In this document: positions 1 through 64,000 of the stretch, piece by piece
Layout: every line of letters starts with the position of its first letter
How positions within the stretch are numbered: position 1 is the stretch's first letter
Assembly (NCBI RefSeq): GCF_009363715.1
Contig: NZ_CP045404.1
Location: forward strand, 3,254,001-3,318,000
Origin: Roseovarius sp. THAF9
Lineage (GTDB): Bacteria; Pseudomonadota; Alphaproteobacteria; Rhodobacterales; Rhodobacteraceae
Length of the DNA: 64,000 nt
Direction of reading: 5' to 3'
Translations under genes and position numbers: made by a program
Notes under the pieces: generated by a model
Seen by the model: only the letters and a program-made list of their open reading frames with translations
The model's database searches: none
What the model was told of the DNA's origin: nothing

Positions 1-789
1 GGTGACGACCTCGTCGGCGATCAGCAGGATGTCGTGCTTGGCCAGCACTTCCTGAATCGCGGCCCAATAGCCGGCGGGCGGCGGCACCAGGCCCCCGGTG
101 CCCAGCGCGGGTTCACCGATGAAGGCGCCGATGGTGTCCGCCCCCTCGCGTTCAATCAGCGCCTCCAGCTCGGCCACGCAATGGGCGACGAACTGCTCCT
201 CGGTCTGGTTCACATCGGCGCGGCGATAGTAATAGGGCGCCTCGGTGTGCAGCACCTGCGCCAGCGGCAGGTCGAACTTCTGGTGAAACAGGTGCAGCCC
301 GGTCAGCGAGCCGGTCATCAGGCCCGAGCCGTGATAGCCGCGCCAGCGCGAGATGATCTTTTTCTTCTGGGGAAGCCCGCGGATGTTGTTGTAGTACCAG
401 ACCAGCTTGATGTTGGTCTCGTTGGCGTCCGAGCCGCTGAGGCCGAAATAGACTTTCGACATGTGGTCCGGCGCGCGGTCCAGCACCATCTTGGCCAGCG
501 TGATCGCGGCCTCGGTGCCGTGGCCGACATAGGCGTGGTAATAGGCCAGTTCGCGCGCCTGTTCGGCGATTGCGTCGGCAATCTCGGGCCGGCCATAGCC
601 GACGTTCACGCAGTAAAGCCCGGCAAAAGCATCGAGCAGGCGGTTGCCGTCGCGGTCCTCGATATGACAGCCGGAGCCGCCGGTCACGATGCGCTGCGGG
701 GCCTCACCCCGGGCGAATTCCGCCAGGTGGGTCGAGGGATGGAAAAAGTTTTCGCGGTCCCACTGGTCAAGTTGATCGTTCTTAAGCAT
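1..789 (-). CDS. doeD: Class III (PLP) aminotransferase, DoeD/Atf-type, 3' end outside window
   Basis: N-terminal 263 residues of a fold-type I, class III omega-aminotransferase; the gene runs off the left edge, so the catalytic lysine is not visible. It starts MLKNDQLDQWDRENFFHPS at 789 after a strong AAGGAGAG ribosome site. The family signature before the PLP-aspartate region (GGLVPPPAGYW, then ILLIADEVV) is seen at the window end. It lies 11 nt downstream of the aldehyde dehydrogenase gene in the order eutB-eutC-asnC-ssd-atf, which matches ectoine utilisation operons. There the aminotransferase (DoeD/Atf) converts L-2,4-diaminobutyrate to aspartate semialdehyde. The family is clear; the substrate is inferred from gene order, and other omega-amino acids are possible. 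Confidence 0.8.
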   Translation of the reverse strand, partial: MLKNDQLDQWDRENFFHPSTHLAEFARGEAPQRIVTGGSGCHIEDRDGNRLLDAFAGLYCVNVGYGRPEIADAIAEQARELAYYHAYVGHGTEAAITLAKMVLDRAPDHMSKVYFGLSGSDANETNIKLVWYYNNIRGLPQKKKIISRWRGYHGSGLMTGSLTGLHLFHQKFDLPLAQVLHTEAPYYYRRADVNQTEEQFVAHCVAELEALIEREGADTIGAFIGEPALGTGGLVPPPAGYWAAIQEVLAKHDILLIADEVVT

Positions 790-800
790 TCGTACTCTCC

Positions 801-2267
801 TTAGCCCCAATCGCGGCAGACGTATTTGATTTCCATGAACTCTTCCATGCCCTTTCGCGCGCCCTCGCGGCCGAGGCCGGACTGCTTGACCCCGCCGAAC
901 GGGATCGGCGCGCCGGTCACCTTGGTGCGGTTGACCGCGACCATGCCGAACTGCAGCGCGCGGCTGAGCCGGTAGATGCGGCGCGGGTCGTGGGCGTGGA
1001 CGTAAGCCACAAGGCCGTACTCGGTGTCGTTGGCGCGGCGGATGGCCTCATCCTCGGTTTCGAACGGTGTGATCGGCGCGACGGGACCAAAGGTTTCCTC
1101 GCGCATGATCTCGGCCTCGTCGGGCACGTCGGTCAGAACGGTCGCGTCATAGAACAGCCGCCCGAGCGGATTACGCTGGCCGCCGCAGGCAAGTTTCGCG
1201 CCTTTTTCCAAAGCGTCGGCGACATGTGCCTCCTGCTTGGCGACGGCGCCTTCGTTCATCAGCGGGCCAAGGTCGCAGTCATCCATGCCGACGCCAATCG
1301 TCAGCGCCTTTGTCGCGTTGGTGAAACGCGTGCAGAATTCATCGTAGATGCCACGCTGGACATAGATGCGGTTCGCGCCGAGGCAGTCCTGACCGGACGT
1401 GGCGAACTTGGCCTTGATGGTCTCGGCCACGGCATGATCGAGGTCGCAATCGTCGAACACGATCACCGGCGCATGGCCGCCCAATTCCATCACCAGTTTC
1501 TTCACGGTTTCCGCCGATGCGCGATAGAGTAGCCGCCCGACCTCGGTCGAGCCGGTGAAGGACAGCGCCCGCACCCGCGAGTCGTCGGTCCATGGCGGCA
1601 CCACGGTCGAGGCGCGGCCGGTGACCACGTTGAACACGCCCGGCTCGACGCCTGCACGCTCGGCCAATTCGGCCAGCGCCAGCGCCGAAAATGGCGTCTC
1701 GTGGCTGGGATGCGCGACGATGGTGCAGCCGGCAGCGAGAGCCGCGGCGGCCTTGCGGGTCAGCATGGCCGAGGGGAAATTCCACGGCGTGATCAGCGCC
1801 ACGACGCCCACGGGTTCAAGCCACAGCTCGACCTCGGCGGTGTTCAGGTGGCTGGTGACGCCCTCGATGTTGGGGCGCTTGGCTTCCTCGGCGTAGAATT
1901 CGACGAAAGACGCGGCATAGTCGATCTCGCCCCGCGCCTCGGACAGGGGTTTGCCCTGTTCGGCGACCATCAGCTTGGCCAGATCCTCGCGGTTCTCGAT
2001 GATCAGGTCAAACCAGCGGCGCAGGATCGCGGAGCGGTCCTGTGGCAACTTGGACGACCACTTGGGAAAGGCCTCCTGGGCGACGGTGACGGCCTCGGCG
2101 CTTTCATCAGCAGAAAGGCTGGCAACCTCTCCGACGACCGCCCCGTCGGCGGGGTCGGTCACGGTCAGGGTGCTGCCATCGGCGGCGGCGACCCATTTGC
2201 CGCCAACATAGGAAAAGTTGCGGACGAGCCGCAGGTCTTCGATCAGGCGCAAAGACGTGTCAGGCAT
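801..2267 (-). CDS. doeC: NAD(P)-dependent aldehyde dehydrogenase, succinate/aspartate-semialdehyde type (DoeC/Ssd)
   Basis: A 488-residue cytoplasmic aldehyde dehydrogenase. Visible motifs are PWNFP (161-165), FTGSTEVG (237-244), the general base in MELGGHAP (E261) and the nucleophile in SGQDCLG (C295). It starts at an ATG behind a near-perfect AAAGGAGG site. Gene order (downstream of eutC and asnC, upstream of the aminotransferase) suggests it is the semialdehyde dehydrogenase that finishes ectoine breakdown by oxidising aspartate semialdehyde to aspartate. One oddity: the usual cofactor-contacting lysine of the VVKPAEQTP-type motif is histidine here (VAHPSHETP, 184-192). It could equally serve a GABA/succinate-semialdehyde pathway. 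Confidence 0.87.
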   Translation of the reverse strand: MPDTSLRLIEDLRLVRNFSYVGGKWVAAADGSTLTVTDPADGAVVGEVASLSADESAEAVTVAQEAFPKWSSKLPQDRSAILRRWFDLIIENREDLAKLMVAEQGKPLSEARGEIDYAASFVEFYAEEAKRPNIEGVTSHLNTAEVELWLEPVGVVALITPWNFPSAMLTRKAAAALAAGCTIVAHPSHETPFSALALAELAERAGVEPGVFNVVTGRASTVVPPWTDDSRVRALSFTGSTEVGRLLYRASAETVKKLVMELGGHAPVIVFDDCDLDHAVAETIKAKFATSGQDCLGANRIYVQRGIYDEFCTRFTNATKALTIGVGMDDCDLGPLMNEGAVAKQEAHVADALEKGAKLACGGQRNPLGRLFYDATVLTDVPDEAEIMREETFGPVAPITPFETEDEAIRRANDTEYGLVAYVHAHDPRRIYRLSRALQFGMVAVNRTKVTGAPIPFGGVKQSGLGREGARKGMEEFMEIKYVCRDWG

Positions 2268-2379
2268 AAGTTCCTCCTTTAACTTACGGAGGTTTTATAT
2301 GGCTTGAGCAATGGGTGAGCCTGAATGGGCCTGCCGTGGAGGTGGATTTTTCTGCAAACCGCAGCGAATGCAGAAGAAT

Positions 2380-2862
2380 CTACTGCGCACCCAGAATCAC
2401 GTCGATGGGCGGGGCGGTCAGGCCCTTGACCGGCTTGGTCACGACATAGCTGAAATACCGCGCCATCCCGATCCGGTCGTTGAGCATCTGGTCGACAAGC
2501 CGCTGATAGGCATTGATGTCGGGGGTCACGACCTGCATCAGGTAATCGTAGCCGCCGCCTATACCCCAGCAGGCGACGATCTGGGGATATTGGTGCACGG
2601 CATCCTCGAAAATGCGGAATGTCGCGGCGGTATGATCGGTCAGTTCCACAGCCACGAAGACCGTCACATGCGGGCCGATTTTCCGCAAAGCGATCTCGGC
2701 GCGGTAGCCGCTGATCAAACCCGCCTTTTCCAGCCGCTTCAGTCTTTCCCAGCACGGCGAGGCCGACAAGCCCACACGTTCGGCAAGCGCGGCCTTCGTG
2801 ATCCGTCCGTCCTCGGCCAGGACCTTGAGGATCTCGATATCGCGCGCGTCCAGCCGTGTCAT
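2380..2862 (-). CDS. doeX: Lrp/AsnC-family regulator (DoeX/AsnC of ectoine operons)
   Basis: 160-residue Lrp/AsnC transcription factor. It has an N-terminal winged HTH (LDARDIEILKVLAEDGRIT, then LSASPCWERLKRLEKAG) and a C-terminal RAM ligand domain (about 70-150, with the GGGYDYLM strand). It starts 7 nt after the eutC stop, so it is probably cotranscribed with eutB/eutC; the 112 nt before the aldehyde dehydrogenase gene may hold a further control point. In ectoine operons an AsnC protein at this place (DoeX) is known to respond to pathway intermediates. The family call is certain; the specific role rests on synteny. Confidence 0.87.
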   Translation of the reverse strand: MTRLDARDIEILKVLAEDGRITKAALAERVGLSASPCWERLKRLEKAGLISGYRAEIALRKIGPHVTVFVAVELTDHTAATFRIFEDAVHQYPQIVACWGIGGGYDYLMQVVTPDINAYQRLVDQMLNDRIGMARYFSYVVTKPVKGLTAPPIDVILGAQ

Positions 2863-2869
2863 GGCCGGG

Positions 2870-3856
2870 TCAGGTCCGAATACGCGTACCGGCGTCGGGC
2901 AGTGCCGCGCGGACGTGACTGGCGATAGCGGTATCCTGCGCCCCGGTGCCGGTGAGGTCGCAAATGGTGATGTCCTGCGCCGACTGTCGGCCCCGGGCTT
3001 TGCCGGCGATGATGTCTCCCAGTTCCGGCGGGGTGGCGTCCGTCAGAACGCCCGCGGCCCGGGCGGCTTCCAACTCGCCGCTGGTCTCGCATTGGCTGAC
3101 CCGATCACAGGCGTAAAGGTCCGCGGCCGCGATGGCCTGCGGGTCGATCTCGTTCTTGCCTTCCTGGTCGGAGCCCATGGCGGTGATGTGAAGACCGGGA
3201 TGAAGCCAGTCGGCCATCAGTACAGGGGATCGCGCTGGCGTGGTGGTGACGACAAGCTGGCTGTCAGCCACCAGCGCGGCGGGATCGGTGACGGCCTCGG
3301 CCTCGACCCCCAGAGCCGCGGCAAGATCCTCGGCACAGGCGGCGGCCTTGTCGGCGTCGCGCCCGTGCACAAGCACGCGCTTGAAAGGACGGACCAGATG
3401 GGCCGCCTGAATCTGAAGCCTGGCTTGCACGCCGGTTCCGATGACGCCGGCTGTCTTGATCGTGTCCGGGGCGAGGTGCCGCGCGGCCACGGCACCCGCG
3501 GCCGCCGTACGGATATCGGTGAGATATCCGTTGTCCAGGTATACCGCCTCGACCAGTCCGGTCTTGGCTGAAAACAGGATCATCAGGCCGTTGAGGCTGG
3601 CAAGACCCAGTGCGGGGTTGTCGAAAAAGCCCGGGCTGACCTTGATGGCGAAGCCGTCGAAGCCGGGGATATAGGCCGTCTTGACGTCGACCTCGGCATT
3701 GGCTTGCGGCAGGTCCATGGAAAGGATCGGCGGCATCACGACATCGCCGCCCGCCAGCGCGGCAAAGGCGCGTTCGATGACATCGACCATGTCCACGTCC
3801 AGCCGGATCGCCGCGCGCAATTCGGCCTCGGTCACGATCTGGATTTCATGCGCCAT
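2870..3856 (-). CDS. eutC: Ornithine cyclodeaminase/mu-crystallin-family protein, EutC-like
   Basis: 328-residue member of the ornithine cyclodeaminase/mu-crystallin superfamily, which contains NAD(P)-dependent imine and amino acid reductases. It shows the substrate-side KVSPGFFDNP segment, the Rossmann glycine loop VIGTGVQAR (about 139-147) and the family stretch ITAMGSDQEGKNEID. It starts 11 nt inside the end of the EutB-like gene, implying translational coupling. Beside a threonine-dehydratase-like gene and upstream of asnC-ssd-atf, it best matches EutC of hydroxyectoine utilisation. Iminosuccinate reductase (BhcD) of the beta-hydroxyaspartate cycle belongs to the same subfamily and also pairs with a dehydratase, so that alternative remains open. 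Confidence 0.78.
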   Translation of the reverse strand: MAHEIQIVTEAELRAAIRLDVDMVDVIERAFAALAGGDVVMPPILSMDLPQANAEVDVKTAYIPGFDGFAIKVSPGFFDNPALGLASLNGLMILFSAKTGLVEAVYLDNGYLTDIRTAAAGAVAARHLAPDTIKTAGVIGTGVQARLQIQAAHLVRPFKRVLVHGRDADKAAACAEDLAAALGVEAEAVTDPAALVADSQLVVTTTPARSPVLMADWLHPGLHITAMGSDQEGKNEIDPQAIAAADLYACDRVSQCETSGELEAARAAGVLTDATPPELGDIIAGKARGRQSAQDITICDLTGTGAQDTAIASHVRAALPDAGTRIRT

Positions 3857-4853
3857 AGGTGTTCCCTTTCACCAGCGTGTCGCCCAGCTGAATATCCTCT
3901 CCCGCCATGATTTGATGAAACATTCCCATATCGAGGTTGCGGCCCGTGATGATGGTGCCGATCGGCCCCGACACCTCTGGCAACTTGCCTGCTAGAAGCG
4001 CGGCGATTCCGACAACGCACGCCCCTTCCGCCACGATACGGTCCTCGTAGAACAACACCTGCATGGCGTGGTAGATTTCTTCTTCGGTGACCAGCACCGT
4101 GTCGTCGAGGTGGTCACGGCAGAGCGCAAAGGATAGTTTGTTGTCCATTCCAATCCCGCCCCCAAGGCTATCGGCAAGGCTTGCGACCTCTTCCACCTCG
4201 ACCGGGTGACCGGCGGTGATGGAGGCGTGCATGGCGGCGCCTCGATCCATGCTGATGCCGATGACCTTGATCTGCGGGTTGATCGTTTTTGCCGCGACGG
4301 CAACGCCCGCCGCCAACCCGCCGCCTGACAGTGGCACAAGGATCGTGCGCAGATCGGGACGCGCCTGCAACATTTCCAGCCCGATCGTCCCCTGCCCTGC
4401 AATGACATGCGGATCGTCGAACGGTGAAATTTCCACCAGGCCCTCGGCCTCGACCAGCCTCAGGCTTTCGGCCAAGGCGTCGTCCTGGCTTTTACCGCAG
4501 GTCCGCACCTCGGCGCCCAGGGCCTTGATGCCGTCCACCTTGGCCTGCGGCACTAGGTTGGACATGCAGATCACGGCGCGCAGCCCGCGATGCTCGGCGG
4601 CATAGGCCACGCCGCGCCCGTGGTTCCCGGTCGAACAGCATGTGACGCCTTCAACATCCTCGGGCAGGTTCATCACCGCGTTCACCGCACCGCGCAGCTT
4701 GAACGCGCCGATAGGCTGCATGTTCTCGAGCTTCATCAGGAATTCGCTGCCTGCCTTCTGCGTCATGAACGGGGACGGCACGAACGGGGTGTTGTCGGCA
4801 ATTCCCGCAATCGTCCGTCGCGCGGCAAGGATGTTGGACAGCGCAAATGCCAA
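3846..4853 (-). CDS. eutB: PLP-dependent threonine dehydratase-like protein, EutB-like
   Basis: 335-residue fold-type II PLP enzyme resembling threonine/hydroxyaspartate dehydratases. I chose a TTG start at 4853 because AGGAG lies 7 nt upstream and the family's first helix follows directly; the longer reading back to 4949 has a low-complexity, non-homologous leader. The PLP lysine is in GAFKLRG (K52) and the phosphate-binding loop is SGGGLAAG. It overlaps the next gene by 11 nt. EutB-type proteins are thought to eliminate the hydroxyl of a hydroxyectoine-derived intermediate; BhcB (beta-hydroxyaspartate dehydratase) is a close relative. This is the first gene of the minus-strand operon visible here. 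Confidence 0.78.
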   Translation of the reverse strand: MAFALSNILAARRTIAGIADNTPFVPSPFMTQKAGSEFLMKLENMQPIGAFKLRGAVNAVMNLPEDVEGVTCCSTGNHGRGVAYAAEHRGLRAVICMSNLVPQAKVDGIKALGAEVRTCGKSQDDALAESLRLVEAEGLVEISPFDDPHVIAGQGTIGLEMLQARPDLRTILVPLSGGGLAAGVAVAAKTINPQIKVIGISMDRGAAMHASITAGHPVEVEEVASLADSLGGGIGMDNKLSFALCRDHLDDTVLVTEEEIYHAMQVLFYEDRIVAEGACVVGIAALLAGKLPEVSGPIGTIITGRNLDMGMFHQIMAGEDIQLGDTLVKGNTYGA

Positions 4854-5224
4854 GTGGAAACTCCTCTGGCTGTTAGCTTTGCAGACCCGGAAGTGATGTG
4901 ACCCGGTCCCTTTCGGAACAGGATGCGGGATGCGATGGGTCAAACGCAACCGGAATGCGCCTCGGCGCAGTTAGTGGGTCGTATCGCTTGGGCGAGCACA
5001 CGGTTTCGGCGCGTGCCGGCCTGGGTACGGGGTACGGACAGAACGAACTGCTCGAGCCGGGCCAACGCTTTTGGCTTTGCGACCAGAAATGCAATTGGCT
5101 TGCGGTTCAGGATGGGTCCATAAAAGATGCGATACCCCCCTGGCTGGCTGATCCCGGCGCAAAAACAAGACCGCCCCGGTAACGCACATCACGGGACGGT
5201 CCAGTTGCCCTTGGTCCGGAATAG
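4854..5224. other. 371-bp intergenic region between eutB and the reductase gene
   Basis: No coding sequence is supported: the reading frames here have no recognisable domain or ribosome site. It holds the terminator of the minus-strand reductase gene (5161-5201) and should contain the promoter of the eutB operon. I could not identify a convincing -35/-10 pair or operator. Confidence 0.6.
5161..5201 (-). terminator. Rho-independent terminator of the reductase-like gene
   Basis: Read on the minus strand, GACCGTCCCG pairs with CGGGGCGGTC around a 13-nt loop, giving a 10-bp stem with one G-T pair, followed by TTGTTTTT. It begins about 24 nt after the stop of the 5225-6277 gene. Confidence 0.82.
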
Positions 5225-6277
5225 TCAGGCGGCCTTCTTGCGGTTCTCTTCCAACCGGGCGTTGATGATATCGGCCGTCTCGTCCGCTTCTTCCATTGGC
5301 TGCCCCATCTGGTCCGCGATCAGTTTGACCAGCAGATCCACCCGCTCAATTTGCTCGGCACCACCGTCGATGGCCCGCGCGGCCGAGGACGGTTTCAGAA
5401 GGCCGTTCGCCGCTTTGGCGTATTTCTCGAAGGGAACCTGATCGTCTTCGTCTGCCCCCAGGTGCGTGACGAGATCGCAGACTTTCTTGTAGATCGATTG
5501 GGATTCCAAAAGATCACCATGCACAGCCTCCTTGATGGGACGGATGCCGTCGCGCTGAACACAGCGGTAATTGCCGGTCAGCAGCATGGCCCATTTGGCG
5601 AAGGGCACGAACAGCGAGTCGAAGAGGCGCAGTTTGACCGGCACGTCCTTTCCGTCCACCCGCACCGCTTCGATCTTTTCCTCCAGCTCGCGCACGATGG
5701 CGGTATGGGCCGGATCCTCGAAAGGCGCGGCCTTGAAGTTGGTGGGCAGTCCGACATGAAGGACATTGGGACCCTCCTCCGGCGGACGGAAGGCTTGCGG
5801 GTCGGGGCTGCACAGCGAGACAAGGCCGGGCTTGAAACCCTCCCACGGCTCGACGTGGTTGAAGGCGGGGCGCAACTCCTCTGCATCCAGCTTCTCGATC
5901 CGCTTCAGGTACGGCAGCGGCGGCATGTTCATGATCGACATGCAAGGACAACCGGACGCTGCGATGCGCTTCATCAACGCGGTTATCTCGGCGTTGCCAT
6001 ATTGCGGCTCGGACATGGCCAGCGCGACCAGATCATACTCTTCGGGCGCCACGTCGGCAGGCGCCTTGGCATCGAGCCGTCCAGGAAGATCCCCCGATTT
6101 GAATGCGCGGTGCTCGTCTTCGTCGCGCAGCTTGATGCGGACTTCGGTTCCTTTTTCGTTGATGGTGTCGGCGGTGGCTTGGCGGCACACAAGCGTCACG
6201 TCCTGCCCTGCCATCAAAAGCTTTGTCCCCAGCAGCGAGCCGTAGGATGCACCCAGAATAAGAATCTTGCGAGCCAT
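5225..6277 (-). CDS. Ketopantoate reductase (PanE/ApbA)-like NAD(P)-dependent oxidoreductase
   Basis: 350-residue protein starting MARKILILGASYGSLLG at 6277 behind AAGGAGAG. The GASYGS loop (9-14) is a variant of the PanE nucleotide-binding GxGxxG. The C-terminal helical domain contains PFAKWAMLLTGN, where the lysine aligns with the catalytic Lys of 2-dehydropantoate 2-reductases. It is longer and more divergent than housekeeping PanE (about 300 aa), so pantothenate synthesis is unlikely. It is monocistronic with its own terminator and divergent from an ScfR-type regulator, which suggests specific control. A PanE paralogue (PanE2) of methylotrophs is an oxalyl-CoA reductase; with an oxalate locus 1.6 kb away that function is a testable possibility, not a conclusion. 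Confidence 0.65.
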   Translation of the reverse strand: MARKILILGASYGSLLGTKLLMAGQDVTLVCRQATADTINEKGTEVRIKLRDEDEHRAFKSGDLPGRLDAKAPADVAPEEYDLVALAMSEPQYGNAEITALMKRIAASGCPCMSIMNMPPLPYLKRIEKLDAEELRPAFNHVEPWEGFKPGLVSLCSPDPQAFRPPEEGPNVLHVGLPTNFKAAPFEDPAHTAIVRELEEKIEAVRVDGKDVPVKLRLFDSLFVPFAKWAMLLTGNYRCVQRDGIRPIKEAVHGDLLESQSIYKKVCDLVTHLGADEDDQVPFEKYAKAANGLLKPSSAARAIDGGAEQIERVDLLVKLIADQMGQPMEEADETADIINARLEENRKKAA

Positions 6278-6342
6278 GTGATCTCTCCTTGCACTATCAC
6301 CGCGCAACATAATTACCCATAGAGATTCTGCTACAAAATTCG

Positions 6343-6396
6343 TGTAAATGTGTTATTGATAATATTTACAAGTCAACAAATCGTAATTGTGTAAAC
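6343..6396. promoter_or_regulatory. Divergent promoter region with three TGTAAA-type elements
   Basis: The AT-rich 126-bp divergent region carries TGTAAAT (6343-6349), its inverted partner ATTTACA (6364-6370; arms GTAAAT/ATTTAC 14 nt apart) and TGTAAAC (6390-6396), 7 nt before the regulator's ATG. This looks like the binding region of the divergently encoded regulator acting on both genes, but no footprint motif is known to me for this protein. Confidence 0.5.
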
Positions 6397-6403
6397 TCGC
6401 TAG

Positions 6404-7810
6404 ATGTCAAAGACTTTCATCGGACCCAAGTTACGGCAGCTTCGGATCAGCCACGATCTGACGCAGGCCGATGTTGCAGATCGGCTTGGCGTCAGCGCCG
6501 CATACGTTAACCTGCTGGAAAACAACCAGAGAAGCCTGTCGGTCAAGATATTACTGGCCATTTCCGAGGCGTTTGATGTCGACGTGAAGGAACTGACCCA
6601 GGACGATGGCGCGCATGTGCTTGCGGACCTGCGCAATGCGTTCAGCGACACGACGCTGGAAGGCGATCCGCCGGATGTGCAGGAGCTGCGCAGCGCGATT
6701 GAACGTGCGCCGGCGTTTGTCGATCATTTCCTGCAACTGCATCGCGCGCACCGCGCCGCTTTGAGGGTCATCATGCGGGGCGGGTCGGAAGGCCGCGACG
6801 AGAAAATTCTGCACGCCTCCCCGGAAACCGCGATCCACGACTTTTTTCGTAAGAACAGCAATTATTTCGCCGTGCTCGAAGTTGCGGCCGAGAGCGCGCG
6901 GCACTCAATATCGGTGGCGCCGGAGTCCCTTTTTGTCGATCTTCGCGCCGGGCTTCGCGAAATCCATGGCGTGTCCGTGGAAGTGCGACCCATCGAGGAA
7001 CTTGGCGACTCGCTGCGCATCTACGACGAAGACAGCCGCACGCTCTTGTTGTCGCAGGCGCTCAATACCGAAAACCGGGCGTTCCAGATGGCGCATATCC
7101 TGGCCTTCCTGACCGAAGGCCGAATGATTTCGAGAATGGCGCGCAATGCCCAGGCCGACCCCGAGCGGGTGCAGCCCAGGCTGGAGGTCGAGCTGGGAAA
7201 CTACTTTGCGGCGGCCTTCCTGATGCCCTACGAGGATTTTCTGGCAACAGCCGAAAGCACTGGATACGACATCGACCGCATCGCGCTGGCCTTCGGCGTC
7301 ACGTTCGAACAGGTCTGCCACCGCCTGACAACCATGCAGCGCGACAAGGCGCACGGGATTCCGTTTTTCCTGCTTCGGCTGGACCGGGCTGGAAATGTCA
7401 CCAAACGGTTCAATGCCTCGTCCTTCGACCTTGCCGAGTATGGCGGGGCCTGCCCGGTTTGGAATGTTCATGCCGCTTTCTCGGTGCCGGGCGTCATCTT
7501 TCCGCAGTTCGTGGAAATGCCCGACGGACAGCGCTTCTTTTCGATCAGCAGGACCGTGCATCGCCCGGTTTTCAGTGCGGACACGCAGGACCGGAGGCTG
7601 ACACTGACGCTGGGCTGCGAGGCCCGGCACGCGCATCGCCTCCGCTATGCAGCTAGCTTCAAGATCGACGATCCGACGCTTTATCAGCCGATCGGTATCA
7701 ACTGTCAGCTCTGCCCGCGTCAGGCGTGTTCGCAGCGCGCGCACCAGCCATTGTTCATCAACCTGCCGATCGACGCCAACCGGCGCGGCTCTACCCGTTA
7801 CGAAAGTTGA
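6404..7810 (+). CDS. XRE-family regulator with IrrE-like and DUF2083 domains (ScfR type)
   Basis: 468-residue cytoplasmic regulator. It has an N-terminal Cro/C1 HTH (about 7-63, with LRQLRISHDLTQADVADRLG), a central ImmA/IrrE-like region, and a C-terminal DUF2083-type domain with a cysteine-rich signature (NCQLCPRQACSQR, then RGSTRYE at the end). Such proteins are annotated as short-chain fatty-acyl-CoA-responsive regulators of propionate or acetate metabolism. The metallopeptidase motif HExxH is degenerate (AHILAFL), so it is unlikely to be a protease. It is transcribed divergently from the reductase gene at 5225-6277, its most likely target, and converges on the tct operon terminator. Confidence 0.83.
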   Translation: MSKTFIGPKLRQLRISHDLTQADVADRLGVSAAYVNLLENNQRSLSVKILLAISEAFDVDVKELTQDDGAHVLADLRNAFSDTTLEGDPPDVQELRSAIERAPAFVDHFLQLHRAHRAALRVIMRGGSEGRDEKILHASPETAIHDFFRKNSNYFAVLEVAAESARHSISVAPESLFVDLRAGLREIHGVSVEVRPIEELGDSLRIYDEDSRTLLLSQALNTENRAFQMAHILAFLTEGRMISRMARNAQADPERVQPRLEVELGNYFAAAFLMPYEDFLATAESTGYDIDRIALAFGVTFEQVCHRLTTMQRDKAHGIPFFLLRLDRAGNVTKRFNASSFDLAEYGGACPVWNVHAAFSVPGVIFPQFVEMPDGQRFFSISRTVHRPVFSADTQDRRLTLTLGCEARHAHRLRYAASFKIDDPTLYQPIGINCQLCPRQACSQRAHQPLFINLPIDANRRGSTRYES

Positions 7811-7815
7811 CGGCG

Positions 7816-7852
7816 TAAAAAAGCCTGCCCCCCGGGAGATCAGGGGGCAGGC
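7816..7852 (-). terminator. Terminator of the oxc-frc-fhs-tct operon
   Basis: On the minus strand GCCTGCCCCC pairs with GGGGGCAGGC (10-bp perfect stem, 10-nt loop) followed by TTTTTT. It sits about 30 nt past the tctA stop and just beyond the converging regulator gene's stop, so it may serve both strands weakly. Confidence 0.87.
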
Positions 7853-7882
7853 GTTGGGCGTCGCGGTCAGACGTGGCCCGTA

Positions 7883-9403
7883 TCAGGCCTGGCCTTCCGC
7901 CGCCTTCTTGCGCTTGCGCATGATGCGTTGCACCACCGGGAACAAGACCAGCGCCAGTGCAAGGCAGATGCAGACCAGCGAGATCGGGCGGGTGATGAAC
8001 GTGGTCGCGTCACCCTGAGCGGAGATCAGCGACTGGCGAAGCGACCGTTCGGCCAAGGGCCCCAGAACGATGGCCAGCACCGCCGGCGCCACCGGATAGT
8101 TCAGCTTGCGCATCAGGTAGCCCACCACGCCGATGATCAGCATGATCCAGGTGTCGAACATCCGGTCGGTCGTGGCGAAGACGCCCAGCACGCAGAGCGT
8201 GAAGATGATCGGCGTCAGCAGGGTGAACGGCATGGCCAGCACCCGGATGAAGACCGGGATCAGCGCGATGTTCAGGATCACCGTCACCGCGTTGGCCACG
8301 TACATCGAGCCGATCAGGCCCCAGACGAAGTCCGGACTTTCGGTGAACAGCAGCGGCCCGGGGCGCAGACCCCAGATGATCATGCCGCCCAGCAGGATCG
8401 CCGTGGTGGGCGAGCCCGGAATGCCCAGCGTGATCATCGGCAGCATCGAGCCTGTCGAGGCCGCGTTGTTGGCCGATTCAGGCGCGGCCACACCGGCCAC
8501 GTTGCCCTTGCCGAAGCTGTCGGGATCCTTCGAGAACGTCTTGCTGAGGCCATAGGACATCAGCGCCGCCGGGGTTGCCCCCGCCGCGGGCAGCGTGCCC
8601 ACGAAGAAGCCGAGGAAAGAGCCGACCCATGTCGAGTTGATGTATTCCCGAATCTGCTTGAAGTTGTTCTTCATCCGCGACATCGAGATCTTGACGTTGT
8701 GCATCTGGACCTTGCCGCTGGTGGATTCCAGCGTCCAGAGCATCTCGCCCACACCGTAGATGCCGATCGCCAGCACCAGGAAGCCGATGCCACGCTGGAA
8801 CTCGACCATGTCGAAGAAGATCAGGCGCGGGCTGCCCGAGATGATGTCGAACCCGACCGCGGCCAGAACAAGGCCCAGAAGGATCGAGAAGATCGTCTTT
8901 GGTATGTCGTCCCCGCCCAGACCGATGAAGGTGGCGAAAGCCAACAGCATCAGCGCGAACTCCTCCTGTGGTCCGAACTTCAGCGCGAAGGCGGCCAGTG
9001 GCGGCGCGAAGAGCGTGAAGAGGATGATCGAGACCGTGCCGCCGATGAACGACGCGATGGCCGCGGCCATCAGGGCCTGGTCGGCCCTGCCGCTCTGGGC
9101 CATTGGCCTGCCGTCGAACACTGTCGCCACGGCCGTCGAGGCCCCGGGAATACCCAAGGTGATCGAACTGATCGCGCCCCCGTACATGGCGCCGTAGTAA
9201 AGTGCGGCAAGGAAGATGATCGCCGTCGTCGGCGGCACCAAGAAGGTGATGGGCAGCAGGATCGCCACCCCGTTGACCGAGCCGAGGCCCGGCATGCAGC
9301 CCACGAACAGCCCCGCAAGGCAGCCCGCGAAAATCATCATCAGGTTCAGGGGCTGAAACGCCTCAAGAAGGCCTGCTGTCAATGATACAAGTATCGTTTC
9401 CAT
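7883..9403 (-). CDS. tctA: Tripartite tricarboxylate transporter, large membrane subunit TctA
   Basis: 506-residue polytopic inner-membrane protein of the TctA (DUF112) family, with about 11-12 hydrophobic segments. The glycine-rich GLFVGCMPGLGSVNG motif near residue 30 and its internal repeat LGFFVGTLPAAGATPAAL are typical. It is the last gene of the minus-strand operon that starts with gntR/oxc, 15 nt after tctB. TTT systems are secondary transporters that rely on a periplasmic binding protein. Placement behind oxalyl-CoA genes makes oxalate or a related small dicarboxylate the likely substrate, although the family is best known for citrate, tartrate and aromatic acids. Confidence 0.92.
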   Translation of the reverse strand: METILVSLTAGLLEAFQPLNLMMIFAGCLAGLFVGCMPGLGSVNGVAILLPITFLVPPTTAIIFLAALYYGAMYGGAISSITLGIPGASTAVATVFDGRPMAQSGRADQALMAAAIASFIGGTVSIILFTLFAPPLAAFALKFGPQEEFALMLLAFATFIGLGGDDIPKTIFSILLGLVLAAVGFDIISGSPRLIFFDMVEFQRGIGFLVLAIGIYGVGEMLWTLESTSGKVQMHNVKISMSRMKNNFKQIREYINSTWVGSFLGFFVGTLPAAGATPAALMSYGLSKTFSKDPDSFGKGNVAGVAAPESANNAASTGSMLPMITLGIPGSPTTAILLGGMIIWGLRPGPLLFTESPDFVWGLIGSMYVANAVTVILNIALIPVFIRVLAMPFTLLTPIIFTLCVLGVFATTDRMFDTWIMLIIGVVGYLMRKLNYPVAPAVLAIVLGPLAERSLRQSLISAQGDATTFITRPISLVCICLALALVLFPVVQRIMRKRKKAAEGQA

Positions 9404-9418
9404 TTTTCGTCAGACCTC

Positions 9419-9946
9419 TCAGTAGAACCATTCGTAGCGGAAGTTGTCGACCCAGAGGAATGCGTCCTCGAAGATCGGCAGACCCTTCGGCAGGTACTTC
9501 GTCAGCGCCACCTCGAAGAGCAGGTAGACGAAGATCGGCGTGCCGATTGCGAATGCCAGGGTCATCGGCCAGGAATGCCGCCCCATGAAGCGCACGAAGA
9601 AGAGCATGAAGACGACCAGCGCGACATATGTGCCGACGAACGTCATCATGATCAGCAGTGCCAGGATCGACCCCGCCGAGATCGACACGAGGAAAATCGT
9701 GTCTCTCGAAATGTAGGGATCGGTGTTGCGCGACTCGGGCGTCTTTTTCTGCGCCCACCGCACGAGTGTGGCGACGGAAGCCAAGGCCATCCCCGCCGAC
9801 AACCAGAACGGCCACATGCCTGCACCGGGACCTCTGCCCCTGACCCAGCCGATACTGAGGTCGTCTGTGTATACGTTTAGCATCAGGCCGAGCGACACTA
9901 TCAGTGTCGTGATGGCCATCAGAAGTTCCGCTGTCCGGACCGTCAT
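9419..9946 (-). CDS. tctB: Tripartite tricarboxylate transporter, small membrane subunit TctB
   Basis: 175-residue membrane protein with about four transmembrane helices (near 8-25, 42-60, 82-104 and 120-145), matching TctB in size and layout. It is poorly conserved across the family, so the call leans on position between tctC and tctA. A short tract rich in charged residues (RWAQKKTPESRNTDPY) between helices 2 and 3 is the expected loop. It lies 138 nt downstream of tctC. Confidence 0.88.
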   Translation of the reverse strand: MTVRTAELLMAITTLIVSLGLMLNVYTDDLSIGWVRGRGPGAGMWPFWLSAGMALASVATLVRWAQKKTPESRNTDPYISRDTIFLVSISAGSILALLIMMTFVGTYVALVVFMLFFVRFMGRHSWPMTLAFAIGTPIFVYLLFEVALTKYLPKGLPIFEDAFLWVDNFRYEWFY

Positions 9947-10084
9947 TCTCTTTGGCTCCGTATAAATCGTTTGCGATCTTTCGAGGGGGCGTGTCCCTGC
10001 CGGACGAATCTGCCCGCGCCCGGATCGTCAGGCATCCAGGTGCAGGGCCCGGTACATCCGGACCCCGCCGTTTTCAGGACTGTC

Positions 10085-11068
10085 TTACTCGCCGGTAATC
10101 GACGCGGCGCCGACCTTTTCGATCAGCTTCTCATGCGCGACCTTCTGGTTAGCGTGGAACGCGGCGAGGTCTTCGCCCTTCATCATCGTTTCGCAAGTCA
10201 AACCGTCGGACTTGCAGAACGCCTGCCATTCCTCGCTGTCGAACAGCTCCTGGAAAAGGTTGGTGTACCATTCGACCGCTTCCGGATCCATGTCCGGCGG
10301 GCCATTCACGGAGCGCTGCATGTAGTACTCGATCTCCACGCCCAGTTCCTTGGCTGTCGGCACGTCCGGGAAGGCCGGCATGCGTTCGGCGGTGAACTGC
10401 ACCAGCGGCTTGGTGTTGCCCGCGCGGAAGAACTCCATCTGCTCGGCGGGGTTGTTCACCGTGCTGTCGATCTGGTTGCCCACCAGGTTCTTGGCCACCG
10501 TGCCGCCACCCGGGAACGGGATGTAGGTCACATCATAGCCGAACTCGGCTTCCATCATCGCGGTCAGAACGCTGTCTTCCTGCCCCGATCCGGTGCCGCC
10601 GACCTTCCAGTCCTTGCCCGCCTCGGACACCGTCGCGTTGAAGCTGTCGAGATCGGTGATGTCCTCGCGGTCGGTGTTGACCCACAGCAGGAACGTGTCC
10701 ATCGCCATCAGGCCGATCGGCGTGAACTCGGTCACGTCGACGCCCAGGTCCTCCTGGATGATCGGCGTGGTGTAGAAGCTGTTCAGCGTCATCATGACCG
10801 TGTGGTTGTCGCCGGCCTTGTCCTGCAGGTAACGCAGTGCCTCGGCGCCCGAGCCGCCCGGCTTGTTGATCGGAATGAACGGCCGCGGGCTCAGGTCCTT
10901 TTTCTGGATCAGGCCCTGCAGCAGGCGCGCGATCTGGTCAGCGCCACCGCCAGTGCCGGCCATGATGATGAACTCGACCGGTTTGCGCGGCTGCCATTCC
11001 GCCAGCGCCGCCGGCGCCGTCAACGCCAGCGCCGATGCGCTCGCAACGAGTAGTTTAAACGTTTTCAT
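10085..11068 (-). CDS. tctC: Periplasmic solute-binding protein TctC (Bug family)
   Basis: 327 residues starting MKTFKLLVASASALALTAPA at 11068, behind GGGAGGA; the upstream in-frame ATG at 11092 lacks a ribosome site. A Sec signal peptide (cleavage after about ALA, residue 23) precedes a Bug-type two-lobed domain. Family features include VEFIIMAGTGGGADQIARLLQ near the mature N-terminus and the GGTGSGQEDS segment mid-protein. Bug proteins bind carboxylates through two ordered waters; the ligand cannot be read from sequence, but operon context argues for oxalate. It would capture the ligand in the periplasm for TctAB. Confidence 0.9.
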   Translation of the reverse strand: MKTFKLLVASASALALTAPAALAEWQPRKPVEFIIMAGTGGGADQIARLLQGLIQKKDLSPRPFIPINKPGGSGAEALRYLQDKAGDNHTVMMTLNSFYTTPIIQEDLGVDVTEFTPIGLMAMDTFLLWVNTDREDITDLDSFNATVSEAGKDWKVGGTGSGQEDSVLTAMMEAEFGYDVTYIPFPGGGTVAKNLVGNQIDSTVNNPAEQMEFFRAGNTKPLVQFTAERMPAFPDVPTAKELGVEIEYYMQRSVNGPPDMDPEAVEWYTNLFQELFDSEEWQAFCKSDGLTCETMMKGEDLAAFHANQKVAHEKLIEKVGAASITGE

Positions 11069-11188
11069 GGTTATCCTCCCTATGGTCTCCATGTGTGTCA
11101 GGGCTGGTGTGCGCTCTTTCTTGATATGCTTGGCGCCCGCCCCATTCTTGGTACTGCGGTCAGTCTTCGCCTGTCCTCCCTTCTCTCC

Positions 11189-12061
11189 TCAATGAACCAT
11201 GACGACCGGAAAATCCGCCTCGGCGACAACAACTTGCGAGTTGCCACCGAACAGGGATTCCCGTTCGTAACTGTCGTGATAGGCGCCGATGATCAGCATT
11301 CCGGCGCCCGCCGCGCGGGTTTCCGACAGAAGCTGCCGGCCCACGTTGCGTCCCTCCGCCTTGAACAGCCGGATCTCGGACGCGACGCCGCGCAGTTCGA
11401 GATAGCGCTGCAGCTGATCCGCCCCGGGATGTTCGTCCTTGGGACTGTCGCCGGTGTGCAGGATCGTCACCTTCTTGGCACTGGAAATCAGCGGCATCGC
11501 CATGGCCACGGCCCGCGTCGCCTCGAGCGACCCGTTCCAGCCGATGGCCACGTGATCCGCGAAACCCGCGTCCGACACGTCGTTATCGGGGCACATCATC
11601 ACCGGGCGGCCCGAGGAAAACAGCGCCGATTTCAGCGTGTTGACACCGAGGTTCATCTTCTGGTCCGGCTTGGCCACGCAGACGATGTCGCACAGGCGAC
11701 CGTATCTTTGCACCGCGTCGACCTGTTTGCCCTCGTATTCGATGAACCGCGTCGTCGGCTTGTCCATCTCGTGATCGGCAATCTCGAGCCCGAGTTTCTT
11801 GGCTTGCTTCTCGAACTCACCGTAGAGCTGGTCGCGGGTCACGTCGGCATTGGCATGCGCCGCATCCTCGATCTGGCGGCGCAGCATGGTCGGGATCACG
11901 ACGCCGTACGGCATCATGTCCTCGGTTTTCGGATGACAATGCACCACGCGGACCCGGGCGCCGAAGCGCCGCGCCAGGGCGGCGGCGTGGGCAAACACGT
12001 TGTCGCCTTTGCCGTCGCCCCGCACCGGAAGCATGATGCTGTGAATGGAGTCGTAAGCCAT
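11189..12061 (-). CDS. Universal stress protein, tandem-domain UspA type
   Basis: 290-residue protein with two Usp domains (about 1-145 and 150-290). The C-terminal one ends with the nucleotide-binding type signature IIGAYHDSYERESLFGGNSQ. The N-terminal domain begins IHSIMLPVRGDGKGDNVF. It starts 3 nt after the fhs stop, so it is part of the oxalate operon, between the C1 genes and the transporter. Usp genes often accompany TRAP and TTT transporters, where they may modulate transport in response to ATP or AMP. The family is certain; its role here is unknown. Confidence 0.86.
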   Translation of the reverse strand: MAYDSIHSIMLPVRGDGKGDNVFAHAAALARRFGARVRVVHCHPKTEDMMPYGVVIPTMLRRQIEDAAHANADVTRDQLYGEFEKQAKKLGLEIADHEMDKPTTRFIEYEGKQVDAVQRYGRLCDIVCVAKPDQKMNLGVNTLKSALFSSGRPVMMCPDNDVSDAGFADHVAIGWNGSLEATRAVAMAMPLISSAKKVTILHTGDSPKDEHPGADQLQRYLELRGVASEIRLFKAEGRNVGRQLLSETRAAGAGMLIIGAYHDSYERESLFGGNSQVVVAEADFPVVMVH

Positions 12062-12064
12062 GGC

Positions 12065-13741
12065 TTAGAACAATCCTTCGATTTCGCCTTGGTCGTTCAG
12101 GCGGATGGATTCGGACGCGGGTCTGCTGGGCAGGCCCGGCATGGTCATGATCTCGCCGCAGACGACGACGACAAAGCCAGCACCCGCCGACAGGCGCACT
12201 TCGCGCACCGGGACCGAGTGGCCCGTGGGCGCGCCGCGCTGCGTGGGATCGGTCGAGAAGCTGTATTGCGTTTTCGCCATGCACACCGGCAGGTTGCCAT
12301 AGCCCTGCTCTTCCCAGCTCTTCAGCTGGTCGCGCACCTTCTTGTCCGCGATCACCTCGTCGGCGCGGTAGATCTTCTTGGCGATCGTCTCGACCTTCTC
12401 GAACAGGCCCATCTCGTCGGGGTAGATCGGCTTGAAGTCCGCCTCGCCCTTCTCGATCGTCTCGACCACTTTCGTCGCCAGGTCCGCCGAGCCTTCCGAG
12501 CCCAGCTCCCAGTGGCGCGACAGCACCGCCTCGGCGCCGTTCTCGGCCACGAAGTCCTTCACCGCCTGCACCTCGGCATCGGTGTCGGTCACGAAGTGGT
12601 TGATCGCCACCACCACCGGTACACCGAAAGACTTAACATTCTCGATATGCCGGCCCAGGTTCGGGCAGCCCGCCTTCACCGCGTCCACGTTCTCGGCCCC
12701 AAGATCCGCCTTGGCCACGCCGCCGTTCATCTTCATCGCCCGCACCGTGGCGACCAGAACCACCGCCGACGGCGCGATCCCGGCCTTGCGGCACTTGATG
12801 TTCATGAACTTCTCGGCGCCCAGGTCCGCGCCGAAGCCGGCTTCCGTCACCACGTAATCGGCGAGTTTCAGCGCCGTCTTCGTGGCGATCACCGAGTTGC
12901 AGCCATGCGCGATGTTGGCGAACGGGCCGCCATGCACGAAGGCCGGGTTGTTTTCCAGTGTCTGCACCAGGTTGGGCTGCATCGCGTCCTTCAGAAGAAC
13001 GGTCATCGCGCCCTCGGCCTTGATGTCGCGGCAATAGACCGGGCTGCGGTCGCGACGATAGGCCACGATCATCGCGCCCAGCCGCTCCTCGAGGTCCTTG
13101 AGGTCCTTGGCCAGGCACAGGATCGCCATGACCTCCGAGGCCACGGTGATGTCGAAGCCATCCTCGCGGGCAAAGCCGTTGGCCACGCCGCCCAAGCTGG
13201 ACGTGATCTGACGCAGCGAGCGGTCGTTCATGTCCACGACCCGGCGCCAGACGATCCGGCGGGTGTCGATCTCGGCGTCGTTGCCCCAGTAGACGTGGTT
13301 GTCGATCATCGCGCTCAAGAGCGCGTGGGCCGAGGTGATCGCGTGGAAGTCGCCGGTGAAGTGCAGGTTCATGTCCTCCATCGGCACCACCTGCGCATAG
13401 CCGCCGCCCGCGGCGCCGCCCTTCATCCCGAAGTTCGGGCCCAGGGACGCTTCGCGGATGCAGATCATCGCCTTCTTGCCGATGTGGTTGAGACCGTCGC
13501 CCAGCCCTACGGTCGTGGTGGTCTTGCCCTCGCCCGCCGGCGTCGGGTTGATCGCGGTCACCAGGATCAGCTTGCCGTCCTCGTTGCCCTGGACCGAGTT
13601 GATATATTCCTGGCTCACCTTCGCCTTGTCATGCCCGTAAGGCAGCAGATGTTCGCCCGGAATCCCAAGCTTGTCGCCAATCTCCTGGATCGGCTTCTTC
13701 GACGCCGCACGCGCAATCTCGATGTCTGATTTGTGGCTCAT
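12065..13741 (-). CDS. fhs: Formate-tetrahydrofolate ligase
   Basis: 558-residue cytoplasmic enzyme catalysing ATP + formate + THF to 10-formyl-THF. The diagnostic P-loop [17 protein letters not shown] lies near residues 66-82, length matches the family (about 555-560), and similarity is continuous from [18 protein letters not shown] to the C-terminus. It follows the formyltransferase-fold gene by 21 nt and precedes usp by 3 nt. In this operon it would capture formate released from formyl-CoA into the folate pool, for biosynthesis or for oxidation to CO2 with NADPH gain. Confidence 0.95.
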
Positions 13742-13762
13742 GATGTGTTCCTTTGTCGCGTT

Positions 13763-14680
13763 TCAGCTTGGAAATTCTTCGCCGACCTCAAGGCCGACTT
13801 CGGATGCCCACTGGGCGGCGGGTGTCTTGTCCCCGCCCTCGGGGCGTACTCGTTTCACCAGGATACGTCCGCCGACGCACTGCACCTCGATGCCGTCGTC
13901 GGTGATGGCGCGGACCCGGCCCGATATGCCATCGCCGGAAGCGCGGGCACTGTCGAAAATTCCCAGCTTGGCACCCTTGTAGGTCGTCCATGCGCCGGGG
14001 GCGGGGTTGGTCCCGCGAATGAGATCATAGACCTGTCCCACCGGGCGGTGCCAACAGATTTCCGAGTGCCGCGCGGTGCAGCGGCGCTCGTAGGTGGCCT
14101 CTGCCTCGTCCGGCACGATATGCGGCGGATTGCCCGCGCGGAATAGGTCGCAGACCTCCAGCACGCTGTCCACCGCCGCCGGGTAGATCTTCTTGAAATA
14201 GAGGTCGATCACCGTGTCGTCGGGGCCGATCTCGCATTCCCATTGCATCAGGCTGTCGCCTTCGTCCAACCCGTCCGAAGGGTAGAACCAACTGAAGCCC
14301 GACTTGTCCGAGCCCATGATGATCGGCCAGTTGACCGCGCTCGGGCCGCGATGCAGCGGCAGGAGCGACGGGTGAAAGCAGATCGAGCCGTGCGTGGGCG
14401 TGTCCCGCGCCGCTTCGGGCACGAAGACGTTGACGAAGGCCATGACCATCAGGTCGGCGTTGTAGCCTGCCAGCGTTTCCAGTGCCTCGGCATCGTCGAA
14501 ATTCGCCGGCTGGTGTACGGGCAGGCCCTTCTCCAGCGCGAACTCCTTGATGGGGTCCACCGGCTTGCCGTCCCGGTCAGGCTCGCAATACACGGCCACG
14601 ACCTCGTCGGTTCCGGCTTCGATGATCTTGGCCAGCGCGTCCTTGCCGAAGGCTTGCTGCCCCATGACGATCAATCGCAT
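13763..14680 (-). CDS. Formyltransferase-fold protein resembling the hydrolase half of 10-formyl-THF dehydrogenase
   Basis: 305 residues: a GART/FMT-type formyl-folate catalytic domain (about 1-200) plus an FMT-type C-terminal domain (about 205-300). The active-site stretch FHPSLLPLHRGPSAVNW and the later GLDEGDSLMQ supply the expected His and Asp. The sequence between them (GFSWFYPSDGLD) and PGAWTTYKG in the C-domain match the N-terminal hydrolase half of ALDH1L-type proteins better than methionyl-tRNA formyltransferase or PurN. It could hydrolyse 10-formyl-THF to THF + formate, or transfer formyl between folate and another acceptor. Lying between fhs and frc in an oxalate operon, it should act on C1 units from formyl-CoA. 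The exact reaction is unproven. Confidence 0.75.
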   Translation of the reverse strand: MRLIVMGQQAFGKDALAKIIEAGTDEVVAVYCEPDRDGKPVDPIKEFALEKGLPVHQPANFDDAEALETLAGYNADLMVMAFVNVFVPEAARDTPTHGSICFHPSLLPLHRGPSAVNWPIIMGSDKSGFSWFYPSDGLDEGDSLMQWECEIGPDDTVIDLYFKKIYPAAVDSVLEVCDLFRAGNPPHIVPDEAEATYERRCTARHSEICWHRPVGQVYDLIRGTNPAPGAWTTYKGAKLGIFDSARASGDGISGRVRAITDDGIEVQCVGGRILVKRVRPEGGDKTPAAQWASEVGLEVGEEFPS

Positions 14681-14743
14681 TTTCTTCCTCCCTTGGGTCC
14701 GGCAGGCGCGGATTTGCGCCGCACGCCACCGGTCTTTCCTTTT

Positions 14744-16018
14744 CTATTCCGCCGCGGTTTTCTGGGCATCACCCACGGCACCGCTATCCAGCACCGCCTG
14801 CAGCTCGTCGCCGTCATAGCCCAGCACATCGCGCAGGATCTCCACCGTGTGCTCTCCCAGAAGCGGCGAGCGGGTCACGTCCACCGGGCTGTCGCTCAGC
14901 TTGATCGGGCAGCCCACCGACGCATATTTGCCGCGCTTGGGATGATCCACGTCCACGATCGTGCCCGTCGCCCGCAGGCCATCGTCCTCGATCAACTCCT
15001 TGGTCGACAGGATCGGGCCCACCGGGATGTTCAGCGGGTTGCAGATGTCCATCACCTCGAACTTCGTCTTGGTCATGGTCCACTCCTCGATCGCGCCGAA
15101 GATCTCGTTCAGCTTGTCCAGACGCTCGGGCGGCGTGGCATAGCCCTCGGCCGTCTTCCACTCCGGCTTGCCGATCACGTCGCAGATCTGCTCCCACACC
15201 GCGGCCTGGGTGATGAAGTAGGTGTACGCGTTGGGGTCCTCCTCCCAGCCTTTGCACTTCAGGATCCGCCCCGGCTGGCCACCGCCAGAGTCGTTGCCCG
15301 CGCGCGGCGTCGCCTCGCCGAACTCGATGCCCTCGCCATACTGGCTGTATTCCTTCAGGGGCCCCGCCTCCAGCCGCTGCTGGTCGCGCAGCTTGACGCG
15401 GCAGAGGTTCAGCACCCCGTCCTGCATCGGCGCCAGTACCTTCTGGCCACGGCCCGTGCGCTCGCGCTGGAAGAGCGCCGTCATGATGCCGAGCGCGAGA
15501 TGCAGGCCCGTGCCCGAGTCGCCGATCTGCGCGCCGGTCACCAGCGGTGGACCATCGCGGAAACCCGTGGTCGAGGCCGAGCCGCCCGCGCATTGCGCCA
15601 CGTTCTCGTAGACCTTGCAATTCTCGTAATTGCCGGGGCCGAACCCCTTGACCGAGGCCATGATGATCTTTGGATTGATCTCCTGGATCCGCTCCCAACT
15701 GAAGCCCATGCGATCCAGCGCGCCGGGCGCGAAGTTCTCGACCAGCACGTCACATTCCTCGATCAACCGGGTCAGCACCTGCTTGCCGGTCTCGTTCTTC
15801 GAGTTCAGCTCGATCGAACGCTTGTTGTGGTTGAGCATGGTGAAATACAGGCTGTCCGCGCCCGGCACATCCACCAGCTGCTGGCGCGTGGCATCGCCCA
15901 CGCCCGGCCGCTCCACCTTCAGAACATCCGCCCCGAACCACGCCAGAAGCTGCGTGCAGGTCGGTCCAGACTGAACATGCGTGAAGTCCAGAATCTTGAT
16001 GCCGTCCAATGCTTTCAT
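14744..16018 (-). CDS. frc: Formyl-CoA:oxalate CoA-transferase
   Basis: 424-residue class III CoA-transferase that moves CoA from formyl-CoA to oxalate, giving oxalyl-CoA + formate. I start at ATG 16018 ([12 protein letters not shown]) behind GGGAGA rather than the upstream in-frame ATG. The catalytic aspartate is in TGAQIGDSG (D167, equivalent to D169 of the Oxalobacter enzyme), and the mobile glycine loop SGGGQPG is intact. Length matches the family (about 428). It lies 14 nt downstream of oxc, the textbook partner. Known Frc enzymes also accept succinyl-CoA as donor, which is relevant to the sucCD-like genes across the divergent promoter. Confidence 0.95.
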
Positions 16019-16032
16019 TGTCTCTCTCCCGC

Positions 16033-17805
16033 TCAAATCTTCTTGGCCTGGGGATAGCGCGCCTGCGCCACCACCGAGGAGGGGTTGAGGTTGCCGATAT
16101 TGCCGCTTTCCTTGCCCGCTGCGGGGTCGATGGCGGCGTTGATCAGCGTCGGCGTGCCGGAGGCCAGCGCCTCTTCGATGCCCTGGCGCAGTTCGTCGGG
16201 GTTCTTGGCCCAGACGCCCACACCGCCGAAGGCTTCCATCATCATGTCATAGCGCGAGTCCTCGACGAAGACCGTGGTGGCCGGGTCATCCCCGTCGCCC
16301 CAGTTCTCGCCATCCCCGCGATAGATGCCGTTGTTGTTGAAGATCACGATGCAGACCGGCAGGTTGTAGCGGCAGATCGTTTCGATCTCCATGCCGCAGA
16401 ACCCGAAGGCACTGTCGCCCTCGACCGCCAGAACCGGTTTGCCGGTTTCCACGGCGGCGGCCACGGCGGCGCCCATGCCGATGCCCATGACACCCCAGGT
16501 GCCCACGTCGATCCGGTGACGCGGCTTGTGGATGTTCACGATCGAGCGGCACATATCAAGCGTGTTCGCCCCTTCGTTCACGAGGATGGTCTCGGGCCGC
16601 TTGTTGACGGCCTCCTTGATTACGCCGAGCGCGGCGAAATAGTCCATCGGGTCGTTGTTGTTCTGCAGCTTGGTGGCCATCTTCTCCATGTTGGCGGTGG
16701 CCTTGGTATTCACCTGGTCCAGCCACTCTTTCGGCGCCTTGATGCCTTCGTTTTCCATGGCGTCGATCAGGGCCTGCGCGCAGGAGCCGACGTCACCCAC
16801 CAGCGGCGCCGCGATTTCGACGTTGCTGTCCATCTCCTCGGGGTCGATGTCGATCTGGATGAATTTCTTCGATCCCGGCTCACCCCATTGCCCGCCTTTG
16901 CCGTGGCTGAGCAGCCAGTTGATCCGCGCGCCCATCATGATGACTGCGTCGGATTCCTTCAGCACCAGCGACCGCGCCGCAGCGGCGCATTGCGGATGGG
17001 TGTCGGGCAGGATGCCCTTGGCCATCGACATGGGCAGGAACGGCAGGCCGGACTTCTCGACCAGCTCCTTGATCACGTCGTCGGACTGGTCATATGCCGC
17101 GCCCTTGCCGATGACGATCAGCGGGCGTTTGGCCTCTTTCAAAACATTGATCGCGCGGTCGATGGATTCCTTTGACGGGGTCTGGCGCGGTGCGGGGTCG
17201 ATGACCTTCACGAGGCTTTTCTTGCCCTCTTCGGCGTCCATGATCTGGCCCAGCATCGCGCCGGGAATATCCAGGTAGACGCCCCCGGGGCGACCCGAAA
17301 CGGCGCTGCGGATGGCGCGCGCCACGGCGATGCCGATATCCTGTGCATAGGTCAGACGGTAAGCGGCCTTGCAGAACGGACGCGCCATGGCCAGCTGGTC
17401 CATTTCCTCGTAGTCGCCTTGGGCGAGGTCGACGATCTCGCGCTCGGAACTGCCCGAGATCAGGATCATCGGCCAGCAGTTCGTCGTGGCGTTGGCCAGC
17501 GCGGTCACACCATTCAGGAAGCCCGGCGCCGACACGGTCATGCAAACGCCCGGCGTCTTGGTCAGAAACCCGGCGACAGAGGCGGCATAGCCCGCGTGCT
17601 GTTCATGCCGAAAAGAGATCACCCGCATGTTCTGCGCTTGCGCATAGCGGCCCAGGTCAGTGATCGGGATACCCGGGACGTTATAGATCGTCTCGATCCC
17701 GTTCAGCTTCAGCGCGTCGATCAGAAGATGAAACCCGTCGGTCAGCGTTTCCGGCGCCGTCTCGGCCCGTGCGACGAGGTCATCGGTCATCTGGGTCACA
17801 CCCAT
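16033..17805 (-). CDS. oxc: Oxalyl-CoA decarboxylase (ThDP-dependent)
   Basis: 590-residue ThDP enzyme converting oxalyl-CoA to formyl-CoA + CO2. It shows all three ThDP-fold domains. The family N-terminal stretch [13 protein letters not shown] and the catalytic glutamate in [12 protein letters not shown] distinguish it from acetolactate synthase, and the Mg-ThDP motif runs from EGDSAFGF to FNNNG. It starts at ATG 17805 after GGGAGGAAG. Located 56 nt after gntR and 14 nt before frc, it should be the first enzymatic gene of the oxalate operon. With Frc it forms the catabolic cycle that turns oxalate into CO2 and formate. Confidence 0.95.
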
Positions 17806-17861
17806 GGTCTTCCTCCCTGTTCGGGGCCCCGTTCGGCCCCTTTTCTAGTACTCATTCCCTG

Positions 17862-18569
17862 TTAGCTGGCCTTGGCGCCTCCCGCGCCGACAGCCAGTTC
17901 GAAACTGCTCCAGGTGCGATTGACGTGTGTGTGCAACCGCATCGTGTGCTCGCGGACGAGGCGCTCCGACAGATCAGCATCCCGCGCTTCGATCGCCTCT
18001 ATGATTTCCGCATGATCGACGACCGACCGCCGCACGCGGTTGCCCTCGCCCATCGCCCGAACCCGCACCGCGTTCATGTGCAGAAACAGGCCGTCCGCCA
18101 TCTTCCGCAGCAATTTACAGCGCGAGATCTCGAGGATGCGCTGATGAAAGCGGATATTGTCGTCGGAGTATTCCGAGATGCGCGTGTTGGCGATCTCGTC
18201 GTTGTATTTCGCCGCGATGGTGCGCAGGCTGGCAATCTCGCGATCCGTCGCGTGTTCGCAGGCCAGACGCGCCGCCATGCCTTCCAGCGCGGCCCAGGCA
18301 ACGATCATGTCCAGGATGTCCGAAAGGCTCTTGCGCTGCACGAACACGCCTTTGCGCGGCTGAACCTCGACCAGACCATCACGCTCCAGCCGGGCCACGG
18401 CCTCGCGCAAAGGTGTCCGCGAGACGCCCAGCTGCTCGGCCAGATCACGCTCGTCCAGACGCAGATCTGTCGCGCTGTCGTAGATGTTCATATCAGTGAT
18501 CGCTGCCCGAAGCATTTCGTAGACGTGATCCTTCAGCGTGAAATTCGAAGGCACAGGTTTCAGCTTCAT
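17862..18569 (-). CDS. GntR-family regulator (FadR/FCD subfamily), putative oxalate-locus regulator
   Basis: 235 residues from ATG 18569 (MKLKPVPSNF, preceded by GGAGAGGG; the upstream in-frame start has no ribosome site). N-terminal winged HTH: LDERDLAEQLGVSRTPLREAV then RLERDGLVEVQPRKGVFV. The C-terminal helical FCD effector domain (about 90-220) has metal-ligand type residues (FHQRILEIS, later VVDHAEIIEAI). FCD regulators bind small carboxylates or acyl-CoA. It leads the oxc operon. A perfect TGGTATACCA palindrome 44 nt upstream of its start, with near copies before two plus-strand units, suggests autoregulation and control of the divergent arm. Confidence 0.88.
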   Translation of the reverse strand: MKLKPVPSNFTLKDHVYEMLRAAITDMNIYDSATDLRLDERDLAEQLGVSRTPLREAVARLERDGLVEVQPRKGVFVQRKSLSDILDMIVAWAALEGMAARLACEHATDREIASLRTIAAKYNDEIANTRISEYSDDNIRFHQRILEISRCKLLRKMADGLFLHMNAVRVRAMGEGNRVRRSVVDHAEIIEAIEARDADLSERLVREHTMRLHTHVNRTWSSFELAVGAGGAKAS

Positions 18570-18612
18570 GCGCCCTCTCCGATCAGGTGTTGCGCGGCGT
18601 CGTTTGCGACGC

Positions 18613-18622
18613 TGGTATACCA
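18613..18622. promoter_or_regulatory. Putative GntR operator O1 (perfect palindrome TGGTATACCA)
   Basis: A 10-bp perfect palindrome 44 nt upstream of gntR. Form and spacing fit FCD-GntR operators, which are typically short GT/AC palindromes. It overlaps the inferred -10 of the minus-strand promoter. Confidence 0.6.
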
Positions 18623-18828
18623 TACACAGCATACCTTACACGACAAACGATTTTTCAGTTCTGCTCAAAAAATCGCCGGTATCCGGCAAAAATCCAGTCC
18701 AAAATTCTAGGTCAAGATGCTTTTTTTATTGCACTTTTTCACACGAAAAAAAATCTGCCCGAGCGATCAATCAAGGTTATCAAAGGCACGAATCTCGCAG
18801 GTTGCGATACTATGAGTTTATTGGTATC

Positions 18829-18838
18829 TGGTATTCCA
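18829..18838. promoter_or_regulatory. Putative GntR operator O2 (TGGTATTCCA)
   Basis: A 9/10 match to O1, 36 nt before the hydrolase start; a further TGGTAT half-site sits at 18822-18827, 7 nt upstream in direct orientation. The position would let a repressor block the plus-strand transcript of the hydrolase and sucC. Confidence 0.55.
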
Positions 18839-18873
18839 CAAGGTCATCACCATGTGCATGAAAGGACCTGTTT

Positions 18874-19410
18874 TTGCTTATCCGCGCCGACGAATCAGCC
18901 CTCATCGTCATCGACATGCAGGAGCGCCTGGTGCCCGCAATGCAGGCACCGGCCCGCACGATTCGCAATACGAGAACGCTCTGTGCCGGCGCACGCGAAA
19001 TGAACATCCCCATCGTTATGACCGAACAATATCCAAAGGGGCTTGGCAAGACCGTGTCCGAGCTGGAGACGCCGGAGGCCACGGTGCTTCCGAAGATGCA
19101 TTTCTCCTGCATGGAAGACGAAGATTTCGCCGCGCATTTCCGTAGCCTGAATCGCAAACAGGCCGTGATCGCGGGGATGGAGGCGCATATCTGCGTGGTC
19201 CAGACCGCCGCCAGCCTGATCGAGGATGGCTACGAGGTTTTCGTGGTCTCTGACGCCACGGCCTCGCGCACGCTGGAAAGCGAGGCGGCCTGTATCGCTC
19301 GGCTGAGCGCCTGTGGCGCCGGCATCGTCACCACGGAGATGGTCGTGTTCGAATGGCTTGGCAAGGCCGGGACACCGCAATTCAAGAACATGTTGCATCT
19401 CATCAAGTAA
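18874..19410 (+). CDS. Isochorismatase-fold cysteine hydrolase (ISOC1/2-like)
   Basis: 178-residue cysteine hydrolase. It starts at TTG 18874, with AAAGGA 7 nt upstream; no ATG gives the full domain. The catalytic triad is visible: Asp in LIVIDMQE, Lys in VLPKMHF and Cys in EAHICVVQT. TEQYPKGLG and the C-terminal FKNMLHLIK match the ISOC1/2-type branch, whose substrates are mostly unknown. The superfamily includes nicotinamidase, N-carbamoylsarcosine amidase and ureidoacrylate amidase, so hydrolysis of a C-N bond is likely. It begins the divergent arm of the oxalate locus, 27 nt before sucC. Releasing oxalate from an amide such as oxamate is a speculative possibility. Confidence 0.8.
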   Translation: MLIRADESALIVIDMQERLVPAMQAPARTIRNTRTLCAGAREMNIPIVMTEQYPKGLGKTVSELETPEATVLPKMHFSCMEDEDFAAHFRSLNRKQAVIAGMEAHICVVQTAASLIEDGYEVFVVSDATASRTLESEAACIARLSACGAGIVTTEMVVFEWLGKAGTPQFKNMLHLIK

Positions 19411-19437
19411 AAAAGCATCGGGAGGAGCTTTGAGACA

Positions 19438-20631
19438 ATGAACATCCATGAATACCAGGCGAAGGCCTTGCTGCGCTCTTACGGGGCGCCTGTATCGGAC
19501 GGGCGTGTCGTTTTGCGCGCGGAAGAGGCGAAGACGGCGGCGGGGGAGCTTGACGGCCCCGTCTGGGTGGTCAAGGCGCAGATCCATGCGGGCGGCCGCG
19601 GCAAGGGCACCTTCAAGGAGGCAGGCGCCGGCGACGCGGGCGGCGTGCGCATCACCAAGTCGGTCTCCGAGGCCGCCGAGGAGGCCAAGAAGATGCTGGG
19701 CCGCACGCTGGTGACCAAGCAGACCGGCGACGCCGGCAAGCAGGTGGGCCGCATCTATATCGAGGAAGGTGCGGCCATCGCCAAGGAATTCTACCTGGCG
19801 CTTCTGGTGGACCGGGTGACCTCCCGCGTCAGCTTCGTCGCCTCCACCGAGGGCGGCATGGACATCGAGGAAGTGGCCGAGAAAACGCCCGAGAAGATCC
19901 TCAGCCTGAGCGTCGATCCCGCCACCGGCTACCAGCCGTTTCATGGCCGCCGCATCGCCTTCATGCTGGAGCTCGAGGGCGCGGCGGTGAAGCAATGCGT
20001 CAAGCTGATGGGCACGCTTTACAACATGTTCCTGGAAAAGGACATGGAGATGCTCGAGATCAACCCGCTCATTCTCACCGAGAGCAACGAGCTGAAGTGC
20101 CTCGACGCCAAGATGGGCTTTGACTCCAACGCGGTCTATCGCCATTCCGACATCGCCGAGCTGCGCGACACCACGGAAGAAGACCCCAAGGAGCTGGAAG
20201 CGTCCAAGTACGACCTCAACTACATCGCGCTGGATGGCGAGATCGGCTGCATGGTCAACGGCGCGGGGCTGGCCATGGCGACGATGGACATCATCAAGCT
20301 TTACGGCGCCGAGCCGGCGAACTTCCTCGACGTGGGCGGGGGTGCCACCAAGGACAAGGTGACCGAGGCGTTCAAGATCATCACCTCCGACCCGCAGGTG
20401 AAGGGCATCCTGGTGAACATCTTCGGCGGCATCATGCGCTGCGACGTGATCGCCGAGGGCGTGGTCGCGGCCGTGAAAGAGGTCGGCCTGCAGGTCCCTC
20501 TCGTGGTCCGGCTCGAGGGCACCAATGTCGAGAAGGGCAAGGAGATCATCAACACCTCCGATGTTGACGTGATCGCCGCCGACGACCTCAAGGACGGCGC
20601 CCAGAAGATCGTGAAAGCCGTCAAAGGCTGA
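19438..20631 (+). CDS. sucC: Succinyl-CoA synthetase (ADP-forming) beta subunit, canonical
   Basis: 397-residue ATP-grasp subunit, with typical length and an intact series of SucC motifs: [12 protein letters not shown] at the start, AGGRGKGTF in the ATP-grasp domain, [16 protein letters not shown] and [15 protein letters not shown] in the C-terminal ligase domain. It starts at ATG 19438 after GGAGGAG. The companion alpha subunit lies at 21226, separated by a lipoprotein gene. It would make succinyl-CoA, or run in reverse in the TCA cycle. Its position in the oxalate divergent arm suggests either the genome's only SCS or a dedicated copy feeding CoA to Frc; the window alone cannot tell. Confidence 0.93.
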
Positions 20632-20633
20632 CG

Positions 20634-21125
20634 ATGGGGCGCTCGGTAAACCTTGGCCTGCTGGCCGCCACGCTCCTGCTCTCCGCTTGCGGGTCCGGCG
20701 GCGACGGCATCTCGCGCTCCGGCACCGACCCGGTCAGCCTCGATCGCGTGATCGTCCTGAACGACAGCATCTGCGGCCCGACCCGCCCCGATTTTGCCGG
20801 GGCCAAGGCGCGCATGGTGGCCGAGGGCCTGACGGTCGAGGAGGGCGGACGCAACTTCTCGCCCACCGAGGCCGTCTCGGCCGCCGTCACCCGCACGCCC
20901 GAGGGCCGGACGTTCTGTGCCGTCAGCGCGCGCTTTCCCGGCAACGTCTACACGCTGGAACAGGCCATGACCGAGCGCTTCGGCGCGCCGCGCATGACCG
21001 ACCGGATCACCCCGCCCGCACGCGTCTACAACCTGGGCGCCAAGGGCAACCTGATCCTGGTGATCCGGGGCACCCCGGGCCGCACCGTGACCGCCTATGA
21101 CCTGGGCTATGCCACGGGCATCTGA
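20634..21125 (+). CDS. Small predicted lipoprotein embedded between sucC and sucD
   Basis: 163 residues with a lipoprotein signal: positively charged MGRS, a hydrophobic stretch, and lipobox LLSAC with Cys21 as the lipidation site. The mature part has no domain I recognise. It contains two further cysteines (SICGP, RTFCAV) that could pair, and regularly spaced beta-type segments. It starts 2 nt after the sucC stop, so it is surely cotranscribed. A cell-envelope product inside a TCA-enzyme operon is odd; similar small genes occur between sucC and sucD in other Rhodobacterales as far as I recall. Function unknown. Confidence 0.75.
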
Positions 21126-21225
21126 GAGGTTCGAGATATCCGCGTGCGGGGGCTGAGCCCCGCGCGCCAAGACCAACATAACCCCGGTCGCCGGGGACAG
21201 AGATCATCAAGGAAGGAGACGCCAC

Positions 21226-22110
<885 letters not shown>

Positions 22111-22123
22111 GACGTCAAGCGTC

Positions 22124-22146
22124 GGGCCGGGAGCAGTTCCCGGCCC
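22124..22146 (+). terminator. Stem-loop after sucD, possible transcript end
   Basis: GGGCCGGGA pairs perfectly with TCCCGGCCC around a 5-nt loop, 13 nt after the sucD stop. No T-tract follows, so it may be a weak or factor-dependent terminator, or an RNA-stabilising 3' hairpin, rather than a classical terminator. Confidence 0.5.
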
Positions 22147-22248
22147 ACGCAATCCGCGGCAGCCCCGTCATGCGGACCCGCGTTCATACCAAGGTCTAGC
22201 CTTCAAGGGGGCTGGCGCCATAGGCCAACACGACGCATACTCACCTCA

Positions 22249-22277
22249 TTGACACGAAGCTTACTCTTGGCATACCA
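22249..22277 (+). promoter_or_regulatory. Putative promoter with GntR operator O3 for the second sucCD-like pair
   Basis: A consensus -35 TTGACA (22249-22254) is followed after 17 nt by a weak -10 around 22272. The third TGGTATACCA-like element, TGGCATACCA (22268-22277, 9/10), overlaps the -10. This would place the second ligase pair under the same GntR regulator as oxc and frc. Confidence 0.55.
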
Positions 22278-22311
22278 AATACCAAGAGCCATCGCCGAGG
22301 GGAGGCCGCGC

Positions 22312-23478
22312 ATGCTGCTTGCAGAATACCAGTCCAAGGAATTGCTGGCCCAGTACGGCGTGTCCGTACCGCCGGGCAAGATGGCCCGCACGCCCGACGA
22401 GGCCGAAGCCGCCTGCGCCAACATTCCGGCGCGCAAGTTCGTGGTGAAGGCGCAGATCACGTCGGGCGCGCGCGGTCTTGCCGGCGGCATCAAGTTCGCC
22501 GCCACCGCCTCTGCGGTAAAGGACGAGGCTGCCAGGCTTCTGGGAAAGCAACTGGTCACGAACCAGACCGGGGTCACCGGGGAAACGGTGCATGCCGTCT
22601 ATGTCGAAGCCGACGTCAAGCATGACGCCCAGTATTACATTGCCTTCGCGCTCGATCCCGACACTGGCGCGCCACTGCTCGTTGCCTCCCCCGATGGTGG
22701 GGTGGAGTTCGAGCAGAAGGCGCAGATGAATGCCAGCGAAGTCGCCAAGCACAGCCTGACCGGCAGCCCTGACGCGGATCGCGCCGGTCTGACCGAGTTT
22801 CTGTCCGGCCTCGGGATGAAAGACGAGAAGGCAGTCGAACAACTGCTGTCGGCCTGCGAAGCGTTCATCGAGAACGACATGGCCCTGCTGGAGATCAACC
22901 CGTTCGTCCGCACGCCCGACGGCACCTGGATGGCCATCGACGCCAAGGTCGCGCTGGATGCCAGCGCCGCGTTCCGGCACCCGGAGTGGGATTCGATGGT
23001 CTCGGGCGAGGGCCTGCCCGCCGTGGAAACCGCGGCGCAAAAGAGCAACATCAACTTCGTCAAACTGACCGGCAACCTCGGGGTCGTGGTCAACGGCGCG
23101 GGGTTGGGCCTGGCCACGAACGACATGATCATCGATGCGGGCGGAAAGCCCGCGAACTTCATGGATATCCGCACGACCGCCACCAGCATGGACATCGCCC
23201 GCGGTGTCGAATTGCTGCTGCAGGAGCCTTCGGTCACTGCCATCCTGCTGAATGTGCATGGGGGCGGCATGACGGTCTGCGATACCATCGCCGAGGGCGT
23301 CAACTTCGCCTATTCGCGCAACAACGGCACCAAGCCCGTGATCGCACGTCTGGCCGGCCAGAACGCCGAATGGGGCCAGCGCATTCTCGTCGACCGAAAG
23401 GTCCCGGTCGAGATTTGCGGCACCATGTCCGAAGCCGTGAAACGCGCGGTCGAAATCGCATCCAAGGGGGGACGCTGA
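22312..23478 (+). CDS. Diverged succinyl-CoA synthetase-like beta subunit (substrate unknown)
   Basis: 388-residue ATP-grasp acyl-CoA ligase subunit. It starts at ATG 22312 (MLLAEYQSKELLAQYG) behind GGGGAGG; an upstream in-frame start is leaderless. The ATP-grasp part is conserved (KAQITSGARG, LEINPF), but both loops near the organic-acid site differ from the neighbouring SucC: FMDIRTTATS instead of [10 protein letters not shown], and NVHGGGMTVCDTIAEG instead of [15 protein letters not shown]. That pattern suggests another carboxylate. Malate thiokinase MtkA is one known diverged relative, but its loops differ again. It overlaps the alpha subunit by 1 nt (TGATG). Context suggests oxalate, formate or another small acid. 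Confidence 0.8.
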   Translation: MLLAEYQSKELLAQYGVSVPPGKMARTPDEAEAACANIPARKFVVKAQITSGARGLAGGIKFAATASAVKDEAARLLGKQLVTNQTGVTGETVHAVYVEADVKHDAQYYIAFALDPDTGAPLLVASPDGGVEFEQKAQMNASEVAKHSLTGSPDADRAGLTEFLSGLGMKDEKAVEQLLSACEAFIENDMALLEINPFVRTPDGTWMAIDAKVALDASAAFRHPEWDSMVSGEGLPAVETAAQKSNINFVKLTGNLGVVVNGAGLGLATNDMIIDAGGKPANFMDIRTTATSMDIARGVELLLQEPSVTAILLNVHGGGMTVCDTIAEGVNFAYSRNNGTKPVIARLAGQNAEWGQRILVDRKVPVEICGTMSEAVKRAVEIASKGGR

Positions 23479-24350
23479 TGGCCATTCTCGTCGACGAAAA
23501 CACGCGCCTTCTGGTGCAGGGCATGACCGGTCGCGCCGGCACGTTCTATACCGACCAGGCGATGCGTTACGGAACGAACTGCGTTGCGGGCGTACGCCCC
23601 GGGCGTGGCGGCACCTCGCATCTCGGCTTGCCGGTCTTTCACACCTGTGCCGAAGCGGTCAAGGAAACAAAGGCGAATGCCAGCCTTGTCACCGTGCCCG
23701 CCCCCAAAGCCGCCGACGCCATGATCGAGGCGATCGAAGCCGAGATAGAGGTAGTCGTCTGCATCACCGAACGTGTGCCACAACACGACATGCGCAGGGT
23801 CAAGGAGGCGCTCGAAGGGTCGCAAACGGTACTGATCGGCCCGAACAGCCAGGGGATCCTGACGCCCGGACAATGCAAGATCGGGGTGATGCCGACCGTC
23901 GATGCAAAGCCGGGCCAGATCGGCATCGCGTCGCGCTCAGCCTCGCTCACTTCCGAGGTTCTGGCCAGTTGCAGCGCCGCCAATCTGGGCCAGTCCACCA
24001 CCGTCGGTGTCGGAGGTGACGTGCTGCACGGGATCGGCTTTGTCGGCTGCCTGGAGAAGTTCCGCGACGACCCGGATACCAAGGCCGTGGTCCTGATCGG
24101 CGAAATGGGTGGACGCGAAGAGGAACTGGCCGCGGAGTACCTCTCTTCGGTCGATTACGGCAAGCCCGTGGTGGGTCTGGTGGTGGGGCGCCACGCGCCA
24201 GTCGGCCGCCGGATGGGCCACGCCGGCACGTTGTCGGTCTTCGGCAACCTGTCGGCCGATGACAAGGTTTCGCTTCTGCGCGATGCGGGCGTTGTGATTG
24301 CCCGCGATGCAGGAACCGTGGTGGAAACCGTCCAATCCTGCCTGTCCTGA
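23478..24350 (+). CDS. Diverged succinyl-CoA synthetase-like alpha subunit (substrate unknown)
   Basis: 290 residues starting [18 protein letters not shown]. The CoA-binding domain and the phospho-histidine loop [10 protein letters not shown] are intact, so the ADP-forming ligase mechanism should be kept. The GPNCPG segment of the canonical subunit is GPNSQG here: the proline that lies beside the acyl substrate in known structures is glutamine. GEIGGSAEE is GEMGGREEE. It is translationally coupled to the beta subunit and ends the oxalate divergent arm. It resembles SucD and MtkB in fold; the substrate cannot be named from sequence. Confidence 0.8.
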
Positions 24351-24418
24351 TATTGCAAACGCGCAAACGGGTTGTCGGGCGGGCTCTGAAGCGTTTCGCT
24401 TTTCGCTGATGGAGCAGT

Positions 24419-25246
24419 GTGAAGGCGGAACGCTCTAGTGACGTGATGTTCGCCGCTGCCGACGAGATCCACACCCGCGCAGAGCAAATAGGTGCGTTTT
24501 CGAACGACTTGTCTCACCGCACCGAAAAACAGGCGACGACCCTCGAAAAGGCAGTCGCTTCGCTGGACGAGCTTACCGGGTCAGTATGCTCTAACGCTGA
24601 CCGCGCAATCGAGGTCGAAAGTGTTGTTCAAAGCGCACGCAACGAGGCCGAATCCAGCGGGCGAGTAGTGATCGACGCGGTGAACGCAATGGACGAGATC
24701 AAGCGCTCGTCCGAAACGATTTCCAAGATAATCCTGCTGATTGACGATATCGCTTTCCAGACCAATCTACTTGCCCTTAATGCAGGGGTCGAGGCGTCTC
24801 GTGCCGGGGATGCAGGGCGCAGCTTCGCAGTTGTCGCCTCGGAAGTCCGTTCGCTTGCCCAGAACTCGGCGGATACCGCCAAGAACATCAAGGACACCAT
24901 CACAGCCAGCTCGCAACACGTAAACTCCGGCGTCGATCTGGTAAACCGTGCCGGGCAGGCGCTCGAGGATATCGTCGAACGCGTGATCAAGATCTCCGAA
25001 CTTGTCAGCGAGATCGCCAAAGGAGCGCAGTAACAGTCCGTCGGCCTCGCCGAGGTCAACGGAGACATGACCCAGATCGATCAGGTCACCCAGCAGAACG
25101 CGACCATGGTCAAAGAGGCGACTGCGGCCAGTGTCACGCTCAAGCAGGAGGTCGACGGCCTTCGCAGCCAGGTGGCCCGATTTGGCCTGCGCAGCGGTCC
25201 TGCCGACGTTTCGACCTCTCCGAACCTGTTGGTGGTCGGCGCTTGA
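24419..25246 (+). pseudogene. Methyl-accepting chemotaxis protein remnant with in-frame stop
   Basis: Only the cytoplasmic signalling region of a chemoreceptor remains. The hairpin tip is recognisable (DDIAFQTNLLALNAGVEASR, then GRSFAVVASEVRSLAQ), but the sensor, transmembrane and HAMP parts are missing. A TAA at 25031-25033 interrupts the conserved GAQEQS segment, where a Glu codon is expected. The same frame then continues with good MCP sequence (VGLAEVNGDMTQIDQVTQQ) to a TGA at 25244-25246. The GTG at 24419 has no convincing ribosome site. This looks like a decayed gene; the 205-residue first half could still be made but should not signal normally. Confidence 0.8.
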
Positions 25247-25601
25247 GCGCCGCATTCCGGTTGTCGCCTTCGCTCCACCAAAACCGAAGACATCACGCGT
25301 CGGCGCTGCGGTTACACCAACTCCGCCAGAAAAAACTGGTGCAGTTCAGACCACTTCAAAATGAATTTGCGCGGCGACGCGGCAGACACTCAGCATATCC
25401 CATCTTAGGATTTGCCTAAGCGACCCTGAGGGACGTTCTTCTTTTCCCCTTTCGCAAAACGTGCCACTTCAGTTCCAAGCCTAATTGCTTTTCGTTCACG
25501 TGCTGGAAGGTCAGGCGGTTCGTACCGTGGGCCAGACTGCATTTCACGAAGACTCCGATAAACGGCTTTTCGGAGAACGAAAATATGACGGGAGACAAGA
25601 C
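25247..25601. other. 355-bp intergenic region upstream of the oxygenase operon
   Basis: No gene is supported. It contains the interrupted palindrome CTTAGG-ATTTG-CCTAAG at 25404-25420 (6-bp arms), a candidate operator for the oxygenase operon. The long in-frame extension upstream of the monooxygenase start lacks similarity to the family. No clear terminator for the chemoreceptor remnant is visible. Confidence 0.5.
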
Positions 25602-26870
25602 ATGACCGACTACACCGACACATTGGTCGTCGGCGCGGGCCAGGCCGGCATCGCCATGAGCGAGCATCTTCGTCGCCACGGCATCCCGCATATCGTCGTG
25701 GAAAAGAACCGTATTGCCGAGGCCTGGCGCACACGCCGCTGGGATTCGCTGGTGGCGAACGGTCCGGCTTGGCATGACCGGTTCCCCAACATGGAATTCA
25801 GCGCATCACATCCCGAGGCCTTTCCGACCAAGGAAGAGGTGGCCGATTACATGACCGCCTACGCGCAGATGATCGACGCTCCCATCCGCACCGGCGTCGA
25901 GGTGAAACGACTGGACCGCAATGAAGGCCGCCCCGGATTTACGGTGACCACCTCGGACGGCGTGATCGAGGCCAATTCCGTGATTGCCGCCACCGGCGCG
26001 TTCCAGCATCCCGTTATCCCCGGCATCGTCCCCGACTGCGCGGGCGTCACGCAACTGCACTCCGCCGACTATCGCAACCCCGCCACCCTGCCCGAGGGCG
26101 CGGTGCTGGTGGTGGGCGCGGGCTCTTCCGGCGGACAGATCGCCGACGAGCTGCAACGCGTAGGCCGCAAGGTATTTCTCTGCGTCGGGCCGCATGACCG
26201 TCCGCCGCGCATGTACCGGGGTCGCGACTATTGCTGGTGGCTGGGCGTGCTGGGCCTGTGGGATGTGCCGGCCAAGGCGCCGGGCACCGAGCATGTGACG
26301 ATTTCGGTCAGCGGGGCCGAGGGCGGCAAGACCGTGGATTTTCGCAAGCTGGCGCAGGGCGGCATGACGCTGTTGGGTCGTGCCAATGCCTTTGAGGGCG
26401 GGACGTTGTTCATCGGTAACGACCTGCAAGCCAATATAAAAGCGGGCGACGATTATTACATCGACCTACTCGATCAGTGCGATGCCTATGCCGCGCGTCA
26501 CGGCCTTGACCTGCCGCAAGAGCCTCAAGCGCGGGAGTTTTTGCCCGACCCAGATTGCCTGACCAATCCGGTCCGCACGTTGGACCTTGCGGCCGAAGGT
26601 ATCGGCACGATCATCTGGGCCACCGGATATCGTCAGGATTTCAGCTGGATGAAGGTCGACGCCTTCGACGAAAACGGCAGCCCCATCCATAATCGTGGCG
26701 TCTCGCCCGAGACTGGCATCTACTTCCTCGGCCTGCCATGGCAGTCGCGGCGCGGCTCGACCTTTATCTGGGGCGTTTGGCACGATGCGGCTCATGTCGC
26801 CGATCAGATCGCGATCCAGCGCAAGTACCGTGACTATAGCCCGACACCCAATGCCGCCGCAGCGGAATGA
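25602..26870 (+). CDS. FAD-dependent monooxygenase/oxidoreductase (CzcO/FMO type)
   Basis: 422 residues from ATG 25602 (MTDYTDTLVVGAGQAG) with GGAGAC upstream. Two dinucleotide-binding motifs, VVGAGQAGIAMSEH (about 8-21, FAD) and VLVVGAGSSGGQIADEL (about 168-184, NADPH), define a class B flavoprotein monooxygenase fold. IIWATGYRQDF near the C-terminus is the usual ATG-type motif. It lies 13 nt before a Rieske oxygenase gene. Flavin monooxygenases typically oxygenate N, S or carbonyl carbon; it could also act as an NAD(P)H-using partner in the pathway. Substrate unknown. Confidence 0.82.
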   Translation: MTDYTDTLVVGAGQAGIAMSEHLRRHGIPHIVVEKNRIAEAWRTRRWDSLVANGPAWHDRFPNMEFSASHPEAFPTKEEVADYMTAYAQMIDAPIRTGVEVKRLDRNEGRPGFTVTTSDGVIEANSVIAATGAFQHPVIPGIVPDCAGVTQLHSADYRNPATLPEGAVLVVGAGSSGGQIADELQRVGRKVFLCVGPHDRPPRMYRGRDYCWWLGVLGLWDVPAKAPGTEHVTISVSGAEGGKTVDFRKLAQGGMTLLGRANAFEGGTLFIGNDLQANIKAGDDYYIDLLDQCDAYAARHGLDLPQEPQAREFLPDPDCLTNPVRTLDLAAEGIGTIIWATGYRQDFSWMKVDAFDENGSPIHNRGVSPETGIYFLGLPWQSRRGSTFIWGVWHDAAHVADQIAIQRKYRDYSPTPNAAAAE

Positions 26871-26883
26871 GCAGAGCCACAGC

Positions 26884-28038
26884 ATGACCCTCGCCAAGTC
26901 CATCGCAAACCCGATCGACGCCCTGCGTGCCAATGTCTCGGTCCCGTTCGAACAGGCCCGTGCCATGCCGCCCGAGGTCTACAAGACCGATGCGTTCCTG
27001 CAGGCCGAGATCGATCATATCTTCCGCAAGGAATGGTACTGCGTCGGCCGCGCCGACGCGCTGGCCAAATCGGGCGACTACGTCACCTGTGATCTGGCCG
27101 ATCAGCCCATAATCGTCCTGCGCGACCGCGAGGGCGACCTGAAAGCGTTCTCGAATGTCTGCCGCCACCGCATGTCAACGCTCTTGCATGGTCGCGGGCA
27201 TACGAAATCCATCGTCTGCCCCTACCACGCCTGGACCTACAACCTCGACGGCTCGCTACGCGGCGCGCCTGCGATGTCCGGCAACGCCGGGTTCTGCAAA
27301 TCCGACTACTCCCTGCCCCGGATCCGCTGCGAGGTATGGCTGGGCTGGGTCTTCATCACCCTGAACCCAGAGGCCGAACCAGTCGCCGCACGGCTTGCCG
27401 AACTGGAGCATATGATCGCCGGCTACGACATGAATAACTACACCGAAACCTTCTTCGAGGAGCATGTCTGGGACACGAACTGGAAGGTGCTGGCCGAAAA
27501 CTTCATGGAAAGCTATCACCTGCCCGTCTGTCACGCGGGCACCATTGGGGGCCTCTCAAAGCTGGAGGAAATGGTTTGCCCTCCGGGTTACGCCGCCTTC
27601 AACTATCACACGATCCTCAAGGACGACTCCCTGCGTATCGCCATGGCGCACCCGAGCAACACACGCCTGGAGGGCGATGAGCGCCGCATGACCTATCTCA
27701 TCGCGATCTATCCCAGCCTGATGATCACCCTGACGCCGGGCTATTTCTGGTATCTGAGCCTGCATCCACAAGGCCCGTCGCGGGTGCGCATCCGGTTTGG
27801 AGGCGGCATGTCCAACGACTATGCCGGAGACGCCGAAGCGGAACAGAACCTGGCGGACCTCAAAGCCCTGCTGGACGACGTGAATATCGAGGATCGCGGC
27901 TGTACCGAGAAAGTCTATCGCGGGCTCTGCGCCGACGGGGCGGAGCCGGGACATCTGTCGCATCTCGAACGGCCCAACTTCGACTTCGCACAATACCTGA
28001 TGAGCCGGATCGACCCGGGCTTCGAGCCGAGACTCTGA
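26884..28038 (+). CDS. Rieske non-heme iron oxygenase, large (alpha) subunit
   Basis: 384 residues from ATG 26884 (MTLAKSIANPIDALRA). The Rieske 2Fe-2S ligands are in CRHRMSTLLHGRG and CPYHAWTYNLDG (C-x-H and C-x2-H). The catalytic iron motif NFMESYHLPVCH matches NxxExYHxxxxH, with the usual distal Asp ligand expected near the C-terminus. It resembles the alpha-only oxygenases that act on quaternary amines or small aliphatics as well as aromatics. No dedicated reductase or beta subunit is encoded nearby, so electrons must come from elsewhere. Part of an operon with the flavin monooxygenase. Confidence 0.88.
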   Translation: MTLAKSIANPIDALRANVSVPFEQARAMPPEVYKTDAFLQAEIDHIFRKEWYCVGRADALAKSGDYVTCDLADQPIIVLRDREGDLKAFSNVCRHRMSTLLHGRGHTKSIVCPYHAWTYNLDGSLRGAPAMSGNAGFCKSDYSLPRIRCEVWLGWVFITLNPEAEPVAARLAELEHMIAGYDMNNYTETFFEEHVWDTNWKVLAENFMESYHLPVCHAGTIGGLSKLEEMVCPPGYAAFNYHTILKDDSLRIAMAHPSNTRLEGDERRMTYLIAIYPSLMITLTPGYFWYLSLHPQGPSRVRIRFGGGMSNDYAGDAEAEQNLADLKALLDDVNIEDRGCTEKVYRGLCADGAEPGHLSHLERPNFDFAQYLMSRIDPGFEPRL

Positions 28039-28117
28039 CGCGGGGGGCGGGCAATCGCCTGACAGACCCGCCCTTTTCGGCTATGGCCGACCCATCATTC
28101 GTAACGGAGCAGCCCGC

Positions 28118-28537
28118 ATGGCCCACACCCGCATCCGCCCCTTCAACACCTCGGATACCTACCCCGAACAGAACCTCGACAACGACCTCTGCCAAGCCGT
28201 TGTGACCGAGGCCTCGGGGCGCATCGTCTGGCTGCGCGGCCAATGCCCGCAGAACCTGGATGACGCCCGGAACATCGAAAGCCACGACCCGGTCGAGCAG
28301 ACCCACAAGGTGATGCAGAACATCCGCCAGCTGATCGAGGAAGCGGGCGGCGACATGAGCCACCTCGTGAAGGTCGTGGTCTATATCACCGATGTCCGCC
28401 ACCGCGAGGCGATCTACCGGACGATAGGAGAATACATAAAAGGCGTGCACCCGGTGTCGACCGGACTGGTGGTGCAGGCGCTGGCGCGGCCCGAATGGCT
28501 GGTGGAAATCGACGGCACAGCGGTGATCCCGGCATGA
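28118..28537 (+). CDS. RidA/YjgF-family protein lacking the canonical arginine
   Basis: 139-residue Rid-fold protein, probably trimeric, with binding site at subunit interfaces. The family C-terminus is recognisable (HPVSTGLVVQALARPEWLVE). In true 2-iminobutyrate deaminases this region is PxRSxV, with Arg binding the carboxylate; here it reads PVSTGLVV, so the enamine/imine deaminase activity of RidA is doubtful. It overlaps the DUF1028 gene by 4 nt. Rid proteins encoded in catabolic operons often deaminate or hydrolyse pathway intermediates. Confidence 0.82.
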   Translation: MAHTRIRPFNTSDTYPEQNLDNDLCQAVVTEASGRIVWLRGQCPQNLDDARNIESHDPVEQTHKVMQNIRQLIEEAGGDMSHLVKVVVYITDVRHREAIYRTIGEYIKGVHPVSTGLVVQALARPEWLVEIDGTAVIPA

Positions 28538-29208
28538 CTTTCTCGCTTGTCGCCCGCTGCGCCGAGACCGGCATGTTCGGTATCGCCATCTCGTCCTCGT
28601 CGCCCGCCGTGGCGGCGCGATGTTCCTTCGCGCGTGCCGGCGTTGGCGCCGTCGCCTCCCAGAACGTGACCGACCCGACGCTTGGCCCCCTGACGCTCGA
28701 CCTGATGGAAAGCGGTCTTTCCGCATCCGACGCCATCGCCGAAGTACGAAAGCGCGGCGCGTTCATCGAGTACCGTCAGGTGCTGGCCGTCGACGCTCAG
28801 GGCCGCACCGCCATCCACTCCGGCCCCAACTCGCTGGGCATCTGGACTCAGGCCGAAGGTGCCGACGTGGCCTCGGGCGGCAATCTTCTGGCAAACGATG
28901 AAGTCCCCGCCGCTATCGTCGCAAACTTCACCAAGGCCACGGGCCATATCGGCGACCGCCTTTTGGCGGCCATGCGAGCCGGACTTGCGGCAGGAGGCGA
29001 GGCCGGGCCGGTGCACTCGGCAGGCATGAAGATCGTGGATCGGGTTGCCTGGCCCGTGGCCGACCTGCGCTGCGACTGGACCGAGGACTGCCCGATCGAG
29101 GCCGTGGCCGCCGCTTGGGAGGTCTATAAGCCACAGATCGACGCCTACGTGCAACGCGCCCTCGACCCGCGCGAGGCTCCGTCCTACGGCGTGCCGGGCG
29201 ACGATTGA
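28534..29208 (+). CDS. DUF1028 family protein (Ntn-hydrolase-like fold)
   Basis: 224-residue DUF1028 protein starting MTFSLVARCAETGMFGIAIS at ATG 28534, in a 4-nt ATGA overlap with the RidA-like gene. The conserved opening (TGMFGIAISSSSPAVAARC) and GVGAVASQNVTDP are hallmarks of this family, which is predicted to adopt an Ntn-hydrolase fold and often accompanies peptidase or amidase genes. The substrate is unknown. Together with the downstream ArgE-like deacylase it suggests that amide-bond cleavage follows the oxygenation steps. Confidence 0.83.
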   Translation: MTFSLVARCAETGMFGIAISSSSPAVAARCSFARAGVGAVASQNVTDPTLGPLTLDLMESGLSASDAIAEVRKRGAFIEYRQVLAVDAQGRTAIHSGPNSLGIWTQAEGADVASGGNLLANDEVPAAIVANFTKATGHIGDRLLAAMRAGLAAGGEAGPVHSAGMKIVDRVAWPVADLRCDWTEDCPIEAVAAAWEVYKPQIDAYVQRALDPREAPSYGVPGDD

Positions 29209-29267
29209 AGCACTGGACGCAGGCTTACCCATCCGCCACCATGGCCTGGCCTATCGGAGACCCGCTC

Positions 29268-30182
29268 ATGCCTCTCAGGTTCACCCTGCGCCAGCTTGAA
29301 TATTTCGTTGCCGCCGGCGAAAGCGGCAGCATCGCTGCGGCCAGTCAAAAGCTCAATCTCTCGTCTCCCTCGATCTCTGCCGCCATCTCGCAGTTGGAGT
29401 CGGAACTTGGCGTGTCGCTTTTCGTCCGACAGCACGCGCACGGGCTGCGCCTGAACGAAGCGGGCCGGACACTTTCCTTGCAGGCGCAAACGGTCCTAAG
29501 CGAGGCGACGGAACTGATCCGGCTTGCCGCTACAGTCTCGGGCACCGTTCAGGGGCCGCTGCGCGTCGGCTGTCTCGTCACCTTCGCCCAGATCGTCCTG
29601 CCCAGCCTGCGCCGCAGTTTCGAGGCGCGGTTTCCCGAGGTGCGGATGAGCCAGGTCGAACTTACACAAAGCGACATCTTCGCCGGCCTGCGCCGGGGCG
29701 AGATCGACCTCGCGCTGAGCTATGACATGACCCTGCCCACCGACATGGAATTCCATCCCATTTGTGAACTCGCGCCCTTCGTACTTCTGTCGCCGGACCA
29801 TCCGCTTGCCTTGCGGGACAGCCTGACCGTGCGGGACCTCGCGCCGCATCCGATGGTTCTGCTGGATCTGCCGATGAGCGCGGATTATTTTCTCTCGTTC
29901 TTCACACGCGCCGACCTGCGGCCGATGATCAGTGAACGCACCCGCGACATGGCGGTGATGCGCAGCCTTGTGGCCAACGGTTTTGGCTATTCCATCGCCA
30001 ATTTCCGCCCGCGCAGCACCAGTGCGCCCGACGGCAAACCGCTTAGCTTCGTGCCGCTTGTGGGCGATGTCTCCCCGATGGCGATGGGTATGCTGAGCCT
30101 GCCCGGTGCTTTGAACAGCCGGACCAACGCCGCATTCTTCGAACATGCGAGCCGCGAAATGGCCCACGAGGACGCGACATGA
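29268..30182 (+). CDS. LysR-family regulator inside the oxygenase operon
   Basis: 304 residues from ATG 29268 (MPLRFTLRQLEYFVAAGE), with GGAGA upstream. N-terminal winged HTH (SIAAASQKLNLSSPSISAAI) followed by a full substrate-binding domain (about 92-295). It is on the same strand as, and embedded between, DUF1028 and ArgE-like genes, with a 4-nt overlap to the latter, rather than divergent as is usual for LysR regulators. It probably controls the operon from the promoter near 25400-25600, autogenously. Ligand unknown. Confidence 0.87.
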   Translation: MPLRFTLRQLEYFVAAGESGSIAAASQKLNLSSPSISAAISQLESELGVSLFVRQHAHGLRLNEAGRTLSLQAQTVLSEATELIRLAATVSGTVQGPLRVGCLVTFAQIVLPSLRRSFEARFPEVRMSQVELTQSDIFAGLRRGEIDLALSYDMTLPTDMEFHPICELAPFVLLSPDHPLALRDSLTVRDLAPHPMVLLDLPMSADYFLSFFTRADLRPMISERTRDMAVMRSLVANGFGYSIANFRPRSTSAPDGKPLSFVPLVGDVSPMAMGMLSLPGALNSRTNAAFFEHASREMAHEDAT

Positions 30183-31324
30183 CCGACACCTTGGCGTTGC
30201 TCGACCGCCTGATCGGCTTTGAGACGGTCAGTGACCAAAGCAATCTCGCCCTGATGGACTTCGTCGCCGATCACCTGTGCAGCTTGGGCTTTCGCGTCAC
30301 CCCCCTACCCGCACCCTGCGGCGACAAGATGGGCCTCTATGCCGAAATTGGGCCGCAGAGCGCGGGCGGGGTGCTGCTGTCGGCCCATACCGACGTGGTG
30401 CCCGTCGCCGGACAGGACTGGACCCGCCCGCCCTTTCGCCTGACCCGTGAAGACGGTCGATTGTACGGGCGCGGGACGACCGACATGAAGGGTTTCGCCG
30501 CCTGCATGTTGTCGCTGGCGGCCCGCGCGGCGCGGGCGGACCTGAAGGAGCCACTGAAACTGGTTCTATCCTATGACGAGGAGATCGGCTGCAAGGGGAT
30601 CGCGGAGATGCGGGACAGGCTGGCACCTTTGCTGGCCGCGCCCAGGGTCTGCATCGTCGGCGAGCCGACGCAAATGGACGTGGCCACCGGCCACAAGGGC
30701 AAGCGTGCACTCGCCGCACGTTTTCACGGCGAAGCGGGCCATTCGGCGCTGGCCCCGCGCTATCTCAACGCGGTGCATCTGGCTGCGGATTTCCTGTCGC
30801 GCCTGCGCGCCTTGCAAACCGAGCTGGAAGAAAGCGGCGCGCGCGACCCGGCGTTCGACATTCCCTTCTCCACGGTGCATTGCGGACGTTTTTGGGGCGG
30901 CACGGCGGTCAATATCGTCCCCGACGCCGCCGAGATGGATTTGGAATTCCGCCACCTTGCCGCCGATGACCCCGACGCGCTCCTCGCCCGGATCGACCGC
31001 ATCGCGCAAGATCTCGAAGCGACGCACCCGGCGGCCAAGATCACGCTGCACGAAAAGAGCGCCTATCCCGGCCTCGACACACCGACGGACTGCCGCGCGG
31101 CAAAGGACGTGGCCGACTGGGCGGACACCGGGATGACGAAGGTGGCGTTCGGCACCGAGGCCGGCACGTTCCACGGGTTGGGCATTCCGACGGTTGTCTG
31201 CGGCCCCGGTTCGATGGAAGGGCAAGGCCACAAGCGCGACGAATATATCGATGAGGGCCAGTTGGCCGACTGTGACCGGATGCTCAACCGGATGCTGGCC
31301 GATATAGCCGCATCGCCGCCCTAG
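30179..31324 (+). CDS. M20-family metallo-deacylase, acetylornithine deacetylase (ArgE)-like
   Basis: 381-residue M20 peptidase-family enzyme. The dinuclear zinc motifs are present: LLSAHTDVVPV (His, then Asp), RGTTDMKGFAA, and the Glu pair in SYDEEIGCKG. A dimerisation domain lies at about 175-285. It is annotated as ArgE-like, but its place at the end of the oxygenase/DUF1028 operon points to deacylation of an N-acyl or amide intermediate rather than arginine synthesis. The ectoine deacetylase DoeB/EutE is another relative, but this gene is 25 kb from the eut genes. Confidence 0.83.
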   Translation: MTDTLALLDRLIGFETVSDQSNLALMDFVADHLCSLGFRVTPLPAPCGDKMGLYAEIGPQSAGGVLLSAHTDVVPVAGQDWTRPPFRLTREDGRLYGRGTTDMKGFAACMLSLAARAARADLKEPLKLVLSYDEEIGCKGIAEMRDRLAPLLAAPRVCIVGEPTQMDVATGHKGKRALAARFHGEAGHSALAPRYLNAVHLAADFLSRLRALQTELEESGARDPAFDIPFSTVHCGRFWGGTAVNIVPDAAEMDLEFRHLAADDPDALLARIDRIAQDLEATHPAAKITLHEKSAYPGLDTPTDCRAAKDVADWADTGMTKVAFGTEAGTFHGLGIPTVVCGPGSMEGQGHKRDEYIDEGQLADCDRMLNRMLADIAASPP

Positions 31325-31432
31325 CCGTGAAAGCCGCCTGAGACTGCGAATAGCAACGGACCAAGGTTCCGGGATGTCTGCGCGCCTGATGGTCCACCTC
31401 CGCACGTTCACACGCTGCACCAAAGGCCGCGT

Positions 31433-32044
31433 TCAAAGCCCGGACAGGCTCTTGATCTCGGCTATTACCGCATCGGCACCGTCACCCGCCTTGAGGGATG
31501 TGAAAAGAAACGGCCGGTCCTGCCGCACGCGCGTGGCATCATCGCGCATTACGTCCAGCGACGCCCCGACATGCGGCGCGAGGTCGGTCTTGTTGATGAC
31601 CAGAATGTCCGATCGTGTGATCGCCGGACCACCCTTGCGCGGGATTTCCTCGCCCGCGGCGGTGTCGATCACATAGATCGTCAGATCGGCCAGTTCGGGG
31701 CTGAAGGTGGCGGACAGGTTGTCGCCGCCCGACTCGATCAGCACCACCTCCACATCCGGGTGCCGTTCGCGCATCTCGGCCACGGCGGCCAGGTTAATAG
31801 ACGCATCCTCGCGGATCGCGGTGTGCGGGCAGCCCCCCGTCTCTACCCCGATAATCCGGTCCGAGGGCAGGATCTGCATCCGCATCAGCGCCTCGGCATC
31901 CTCCTGCGTATAGATGTCGTTGGTGATCACCCCGATCGAGTAATCGTCTTTCAACCGCTCCGACAGGCGCGCGGTCAGGGTCGTCTTGCCGGCGCCTACG
32001 GGACCACCGATCCCAATGCGCAGGGGGCCGTTCATACGTGTCAT
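31433..32044 (-). CDS. ureG: Urease accessory GTPase UreG
   Basis: 203-residue SIMIBI GTPase that powers nickel insertion into urease. The P-loop [10 protein letters not shown] (12-21), the nickel-binding Cys-Pro-His in [17 protein letters not shown] and the guanine-specificity NKTDL are all present. Last gene of the ure operon; its ATG overlaps the ureF stop by 4 nt. The 108 nt to the converging deacylase gene show no clear terminator. Confidence 0.96.
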
Positions 32045-32679
32045 GACTGGAAAAGCCTCGGTTCGAGGGTTTCGTGCCGCATCGCCGCGATGTCGGACAG
32101 AAACGCGTTGCTGAAAACGTCGTGACGGGTTGCGCTGCGCGTCTCGGCCTCGATGATCAGGATATCGTCCTGAAGAGCCGCAAGAACCTGCTGCCCTTCG
32201 GTCTGTCCCAGGGGCATCAGGCGCAACGCCGCAGAGACAAGGTTCGATGCGACGGACTGAAGGTACAGCAGCACTGCCGCGTCCACATCGAGTGCCATCA
32301 AATGCACAGCCCGTCCCACAGCCATGGGCAGCAGCAGGTCGGGCAGGTCCAGCCCCCAGACCGCGTTCGTCGTCCGCACGAAAGCCGCCCCCTGCCGTGC
32401 CGTCTCGGCCAGCCGTTCGGCGGAGGGTGCGAAGGCGCGCGCCTCTGCATCTAGATCATGCACGTCGCCCTGCCCTGCTGCCAACCGCAGCCAAATCGCA
32501 TCGGAGCGCCCCGAACCTTCGCGCAGGCAGCTGCGCAACCAGCCCTCTAACCCGATCGCATCGGCAATCCGGCCATCCTGTATCGCCTGCTCCACACCGT
32601 GGGACCAGGCAAAGGCGCCGATGGGATAGGCCGGTGACAGCCATTGCGCCAGCGTCAGAAGCTTCATGTCAGTGCGCAT
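32041..32679 (-). CDS. ureF: Urease accessory protein UreF
   Basis: 212-residue helical UreF with the conserved [19 protein letters not shown] near the N-terminus; it acts as a GTPase-activating partner in the UreDFG nickel-delivery complex. The start could be 32679 (MRTDMKLL, overlapping ureE by 11 nt) or 32667 (MKLL). Neither has a strong ribosome site; I prefer the longer form because related UreF proteins, as I recall them, begin with a short M-x-T-D-type leader. Confidence 0.9.
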
Positions 32680-33145
32680 GATGCGCCGAGGCCCCATGCT
32701 CGTGACTGTGCGTGCGACCGTGCCCATAGGCACCGCCTTCGGGCCGGAAGGGCTCGGTCACCGTTGTTGTGCTCGCCCCCAGATGCGCCAGCATGTGCGC
32801 GATCACCGGGTCTTGCCGGATCAGCAACCTGTCCGCCTCGACCTGGCAGGGCGTGTGCCGGTTGCCGATGTGCCAGGCCAGCCGCGCCAGGTCCGGCCCC
32901 GTGACCGCCAGCAGCGCCTCGGGCGCCGCCACGATCCGCACCAGCAACCCCTCGCCGATTTCCAGCGCGTCGCCGTCGTTCAACGACACCGTCTTCTGGA
33001 AATCCGCGATGATCGACCAGCCGTCCTCGACCGTCAGCTTGCGGCGGCGGAAAAAGCGGTCCTCGTAGGTCAGCGGACACAGCGCGGCCACGCCGCGCCA
33101 CGTTCCGGCGGGATGAATTATCTGGGCTACGGGAAATTTTGTCAT
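32669..33145 (-). CDS. ureE: Urease accessory nickel metallochaperone UreE
   Basis: 158 residues from ATG 33145 (MTKFPVAQIIHP). UreE N-terminal substrate-binding domain, then the metal-binding domain with GNRHTPCQVE, ending in a His-rich tail ([18 protein letters not shown]) that should store Ni2+. Five nt after ureC. All features are standard for the family. Confidence 0.94.
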   Translation of the reverse strand: MTKFPVAQIIHPAGTWRGVAALCPLTYEDRFFRRRKLTVEDGWSIIADFQKTVSLNDGDALEIGEGLLVRIVAAPEALLAVTGPDLARLAWHIGNRHTPCQVEADRLLIRQDPVIAHMLAHLGASTTTVTEPFRPEGGAYGHGRTHSHEHGASAHHAH

Positions 33146-33150
33146 GGCTC

Positions 33151-34911
33151 TCAATACAAAAAGTAACGCTGGGCCATCGGCAGTTCGCTGGCCGGCTCGC
33201 AAGTCAGCAGCTCACCGTTGGCGCGCACTTCATAGGTTTCGGGGTTCACGTCGATCTCGGGGCAGGCATCGTTCAGCTTCAGATCCGCCTTGCCGATGCC
33301 ACGGGTGTTCTGTACTGGCAGCGTCTGCTTGACGATCCCAAGCGTATCGCCGATGCCGTTGTCATGCGCCGCAGCTGACACGAAGGTGACAGCGGACGCC
33401 TCCAGCGCTCGTCCATAGGCACCGAACATGGGCCGCGTGTAGACCGGCTGCGGCGTCGGGATCGAGGCATTTGGGTCGCCCATCTGCGCACAGGCAATCG
33501 AGCCGCCGATCAGAACCATGTCTGGCTTCACGCCGAAAAAGGCCGGGCTCCACAGCACCAGGTCGGCGCGCTTGCCTTCCTCGATGGACCCGATGTGATC
33601 GGAAATGCCATGCGCGATGGCCGGGTTGATCGTGTACTTGGCGACATAGCGACGGGCCCGCAGATTGTCGTTCTCGCCGGTTTCGTCAGCCAGCCGTCCG
33701 CGCTGTTTCTTCATCTTGTCGGCGGTCTGCCACGTGCGGATGATCACCTCGCCCACACGACCCATCGCCTGGCTGTCCGAGGCGATGATGCTGAACGCCC
33801 CCATGTCGTGCAGAATGTCTTCGGCGGCGATCGTCTCGCGGCGGATGCGGCTTTCGGCAAAGGCGATGTCCTCGGGGATAGACTTGTCCAGATGGTGACA
33901 GACCATCAGCATGTCCAGATGCTCTTCCAGCGTGTTGACGGTGAAAGGACGCGTCGGGTTGGTCGAGGACGGCAGCACGTTGGACTGCCCGCAGATCTTG
34001 ATGATATCCGGCGCATGGCCTCCGCCCGCGCCCTCGGTATGGAAGGCGTGGATCGTGCGGCCCTTCATCGCCGCCACCGTGTTCTCGACGAACCCGGATT
34101 CGTTCAGCGTGTCGGTGTGGATCATCACCTGCACGTCCATCGCATCGGCCACCGACAGGCAGCAATCGATGGCGGCCGGGGTGGTGCCCCAGTCCTCGTG
34201 CAGCTTCAGCGCGCAGGCCCCGGCCATCACCTGTTCCTCCAGCGCAGCGGGCAGCGAGGCGTTGCCCTTACCGGCAAAGGCCAGGTTCATCGGGAACGCA
34301 TCGGCGGACTGCAACATCCGCCCAAGGTGCCACGGCCCCGGCGTGCAGGTGGTGGCCAGCGTGCCGTGCGCAGGTCCAGTGCCACCGCCCAGCATCGTCG
34401 TCAGTCCCGAATGCAGCGCATCCTCTATCTGTTGCGGGCAGATGAAATGGATATGGCTGTCAAAGCCGCCGGCGGTCAGGATACGCCCCTCGCCCGCGAT
34501 GATCTCGGTGCCCGGGCCGATGACGATGTCGATACCGGGCTGCGTGTCCGGGTTTCCTGCCTTGCCGATCTTGTGGATCGCCCCGTCCTTCAGGCCGACA
34601 TCGGCCTTGTAGATGCCGGTGTAGTCCAGAATCAGCGCGTTTGTGATGACCGTATCGACCGCCCCGTCGGCGCGCGTCGCCTGGCTTTGGCCCATCCCGT
34701 CGCGGATCACCTTGCCGCCGCCGAACTTGACCTCCTCGCCATAAAGCGCCGCGTTCCCGCCAATTCCACCCGTCGCGGCGGCACCGGCATTCAGCGCGGT
34801 CAGGTCGCGCTCGACCTCGACGATCAGGTCGGTATCGGCCAGGCGCAGCCTGTCGCCCGTGGTGGGGCCGAACATGGCGGCGTATTCTGAGCGAGAGATG
34901 GTTGCGGGCAT
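33151..34911 (-). CDS. ureC: Urease alpha subunit (catalytic)
   Basis: 586-residue catalytic subunit hydrolysing urea to ammonia and carbamate. The carbamylated nickel-bridging lysine lies in [10 protein letters not shown], the His ligands in [12 protein letters not shown], and the flap histidine in [14 protein letters not shown]. It is about 16 residues longer than the common 567-570, mostly through a short insertion after [16 protein letters not shown] that I recall from other alphaproteobacterial enzymes. Its start overlaps the ureB stop by one base. It assembles with UreA and UreB as (ABC)3. Confidence 0.97.
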
Positions 34912-35216
34912 TACAACTCTCCCATGATCTGCTGGTTGAAGCCGAACACGCGGCGGGCGCCCGATATCGGAATCAGTTGAACCTCACGGCGCTGACCAGG
35001 CTCGAACCGCACGGCTGTGCCAGCGGCAATGTCCAGACGGTGCCCTCGCGCCGCATCGCGATCGAAGTCCAGCGCGGGATTCGTCTCGGCAAAATGGTAA
35101 TGGCTGCCCACCTGCACGGGTCGGTCGCCGGTATTGGCGACCTCCAGCGTGATCGGTTGGCGGTCCGAATTCAGTTCCAGCATGCCCTCGGCGGGAAAGA
35201 TCTGTCCGGGAATCAT
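34911..35216 (-). CDS. ureB: Urease beta subunit
   Basis: 101-residue structural subunit starting [16 protein letters not shown] at 35216; the larger open frame upstream is the shadow of the HupE-type gene. [18 protein letters not shown] and [10 protein letters not shown] are universal UreB features. Directly follows the HupE/UreJ gene (4 nt) and couples to ureC. Confidence 0.96.
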
Positions 35217-35220
35217 AGTC

Positions 35221-35796
35221 TTACCCCGCCATGACCAAGGCAGACCCACCCAACGCGACAGCGACTCCGGCCCCGCGCGCCACCAGCGCGCCGCCGAGCC
35301 GGCCCAGCGCCCAGCCCGCGGCGGCCCCAAGCGCATGAAGCGCCGCCGTTGCGGTGACAAAGCCGGCAAGATAGCTATGCGCCGTCGCACCGCCGATCTC
35401 GGCACCATGGGCGTGGCCGTGGAAAAGACCAAGTGCCGCCGTGATCGCAACTGCCGCGGACAGCGGCAACCGAGCCGCTGTGGCGACCAGCACCCCCAAG
35501 ACAAGGACCGAGACCAGAATCATCGGCTCGACCATCGGCAGCGCCAGACCGCCCAGCGATACCAAGAACCCCAACGTCATCGCGCCCACAAATCCCACCG
35601 GCAAGGCCGCGAAAGCCCGACCTCCAAGACTTGCGGCCCACAGGCCCACCGCCACCATGGCGAGGATATGGTCCGCCCCTAAGACCGGATGCGACAGCCC
35701 CGCGGCAAAAGACCCGTGCGCGCCCGGATCCAGATGGGCAAAGGCCGGCCCGGCCGCCAGCAATGCGGGAAAGAGTGTCAAAACGAGGCGTCGCAT
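35221..35796 (-). CDS. ureJ: HupE/UreJ-family nickel permease
   Basis: 191-residue membrane protein with a signal-like N-terminus ([20 protein letters not shown]) and about six further helices. [19 protein letters not shown] is the HupE/UreJ signature, and a second metal-type motif [11 protein letters not shown] is present. It sits between ureA and ureB, so it most likely supplies Ni2+ for urease maturation. Confidence 0.92.
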
Positions 35797-35816
35797 GGGT
35801 CAGGTCTCCTGTCGGG

Positions 35817-36119
35817 TCAGCGAATGGGGTTATGTACGGTGACAAGCTTGGTGCCGTCGGGAAAGGTGGCCTCGACCTGCACTTCGTGGATCATCTCGGG
35901 CACACCCACCATGCAGTCGTCCCGGGTTATGACCTCGGCCCCGGCCTCCATCATGTCGGCGACGGTGCGTCCGTCGCGGGCGCCTTCGACCACCGCGTCG
36001 GTGATCAGCGCAACCGCCTCAGGGTAGTTCAGCTTGACCCCCCGCGCCATTCGCTTGCGCGCGACCTCGGCGGCCATGGCCACCATCAGTTTGTCTTTCT
36101 CTCTGGGCGTCAATTGCAT
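35817..36119 (-). CDS. ureA: Urease gamma subunit
   Basis: 100-residue structural subunit with the full conserved sequence ([20 protein letters not shown] at the start, [18 protein letters not shown] near the end). Begins 6 nt after ureD and precedes the HupE-type permease by 20 nt. Confidence 0.97.
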
Positions 36120-36125
36120 CTTGGG

Positions 36126-36959
36126 TCAAAGCCTCCAGGATCTTGGCAGGGCCGCATTCGACAGGGTTTCGAGCACAGGACACAGCGTTCGGCGCAACTC
36201 GAAGCCGTCGCGCGCCAGTACCCGCACCACCAGCACGTCCGGCCCCAACAGGCTTGCGCCCCCGGTCACCGGCAGTAGCGCCCGCACTTTGGGCAAAAGG
36301 CTTTTCGCCCGGCGCCCCGCATAGAGCGCGCTTGCCATCGCAGTCATCCCCGCAGCGACCGCCGCTTGTGCCAACCGACCGGGAATGTCACCAGTCAATG
36401 CCACGCGATCCGCGTAAACCGGACTATTGCCACGGCGCACGATGACCCGGTCAATGAAATCTGCGTGCGCGACTGTTTCGCCCATGGCAAGGCGGCCGAA
36501 CACGACCGGCTCGGCCATGATGAACTCTGCCGTATCGTCGATCTCGGCCTCCAGCCGTCTCTCCAGCGCGGCGCCGTCGAATACCAATAACTCTTGCGGC
36601 AGCCAGCAAAGCGTCGCGCCCGCCCCGACATGCAGCCTCGACCGCACCCGTGCCAAGCCTGAGTTGCTGCGATATGCCCGCTCGGCCGCCTGCGTTGTGA
36701 CAACAAGACGGCTGCTTTCCCCGGCCGTCGCCTCGATGTCGAACCGATCCCCCCCGGTCAGACCACCCGAGGTGTTCACCACGACCGCCTCTACCGCGTC
36801 GGTCCGGCCCGTGAACAACGCCCGAGCACAGCCCGCGCTATGCAGCTTGTCCAGAACACTTTTTCCCTCCCGTAGCTTGGACGAAACGCGCAACTGTCCG
36901 GTAGCCCTTGGCAGGGCCGTGGCGTCGGAACGAACCGTGATGTCCGGGGCAAGAAGCAT
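36126..36959 (-). CDS. ureD: Urease accessory protein UreD
   Basis: 277 residues from ATG 36959 (MLLAPDITVRSDATALPRA). The open frame continues upstream, but that part is Arg/Cys-rich noise. UreD signatures are NTSGGLTGGDRF, TTQAAERAYRS and GAGATLCWLPQELLVFDGA. It is the scaffold that docks UreF and UreG to apo-urease. First gene of the ure operon; the 236 nt upstream must contain its promoter, where I see no convincing sigma-54/NtrC site. Confidence 0.93.
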   Translation of the reverse strand: MLLAPDITVRSDATALPRATGQLRVSSKLREGKSVLDKLHSAGCARALFTGRTDAVEAVVVNTSGGLTGGDRFDIEATAGESSRLVVTTQAAERAYRSNSGLARVRSRLHVGAGATLCWLPQELLVFDGAALERRLEAEIDDTAEFIMAEPVVFGRLAMGETVAHADFIDRVIVRRGNSPVYADRVALTGDIPGRLAQAAVAAGMTAMASALYAGRRAKSLLPKVRALLPVTGGASLLGPDVLVVRVLARDGFELRRTLCPVLETLSNAALPRSWRL

Positions 36960-37195
36960 GGCAGCCTTGTGTCTTCGCAACGCGCAAAGCCAGCACCAAG
37001 GGGTGCACCTGTTCCACCTCCACCAGCGGCCGCACACTGCGCGCCAGCCTTGACGACCAACAAAGTGGCAGATTTTGGCGGTTATGCTTCGTTTTTGGGC
37101 GCAATCGGTACCGCAGGAACACACCCGGCCAAAAAGGGAGCGCGCGGTCGAATGCAGGAGTTGCCCGCCCGATTTACAGGCGTGACGATCAAGGC

Positions 37196-37570
37196 ATGTG
37201 CGGTTTAAGAACTTTTCTCGTAGTTTGCTGCCTCTGTATCGGCACGGCGTCATCCGCCTTGCCCTTGCCCGAAGTTTTCGCCGGCTGCACAGGCCGCTTT
37301 TCCGCAGAACTCGAACATGCCTGGCTGCTCCGAGATCCCAAGGCTGACCTTTTAGAAGCCCGGCGCGCACGATTCGAGCAAATGCTCGCGGCCATATCCT
37401 TGGCCGATCGGCGCAGCCACCTGTTGGCACATCGCATCAGCGCCAAGATCGTCCACGCGCAAATTCTCAGCACCGCCCAATTCTCGCGCGATCCGCATCG
37501 GGCACGCTGGGCGCGGCGGCGGGCAGATGCGGAGATCCGCTACTGCCAGAGTTTTCTTCTTGAGAGTTGA
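37196..37570 (+). CDS. Hypothetical small secreted protein
   Basis: 124 residues, starting MCGLRTFLVVCCLCIGTASS, with a Sec-type signal peptide. The mature part is helical and charged, with an Arg-rich C-terminus (RDPHRARWARRRADAEIRY). I recognise no family; two cysteines of the mature part could pair. It stands alone between the divergent ureD promoter and urtA. No strong ribosome site is visible, so coding status is probable, not certain. Confidence 0.55.
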   Translation: MCGLRTFLVVCCLCIGTASSALPLPEVFAGCTGRFSAELEHAWLLRDPKADLLEARRARFEQMLAAISLADRRSHLLAHRISAKIVHAQILSTAQFSRDPHRARWARRRADAEIRYCQSFLLES

Positions 37571-37864
37571 GGTCAGCTGGACACCGCGCCGTCGAAAAAA
37601 TAGGCGCTCGCGCCAAAAACCGCTGAATAAATAGACCACTCCGGCAGTAACGGCGTCTCGGGCCGCCTGAATCGTCGCCGCAGCGCAGAATCTTGTGAAA
37701 CCAATATGTCCGACGGGCGCTTGCCGCCCGCTCGAACGTGCGATGGTGCCGGTCTTGCAATCCAGAAACACCACCGCACTCCGCAATCAAGTTGCGTGGG
37801 GGAGATATGGGACATTCGGTTTCGGCTCACAAGAACCCTGCGCGTTACGCAAGGGAATTTTGAC
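37571..37864. other. 294-bp leader/intergenic region upstream of urtA
   Basis: No coding sequence is supported. It should hold the nitrogen-regulated promoter of the urt operon, but I find no clear NtrC site (TGCACC-type repeats) or -24/-12 element; only the AAGGGA ribosome site just before urtA is evident. Confidence 0.45.
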
Positions 37865-39139
37865 ATGACTAGCAAACTTTTGAGCACTGCGGCCGTCCTG
37901 ACGACGCTGTCTGCTCCGGCCTTCGCACAGGACTGCCCGATCAAGGTGGGTGTGCTGCACTCGCTGTCCGGCACGATGGCAATCTCGGAAACGACGCTCA
38001 AGGACACTATGGAAATGCTGATCGAACAGCAGAACGAGAAAGGCGGCGTTCTGGGCTGCGACCTCGAAGCAGTGGTCGTCGATCCAGCCTCTGACTGGCC
38101 GCTATTTGCCGAAAAGGCACGCGAACTGCTTACCGTGCACGAGGTCGACGTGATCTTCGGCAACTGGACCAGCGTCAGCCGCAAATCGGTGCTGCCGGTC
38201 ATCGAGGAATTGAACGGCCTTTTGTTCTATCCCGTGCAATATGAGGGCGAGGAAAGCTCCAAGAACGTGTTCTACACCGGCGCGGCACCGAACCAGCAGG
38301 CGATCCCGGCAACGGATTACTTCCTCGAAGAACTCGGCGTCGAAAGCTTTGCGCTGCTGGGCACCGATTATGTCTATCCGCGCACGACGAACAATATCCT
38401 GGAATCCTATCTGAAATCGAAGGGCATCGCTGACGAAGACATTTTCGTCAACTACACGCCCTTCGGCCATTCCGACTGGTCCAAGATCGTGTCGGACGTG
38501 GTAGCGCTGGGTGCGGGCGGCAAGCAGGTCGGCGTGATATCGACCATCAACGGCGACGCCAACGTGGGTTTCTACAAGGAATTGGCAGCACAAGGCGTGT
38601 CGGCCGATGACATCCCCGTCGTCGCCTTCTCTGTGGGCGAAGAAGAGCTTTCGGGTCTTGACACCTCGAACCTCGTCGGGCATCTGGCGGCGTGGAACTA
38701 TTTCCAATCCGCTGACACCGACGCCAACGCCGAATGGATCGAGGCGTGGAAGGCCCGCATGGGCGAGGAACGTGTGACCAACGATCCGATGGAGGCGCAT
38801 TACATCGGCTTCAACATGTGGGTGAACGCCGCCGAAGAGGCCGGCACCACCAAGGTCGACGCGGTGCGCGAGGCGATGTACGGGCAGGAATTCCCGAACC
38901 TGACTGGCGGCACCGCGGTCATGCTGCCGAACCACCACCTGGCCAAGCCGGTTCTCATCGGCGAAATCCAGGAAGACGGCCAGTTCGACATCATCAGCCA
39001 GACCGAGGAAGTGCCGGGGGACGCCTGGACGGACTACCTTCCGGAATCGGCCGTGCTGAAGTCCGACTGGCAGGAGCTCGAGTGCGGTATGTACAACACC
39101 GAGACCGAGACCTGCGTGCAGATCAAGTCGAACTACTGA
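37865..39139 (+). CDS. urtA: Urea ABC transporter, periplasmic binding protein
   Basis: 424 residues from ATG 37865 (MTSKLLSTAAVLTTLSAPA), with signal peptide cut after AFA and mature start QDCPIKVGVLHSLSG. UrtA hallmarks include MEMLIEQQNEKGGVLG, FGNWTSVSRKSVLPV and GLLFYPVQYEGEESS, which separate it from branched-chain amino acid binding proteins. First gene of urtABCDE. A strong hairpin follows the stop, probably giving more UrtA than membrane components. Confidence 0.95.
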   Translation: MTSKLLSTAAVLTTLSAPAFAQDCPIKVGVLHSLSGTMAISETTLKDTMEMLIEQQNEKGGVLGCDLEAVVVDPASDWPLFAEKARELLTVHEVDVIFGNWTSVSRKSVLPVIEELNGLLFYPVQYEGEESSKNVFYTGAAPNQQAIPATDYFLEELGVESFALLGTDYVYPRTTNNILESYLKSKGIADEDIFVNYTPFGHSDWSKIVSDVVALGAGGKQVGVISTINGDANVGFYKELAAQGVSADDIPVVAFSVGEEELSGLDTSNLVGHLAAWNYFQSADTDANAEWIEAWKARMGEERVTNDPMEAHYIGFNMWVNAAEEAGTTKVDAVREAMYGQEFPNLTGGTAVMLPNHHLAKPVLIGEIQEDGQFDIISQTEEVPGDAWTDYLPESAVLKSDWQELECGMYNTETETCVQIKSNY

Positions 39140-39152
39140 TCCACTGAGATCC

Positions 39153-39178
39153 GAAGGGCGGCCCCTGCGCCGCCCTTC
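39153..39178 (+). terminator. Strong stem-loop between urtA and urtB (attenuator or mRNA stabiliser)
   Basis: GAAGGGCGGC pairs perfectly with GCCGCCCTTC around a 6-nt loop, followed by a pyrimidine tract that includes CTTCTTTTTCC. Position, 13 nt after the binding-protein stop, fits partial termination or 3' protection. Confidence 0.7.
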
Positions 39179-39211
39179 ACCCCCTTCTTTTTCCCTTTGG
39201 GAGGTTCGTGC

Positions 39212-41167
39212 ATGGCACGCCTGTTGCTGATCCTCACGCTCGTTTTCACATACTTGCCCGCCGCGGCACAGCAAGCGGATGCGCCGATCCAGCAACTGAT
39301 GCAGGAGCATGCGGACCAACTGGCCAAGCCATCGCGCACCAAGGTCGCCCCCACCATCGACGCCATCGCCGGAAGCGGCCTGCCTGAGGCACAGACCGTC
39401 CTGCGCAAGTGGCAGGACAAGGAGCTGTGGCGGAATGCTGAGACCGGCCTTTTCATCTGGGCCGAAGAGATCGACCGTGACACGATCCGCGGCTTTGACT
39501 TTGCCGGGGACACGCCACTGGGCGAGTTGCCCGACGACGACTACGACCAGTCCAAGCCCAATTCAGGCGTGCGCAAGATGATCGGCGCCGCGCTGGTGAA
39601 ATTCCAGCTGACCGCCGAAGACCTCGCCACCCGCCGCACCGCCATCGACAATGTCGAGCGGGACGCCGAAGCCTCGCACTTGCCCCCCCTGCGCGCGGCG
39701 ATCGAGGCCGAGACCGATCCGACCCTCAAAGCCCGCGCCGAACGCCTCGAACGCTTGCTGACCATCCGTTTCGGCGAAACCGAAGAAGAACGCATCGCCG
39801 CTATCGAAGGTTTTCAGGGCGATCTGGGCGTCGATCTGCGCGGCACGCTGAACCCGCTGGTGACGACCCGGCTGGAAGCAGCGGAAACCGCGCCCGCGAG
39901 TCCCGAAATCGCCCGCGTTCTGAAACCCGGCTCCGAGGTTCTGTCCCGCGAGGACGCCTATGACCTGCTGGTCTCGGAAGGCTTCGCCAAGCCACGCATC
40001 AGCCGTGCCGACAAGGCCGCAGCGCTCGTGGCCAATCTTGAAAACGACACGGTTGCCGGGGTTCAGGTTGCCACGCTCGACACCGAAGACGCCCGCGACA
40101 TGGCCTATGCAAAGCTCGCGGAACAGGGCACGGTCGACCCAGTCGCCACCGAGGCCGAGATAGACGAGACGCTTGGCCAGTATTCTTTTTACGAGGTCTT
40201 CACCGGCGCTCCACCCGCCGTCGCGCTGGCCGCGATGGTTGCCCTCAACGGCATTGAAACGCGCGTTGCCGTCAACCAGGCCGCCGACCTTGCGCTCGAC
40301 GCCATTTCGCTCGGGTCGATCTATTTCCTCGCCGCCATCGGACTTGCCATCACCTTTGGCGTGATGGGCGTGATCAACATGGCCCATGGCGAGTTCATCA
40401 TGATGGGCGCCTATACCGGCTTTGTCGTGCAACAGATCATCCCGGACCAGACGCTGTCGGTGATCCTCGCCATCCCGCTGGCCTTTGCCGTGACCTTCGC
40501 GGCGGGCGTGGCGATGGAACGGCTGGTCATCCGCTGGCTCTATCACCGCCCGCTGGAAACGCTGCTGGCCACCTTCGGCATCTCAATCGCGCTGCAACAG
40601 ATCGCCAAGAACATCTTTGGCACGCAGGCCCGCCCGCTGACGGCGCCCGGATGGCTTGACGGTTCACTGGTGTTCAACGACATCGTCTCGATCAGTTATA
40701 TCCGCATCGCGATCTTCGTTTTGGCACTCTTGTTCCTCGCCCTGTTCCTCCTGGTGATGAATCGCACCCGGCTGGGGCTGGAAGTGCGCGCGGTCACGCA
40801 AAACCCCCGCATGGCGGCCTCGATGGGGATCAACCCCGACCGGATCAACATGCTGACTTTCGGCTTCGGGTCGGGCATCGCGGGCATCGCGGGCGTGGCC
40901 ATCGGGCTTTACGCCAAGGTCACGTCCGAGATGGGTGCCGACTATATCGTGCAAAGCTTTATGACCGTGGTCGTGGGCGGCGTCGGCAACATCTGGGGCA
41001 CGCTGCTCGGCGCTACACTCGTGGGCTCGCTCCAGAAAGGCATCGAATGGCTGAACCCGTCGAACACGCTGGCGGCGCAAACCTACATGATCCTCTTCAT
41101 CATCCTCTTCATCCAATTCCGGCCGCGCGGCATCATCGCGCTCAAGGGCCGGGCGGCGGAGGCATAG
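39212..41167 (+). CDS. urtB: Urea ABC transporter permease UrtB with long N-terminal extension
   Basis: 651 residues from ATG 39212 (MARLLLILTLVFTYLPAAA), GGGAGG upstream. A signal peptide is followed by about 330 residues of soluble, helical, periplasmic sequence, and only then the LivH-type permease domain (about 365-645, starting DAISLGSIYFLAAIGLAITF, with GVMGVINMAHGEF). The N-terminal extension is known in many proteobacterial UrtB proteins but is long here (more than half the protein); it may interact with UrtA. Forms a heterodimer with UrtC. Confidence 0.92.
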   Translation: MARLLLILTLVFTYLPAAAQQADAPIQQLMQEHADQLAKPSRTKVAPTIDAIAGSGLPEAQTVLRKWQDKELWRNAETGLFIWAEEIDRDTIRGFDFAGDTPLGELPDDDYDQSKPNSGVRKMIGAALVKFQLTAEDLATRRTAIDNVERDAEASHLPPLRAAIEAETDPTLKARAERLERLLTIRFGETEEERIAAIEGFQGDLGVDLRGTLNPLVTTRLEAAETAPASPEIARVLKPGSEVLSREDAYDLLVSEGFAKPRISRADKAAALVANLENDTVAGVQVATLDTEDARDMAYAKLAEQGTVDPVATEAEIDETLGQYSFYEVFTGAPPAVALAAMVALNGIETRVAVNQAADLALDAISLGSIYFLAAIGLAITFGVMGVINMAHGEFIMMGAYTGFVVQQIIPDQTLSVILAIPLAFAVTFAAGVAMERLVIRWLYHRPLETLLATFGISIALQQIAKNIFGTQARPLTAPGWLDGSLVFNDIVSISYIRIAIFVLALLFLALFLLVMNRTRLGLEVRAVTQNPRMAASMGINPDRINMLTFGFGSGIAGIAGVAIGLYAKVTSEMGADYIVQSFMTVVVGGVGNIWGTLLGATLVGSLQKGIEWLNPSNTLAAQTYMILFIILFIQFRPRGIIALKGRAAEA

Positions 41168-41237
41168 ATGCGTCTTGACAGAGGAATGCCGGATCGGAAC
41201 GCTAGGGTCATATTCAGCATGGATGGAGATTTGCATT

Positions 41238-41642
41238 ATGCGCATTTTGACTGCTCTTCCTTTTCTTTTTGCCAGCCCAGCGCTTGCGGACGTTTTCCTG
41301 TTCGAGACGCCGTCCGGAAACATCGAATGTTCCGTCGGCATAGGGCAAACCTCCTCCGACATAATTTGCGAAATCATAGAGAAAACCGGACCGGATGCGC
41401 AGCCAAGACCGTCGAATTGCAGCGCGACCTGGGGGCACAAGTTCTCGATGCTAGAGACCGGGACGGTCCAGATGGAATGTGCCAACACACCGAGGAATTC
41501 CGACATTGCCGAAAAGGCTCCCTACGGCGTAAGTGCGACCTGGGGCGAGATCACATGCTGGTCGGAACGCACGGGATTCGAGTGCCGGAACGCCTCCGGT
41601 CACGGGTTCTTTCTGTCTCGACGCGTGCAACGCGTCTACTGA
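41238..41642 (+). CDS. Small secreted protein, DUF6636-like, inserted in the urt operon
   Basis: 134 residues from ATG 41238 (MRILTALPFLFASPALADVF) with a signal peptide. The mature protein starts FLFETPSGNIECSVG and has six or seven cysteines, several followed by W or E, like the DUF6636 type of exported, probably disulfide-bonded domain. It interrupts urtB and urtC, which normally adjoin. Function unknown; a specific insertion rather than a core urea-uptake part. Confidence 0.68.
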   Translation: MRILTALPFLFASPALADVFLFETPSGNIECSVGIGQTSSDIICEIIEKTGPDAQPRPSNCSATWGHKFSMLETGTVQMECANTPRNSDIAEKAPYGVSATWGEITCWSERTGFECRNASGHGFFLSRRVQRVY

Positions 41643-41750
41643 CCCGCATCGGCCTCGGCCCCGGCCATAGACCGAGGCCGACACCTCTGCGCCAATTGTC
41701 CACCATAAGGCTCGATATCCAGACACTTCGAGCACACGGAGGGCATGGCA

Positions 41751-43007
41751 ATGTCTGATGTCGCGCTATCGACCCGTCGCCAACCGCTGGTCCTGCGCTT
41801 TCCGGCGATCCTGATCTTCATGGCGTGCCTCGCGCTCTTCACGGTCGGCGTAACCATCCTGTCCGAAGGGTTCGGCATCGGCGCGATCTCAACCAGCTTC
41901 GTCAAGACACTGGGCAAGACGCTTTGCCTGTGTCTCGTGGCGCTGGCGATGGACCTCGTCTGGGGCTATTGCGGGATCCTGTCGCTGGGGCACATGGCCT
42001 TTTTCGGGCTGGGCGGCTACGCCATCGGAATGTGGCTGATGTACGAACGCACCCGCCTCATCGTGGTCGAAAGCATGTCCGCCGAAGTGCTGCCACCCAC
42101 CCCCGAACAGATATCCGACGGCATCGCCAGCCAGATCTTCGGCGTCGTCGGCGCGTCCGAGTTTCCGTCGATCTGGGCGGTCGCCCACTCGCTGCCCCTG
42201 CAACTGGCCGCCGTGGTGTTGGTACCCGGCCTACTGGCGCTGGTCTTCGGCTGGTTCGCCTTCCGCAGCCGGGTAACGGGCGTGTACCTGTCGATCCTGA
42301 CCCAGGCGATGACCCTCGCGCTCGCCCTCTACCTCTTTCAGAACGACAGTGGCTTGCGCGGCAACAACGGCCTCTCGGGCCTACAAAACCTGCCCGGCCT
42401 CGGCAATGTTCCGCAATCGGTCGTCTCAGTGTGGTTCCTCTGGGCCTCGGCGCTCGCGCTCGGGCTGGGCTACTGGCTGGCCACCTGGGTCGTCTCGGGC
42501 AAGTTCGGCTCGGTCCTGCGCGGCATCCGCGATGACGAGGCGCGCGTGCGCTTCCTCGGCTACCCGGTCGAGGCGTACAAGCTTTTCGTCTTCACACTAT
42601 CGGCCGTCATCGCGGGCATCGCCGGCGCGCTTTATTATCCGCAGGCCGGCATCATAAATCCCGCGGAACTGGCGCCCATCGCCTCGATCTATCTCGCCGT
42701 CTGGGTCGCCATCGGCGGGCGAGGGCGGCTTTACGGCGCGGTCATCGGCGCCGCTTTCGTGTCGCTTTTGTCCACGTGGTTCACCGGCGGGCAGGCCCCC
42801 GATATCGTGCTGGGCAGTTGGCGCATCCAGTGGGTCGACTGGTGGACGGTGCTGCTGGGCTTGTCATTCGTCGCGGTCACGCTGTTCGCCCCGAAAGGCA
42901 TCGGCGGGCTCTTCGACCTGCTGGCGGATCGCCTGACCCCCGATCGCCACGGCGCCGACCTCGGCCCCGACCAGGGCGCCCTGCGCGAACAGGAGGCCGA
43001 CAAATGA
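41751..43007 (+). CDS. urtC: Urea ABC transporter permease UrtC
   Basis: 418-residue LivM-type permease. I prefer ATG 41751 (MSDVALSTRRQPL) because GGAGG then lies 7 nt away; ATG 41745 would be only 1 nt from it. About ten transmembrane segments, with the family stretch DLVWGYCGILSLGHMAFFGLGG and the long QNDSGLRGNNGLSGLQ loop. The stop overlaps the urtD start (ATGA). Confidence 0.94.
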   Translation: MSDVALSTRRQPLVLRFPAILIFMACLALFTVGVTILSEGFGIGAISTSFVKTLGKTLCLCLVALAMDLVWGYCGILSLGHMAFFGLGGYAIGMWLMYERTRLIVVESMSAEVLPPTPEQISDGIASQIFGVVGASEFPSIWAVAHSLPLQLAAVVLVPGLLALVFGWFAFRSRVTGVYLSILTQAMTLALALYLFQNDSGLRGNNGLSGLQNLPGLGNVPQSVVSVWFLWASALALGLGYWLATWVVSGKFGSVLRGIRDDEARVRFLGYPVEAYKLFVFTLSAVIAGIAGALYYPQAGIINPAELAPIASIYLAVWVAIGGRGRLYGAVIGAAFVSLLSTWFTGGQAPDIVLGSWRIQWVDWWTVLLGLSFVAVTLFAPKGIGGLFDLLADRLTPDRHGADLGPDQGALREQEADK

Positions 43008-43744
43008 GCCAGCTTCTGGAAGTTTCCGGCGTCTCGGTCAGCTTCGACGGCTTCAAGGCGCTAAACAATCTGTCGTTCTCGATCGGAAACAAGGAGTTAC
43101 GCGCCGTTATCGGCCCCAATGGCGCGGGCAAGACCACTTTCATGGACGTGGTCACCGGCAAAACCAAGCCCGACGAGGGCCGTGTCCTCTGGGGCGAGCC
43201 GCCCGTGTCGCTGCTTGGCAAATCCGAAAGCACCATCGCCATGGCGGGCGTGGGCCGCAAGTTCCAACGCCCCACCGTGTTCGAGGATCAGACGGTTGAG
43301 GCCAACCTGATGATGGCGCTGCGCAAGCCACGCTCGCCTTTCGCCGTTTTGTTCTTCAAGCCCAGCACCGATGATCGTGAGCGCGTCGCCGACCTTGCCG
43401 AAACCATCGGTCTGGCGCAAGCGCTTGGGCGCAAATCGGGCGAGCTGTCGCACGGACAGAAACAGTGGCTGGAAATCGGCATGCTGCTGGCGCAAGACCC
43501 GCAGCTTCTGCTGGTGGACGAACCGGCCGCGGGCATGACCACCGCCGAGCGGGAAAAGACAACCGACCTGCTGCGCGAGGCCGCCAAGACCCGTGCCGTC
43601 GTGGTCGTCGAACATGACATGGAATTCGTCCGCCGCCTTGGCTGCAAGGTCACTGTCCTGCACGAAGGCTCGGTGCTGGCCGAAGGCTCCATCGACCATG
43701 TGACCAAGAATGAAAACGTGATCGAGGTGTATCTTGGCCGATGA
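43004..43744 (+). CDS. urtD: Urea ABC transporter ATP-binding protein UrtD
   Basis: 246-residue LivG-type ATPase: Walker A GPNGAGKTT, Q-loop region GRKFQRPTVFEDQ, signature LSHGQKQ and Walker B LLLVDEPAAGM. Coupled to urtC by ATGA and to urtE by an 11-nt overlap. Confidence 0.95.
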   Translation: MSQLLEVSGVSVSFDGFKALNNLSFSIGNKELRAVIGPNGAGKTTFMDVVTGKTKPDEGRVLWGEPPVSLLGKSESTIAMAGVGRKFQRPTVFEDQTVEANLMMALRKPRSPFAVLFFKPSTDDRERVADLAETIGLAQALGRKSGELSHGQKQWLEIGMLLAQDPQLLLVDEPAAGMTTAEREKTTDLLREAAKTRAVVVVEHDMEFVRRLGCKVTVLHEGSVLAEGSIDHVTKNENVIEVYLGR

Positions 43745-44441
43745 TATCCTGAGCGTCGAGGGCCTGACCCTCCACTATGGCGGCAGCCAGATCCTGAACG
43801 GCATCGATATGGGCGCGCGGCAGGGCGAGGTCACCTGCATCATGGGCACAAACGGCGTCGGCAAGACCTCCCTGCTCAAGGCGCTGTCCGGCACCCATCC
43901 CCGCTCCGGCGGGACCTACACGCTGGCGGGGGAAAGCATCGGCAAACTGGGCGCTTATGACATGGCACGCCGCGGTATCGGCTATGTCCCCCAAGGGCGG
44001 GACATCTTCCCGTTTCTGACGGTCGAGGAAAACCTCGAGACAGGATTTGCCTGCCTGCCGCGCAGTGAACGCCACTTGCGCGACGATATCTTCGACCTCT
44101 TTCCAATCCTCAAGGAATTCATACCAAGGCGCGGCGGCGACCTGTCGGGCGGTCAGCAGCAACAGCTTGCCATCGCCCGCGCGTTGATCACCAAACCCAA
44201 GGTCCTGCTGCTGGACGAGCCCACCGAGGGCATCCAGCCCAACGTGATCCAGCAGATCGGCGAGGCGATCCGCCTGTTACGATCCCAAGGCGACATCGCG
44301 ATTATCCTGGTCGAGCAGTACTTCAGCTTTGCCTTCGACCTGGGCGACCGATTTTACGTGATTGAACGCGGCGCGGTGAAACTCGATGGCGACAAGGACA
44401 GCCTGACCAGCGACCAATTGGCGGAAAGCACTGCGATTTGA
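43734..44441 (+). CDS. urtE: Urea ABC transporter ATP-binding protein UrtE
   Basis: 235-residue LivF-type ATPase: Walker A MGTNGVGKTS, signature LSGGQQQ, Walker B VLLLDEPTEGIQPNVI. It starts at TTG 43734 inside the urtD end (GAGG upstream); no closer ATG gives a full N-terminus (LADDILSVEGLTLHYGG). Last transporter gene of the operon. Confidence 0.94.
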   Translation: MADDILSVEGLTLHYGGSQILNGIDMGARQGEVTCIMGTNGVGKTSLLKALSGTHPRSGGTYTLAGESIGKLGAYDMARRGIGYVPQGRDIFPFLTVEENLETGFACLPRSERHLRDDIFDLFPILKEFIPRRGGDLSGGQQQQLAIARALITKPKVLLLDEPTEGIQPNVIQQIGEAIRLLRSQGDIAIILVEQYFSFAFDLGDRFYVIERGAVKLDGDKDSLTSDQLAESTAI

Positions 44442-44481
44442 CCCGCTTGGCGTACCGACGCCAATAGGTCTAGGATACGCC

Positions 44482-45165
44482 ATGCAGCAATACGATCCCG
44501 GCCGACCCGACGGCACGAACGCCAGCCTTGACATCGCCATTTCCCCGGACGGCACGCCCGAGCCCGGCCGCACCTACTCGGTTGAGGCCCGCTGCGGCCT
44601 GGCCGTCCGCATGGCCAAGGGTCAGACCCTCACCGTCATCAATCCCAGCGGCCACCAGGTTTGCGACTTCTGGGCCTTCGCGGATCGAAACATGCACGAG
44701 CATCTCTCCATGGGCCGCCTGCATACCACGCTCGGTTCGATCTTTCCCAAGACCGGCGATCCACTGGTCAGCACCCTGCGCCGCACGCTTCTGACGATCA
44801 CCGAAGATACCTCGCCCGGCGTGCATGACACGGTCATCGCCTCCTGCGATGACGCCCGCTATCGCCAGCTCGGCTGCACCGCCTATCACGACAACTGCGC
44901 CGACAATCTTCGCATGGCGCTGATCGCCATCGGCCTTCGTGCGCCGGTGATCCCCGCGCCGTTCAATCTTTGGATGAACGTGCCATTGGCCCCGGACGGA
45001 ACGACCCGCTTCGCCCCGCCGGTCGCCGCCCCAGGCGACCGCATGTGCTTTCGCGCCGAGGCGGACGTTATTGCCGTCATGTCCGCCTGCCCGCAGGATC
45101 TGACTCCGGTCAATGGCGACGGCGTGGCTCCCGGCCCGCTCGCCTTCGTGGTGAACGACATCTGA
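44482..45165 (+). CDS. DUF1989 protein (urea-carboxylase-associated / carboxyguanidine-deiminase-like family)
   Basis: 227 residues, starting MQQYDPGRPDGTNASLDIAI, 40 nt after urtE. DUF1989 proteins have a cupin-like fold and conserved Cys/His ligands; here GHQVCDFWAF, TTLGSIFPKTGDP, then DNCADNL and PFNLWMN are typical. Members next to urea-carboxylase-type genes (CgdA/CgdB) are carboxyguanidine deiminases; others have different hydrolytic roles. Only one DUF1989 gene and no carboxylase are present, so its substrate is unclear, but a link to urea or guanidine nitrogen is likely. Confidence 0.8.
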   Translation: MQQYDPGRPDGTNASLDIAISPDGTPEPGRTYSVEARCGLAVRMAKGQTLTVINPSGHQVCDFWAFADRNMHEHLSMGRLHTTLGSIFPKTGDPLVSTLRRTLLTITEDTSPGVHDTVIASCDDARYRQLGCTAYHDNCADNLRMALIAIGLRAPVIPAPFNLWMNVPLAPDGTTRFAPPVAAPGDRMCFRAEADVIAVMSACPQDLTPVNGDGVAPGPLAFVVNDI

Positions 45166-45169
45166 GGCT

Positions 45170-45808
45170 TCAAACCGGAAAGGCGCGCTCCGGTTCATAA
45201 ATCTCAAAGCTCGACAGTGTTTGCGCATTGCACTCTTCTTGCCAGCGTGACCCCGGCACCACCGCCGATACACATGGATACGCTTCGCGATATGCGACAG
45301 TGCGCGCGTTCTCCTCGATGGCCACCGCCACCATGCCCGCCACGACCCCTTTCTGCCGCTCCACCAGCCGGATTGCACCATCCATCGTGCCACCTGTTTC
45401 GACCCATTGATCCGCCAGCAAGACCCGCGTTCCCGGCGCGAAGGCCGGCAAGCGCATCTCCATCTCCTGCGTCCGGCCCGAGTAGTTGCCGAAACTCACT
45501 TTGTCGGTGTCCACGCAGAGCTTGCCCGCCTTGCGGATGGGCAAAAACCCCACACCAGACCGCGCCGCCAGCGCCGCGCCCAGCACGAAGCCCATCGCGT
45601 CGAGTCCCGCAACCACGTCATAGTCCACGCCCTCAAGGTCCGCCATCAGGTCATCCAGCAAGTCCGTGAACGCCCGCTGATTGATGTAGATCGAGGTCGG
45701 GTCCAGCCACGCGAACGTCTCGCCTTTGGTATTGGGCGCCATGATGTTGAGATACCAGCGATCATCGCGTGGGCCTTTGTCGTGCTCCGTAATGTCGTGA
45801 TCCGTCAT
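45170..45808 (-). CDS. Phosphoribosyltransferase-family protein (adenine/orotate PRT-like)
   Basis: 212-residue type I PRTase-like protein. The PRPP loop reads VLLADQWVETGGTMDG (about 131-146), where the usual second acidic residue is Gln. VAGLDAMGFVLGAALAAR and FLPIRKAGKLC resemble adenine PRTase hood and dimer loops. It overlaps the TIM-barrel gene by 4 nt, and the pair is divergent from the LysR/ABC genes. It probably adds ribose-5-phosphate to a base or acts as a base-binding regulator. Confidence 0.8.
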   Translation of the reverse strand: MTDHDITEHDKGPRDDRWYLNIMAPNTKGETFAWLDPTSIYINQRAFTDLLDDLMADLEGVDYDVVAGLDAMGFVLGAALAARSGVGFLPIRKAGKLCVDTDKVSFGNYSGRTQEMEMRLPAFAPGTRVLLADQWVETGGTMDGAIRLVERQKGVVAGMVAVAIEENARTVAYREAYPCVSAVVPGSRWQEECNAQTLSSFEIYEPERAFPV

Positions 45809-46551
45809 GCTGCATCTCCCGTGCCGATCTCGCGACTGGCGGCCATCAATGCGGCAAGCCTGTCGGGTTCTATGTCGTAGAAATTGCCCTCTGCATTGAT
45901 GCCCGTCGCCACCATGAAACAGTCGACATCGCGATAGGCCCGCGCGTTATCCGGCGTGATCCCCGAGGCAAGCGCCAGCGGCACGTGTCCGATAGCCTGC
46001 CGGAATGTCCTAATTTTCGACAGGTCCGCCTCCTGCCCGGTCGCCACGCCCGAGGTCGTGACCACGTCCATGAAGGCGCAGGCCTCGCGCGCGGCGTCGC
46101 CATAATGCTCTGGCGCAACCTCGCGCTGCTTCTTGAAACAGGTGCCGCCGAAATACATCCCGCGCCAGCCCGCGCTCTCATAGACGCGTCCGATCTCGCG
46201 CGCCTCGGCGTTTTCTCCATGTTCGTCGATGCGGGCGTCATCAGCCCAGTAGGCGTCGATCACACAGCCTTTCTGTTGAAGCCCGGACAGTATCGGAAAA
46301 GCGTCCCGCCCCGTCACGCCAAGAAAGTTCACCCCCATCCAAAGTCCCGGAAACCGGGCACGCACATCGCGGATGATGGGCAGAAACCGCTCTGGCTCGA
46401 AATCGTGGTTAATCAAGAAACACCCCGCCGCTCCGGCGGCGATGACCTCGCGCACGTTGCGCAGCGTGCGCGGCGTGTCCAGCACATGGATCACCGGCAG
46501 AACCACCGGGCCCACGGATTTGAAATGCTTGTGAAACTCATCGCGTGTCAT
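45805..46551 (-). CDS. BtpA/SgcQ-family TIM-barrel protein
   Basis: 248 residues of the BtpA (COG0434) family. The barrel strands are seen as VLPVIHVLDTPRT, LWMGVNFLGVTG, VVTTSGVATGQEAD, PLALASGITPDNA and CFMVATGINAEG. The phosphate-binding type C-terminal loops suggest a phosphoribosyl or nucleotide-type ligand. Relatives include BtpA (photosystem assembly) and SgcQ (putative nucleosidase). Coupled to the phosphoribosyltransferase gene, so a role in base or ribose-phosphate metabolism is likely. Confidence 0.77.
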   Translation of the reverse strand: MTRDEFHKHFKSVGPVVLPVIHVLDTPRTLRNVREVIAAGAAGCFLINHDFEPERFLPIIRDVRARFPGLWMGVNFLGVTGRDAFPILSGLQQKGCVIDAYWADDARIDEHGENAEAREIGRVYESAGWRGMYFGGTCFKKQREVAPEHYGDAAREACAFMDVVTTSGVATGQEADLSKIRTFRQAIGHVPLALASGITPDNARAYRDVDCFMVATGINAEGNFYDIEPDRLAALMAASREIGTGDAA

Positions 46552-46630
46552 GCAGGCAGTCTACGCAGGCGCAAGCGAATAAAGAAATTTATTGTTGCAA
46601 TTAGCCCATTTAAATCTGAAATGAGTTCCG

Positions 46631-47128
46631 ATGCGGACCGTGAACCTGCCAACTGACCTGCTGCGCACCTTCGTCACTGTGATTGAAGTCGAAAGTTATA
46701 CCCGCGCGGCCGACCTGCTTGGCCGGTCCCAACCGGCCGTCAGCCTTCAGATCAAGCGATTGGAAGATTTGGTCGGATACAAGCTGATTACCCAGAAGGG
46801 CCGTACGATGCAGGTCAGCGAACGTGGCGATGCGCTGGCCATGCACGCCCGTCAGATCCTGCGTATCAATGACCGCGCCATGGGATTGTTCGACCAGCGT
46901 CGCGAAACGGCCACGCTGCGCGTCGGCCTGGGGTTTTCCGCGCCAACGGCCTCGACCATCCAGACCGGGATGCGCCCAATCACTGCGCAGAACGGATTGC
47001 CCGATCTGGACCCGTTGCAGATCGGCGTCTTCTACCGACAGACCCGGCTTGGCAGCTGGGGAGATCTGGTCGCCGGATGTCTGACCGATACGATAGAGAG
47101 CAGCCTGCACGATACAACGTCTGGGTGA
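46631..47128 (+). pseudogene. LysR-family regulator with internal deletion of the effector domain
   Basis: The open frame (165 codons) has an intact LysR HTH (residues 8-65: FVTVIEVESYTRAADLLG, then QPAVSLQIKRLE) and linker helix. It then jumps from the first effector strand (TLRVGL, about 95-100) to what looks like the C-terminal end of a LysR domain (GLPDLDPLQIGVFYRQTRL, GDLVAGCLTDTIESSL). About 130-140 residues are missing without loss of frame, with the join near residues 100-113 (nt 46928-46970). It may still bind DNA, but effector sensing should be lost. Divergent from the BtpA/PRTase pair, upstream of the ABC operon. Confidence 0.68.
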
Positions 47129-47280
47129 CCACTAAATAAGCGATCCTAATGCAGCCATATCGGGCATAAATTTCCATTCGAAATCGAAACTGTCTAAAAT
47201 CCCAGCAGAACCGCGCGACGACAAATCCGCCGCACGATTCCCATTAAGAATAACGCAAAAACAGCGGGGAGCTACACCAG

Positions 47281-48414
47281 ATGACCACCCATAAAAAGAA
47301 GCCGGGTCAGTATCTTAGACGTGACGTCCTGCGGCTCGGCGGAGGTATCGCCCTCAGTGCGCCTTTCGTCAGCCGGGCCTGGGCGCAGACCACCGAAATC
47401 AATATGCTGGCGTGGTATGGACACGGCGAACCCGACATCGTGGGCGCCTTCGAGGAGGCTAACAACGTCAAGTTCGTGCCCAAATACTATGCAGGCGGTG
47501 ACAATATGTTGGCACTCATCGCGCAATCGCCTCCGGGTACATACGACCTGATCCTGTCGGATGCCGAGTTCGTGCAGCAGCTCAATGCGCTGGGATACAT
47601 CGAGGAGTTGAACGCCGCCGACTATCCCTTCGACGACATGCTGCACCCCGACTTCGAGAAGTTCCCCGGCCACTGGGCCGATGACAAGCTCTTCTCGATG
47701 ATGGTCCGCGGCGGTCATTTGGGCGTCAGCTACAACACCAATTCGGTCAGCGCCGAGGAGGCCGCCAGCTATGACGCCTTCTGGAAGCCCGAACTGGAAG
47801 GCAAGGTCGGTCATTTCGACTGGCACCTGCCCAGCCTTGGAATGATGAGCCTCAAGAACGGCAACGGCGCCGGCCTGTGGGACCTCGACGACGACCAGTG
47901 GCAGGCGGTACAGGAAACCACCATGTCGCTGCGCCCGCAGGTCGGCGGCTTTTTCGACTATGGCGGCACTTTTAATGGTCTGAAGAACGGCGAGATGCAG
48001 GCGATGGTCGGCATCGGCGACTGGATCACCGGCGTTCTGGAACGCGACGGCGCGCCCGTCGCCTCGGTCATCCCGACCGAGGGTGGCATCCAGTGGACCG
48101 AAAGCTATTCCATCGGCATCGGCAGCGAAAAAGCGGATATCTGCAAGCAATTCATCCAGTACATGCTGTCGCCCGAAGGCCAGGTGAAATCGGCGCAGAT
48201 GGCGGCCTATCCGGGATTCTGCATCACCAAGGCCGGCCGCGCGATGCTGCAAGAGGTCGACCCCAAGGAAGCCAAGCGCAGCCACCAGATGGAGGGTATG
48301 CCCAACGACCCGATCGCCCTGATAAAAGAGGGGCGCATCCATTACCGCGACATTCCCCAGCAGCAATCGCTGGAGGACTGGAACGACTTCTGGTCGGAGT
48401 ACAAGAACGCCTGA
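47281..48414 (+). CDS. Polyamine-type ABC transporter, periplasmic binding protein (PotD family)
   Basis: 377 residues. The N-terminus (YLRRDVLRLGGGIALSAPF) has a twin-arginine-like signal with cleavage after WAQ. The mature protein begins TTEINMLAWYGHGEPD, and the PotD-type hinge and C-terminal QQQSLEDWNDFW are present. First gene of a binding-protein/permease/permease/ATPase set. The acidic residues that hold polyamine amines in PotD cannot be confirmed, and the linked deaminase and deacetylase argue for a nucleobase or related N-compound. A perfect stem-loop lies just after the stop. Confidence 0.87.
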   Translation: MTTHKKKPGQYLRRDVLRLGGGIALSAPFVSRAWAQTTEINMLAWYGHGEPDIVGAFEEANNVKFVPKYYAGGDNMLALIAQSPPGTYDLILSDAEFVQQLNALGYIEELNAADYPFDDMLHPDFEKFPGHWADDKLFSMMVRGGHLGVSYNTNSVSAEEAASYDAFWKPELEGKVGHFDWHLPSLGMMSLKNGNGAGLWDLDDDQWQAVQETTMSLRPQVGGFFDYGGTFNGLKNGEMQAMVGIGDWITGVLERDGAPVASVIPTEGGIQWTESYSIGIGSEKADICKQFIQYMLSPEGQVKSAQMAAYPGFCITKAGRAMLQEVDPKEAKRSHQMEGMPNDPIALIKEGRIHYRDIPQQQSLEDWNDFWSEYKNA

Positions 48415-48426
48415 GCACGCACCCCC

Positions 48427-48447
48427 GCCCCGGGTCAAGCCCGGGGC
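48427..48447 (+). repeat. GC-rich stem-loop after the binding-protein gene
   Basis: GCCCCGGG pairs with CCCGGGGC around TCAAG, 12 nt after the stop. No T-tract, so it is probably an mRNA-stabilising or processing element, as is usual behind highly expressed binding proteins, rather than a terminator. Confidence 0.6.
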
Positions 48448-48480
48448 GGCGCGCGCTGCAAGTAATCCGGTACTGCCGAC

Positions 48481-49332
48481 ATGAAGAAACGCCTCGATCT
48501 CTATGCCATAACATGGCGCCTGCCCATCATCCTGTGGCAGCTCGTCTTCTTTGTCGGACCGGTCCTTTTCATGGTTGCGATCTCGTTCTTCGTGGTCCGA
48601 AATTACCGGATGCAACCGGCGTTCGACTTCGTAAATTGGGAAAAGATGCTCAGCCGCGGTTATGTCTGGGACAGCTATTGGTACACGCTTCTCATCGCCT
48701 CCCTCAGCGCCACCATCGCCATGCTTATCGCCTTCCCCGCGGCCTATGCGCTGGCCTTCCGCGCCAGTGAAAACCTGCGCCGCTGGGCGATCTTCCTGCT
48801 GATCATTCCCTTCTTCACCTCCTACCTCGTGCGGACCTTCTCGTGGTACGTGATCCTTGCCGAAACCGGCGTGCTGAACGCGTTGCTGGGCTATGTCGGA
48901 CTTGGCCCCTACACCATGCTCAACACCCATTTCGGCACGATCGTGGGGTATCTTACACTGACACTGCCGCTGGCGGTGATCCTGCAAACCGTGACCATGG
49001 CCAATATCGACTGCACGCTGATCGAGGCCGCGCGGAATCTCGGGTGCAAGCCGCTGGCCACGATCTGGCGCGTGGTCATCCCGCTGTCAAAGACCGGGCT
49101 GATCATCGCCGCGCTCTTCTGCTTCATCCTGTCCTTCGGCGACTTCATCGCGCCTTTCTACCTGGGCGGCAGCCAGGAACCGACCCTGCCGATCCTGATC
49201 CTCGACACCACGAAGTCGGGCCAGCAATGGCCCCGCGCCGCCGTCGTGGCGATCATGATGATGGTCACGCTGTTCGCAATTGCCTTCACCGCCATCGCGC
49301 TGGCCTACCGCAAACCGAGAGGGGCCCGATGA
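48481..49332 (+). CDS. ABC transporter permease (PotB-like)
   Basis: 283 residues, six predicted transmembrane helices, first near 17-37 (WQLVFFVGPVLFMVAISFF). The EAA coupling loop is at IDCTLIEAARNLGCKPLAT. Overlaps the second permease by 4 nt. Inner-membrane half of the transporter that pairs with the PotC-like protein. Confidence 0.92.
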   Translation: MKKRLDLYAITWRLPIILWQLVFFVGPVLFMVAISFFVVRNYRMQPAFDFVNWEKMLSRGYVWDSYWYTLLIASLSATIAMLIAFPAAYALAFRASENLRRWAIFLLIIPFFTSYLVRTFSWYVILAETGVLNALLGYVGLGPYTMLNTHFGTIVGYLTLTLPLAVILQTVTMANIDCTLIEAARNLGCKPLATIWRVVIPLSKTGLIIAALFCFILSFGDFIAPFYLGGSQEPTLPILILDTTKSGQQWPRAAVVAIMMMVTLFAIAFTAIALAYRKPRGAR

Positions 49333-50126
49333 CCGGCAATCGCACCCTCAACCTCATCCTCGGGCTCTACGTCCTGCTGATCTTCGTCTTCGTCTTCGCG
49401 CCCATCATCTTCAGCCTCGTCTTCTCGCTGAACTCGCAGCGGTTCCCGACGATCCCGCTGGGCGAATTGTCGACCGAATGGTACGAAAAGATCCTTGCCG
49501 ATCCCGATATCTGGCGCGCCGCGCTCAACTCGCTGATCGTCTCGGCCTCCAGCGCGGTACTGGCCACGATCCTCGGCTTCGCCACCGCCTATTCCGACTT
49601 CCGCTACAGCTTTCGCTTCAAGGGGCCGTATCTGGCGCTGATCCTGCTGCCGCCCACGATCCCGCTGATCATCATGGCGCTCGCGATGCTCGCATGGCTG
49701 TCGCGCCTCGGCATGTCGGGACAGCTCTGGTCGATCATCATCGCCCATTCCGTTCTGACCGCACCTTTCGCCATGGCCATCATCCGCCTGCGCCTGCAGC
49801 AGATGGACCCGGATCTGGAGGCCGCCGCATGGAACCTCGGCGGCAGCGAATGGCAGGCGATGCGCCACGTCATCCTGCCCTACTGCGCCCCGGCCATTGT
49901 CTCGGCGCTCTGCCTCACCGCAGCCGTCTCCTTTGATGAATTCGCCGTGGCGTGGTTCGTCTCGGGCCTCAACAAGACCGTGCCGGTCGCCATCCTGGAA
50001 ATCGTGCAGGGCAATATCGACCCGCAGGTCAACGCCATCGGCACGTTCGTCTTTCTCACGTCCATGACGCTGGTGATCCTCGCGCAGGTCTTCTTCATCA
50101 GCCGCCAGCTAAGAAAAACATCCTGA
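49329..50126 (+). CDS. ABC transporter permease (PotC-like)
   Basis: 265 residues from ATG 49329 (MTGNRTLNLILGLYVLLIF). Six transmembrane segments and the EAA loop MDPDLEAAAWNLGGSEWQA. It is separated from the ATPase gene by 1 nt. Confidence 0.92.
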   Translation: MTGNRTLNLILGLYVLLIFVFVFAPIIFSLVFSLNSQRFPTIPLGELSTEWYEKILADPDIWRAALNSLIVSASSAVLATILGFATAYSDFRYSFRFKGPYLALILLPPTIPLIIMALAMLAWLSRLGMSGQLWSIIIAHSVLTAPFAMAIIRLRLQQMDPDLEAAAWNLGGSEWQAMRHVILPYCAPAIVSALCLTAAVSFDEFAVAWFVSGLNKTVPVAILEIVQGNIDPQVNAIGTFVFLTSMTLVILAQVFFISRQLRKTS

Positions 50127-50127
50127 C

Positions 50128-51213
50128 ATGTCCGATCCACTCGTCACCTTCCGCAATGTCCAGAAACGCTTTGGCGATTTCGTGGCGGTGCGCGACATGA
50201 CCCTCGACATTCAACCCGGCGAGTTCCTCGCTATCATGGGCTCCTCGGGCTGCGGCAAGACTACGACCCTGCGCATGTTGGCGGGGCTGGAACAGCCCTC
50301 GTCGGGCGAGATCCGCATCGCGGGCCGCCTGATGAACGACGTCAAACCCCATGACCGCGATACCCCGCTGGTCTGGCAGTCGCTCGCACTCTTCCCGTTC
50401 CTGACCGCGCGGGAAAACGTCGAGTTCGGGCTGAAGATGCGCGGCGTCGATAAGGCCGAACGCAAACGCCGCGCCCTCGACTGGCTGGAGCGAATGCATA
50501 TCGGGGAATTCGCCGACCGCAGTGTCGACACCCTGTCGGGCGGTCAGAAACAGCGCGTCGCGCTGGCCCGCAGCCTGGTTATGGAGCCACAGATGCTCTT
50601 GCTGGACGAGCCGCTCTCGGCGCTCGACGCCAACCTCGTGATCCGGATGCAGGGGGTGCTCACCCAATTGCAAAAGGAACTGGGCATCACCTTCGTGTAC
50701 GTCACCCACTCGCAGTCCGAAGCCTTCGCCATGGCCGACCGCGTGGTGATCATGAGCCAAGGCGACATCGCCCAGGTCGGCACGCCCAGGGATATCTACC
50801 GCGCCCCCGCCAACCGCTTTGTGGCCGAGTTCGTTGGGCGAAACAACATCCTGACCGGAACAGTCAAGGACGTCAGCCCCAAGGCCACGCAACTCGCCAC
50901 CCCAGCGGGCACCTTCACGGTCGAGACGCCCGAAACCGCACCGAAGACGGGGACGAAACGCAGCTTCGTTGTCTCCGCCGACCTTGTCACGCTGTCGATC
51001 GAAGACCCCGAGGCAACCAATAAGGTACAGGCAAAAGTAATCTCCGAAGAATTCATCGGCTCAGTCGTCACCCTCTTTCTGGAAAGTGGCGACGGGCAGG
51101 AATTCAAGGTACAGATGCAGGAACGCCAGTTGATGAATTACGATCTGCAGGCCGGATCGCAGGTCTGGCTCGGATGGGAGACCCGGAATGCCCACATGCT
51201 CGACGGTGACTGA
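50128..51213 (+). CDS. ABC transporter ATP-binding protein (PotA-like)
   Basis: 361 residues. ATPase domain (1-240) with Walker A GSSGCGKTTT, signature LSGGQKQR and Walker B LLLDEPLSALDA, followed by a TOBE-type regulatory domain (about 275-355). In the Q-loop region the usual VFQ is VWQS. Ends 3 nt before the deacetylase gene, which is therefore in the operon. Confidence 0.93.
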   Translation: MSDPLVTFRNVQKRFGDFVAVRDMTLDIQPGEFLAIMGSSGCGKTTTLRMLAGLEQPSSGEIRIAGRLMNDVKPHDRDTPLVWQSLALFPFLTARENVEFGLKMRGVDKAERKRRALDWLERMHIGEFADRSVDTLSGGQKQRVALARSLVMEPQMLLLDEPLSALDANLVIRMQGVLTQLQKELGITFVYVTHSQSEAFAMADRVVIMSQGDIAQVGTPRDIYRAPANRFVAEFVGRNNILTGTVKDVSPKATQLATPAGTFTVETPETAPKTGTKRSFVVSADLVTLSIEDPEATNKVQAKVISEEFIGSVVTLFLESGDGQEFKVQMQERQLMNYDLQAGSQVWLGWETRNAHMLDGD

Positions 51214-51216
51214 GCG

Positions 51217-52104
51217 ATGATCCGCAACCCCATCCCCTGGCCAAACAAGGCGCGCTGCGCGGTCGCCATCACCTTCGACATGGACGCCGATAGCCTCATT
51301 CACATCGCGCGATCCGAGGACAGCCATCGCAGGCTCTATCCGACCAGCATGGGCCGCTACGGGCCGAACGTGGCCCTGCCTCGCATCCTCGACACCTATC
51401 GCCGCTTCGGGCTGAAACAGTCCTTTTTCATCCCAGGCTGGTGCCTCGAGCAGTATCCCGGCACGGTCGAGGCTATCCTTGAGGACGGGCACGAAATCGG
51501 CCACCACGGCTGGATTCATGAGGACCCGATTGCCACCTACGGCAACCAGCGCGAACCGTTCGAGCGGGCGCTCGACGCGCACCGCCGCATCTGTGGGCGG
51601 GTGCCCCGCGGTTATCGCGCCCCTGTTTACAACATCACCGACGAGGTGGTGGACCTGATGCTGGAACACGGGATGACCTATGACAGTTCGCTCATGGGCG
51701 ACGACGTTCCGCATGTTCTGAAAGCGCCCAAAGGCCGCCTTTACGAGATGCCGGTGCATTGGGGCACGGATGATTGGCCGCCCTTCGCCCATAACGATGA
51801 GATCGGCTACCTCATGCCTGTCAAATCCCCGTCCGAGGGGCTGGCCGCCTTCTGGGAAGAGTTCGAAGCGCAGTATGAGGCCGGCGGTTTCTTCATGCTG
51901 ATCCTGCACCCATTCCTGACCGGGCGGCTGGCCCGCTGGCGGCAGGTCGAGAGATGGATCGAAGGCGTGCTCAAGACCCGCAACGTTTGGTTCACCACTC
52001 TGGGCGGCATCGCCGATCACATGGCGGCGCTGGAAACCTCCGGCGACTGGTCGCCATCGGTCGAGCCTCTGCCCTATTTCACCACGCCCCCCGCGCAACA
52101 TTAG
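51217..52104 (+). CDS. NodB-homology deacetylase (polysaccharide deacetylase / PuuE allantoinase-like)
   Basis: 295-residue carbohydrate-esterase-4 fold protein. The metal site is visible: Asp in ITFDMDAD and the HxxxH of GHHGWIHED (with GHEIGHHG), plus GYRAPVYNI and LILHPFLTGR. No signal peptide, so it acts in the cytoplasm, which rules against cell-wall deacetylation and favours the PuuE-type cyclic amide hydrolases. It follows the ABC ATPase by 3 nt and precedes a cytosine-deaminase-like gene by 13 nt. A ring-opening hydrolase for a purine- or pyrimidine-derived compound is a reasonable guess. Confidence 0.8.
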   Translation: MIRNPIPWPNKARCAVAITFDMDADSLIHIARSEDSHRRLYPTSMGRYGPNVALPRILDTYRRFGLKQSFFIPGWCLEQYPGTVEAILEDGHEIGHHGWIHEDPIATYGNQREPFERALDAHRRICGRVPRGYRAPVYNITDEVVDLMLEHGMTYDSSLMGDDVPHVLKAPKGRLYEMPVHWGTDDWPPFAHNDEIGYLMPVKSPSEGLAAFWEEFEAQYEAGGFFMLILHPFLTGRLARWRQVERWIEGVLKTRNVWFTTLGGIADHMAALETSGDWSPSVEPLPYFTTPPAQH

Positions 52105-52117
52105 CAAGAGGCAGACC

Positions 52118-52564
52118 ATGATGACCGACGACGACACGCGCATGCTGCGCATCGCCTATGACGAGGCCAAGGCCGGGTTCGACGAGGGCGGCTGCCCTAT
52201 CGGCTCGGTGCTGGCCCGTGGCAGCACGGTCGTGGCGCAAGGCCGCAACCAGCGCGTCCAGCAGGGCGACCCGATCGCCCACGGCGAAATGGACGCTTTG
52301 CGCAAGGCGGGCCGACAGTCCACCTATCGCGACACTGTGCTTTATACCTCGCTCAGCCCCTGCATGATGTGCTCGGGCACCATTGTTCAGTTCGGCATCC
52401 CGCGCGTCGTCATTGGCGACACACAGAATTTCGGCGGAAACGAGGATTTCCTGCGCAGTCGCGGCGTCGAGGTGGTGATCGCCGACGACCCGGACTGCAT
52501 CGCGCTGATGCAGCGTTTCATCGCCGAGCGCCCCGAACTGTGGGCCGAGGATATCGCTGAATAG
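52118..52564 (+). CDS. Cytidine/deoxycytidylate deaminase-fold protein, yeast cytosine deaminase (Fcy1)-like
   Basis: 148 residues. The zinc site is complete: HGEMDAL (His ligand and catalytic Glu) and SPCMMCSG (PCxxC). The flanking sequence, GGCPIGSVLA, NQRVQQGDPIAHGE and especially IAERPELWAEDI at the C-terminus, closely follows the small fungal cytosine deaminase rather than bacterial TadA or guanine deaminase. Most bacteria use the unrelated CodA for cytosine. Cytoplasmic; it would deaminate a base delivered by the upstream transporter, giving uracil + NH3 if the substrate is cytosine. Confidence 0.83.
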   Translation: MMTDDDTRMLRIAYDEAKAGFDEGGCPIGSVLARGSTVVAQGRNQRVQQGDPIAHGEMDALRKAGRQSTYRDTVLYTSLSPCMMCSGTIVQFGIPRVVIGDTQNFGGNEDFLRSRGVEVVIADDPDCIALMQRFIAERPELWAEDIAE

Positions 52565-53078
52565 GTGCCCGCGCGCGCCGTGCGGACCCTGGCCAAAAAG
52601 GCGGAATTGACACCGGGCCAACGCCAGCTGTGGCCTGTTCTGTGTGCGCAACCGCCGACGCGCATCAAGCCGCCACAGGGCAGTCTGCGTGGCACCGTTG
52701 TTGACCACGGACTGCGCAAGGTCATGGGACGTACCGCCAAATTGAAAATCGAAGCGTTTCACTGGTAAGCTAAGATTCAGGTTTGTCGCGAAAACGCTTT
52801 GGCGGCCCGAACGCTCAGAAAGATGCGCGATGCACCTGGCCTTTCGCCGATGACCGGCAGCGCCAGCCTTGTTGCGCTTTCCCGGATCGACCGCTCTTGG
52901 CAAGCGGGTTGGATGACGCAGGCGCACGGAGCGCGATCCGAAACCCGATCCTTCGTGATTACTCCCTCAAGTAAACGGATAGGTGATATCTTGATATGAC
53001 TTTGCCGGTCTTGACCGACCGCGCGCGAACGGAACTTTTGCTCAAGCCCGCACGTTTTGTGAAGAAAGGAGTTCCCGC
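52565..53078. other. 514-bp intergenic region before the fad operon
   Basis: No supported gene. The short frames at 52565-52768 and 52799-52999 have weak starts and no recognisable domain; they might be eroded coding remnants. The region should hold the fad operon promoter. GAAAGGAG just before 53079 is the fadE ribosome site. I see no FadR-type operator. Confidence 0.55.
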
Positions 53079-55328
53079 ATGTCCAGCTTCCGCGCACGCG
53101 CGATTACCAAGCCCATCTTCAAATGGGCCAAGGGCGTTCTGCCCGGAATGTCCAAGACCGAAAGCGAAGCCCTGAACGCCGGCGAAGTCTGGTGGGAGGC
53201 CGAGCTGTTCTCGGGCAACCCGGACTGGTCCAAGCTGCGCGCGGTCAAGACGCCGAAATTGTCGGACGAGGAACAGGCGTTTTTCGACGGTCCCGTTCAG
53301 GACCTCTGCGAAATGATCGACGATTGGAAGATCAACCACGAAACCGGCGACCTTGCCCCGGAGGTCTGGCAGTTTCTGCGCGATAACAAGTTCTTCGGGA
53401 TGATCATCCCCAAGGCACATGGCGGGCTGGAATTTTCCGCCTTCGCCCATTCCGAGATCGTTCGCTATATCTCTACACGCTCTGTCGCCGCTGCCGTGAC
53501 GGTCATGGTGCCCAACTCGCTTGGCCCCGGCGAGTTGATCCACCAGTTTGGCACCGACGAACAGAAAGACTACTGGCTGCCCCGCCTCGCCGACGGTTGC
53601 GAACTGCCCGCCTTCGGTCTGACCAGCGCCGAGGCCGGGTCCGACGCCGGCGCCATGGTCGATGACGGGGTTGTCTGCAAGGGCCAGTGGAACGGCGAGG
53701 AAGTGCTGGGCATCCGCCTCAACTGGGCCAAGCGCTACATCACGCTGTCGCCGGTCTGCACCGTGCTGGGTCTGGCCTTCAAGCTGCGTGACCCCGATGG
53801 CCTGCTGGGCGACACTCCCGATATTGGCATCACCTGCGCGCTGGTTCCGACCGACCTCGAGGGTGTCGAAACCGGTCGCCGCCACATCCCGTCCTCCACG
53901 ATGTTCATGAACGGGCCGACCACGGGCAAGGACGTGTTCATCCCGCTCGAAAACATCATCGGCGGGCAGGAGTATGCCGGCGAAGGCTGGATGATGCTGA
54001 TGAGCGCGCTCGCCGCCGGGCGTGGCATCTCGCTGCCCTCCATGGGCTGCGCCGCCATTGCCTTGTCGGCCCACACGACCGGCGCCTACGCCCGCATCCG
54101 CGAACAGTTCAACCTGCCCATCGGTAAGTTCGGCGGCGTGCAGGCCCGCCTTGGACGCCTTGCCGCCGACGCCTACTCCATGGATGCCGCCCGCCACCTG
54201 ACCTGCGCCGGGCTGGACGAGGGGCGCGCGCTGTCGGTGATCTCGGCGATCATGAAGGCCCATGCGACCTTCCGTATGCGCGAGGCGCTGAATGATGCAA
54301 TGGACGTGCATTCCGGCAAGGCTGTGATCGACGGCCCGTCGAATTACCTGCTGCCACTCTACCGCGCCGTGCCCATCGGCATCACGGTCGAGGGGGCGAA
54401 CATCGTCACCCGCAGCCTGATCATCTTCGGGCAGGGCTCGATCCGCGCCCACCCCCATATGCTGGACAATATGCTAGCGTTGGAAGAGGACGACCCCGAC
54501 AAGGCGCTTGAGATGTTCGACAATTCCCTTTGGGCCCATGTCGGCCACAGCACGCGCACCTTGTTCCGCAGTTGGGGCCGCGCCCTGACCGGCGGTCGGT
54601 TCGCGCCGGCCCCAGCGGCGGGCGCTGCCACGGACATCTACAAGCAACTGTCGCGCTGGTCCGCGGCCTATGCGCTGACCGCCGACATGCTCTTTTTGTC
54701 GTTGGGCGGGGAGCTCAAGCGCAAGGAAATGATCTCGGGCCGCATGGGCGACATCCTGTCCGAAATGTACATTCTGTCCGCCGCCCTCAAACGGTGGGAG
54801 GACGAAGGCCGTCAGAAGGCCGACCTGCCGGTTCTGCGCTATGTCGCCGCCGACGCGTTCCACAACATCCAGACGGCCTTGGACGAGGTCATTGCCAACC
54901 TCCCGGCCCGCTGGGCGGCGTGGCTATTGCGTGTCTTCACGCTGCCGGGCATGGCCCAGCGCAAGCCCGACGACAAGCTCACCGCTGAGTGCAGCGACAT
55001 TCTGTATGACCCGTCTGAGGCCCGGGGCCGGATCGTCGGTCGTATCGCCGGCGGGTGCAACCGCGACGGTGTGCAGGTGCTGAACGAATGCTACGCCAAG
55101 GTCACCCAAATGGCGCCGGTGATGAAGCGCCTGCGCGATGCGAAAAAGTCCCCGCAGGAGGCACTGGAGGCCGGCATTCTGAGCGATGCCGAAATGGCCG
55201 ATATCGAGGAAATGTCGCGCCTAGTCGATGAGGTCGTCGCCGTGGAAGACTATGCGCCCGAAGATTTCGCGGCGCTTTTCCCCGCGCCGCAGCAAAATGA
55301 GCGCACCCAGCGCGAGGCGGCGGAATGA
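53079..55328 (+). CDS. fadE: Acyl-CoA dehydrogenase, FadE type with DUF1974 C-terminal domain
   Basis: 749 residues, starting MSSFRARAITKPIFKWAKG after GAAAGGAG. FAD-linked acyl-CoA dehydrogenase core (about 80-480), with the flavin/substrate stretch FGLTSAEAGSDAG and the catalytic base region ITVEGANIVTRS, then the DUF1974 domain typical of E. coli-like FadE. Slightly shorter than E. coli FadE (814), lacking its N-terminal membrane stretch. Does the first oxidation of fatty acyl-CoA. Stop overlaps the thiolase start by 4 nt. Confidence 0.92.
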   Translation: MSSFRARAITKPIFKWAKGVLPGMSKTESEALNAGEVWWEAELFSGNPDWSKLRAVKTPKLSDEEQAFFDGPVQDLCEMIDDWKINHETGDLAPEVWQFLRDNKFFGMIIPKAHGGLEFSAFAHSEIVRYISTRSVAAAVTVMVPNSLGPGELIHQFGTDEQKDYWLPRLADGCELPAFGLTSAEAGSDAGAMVDDGVVCKGQWNGEEVLGIRLNWAKRYITLSPVCTVLGLAFKLRDPDGLLGDTPDIGITCALVPTDLEGVETGRRHIPSSTMFMNGPTTGKDVFIPLENIIGGQEYAGEGWMMLMSALAAGRGISLPSMGCAAIALSAHTTGAYARIREQFNLPIGKFGGVQARLGRLAADAYSMDAARHLTCAGLDEGRALSVISAIMKAHATFRMREALNDAMDVHSGKAVIDGPSNYLLPLYRAVPIGITVEGANIVTRSLIIFGQGSIRAHPHMLDNMLALEEDDPDKALEMFDNSLWAHVGHSTRTLFRSWGRALTGGRFAPAPAAGAATDIYKQLSRWSAAYALTADMLFLSLGGELKRKEMISGRMGDILSEMYILSAALKRWEDEGRQKADLPVLRYVAADAFHNIQTALDEVIANLPARWAAWLLRVFTLPGMAQRKPDDKLTAECSDILYDPSEARGRIVGRIAGGCNRDGVQVLNECYAKVTQMAPVMKRLRDAKKSPQEALEAGILSDAEMADIEEMSRLVDEVVAVEDYAPEDFAALFPAPQQNERTQREAAE

Positions 55329-56623
55329 CGGCGACAAATGGCAACCGCGTCTTTCTCGTAGACGGCGCCCGCACCCCTTTCCTCAAGGCGCAAGCCGGCC
55401 CCGGGCCGTTCACGCCCGTGGATCTTGCCGTGCAATGCGGCAGGCCCCTGCTGGCACGTCAGCCGTTCGACCGCGCCGCGCTCGACCTCGTGATCCTTGG
55501 CTGTGTCAACGTCATCGCCGACGAGATGAACCCCGCACGCGTCGCCGGACTGCGTCTTGGCCTGCCCGAGGCAACCGTGGCGTTCACGGTTCAGATCAAT
55601 TGCGGCTCGGGCATGCAAAGCATCGACACCGCCTATCGCTATATCTGCGAGGGCAGCCACCAGATGATCCTTGCCGGCGGGGCCGAGGCCCTCAGCCACG
55701 CGCCCCTGACCCTGCGCCAGTCCGCCGTCGAATGGTTCGGCCGGATGAGCACCGCCAAGGGACCGCTGGAGCAGGCAAAGAACATGGCCGGGATCAAGCC
55801 CGACTTCTTCAAGCCGGTCATCGGCCTGGAACGCGGCCTGACCGACCCCATCACCACGCTCAGCATGGGCCAGACCGCCGAGGTGCTGGCGCACCATTTC
55901 GGCATCGACCGCGAAACCGCCGATGCCTACGCCATGCAAAGCCACCATCGCCTTGCTGCCGCGCACAAGGAAGGCCGGCTGGAGGGTGAATTGATGCCCG
56001 CCTTCGCCAAGGACGGCACGGTCTATGACCATGACAACGGCGTGCGCCCCGACAGCGACATGGACGGCCTGTCAAAGCCCAAGCCGGTGTTCGAGCCGCC
56101 CTACGGCAAAGTCACGGCGGGCAATTCCAGCCAGATCACGGACGGTGCAAGTTGGTGTATCCTCGCCTCGGAAAAGGCCGTGGACGCGCACGGCCTCGAA
56201 CCGCTCGCCGAGATCACCGACAGCGAATGGGCAGGGCTCGATCCGTCGATCATGGGCCTCGGTCCGGTCATGTCTTCCACCCCGATCGTGAAACGCCATG
56301 GTTTCGGCATCGGGGACATTGACCTGTGGGAGTTGAACGAGGCGTTCGCGGCACAGGTGCTGTCCTGTCTCGCCGCCTGGAGCGATGAAGACTTCTGCCG
56401 CGAGGTGCTAGGGCTCGACGGCGCCTTTGGCCGGATCGACCGCGATCAGCTGAATGTCGATGGCGGCGCCATATCGCTGGGCCACCCTGTCGGCACCAGC
56501 GGTAACCGCATCGTGCTGCATCTTGCCAACGCCATGAAGACGCGCGGTGCGAAACGCGGCATCGCAACGGAATGCATCGGCGGCGGGCTTGGCGGCGCGA
56601 TGCTGCTGGAGGCTGTGCAATGA
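55325..56623 (+). CDS. fadI: 3-ketoacyl-CoA thiolase (FadI type)
   Basis: 432-residue thiolase. The nucleophilic Cys is in QINCGSGMQ, with NEAF, GGAISLGHPVGTSGNR (His) and the second Cys in TECIGGGLGG all present. The length and the insertion around WFGRMSTAKG fit the FadI (anaerobic/trifunctional) branch better than PhaA. Cleaves 3-ketoacyl-CoA to acetyl-CoA. ATGA overlap with fadJ. Confidence 0.93.
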   Translation: MTATNGNRVFLVDGARTPFLKAQAGPGPFTPVDLAVQCGRPLLARQPFDRAALDLVILGCVNVIADEMNPARVAGLRLGLPEATVAFTVQINCGSGMQSIDTAYRYICEGSHQMILAGGAEALSHAPLTLRQSAVEWFGRMSTAKGPLEQAKNMAGIKPDFFKPVIGLERGLTDPITTLSMGQTAEVLAHHFGIDRETADAYAMQSHHRLAAAHKEGRLEGELMPAFAKDGTVYDHDNGVRPDSDMDGLSKPKPVFEPPYGKVTAGNSSQITDGASWCILASEKAVDAHGLEPLAEITDSEWAGLDPSIMGLGPVMSSTPIVKRHGFGIGDIDLWELNEAFAAQVLSCLAAWSDEDFCREVLGLDGAFGRIDRDQLNVDGGAISLGHPVGTSGNRIVLHLANAMKTRGAKRGIATECIGGGLGGAMLLEAVQ

Positions 56624-58695
56624 CCGGACACGTTCTGAAATTTCTCGGCGACACCAAGCTGGAACTGGGCCCGGTCGAGGAGACCGACGGCAACTGGCGC
56701 ACGGCGCGGGACGGCGACAACGTGCTTTGGCTTGTCCTCGACAAGACCGGCAGCAGCGTCAACACGATCTCCGAGGACGTGATCCGCGAGCTGGACGAGC
56801 ATATCGCCGCCGCCGAGGCCGAGAAGCCCGCCGCCCTTGTCATCCGATCCGCCAAGAAAGCCGGTTTCGCCGCCGGGGCCGACATCACCGGGTTCGAGTC
56901 GATGACCGATCAGGGCGCCGCTGACCTGCTGCGACAGGCGCATGACGTTCTTGACCGGATCGAGGCGCTGCCCTGCGCCACCATCTGCGTCGTTCACGGC
57001 GCGGCCCTGGGGGCCGGCTTCGAACTGGCGCTCGCCTGCGACTACCGCATCGCCACGCCCGGCGCATCCTTCGGCTTTCCCGAGGTACAGCTTGGCCTGC
57101 ACCCCGGCCTTGGCGGCACGTTCCGCCTGCCCGCCCTGATTGACCCGACCGACGCCATGACCATGATGCTGACCGGCAAGACCGCACATACCAAGCGGGC
57201 CAAGTCACAAGGCATCGCCGACAAAATTGTCGAGGAACGCCACGTTGCCACCGCGATCACGGCGGCCCGAAACGGCAAGATCGAGCGTCAGGCGCCCAGC
57301 CTTAAATCCCGCGCTTTTTCGTTCGACCAGGCGCGCGGCCTCGCCGCCCGCCAGATGCGCAGCAAGACGGAAGAGAAAGCACCGAAAGAGCATTACCCGG
57401 CGCCCTACGCCCTGATCGACCTGTGGGAAGAACATGGCGATGACCGCGATGCGATGCAGCAGGCCGAAATCGACAGCTTCGCGCGGCTTCTCGATACGGA
57501 CACCTCGAAGAACCTGCGCCGTGTTTTTTTCCTCCAACAATCGCTGAAGGACGCCGGGCGCGGTGGCGACGGCATCGCGCATGTCCATGTGATCGGCGCC
57601 GGCGCCATGGGCGCAGAAATTGCCGCCATCGCCGCGATCAAGGGCAAGAGCGTGACGCTTGGCGATATCGAAAACGATCCGCTGGGCCAGGCGATCAAGA
57701 CCGCCGCGAAAATCTGCGAAGACAAGCACCTCAGCGGAACCGAGACGCGCGATGCACTCGACCGCCTTATGCCCGACCCACACGGTTACGGCCTTGCCCA
57801 TGCCGATCTGGTGATCGAGGCGGCCAGCGAAGAACAGGACATCAAGCAGAAGATCTTCAAAGGGATCAAGGGCGCTTTGAAGAAGGACGCGATTCTTGCC
57901 ACCAACACATCCAGCCTGTCGGTGGATGACCTCGCCGCCGCCGCGCCTGCCAAGTCTCGCTTCGCCGGGCTTCATTACTTCAACCCGGTCTCCAAAATCG
58001 ACCTCGTCGAGGTCGTCAAGGGCACCGCCACCAATGACAAGACCGCCAGCAGCCTTGCCGCGTTCTGCGGTGCGACCGGCAAGCTGCCCGCATTGGTGAC
58101 CGACTATCCCGGTTTCGTCGTGAACCGTGCTCTCGTGCCCTACATGCTAGAGGCGATGGTCTTGATGGACGAAGGCGTTGCGAAAGAGGTCATCGACACC
58201 GCCGCCATCCGCTTCGGGACGCCCATGGGGCCGGTCACGCTGGCCGATCAGGTCGGGCTGGATATCGGCCTGCACGTGGCCGAAAGTCTTGCCGACAGCC
58301 TCGACACCGCCATGCCACCGATCAGCGACGACTTGCGTCAGCGCGTGGAAAATGGCGAGTTGGGCAAGAAGACCGGCAAAGGCTTCTATGACTGGTCCAA
58401 CGGCACGCCGCACCCGGATGCCGACATGGACAACGCACCGGCCGACCTGACCGACAGGTTGATCCTGCCGATGCTCAACGCCTGCGTCGAAGTCCTGCGC
58501 AAGGGTGTGGCGAAAGATGCCGACCAACTGGATGCCGCAATGATCTTCGCCACCGGCTGGGCGCCCTTTCGCGGCGGCCCCATGCACTATGCAAAGGCCC
58601 GCGGCACCTCAGAGATCACCACGAAACTGAAGGAGCTGGAGTCCACCCACGGCCCGCGCTTCGCCCCTGATCCCGGCTGGTCAAACCTTGGCTGA
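56620..58695 (+). CDS. fadJ: Fatty oxidation complex alpha subunit (enoyl-CoA hydratase / 3-hydroxyacyl-CoA dehydrogenase)
   Basis: 691 residues from ATG 56620 (MTGHVLKFLGDTKLELG). Crotonase domain (about 15-200) with oxyanion-type HGAALGAGFELALACDYR, and the NAD-binding hydroxyacyl dehydrogenase domain starting HVHVIGAGAMGAEI (322-335), with HYFNPVSKIDLVEVVKG. Two dehydrogenase C-terminal domains follow. Forms the trifunctional complex with FadI. Overlaps the next gene by 8 nt. Confidence 0.94.
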   Translation: MTGHVLKFLGDTKLELGPVEETDGNWRTARDGDNVLWLVLDKTGSSVNTISEDVIRELDEHIAAAEAEKPAALVIRSAKKAGFAAGADITGFESMTDQGAADLLRQAHDVLDRIEALPCATICVVHGAALGAGFELALACDYRIATPGASFGFPEVQLGLHPGLGGTFRLPALIDPTDAMTMMLTGKTAHTKRAKSQGIADKIVEERHVATAITAARNGKIERQAPSLKSRAFSFDQARGLAARQMRSKTEEKAPKEHYPAPYALIDLWEEHGDDRDAMQQAEIDSFARLLDTDTSKNLRRVFFLQQSLKDAGRGGDGIAHVHVIGAGAMGAEIAAIAAIKGKSVTLGDIENDPLGQAIKTAAKICEDKHLSGTETRDALDRLMPDPHGYGLAHADLVIEAASEEQDIKQKIFKGIKGALKKDAILATNTSSLSVDDLAAAAPAKSRFAGLHYFNPVSKIDLVEVVKGTATNDKTASSLAAFCGATGKLPALVTDYPGFVVNRALVPYMLEAMVLMDEGVAKEVIDTAAIRFGTPMGPVTLADQVGLDIGLHVAESLADSLDTAMPPISDDLRQRVENGELGKKTGKGFYDWSNGTPHPDADMDNAPADLTDRLILPMLNACVEVLRKGVAKDADQLDAAMIFATGWAPFRGGPMHYAKARGTSEITTKLKELESTHGPRFAPDPGWSNLG

Positions 58696-60520
58696 AACGC
58701 CAAAGGTCCATACCGACGCCGACGCGATAGCGCGGGCCACCTATGACGCGACGGGCGGCGAGATCCGCCTCGCGCTTCCGCTTGGACTTGGCAAACCCGT
58801 CACTTTCGTCAACGCGCTGGTGCGGGCCGCGGTCGATGACCCGTCACTGTCGCTCAAGATCTTCACCGCGCTGACCCTGCAACGCCCCGAGCCCTCATCG
58901 GACATCGAGGCGCGCTTTCTCAACCCGGCAATGAACCGCTTTTTCGGCGCCGCCCCGTCTCTGGCCTATGCCGACCTCATCAAACAAGGCGCCCTGCCCG
59001 ACAACATCGACGTCTCCGAGTTCTTCTTTCAGGCCGGGGCATGGCTCGGCAACGACTACGCCCAGCGCAAGTACATATCGGCCAACTACACCCATGCCCG
59101 CGATGTCCTGATCGCACAGAACCCCAACGTTCTGGCCCAGCTCATGCCGCGCGAGGGCGACCGCTTCAGCATGTCGTGCAACACGGATATCTCTGCCGAT
59201 CTCTTTGCGCGCCGCGCGGCGGGCCGGATGGATTTCATCGCCGTGGCCGAATTGAACGATGCGCTGCCTTTCATGGGCGGCCCCGCGGCACTGGATGCCA
59301 GCGAATTCGCCATGGTCTTGGACCCGCCGGAACAGATCGACCTCTTTTCCGCCCTGCGCCGCCCCGTGGCCGATGCGCAGCATGCCATTGCCCTGCATGT
59401 GTCGCGCCTCGTGCCCGATGGCGGCACGCTTCAGATCGGCATTGGCGCCATCGGGGATGCCGTGGCCAACGCCCTGATCACCCGCGACCGCGCATCCCTT
59501 CACGAGGTCTGGCGGCAATCACCTCTCCCGCTTCAGGGCGCCGAGGAAGGACCGTTCCGCACGGGCCTTTACGCGGTCACCGAAATGCTGGTCGGCGGCT
59601 TGGTCGCCCTGTTTGAGGCCGATATCCTGAAACGCGAAGTGGACGGCGCGGTGATCCACGCGGGCTTTTTCGTCGATGCCCGCGACATGTACGAACGCCT
59701 GCGCGCTCTGCCGCCCGACCGCCGTGACAAAATTCAGATGATGCCGGTCAGCTTCACCAACGCGCTTTACGGGGACGAAGCGGCCAAGCGCACTGCGCGG
59801 CAGGACGCTCGTTTCGTCAATGGCGCCATGCAGGTCAGCCTTCTGGGCGACGCGATGTCCGACGCCGCCAAACCCGGCCAGGTGGTCAGCGGGGTCGGCG
59901 GCCAGTTCAACTTCTTCGAACAGGCCTTCGCCCTCGAAGACGCCCATGCCATCCTGACACTGCCCGCGACGCGGCAAAGCGGTGGCACGCTCACTTCGAA
60001 CATCGTCTGGCAGCTGCCTGTCACCACGGTTCCCCGCCACATGCGCGATATCGTCGTCACTGAATATGGCGCGGCCTTCCTGCGCGGCTTGCCCGACGAA
60101 GAGGTCATCAAGCGCCTTGTCTGCATCGCAGACAGCCGGTTCCAGCCTGGCCTTCTGGAAAAGGCCCGCAAGGCAGGCAAACTTGACCCGGACTGGGAAA
60201 TTCCCGACGCGCACACGCGAAACACACCCGAGACGATTGCTGAATGGCTCACCCCCTACCGGGACAGTCTGTTGCCCGACTATCCCTTGGGCACCGACTT
60301 CACCGAGACCGAGAAAATCCTTGTCCGCGCCCTCTCTCATCTCAAGGACACCTCTGGCAGCAAGCTTGGTCTTCTGTCGCTGGTATGGTCAGGTGTCGCC
60401 CACGCACCACATTCGCACGAGGGCCCGGCGATGGAGCGCATGGGCTATGCCGCCACACCCCGCCTGACAGAACCGCTTCAGGCGCGCGCCCTGCGTGGTG
60501 CGTTGCGCGACATAGCCTGA
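58688..60520 (+). CDS. Acetyl-CoA hydrolase/transferase family protein
   Basis: 610 residues of the AcH/CoA-transferase family I. It starts at TTG 58688 (LAETPKVHTDADAI) inside fadJ. The C-terminal domain carries GVGGQFNFFEQAF and ATRQSGGTLTSNIVWQLP; the catalytic Glu should lie in the ITRDRA to ALFEADIL region. It could transfer CoA between acetyl-CoA and another acid, or hydrolyse it. Translational coupling to fadJ is unusual and suggests CoA recycling or an acid-activation step during beta-oxidation. Confidence 0.8.
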   Translation: MAETPKVHTDADAIARATYDATGGEIRLALPLGLGKPVTFVNALVRAAVDDPSLSLKIFTALTLQRPEPSSDIEARFLNPAMNRFFGAAPSLAYADLIKQGALPDNIDVSEFFFQAGAWLGNDYAQRKYISANYTHARDVLIAQNPNVLAQLMPREGDRFSMSCNTDISADLFARRAAGRMDFIAVAELNDALPFMGGPAALDASEFAMVLDPPEQIDLFSALRRPVADAQHAIALHVSRLVPDGGTLQIGIGAIGDAVANALITRDRASLHEVWRQSPLPLQGAEEGPFRTGLYAVTEMLVGGLVALFEADILKREVDGAVIHAGFFVDARDMYERLRALPPDRRDKIQMMPVSFTNALYGDEAAKRTARQDARFVNGAMQVSLLGDAMSDAAKPGQVVSGVGGQFNFFEQAFALEDAHAILTLPATRQSGGTLTSNIVWQLPVTTVPRHMRDIVVTEYGAAFLRGLPDEEVIKRLVCIADSRFQPGLLEKARKAGKLDPDWEIPDAHTRNTPETIAEWLTPYRDSLLPDYPLGTDFTETEKILVRALSHLKDTSGSKLGLLSLVWSGVAHAPHSHEGPAMERMGYAATPRLTEPLQARALRGALRDIA

Positions 60521-60584
60521 GGCGCGCGTCGACAACCTTCCGGTTCGCATTACCTCTCTGACCGACTGGCAGAACAGGCGCGCA

Positions 60585-61823
60585 ATGACCGACAATATTT
60601 CCACTCCGGACTGGCCCACCCCGACACGCGAAGCCGCCGAGCAGCATCTTGCTGCCGTCCTGCCGCGCCTTGGCGCCCGATACGCCCACCGGCGGAACGT
60701 CGATCATGGTCCGGGACAGCACCACCACGTCTCGCAACTCTCTCCCTTCCTGCGCCGGCGTCTGCTTCTGGAAACCGATGTAATGGCTGCGGCCATCGCG
60801 CAGCACGGCCCTGAAGGAGCCGAAAAATTTCTGCAGGAAATCCTGTGGCGCAATTACTTCAAGGGCTGGCTCGAACGCCGCCCGCAGATCTGGCACAGCT
60901 ACCGCGACGGGCTTCGTGCCGACCTAGACCGCCTCGACGGCGACCCCGACCTGCGCGATGCCGTCGAGCGGGTCCGAACGGGTGAAACCGATCTAGACTG
61001 CATGAACGCCTGGGCGCGGGAATTGACCGAGACCGGCTACCTGCACAACCACGCCCGCATGTGGTTTGCCTCGATCTGGGTGTTCACCTTGCGCCTGCCG
61101 TGGCGGCTGGGCGCGGATTTCTTCTATCGCCACCTGCTTGACGGCGACCCGGCCTCGAACACGCTCAGCTGGAGATGGGTCTGCGGGCTTCATACCCGGG
61201 GCAAGTTCTATGAGGCGCAGGCGTGGAACATCGCCAAGTTTACCGACCATCGCTTCACACCCGACGCCGCCGACCTCGCCGAGGTGACCGCCGGACTGGA
61301 AGATCACGAACCGGGTGGCCTGCCGGACCTTCAGCCCTTGCGCCGCCCAAACGCGCCCGATCCCGACAGGCCGACTGCCCTGCTTGTGACCGAAGAGGAC
61401 TGCCGGCCCGACGACTTCCCACTGGACCGTTTCGATATCCGCGCCACGGCCACCCTCGCCGCAAGCGCCCTGCGCGCCCCCGGCCCCGTGGCCAAAAAGG
61501 TGGTGGAATTCGAAGCCGCGGCGCTGGCCGACACGGCGCAACGCATCGCGCGCAAGGCCGACAACCTGCAGGCGGGCGATCCAGACATGCTGGCGCATTG
61601 GGCCGCCGAGGCGGGCGCATCCCAGATCGTGACACCCTACGTGCCAACGGGGCCCTTGCGCGATTGGCTCGACGCCGCCGAACCCGAGCTGGAAAAGGCC
61701 GGCATCACGCTGTGCGAATGGCGCCGAGATTGGGACGCGCTTGTCTGGCCCCACGCGACGGCAGGTTACTTCAAGGTCCGCAAGAAACTGCCGGACCTTC
61801 TGCACCAAGCCGGTCTGGCCTAA
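60585..61823 (+). CDS. Photolyase/cryptochrome-family protein with FAD domain first (apparent permutation)
   Basis: 412 residues. The FAD-binding helical domain of photolyases is at about 40-230: ELTETGYLHNHARMWFASIW and DGDPASNTLSWRWVCGLHT are diagnostic. The usual N-terminal Rossmann-like antenna domain does not precede it. Instead, a C-terminal segment (about 262-405; RPTALLVTEEDC, later ASQIVTPYVPTGPLRDWL and ITLCEWRRDWDAL) looks like alpha/beta antenna-domain sequence. Length equals a normal photolyase minus loops. Flavin binding is probable; DNA repair versus photosensing cannot be decided. Transcribed alone between the fad operon and the converging matB, stop to stop within 4 nt. Confidence 0.75.
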   Translation: MTDNISTPDWPTPTREAAEQHLAAVLPRLGARYAHRRNVDHGPGQHHHVSQLSPFLRRRLLLETDVMAAAIAQHGPEGAEKFLQEILWRNYFKGWLERRPQIWHSYRDGLRADLDRLDGDPDLRDAVERVRTGETDLDCMNAWARELTETGYLHNHARMWFASIWVFTLRLPWRLGADFFYRHLLDGDPASNTLSWRWVCGLHTRGKFYEAQAWNIAKFTDHRFTPDAADLAEVTAGLEDHEPGGLPDLQPLRRPNAPDPDRPTALLVTEEDCRPDDFPLDRFDIRATATLAASALRAPGPVAKKVVEFEAAALADTAQRIARKADNLQAGDPDMLAHWAAEAGASQIVTPYVPTGPLRDWLDAAEPELEKAGITLCEWRRDWDALVWPHATAGYFKVRKKLPDLLHQAGLA

Positions 61824-61827
61824 GCCG

Positions 61828-63345
61828 TCAGGCCGCGGTGAACAGGTCCTTGAACTCGTCCCGCAGAAGGTTCTTCTGCACTTTCCCCATGGAATTGCGC
61901 GGCAACTCGTCCCTGACGATCAGTTTCCGGGGATGTTTGAACCGCGCCAGCGCCTTGGACGTGGCTGCGCCGATCGCATCAAGGTCCGGCTGCGCCCCGG
62001 CCTCGGGCACGATCACGCCCACAACCGTCTCGCCGAAATCCGCATGCGGCACGCCGATCACCGCGCTTTCCAGCACGCCGGGCTGCTCGTCCAGCACCAG
62101 TTCGATCTCTTTTGGATAAATGTTGTATCCACCCGAGATGATCAGGTCCTTGTTGCGCCCCACGATCTGGACATAGCCGCGATCGTCGATAACGCCGAGG
62201 TCGCCAGTGATGAAAAACCCGTTCTCCCGCAGCTCTGCCGCGGTCTTCTCGGGCATCTGCCAATATCCCTGGAACACGTTCGGCCCGCGCACCTCGATCT
62301 GGCCGACCTCGCCCTGCGCCACCTCCTCGCCCGTCTCGGGGTCGGTGATCTTCAGCTCCACCCCTGGCAGCGGAAAGCCCACGGTACCGGCGCGCCGGTC
62401 CCCGTCATAGGGGTTCGACGTGTTCATGTTGGTTTCCGTCATGCCATAGCGTTCGAGGATGCGATGGCCGGTGCGTTTTTCGAACTGCGTATGCGTCTCG
62501 GCCAGAAGCGGGGCACTGCCCGACACGAACAGCCGCATATGCGCCACAAGGTCCTTGTCGAACCGCGGATCGTCCAGAAGGCGCGTGTAGAAGGTCGGCA
62601 CCCCCATCATCGCGGTGGCATCCGGCAAAAGCTCGATGACCGTGTCCAGATCGAACTTCGGCAAGAAGATCATCGCGCCACCCGCCACCAGCGTGATGTT
62701 GGTGGCCACGAACAGACCGTGCGTGTGAAAGATCGGCAGCGCGTGCAGCAGGACATCATCACTGGTAAACCGCCAGTGCTCCGCCAAGGTCTCGGCGTTC
62801 GACAGCAGGTTCTCCTGGCTCAGCATTGCGCCTTTTGACCGCCCCGTCGTCCCCGAGGTGTAGAGCAGCGCAGCCAGGTCATCTTCCTTGCGGCTTACGG
62901 TCTCGAACGTCTCGGACGCCTCCGCCGCCTTCTCCGACAGACTGCCAGAGCCATCTTCGTCCAGTGTCTCCAGCGCCGCGCCGTGCTCCGACGTGATAGA
63001 CCGTAGCGCACTCCGCCTGTCGCCCTTGCAAATCACCATCGACGCGCCGCTGTCCTCGATGAAATAGCTCAGTTCCTCCACCGTGTAGCCGGTGTTGAGC
63101 GGAAGAAAGACCAACCCTGCCTGCACACAGGCAGCATACACGGCCAGGGCGTGGTGCGATTTTTCAACCTGCGCCGCAACCCGGGCACCGGGCGCCAGTC
63201 CCGCATCCGCAAAGGTGTTGGCATATTGCGCGGCCAGCCGCAGAAACCGATCATGGGTCAGCGTCTCGCCGTCTGGCAGATACAGAAACGGCGTGTCCTT
63301 GCCGACGTGATCGCCGAACAGGGCATCGAAAAGGGGATTGGTCAT
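61828..63345 (-). CDS. matB: Malonyl-CoA synthetase (MatB), AMP-forming
   Basis: 505-residue acyl-CoA synthetase of the ANL family. The ATP loop YTSGTTGRSKGAM, the ERYGMTETNMNTSNP motif typical of MatB, and GRNKDLIISGGYNIYPKEIE are present, with the C-terminal catalytic Lys in NSMGKVQKN. Converts malonate + CoA + ATP to malonyl-CoA. Overlaps the decarboxylase gene by 4 nt, the standard mat arrangement for malonate catabolism. Confidence 0.93.
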   Translation of the reverse strand: MTNPLFDALFGDHVGKDTPFLYLPDGETLTHDRFLRLAAQYANTFADAGLAPGARVAAQVEKSHHALAVYAACVQAGLVFLPLNTGYTVEELSYFIEDSGASMVICKGDRRSALRSITSEHGAALETLDEDGSGSLSEKAAEASETFETVSRKEDDLAALLYTSGTTGRSKGAMLSQENLLSNAETLAEHWRFTSDDVLLHALPIFHTHGLFVATNITLVAGGAMIFLPKFDLDTVIELLPDATAMMGVPTFYTRLLDDPRFDKDLVAHMRLFVSGSAPLLAETHTQFEKRTGHRILERYGMTETNMNTSNPYDGDRRAGTVGFPLPGVELKITDPETGEEVAQGEVGQIEVRGPNVFQGYWQMPEKTAAELRENGFFITGDLGVIDDRGYVQIVGRNKDLIISGGYNIYPKEIELVLDEQPGVLESAVIGVPHADFGETVVGVIVPEAGAQPDLDAIGAATSKALARFKHPRKLIVRDELPRNSMGKVQKNLLRDEFKDLFTAA

Positions 63346-64000
63346 GCGTGTCCCTCCTCCGGCAGTGTTTTTGCGGCACTTGCGGCCTGCGATTTGATTT
63401 CGCTCGACGTCGCGACCCTCTGTTCCGCCGCGAAGCGTTCGTGGTTCTGCGACACCTTGCCCAGGTCATAGAGGTAATTCACCATCACCCCCGCGGATTG
63501 CTTCATCCCGTTGGTGGATACGTCCGCATTGGCGTGAACCTTGTGAACCTGCGCCCCGTTGCCAAGGTGGAACCGCGCCACCGGGTCCAGCGGCAGGCCA
63601 TCGTCGCGCTTGGCCTGCGTCAGGTAATAGGCCGCGTAATCGCACAGCGCATCGGGCTGCTGCGCCTCCGCGTTGATGTCCTGGCTTTCCATCCAGCGGG
63701 TCAGGCCGGGGATAGGTGACAAGGTGACGAAATTCCTCAGCGCGGGGTTTTCCAGCGCCAGATCCGCCGCCACCTGCTTGATCAGCGAGTTGCCGAAAGA
63801 GATCTGCGCCAGACCGGACTGGCAGTTCGAAATCGAGTAGAACACGGCGGTGTTCGCCCGTTCGACGTCGATCTGGTCGCGCTCTTCAGCCAGAACCTCC
63901 TGAATCGAGCCCGGGATTCCATCGGTCAGCGCCACTTCCACGAAGATAAGCGGCTCGTCCGGCATGGCCGGGTGAAAGAACGCGAAACAGCGCCGGTCCG
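63342..64000 (-). CDS. Malonyl-CoA decarboxylase, C-terminal part (5' end outside window)
   Basis: The last 219 codons of a GCN5-like-fold malonyl-CoA decarboxylase. The catalytic region is visible (HPAMPDEPLIFVEVAL, then FYSISNCQSGLAQISFGN and RFHLGNGAQVHKVHANADVS with the catalytic His). Converts malonyl-CoA to acetyl-CoA + CO2. It precedes matB in one transcription unit, so together they turn malonate into acetyl-CoA. N-terminal helical domain lies beyond the window. Confidence 0.92.
   Translation of the reverse strand, partial: DRRCFAFFHPAMPDEPLIFVEVALTDGIPGSIQEVLAEERDQIDVERANTAVFYSISNCQSGLAQISFGNSLIKQVAADLALENPALRNFVTLSPIPGLTRWMESQDINAEAQQPDALCDYAAYYLTQAKRDDGLPLDPVARFHLGNGAQVHKVHANADVSTNGMKQSAGVMVNYLYDLGKVSQNHERFAAEQRVATSSEIKSQAASAAKTLPEEGHA

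Follow-up and report, generated by a model that had tools for sequence, protein, structure and literature searches.

The usual picture of oxalate degradation is a closed cycle of oxalyl-CoA decarboxylase (Oxc) and Frc, which leaves open the source of the CoA thioester at the start of the cycle or after losses. The window analysed here, 64,000 nucleotides of the Roseovarius sp. THAF9 contig NZ_CP045404.1, raises this question: near a gntR-oxc-frc operon lie two SucCD-type pairs in a row, with the reading frames sucC, a 163-codon frame standing between sucC and sucD, sucD, and then a second pair (beta plus alpha), here termed SL. The initial annotation recognised both pairs and put forward SL as a candidate ADP-forming CoA ligase for oxalate, formate or another small acid. 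Its separate clade and its linkage to oxc and frc support that candidacy, and from gene comparison we predict that SL is probably an ADP-forming oxalate–CoA ligase of SucCD fold. The features are listed in Table 1.

Table 1. Features of the SL region and the neighbouring oxalate locus, in window coordinates
Feature	Position	Strand	Basis
SL beta subunit, 388 aa, ATP-grasp and CoA-ligase domain	22312..23478	+	PF08442, PF00549; own clade
SL alpha subunit, 290 aa, CoA-binding and phospho-His (GHAG, H248)	23478..24350	+	PF02629, PF00549, PF13607; alignment
Second copy of ordinary sucC and sucD	19438..22110 (sucC 19438-20631; sucD 21226-22110)	+	NCBIfam scores; identical SucC twin
Putative operator TTGGCATACCAAATACCAAG, core TGGCATACCA at 22268-22277	22267..22286	+	begins 44 bases before SL beta start
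Putative operator core TGGTATACCA at gntR-oxc-frc operon	18613..18622	.	pattern match
Degenerate copy of TTGGCATACCAAATACCAAG between gntR and isochorismatase-family gene	18820..18839	-	3 mismatches
Isochorismatase-family cysteine hydrolase, first gene of divergent arm	18874..19410	+	PF00857; recurs in relatives
gntR-family regulator of oxalate operon (family presumed)	17862..18632 as drawn	-	ORF; conserved place in relatives
oxc, oxalyl-CoA decarboxylase	16033..17790	-	TIGR03254, 956.2 bits vs 739.4
frc, after oxc in gntR-oxc-frc	14744..16018	-	TIGR03253, 697 bits vs 504.2
fmtL, formyltransferase-like	13763..14680	-	PF00551/PF02911; under Fmt cut-off
fhs, putative formate–tetrahydrofolate ligase (family presumed)	12065..13741	-	ORF; conserved beside frc/fmtL
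Universal stress protein, recurring operon member	11189..12061	-	PF00582
tctC-type tripartite tricarboxylate transporter binding protein	10085..11092	-	PF03401
tctA-like gene	7883-9403

The start of SL beta is taken as ATG 22312, likelier than the TTG at 22249 from which the frame was drawn, because 13 same-genus relatives align from Met there; the beta and alpha frames overlap by one base. SL shares with SucCD (E. coli sucC/sucD and the pig and human GTP form) the alpha-beta make-up, the ATP-grasp and CoA-binding domains and the phospho-His loop. The ATP-grasp, CoA and phospho-His parts had been described initially as kept, and Pfam domains and an intact GHAG motif in the SL alpha alignment agree. 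For an AF2 model of SL beta the closest chains are SCS beta subunits (nine best TMq 0.82–0.87, 33–36% identity). SL differs in the loops that presumably hold the acid in SucCD (GGGA and FGGI of beta, NCPG of alpha): GGGATK has become RTTATS and FGGIMR has become HGGGMT in beta, and NCPG has become NSQG in alpha. All three changes, first read from the letters of the window, reappear in the alignment, together with one residue inserted at the HGGGMT loop. In an alignment of the window's SL beta with 39 relatives (40–69% identical to it), all 40 rows carry R287, T288 and H316-G-G-G, so the loop changes are not random drift.

The phylogeny of this pair had been proposed as a check on whether it forms its own clade tied to oxc/frc genomes, and it does. 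In an unrooted maximum-likelihood tree of 58 rows, SL (34 rows) is separated from SL', SucC and MtkA together (24 rows) with support 100/100. MtkAB, whose chemistry is ADP-forming, has the same fold as SL but differs in that MtkA nests with SucC and keeps the loops GGGAS and FAGI. SL beta falls under two NCBIfam SucC cut-offs (360.2 versus 370 and 318.7 versus 375.6) and under that for MtkA (PRK14046, 302.2 versus 604), while SL alpha is over one SucD model (NF004230, 340.2 versus 336) and under another (TIGR01019, 339.5 versus 353.2); a Phyllobacterium relative of SL is narrowly over NF001913 (371.7) and under TIGR01016 (344.2). Elsewhere the same genome encodes a true MtkA (688.7 versus the cut-off of 604). 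Ordinary SucC is encoded twice, in the window and at 0.29 Mb, and the two proteins are identical. Two identities for SL were rejected: that of an ordinary SucCD duplicate, the true duplicate being the adjoining sucC/sucD pair, and that of MtkAB. A typical serine-cycle neighbour, CoA ester lyase, stands beside mtkAB in Aminobacter; the recurring neighbours of SL are other genes.

A promoter element common to SL and gntR/oxc had been noted initially, and the wider comparison bears it out. TTGGCATACCAAATACCAAG and its 3-mismatch copy stand in the window against 0.01 expected, and the core TGGYATACCA, a pattern picked after inspection of the window, occurs there at 22268 and 18613 only. Genome-wide the core is found at four places, three of which are SL, the gntR-oxc-frc operon and a second gntR-frc operon, the fourth being 3104898; only these positions are telling, because the raw count (6 strand hits) equals that of a reversed-letter control (6). 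Of 78 loci, 60 have TGGYATACCA upstream of the SL beta gene, against an average of 0.045 for 200 mononucleotide shuffles. Among the 18 loci that lack it are four that belong to the nine with PanE2 (L115, L116, where only 135 bases are visible, L123 and L126). Since the core at 18613..18622 falls inside the gntR frame as drawn, that gene probably starts at an inner ATG near 18569.

SL is genetically linked to oxalate genes. Within the window's genus group it occurs in 14 of 60 genomes, and Oxc is found in 14 of 14 genomes with SL versus 1 of 46 without (Fisher 9e-13, relatedness not corrected). Frc is over its cut-off in 77 of the 80 genomes of fetched SL loci (40/40 and 37/40), whereas among 86 genomes without SL it is found in 5. 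The set of 80 named loci partly coincides with the genus sample (e.g. L048, L049, L051), so the counts from these two sets are not independent. The fetched stretch shows core oxalate genes at 45 of the 80 loci, and 17 further loci show formate dehydrogenase genes and no core oxalate gene. For counting, the cluster labelled OXC was split: 39 loci have true Oxc and 5 have a displacing enzyme, and the remainder are other enzymes (those of L116 and L126, and a second gene each in L100, L111 and L113). Oxc does not need SL: a class sample of 385 contains 20 genomes with Oxc, and the window's own is the sole one of these to give a profile match >443 bits, about the level below which score alone could not tell SL from SucC/MtkA class-wide. 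Upon translation, the three best class-sample matches after the window's own proved to be two of a sister form (RPxAT, YGGGI) and one with ordinary SucC loops; the sister-form pair is beside a PanE2-type gene in L149, not so in L148. SL as a plain replacement for Frc was ruled out. Of the initial proposal that such a ligase would let the pathway start without formyl-CoA, the oxalate ligase is supported and the simple bypass is not, because SL travels with Frc.

PanE2 is reportedly known from M. extorquens (Schneider et al. 2012). The strongest SL context comes from relatives 40–49% identical to the window's beta, since the window's own genome has no PanE2-type match at E 1e-70 (such a match exists in 16 of 51 genomes tested). 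Nine of the 80 loci have a PanE2-type reductase on the same stretch as SL, and in five it directly adjoins SL (L098, L114, L115, L122, L123). In L126 the stretch also carries glyoxylate carboligase, Hyi and tartronate-semialdehyde reductase (NCBIfam), and the same contig has gntR, sucDC, oxc and frc, with oxc and the PanE2-type gene some 10 kb apart. Two Phyllobacterium plasmids combine oxlT, a thiamine-diphosphate enzyme-frc-SL array and the PanE2 type, one of them also having transhydrogenase and gcl genes. In strain SC52 the PanE2-type gene is overlapped by an AAE3-like ligase gene whose best match is the solved oxalate–CoA ligase 5ie0 (1.7e-123). In 5 of 80 loci the place of oxc is taken by a thiamine-diphosphate enzyme scoring nearest acetolactate synthase and 2-hydroxyacyl-CoA lyase models, still adjoining Frc. 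The role of PanE2/ApbA2 is treated in PMC7486775.

As an oxalate ligase, SL would work as follows. SL beta would bind ATP and His248 of SL alpha would be phosphorylated; oxalate, seated in the re-built beta pocket, would be converted to oxalyl-CoA. A pocket role for Arg287, Thr288 and the HGGG loop is suggested by the alignment and by earlier structure work. Under the putative TGGYATACCA operator common with oxc-frc, SL would supply oxalyl-CoA whenever CoA thioester drains from the Frc cycle. In Rhodobacterales the drain would be FmtL, proposed as a formyl-CoA:tetrahydrofolate formyltransferase that hands the formyl group on to tetrahydrofolate; for Hyphomicrobiales it would be a PanE2-type oxalyl-CoA reductase, leading toward glyoxylate. 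We infer the substrate, the direction and the roles of FmtL, the operator-binding protein and the pocket residues. More doubtfully, these parts might make up an undescribed bacterial route in which a SucCD-type ADP-forming oxalate–CoA ligase, Oxc or the displacing thiamine-diphosphate decarboxylase, FmtL and Fhs take oxalate to 10-formyl-tetrahydrofolate or formate, with ATP cost and recovery balanced, able to operate without Frc exchange and under one TGGYATACCA operator.

A dedicated ADP-forming oxalate ligase, if true, would explain the origin of the CoA thioester of the Oxc/Frc cycle, and 'succinate–CoA ligase' annotations of the SL clade would need correction. No ADP-forming oxalate–CoA ligase is among the literature matches listed, from a search with subscription papers mostly outside it. 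The oxalate–CoA ligase AAE3/Pcs60 (EC 6.2.1.8), of AMP-forming adenylating fold, has the proposed product oxalyl-CoA in common with SL but is not homologous to it. Frc and E. coli YfdE/UctC also make oxalyl-CoA, but by moving CoA from another thioester, without ATP (PMC3720670). According to PMC12890257, two-gene ADP-forming ligases exist for sulfoacetate (SauCD/SqwKL) and 3-sulfopropionate (HpfYZ), a precedent of other substrate and context compared by description only. E. coli with oxlT/oxdC/frc needed an added yeast oxalyl-CoA synthetase (PMC8899768); SL would be an alternative to it.

The main rival, which we consider unlikely, is that SL is an ADP-forming formate–CoA ligase whose formyl-CoA Frc then uses to activate oxalate, with the same sum. 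It agrees with the near-constant company of Frc and with the 17 formate dehydrogenase loci, and PMC8899768 does not decide whether the step that had been lacking was the activation of oxalate or that of formate. Against it stand the PanE2-type and glyoxylate-assimilation genes on SL stretches, where oxalyl-CoA is the substrate, and the AAE3-like gene overlap in SC52; moreover, the Arg and His that the pocket has gained, both invariant, would fit a dianion better than formate. That SL activates another small acid (e.g. glyoxylate, glycolate or malonate), with oxalate incidental, is less probable still: the five loci with another enzyme in the place of oxc and the sulfoacetate and 3-sulfopropionate precedents would suit it, but the recurring neighbours are Oxc, Frc and, on plasmids, oxlT, and the enzyme replacing Oxc remains beside Frc.

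A diverged malate– or succinate–CoA ligase, with oxalate activated through succinyl-CoA and a CoA-transferase, seems very improbable. The fold is the same, SL alpha passes one SucD model narrowly, database records label three of four plasmid SL-type genes sucC (H1, H3, H4), and in Pseudomonas fluorescens ordinary SCS and an oxalate CoA-transferase link oxalyl-CoA and ATP (PMC2752808). However, SL lies outside the SucC+MtkA clade with changed pocket loops, and YfdE and UctC gave no reaction with succinyl-CoA plus oxalate according to PMC3720670. Malate, the alternative named in the initial annotation, and succinate are also less likely because a genuine MtkA and two copies of ordinary SucC, one of them beside SL, are encoded in the genome. 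A non-catalytic or regulatory relic, which the altered pocket residues might suggest, is hardly credible, the catalytic parts being retained without stops in 40 beta sequences (to about 40% identity) and 28 SL alpha sequences (to about 57%).

Several observations run against the oxalate-ligase reading: the near-constant presence of Frc, the absence of a PanE2-type match from the window's own genome, the 18 loci without the operator, and the Oxc genomes that do without SL. In addition, ordinary sucCD is right beside SL, and SCS with a CoA-transferase could activate oxalate.

The oxalate locus in the window is divergent, with two arms whose gene orders are listed in the table below. Its oxalyl-CoA decarboxylase (Oxc) and its formyl-CoA CoA-transferase for oxalate (Frc) both score above curated cut-offs (956.2 against 739.4 and 697 against 504.2). 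The beta and alpha genes of the diverged SucCD-like pair (SL) overlap by one base. A beta start at TTG 22249 is probably wrong, because the alignment of 13 relatives from the same genus begins with a Met at 22312. The near-identical second copies of frc, tctC, sucC and sucD point to recent duplication or gene conversion. The formyltransferase-like gene fmtL, beside frc, scores under the Fmt cut-off and may encode a formyl-CoA:tetrahydrofolate formyltransferase. The ORF between sucC and sucD is without NCBIfam match and was not found by tblastn in 13 same-genus stretches.

Features of the oxalate locus in the window, gene order within each arm, and operator cores in the same genome; positions of frc, tctC, sucC and sucD are those of the duplicated stretch
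Feature	Position	Arm	Remark
gntR		leftward	
oxc		leftward	
frc	14769-16018	leftward	second copy at 1.10 Mb, 99.7% DNA identity
fmtL	13763-14680	leftward	
fhs		leftward	
universal-stress gene		leftward	
tripartite transporter		leftward	
tctC	10081-11080		second copy at 1.10 Mb, 98.9% DNA identity
ketopantoate-reductase-like gene	5225-6277		distant, not PanE2 type; beside transporter again in some SL loci
isochorismatase-family gene		rightward	
sucC (ordinary)	19438-20631	rightward	second copy at 0.29 Mb, 98.4% DNA identity
163-codon ORF	20634-21125	rightward	
sucD (ordinary)	21207-22106	rightward	second copy at 0.29 Mb, 95.6% DNA identity
SL beta	22312-23478	rightward	
SL alpha	23478-24350	rightward	
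operator 1	44 bases before SL beta		
operator 2	gntR-oxc-frc operon		
operator 3	1.10 Mb		before second gntR-frc-tctC operon, beside formate dehydrogenase genes
operator 4			no function assigned

SL is present in 14 of the 60 genomes of the genus group, this one counted, and Oxc is above cut-off in all 14 as against one of the 46 without SL (Fisher 9e-13, relatedness ignored). In that one genome (G037) the contig ends within the sucC copy, so a gap in the assembly may explain why SL is absent. Of the 14 genomes with SL, 12 have Frc above cut-off; for the other two (G006 and G008) the oxc contig stops at the place expected for frc. The full order frc-oxc / gntR / isochorismatase gene-sucC-sucD-SL is found in 5 of 13 genus stretches (L034, L035, L041, L042 and L045, the sucD of L041 being in two pieces), and the remainder are cut, or different between sucD and SL, or without intact sucC.

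Among the best 80 of 178 confirmed SL stretches, mostly Alphaproteobacteria by title, the fetched stretch carries true oxc in 39, frc in 39 and fmtL in 31. At least one of oxc, the enzyme displacing it, frc, fmtL and fhs is there in 45, and a further 17 have formate dehydrogenase genes with none of the core oxalate genes. Gene calls gave neither kind in 18; 16 of these stretches are shorter than 13 kb, and one of the 18 (L102) ends in an oxc piece. Genome-wide, Frc is above cut-off for 77 of the 80 loci (40/40 + 37/40) against 5 of the 86 genomes without SL in the sample of relatives, which bears out the proposed link of SL to oxc/frc genomes. The three without Frc above cut-off are L047, L049 and L051; L049 and L051 share their contigs with drafts G006 and G008.

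The operator core TGGYATACCA, on either strand, lies within 300 bases upstream of SL beta in 60 of the 78 loci whose upstream sequence is long enough. Loosening the pattern slightly again gives 60, against a mean of 0.045 and a maximum of 1 in 200 mononucleotide shuffles. The 80 loci (1.28 Mb) hold 118 sites, mostly upstream of SL and gntR, where ∼3.7 are expected from equal base frequencies. In the strain's own genome the core occurs at four places; the count of sites does not exceed that of a reversed-letter control, and the evidence there is their positions: the core stands at both SL and gntR/oxc, as had been supposed of a common promoter element. In L131, L132 and L133 a gntR-frc operon adjoins genes for formate dehydrogenase and quinone oxidoreductase; G032 and G054 have this kind of operon although neither genome contains Oxc or SL.

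PanE2-type genes, for putative oxalyl-CoA reductases, are on the SL stretch in 9 of 80 loci, directly adjoining SL in five; four of the nine (L115, L116, L123, L126) are among the 18 loci without the operator. Methylobacterium PanE2 and the homologous ApbA2 from Cupriavidus necator are described as acting between oxalyl-CoA and glyoxylate (PMC7486775). The family here, compared with genes on Cupriavidus replicons, is 58–59% identical to them. In L126 (Afipia sp. 64-13) SL is followed by glyoxylate carboligase (1162.6 bits, cut-off 711.2), hydroxypyruvate isomerase, tartronate-semialdehyde reductase and a PanE2-type gene, with gntR, sucDC, oxc and frc farther on in the contig; L116 has the same first genes after SL by clustering, and its oxc-frc is on a different contig. 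Two Phyllobacterium plasmids carry the island oxlT / thiamine-diphosphate enzyme-frc-SL / PanE2 type, one of them also with transhydrogenase and gcl. In Rhodobacteraceae SC52 a ligase gene overlaps the PanE2-type gene. Among solved structures it matches Oxalate--CoA ligase 5ie0 (1.7e-123), oxalyl CoA-synthetase 6qjz and Oxalate--CoA ligase 8aff best, so that another oxalate ligase appears with PanE2 where SL stands elsewhere. A limit to this argument is that PanE2-type matches occur in 16 of 51 genomes tested, and none in the strain's own.

In nine loci (L098, L101, L103, L107, L112, L139, L150, L151 and L152, the last assigned by family profile) the oxc slot beside frc holds a thiamine-diphosphate enzyme ∼25% identical to Oxc. 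It is nearest to acetolactate synthase and 2-hydroxyacyl-CoA lyase models, under their cut-offs, and may be an oxalyl-CoA decarboxylase of another type. Beside oxlT in plasmid oxalate islands of Phyllobacterium and Paracoccus (L152, L153, L159) is a single-chain acetate--CoA ligase family protein, a possible further small-acid ligase.

Aligned with E. coli SucC, SL beta has DIRTTAT for DVGGGAT and, with one residue inserted, NVHGGGMT for NIFGGIVR; none of the 40 aligned rows (the window's protein and 39 relatives) departs from R287, T288 or H316-G317-G318-G319. In SL alpha NSQG stands in place of NCPG, with NSHG in a single row; SRSGTLTYE is replaced by SRSASLTSE or near that, and GHAG is retained with a single exception, GHSG. 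The pocket changes initially read from the window recur in the alignments. We take the changed beta loops to be those that hold the acid in succinate-bound succinyl-CoA synthetase (SCS).

Judged from sequence and gene context, oxalate is the probable substrate of SL. By the SCS mechanism, ATP would phosphorylate His248 of SL alpha via the ATP-grasp domain, and oxalyl phosphate would be made in the beta pocket and then taken by CoA. The oxalyl-CoA would go to Oxc, with CoA recycled through Frc exchange; SL would replace the thioester lost with each formyl-CoA handed to THF, presumably by FmtL, or with each oxalyl-CoA reduced to glyoxylate. In engineered E. coli, a transporter, decarboxylase and transferase are described as needing an activating ligase, and a yeast oxalyl-CoA synthetase gave oxalate use, the authors leaving both oxalate and formate possible as the missing activation (PMC8899768). 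The chief doubt is that a formate--CoA ligase would with Frc give the same sum, and Frc nearly always accompanies SL; we nevertheless think it unlikely that SL is one, as the PanE2/gcl context, the AAE3-like stand-in of SC52 and the Arg and His added to the pocket favour oxalate. In the account for Pseudomonas fluorescens an ordinary SCS is tied to oxalate, a CoA-transferase moving CoA between oxalyl-CoA and succinate (PMC2752808). The neighbouring ordinary sucCD may by analogy have that role, which leaves the changed pocket of SL unexplained.

An oxalate-activating SL would have precedent in the ADP-forming small-acid ligases SauCD, SqwKL and HpfYZ, described for acids other than oxalate (PMC12890257). 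The sole literature match to 'oxalyl-CoA' with 'ADP-forming' concerns hen ceca, and no ADP-forming oxalate ligase is in the titles or abstracts of the matches listed, which are AAE3-type oxalyl-CoA synthetases, Oxc/Frc work or unrelated; SL would therefore be a new substrate case within a known kind of enzyme.

In its domain content SL resembles SCS, and SL beta as modelled by AF2 from the 40-row alignment (mean pLDDT 90.4, pTM 0.63) has SCS beta chains as best structural matches. SL beta misses two SucC cut-offs (360.2 of 370; 318.7 of 375.6) and is far below that of MtkA, of malate--CoA ligase (302.2 of 604); SL alpha is just above the cut-off of one SucD model and below that of a second. 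In an unrooted maximum-likelihood tree of 58 beta proteins, its bootstrap not fully settled, 34 SL rows stand apart from the remaining 24 at 100/100 support, and a 22-row group of SucC and MtkA likewise has 100/100, so the phylogeny that the initial annotation had called for puts SL in a group of its own. The missed beta cut-offs and separate tree group make an ordinary SucCD or MtkAB unlikely. The genome's four SucC-like genes are SL, a true MtkA at 1.60 Mb (688.7, above cut-off) and SucC twice, once in the window and once at 0.29 Mb, the two 397-residue SucC proteins being identical. A sister pair with RPxAT and YGGGI loops, in L148 and L149, has a tree position intermediate between those of SL and SucC; both genomes have Frc and are without a TIGR03254 Oxc match, and in L149 the pair adjoins a PanE2-type gene.
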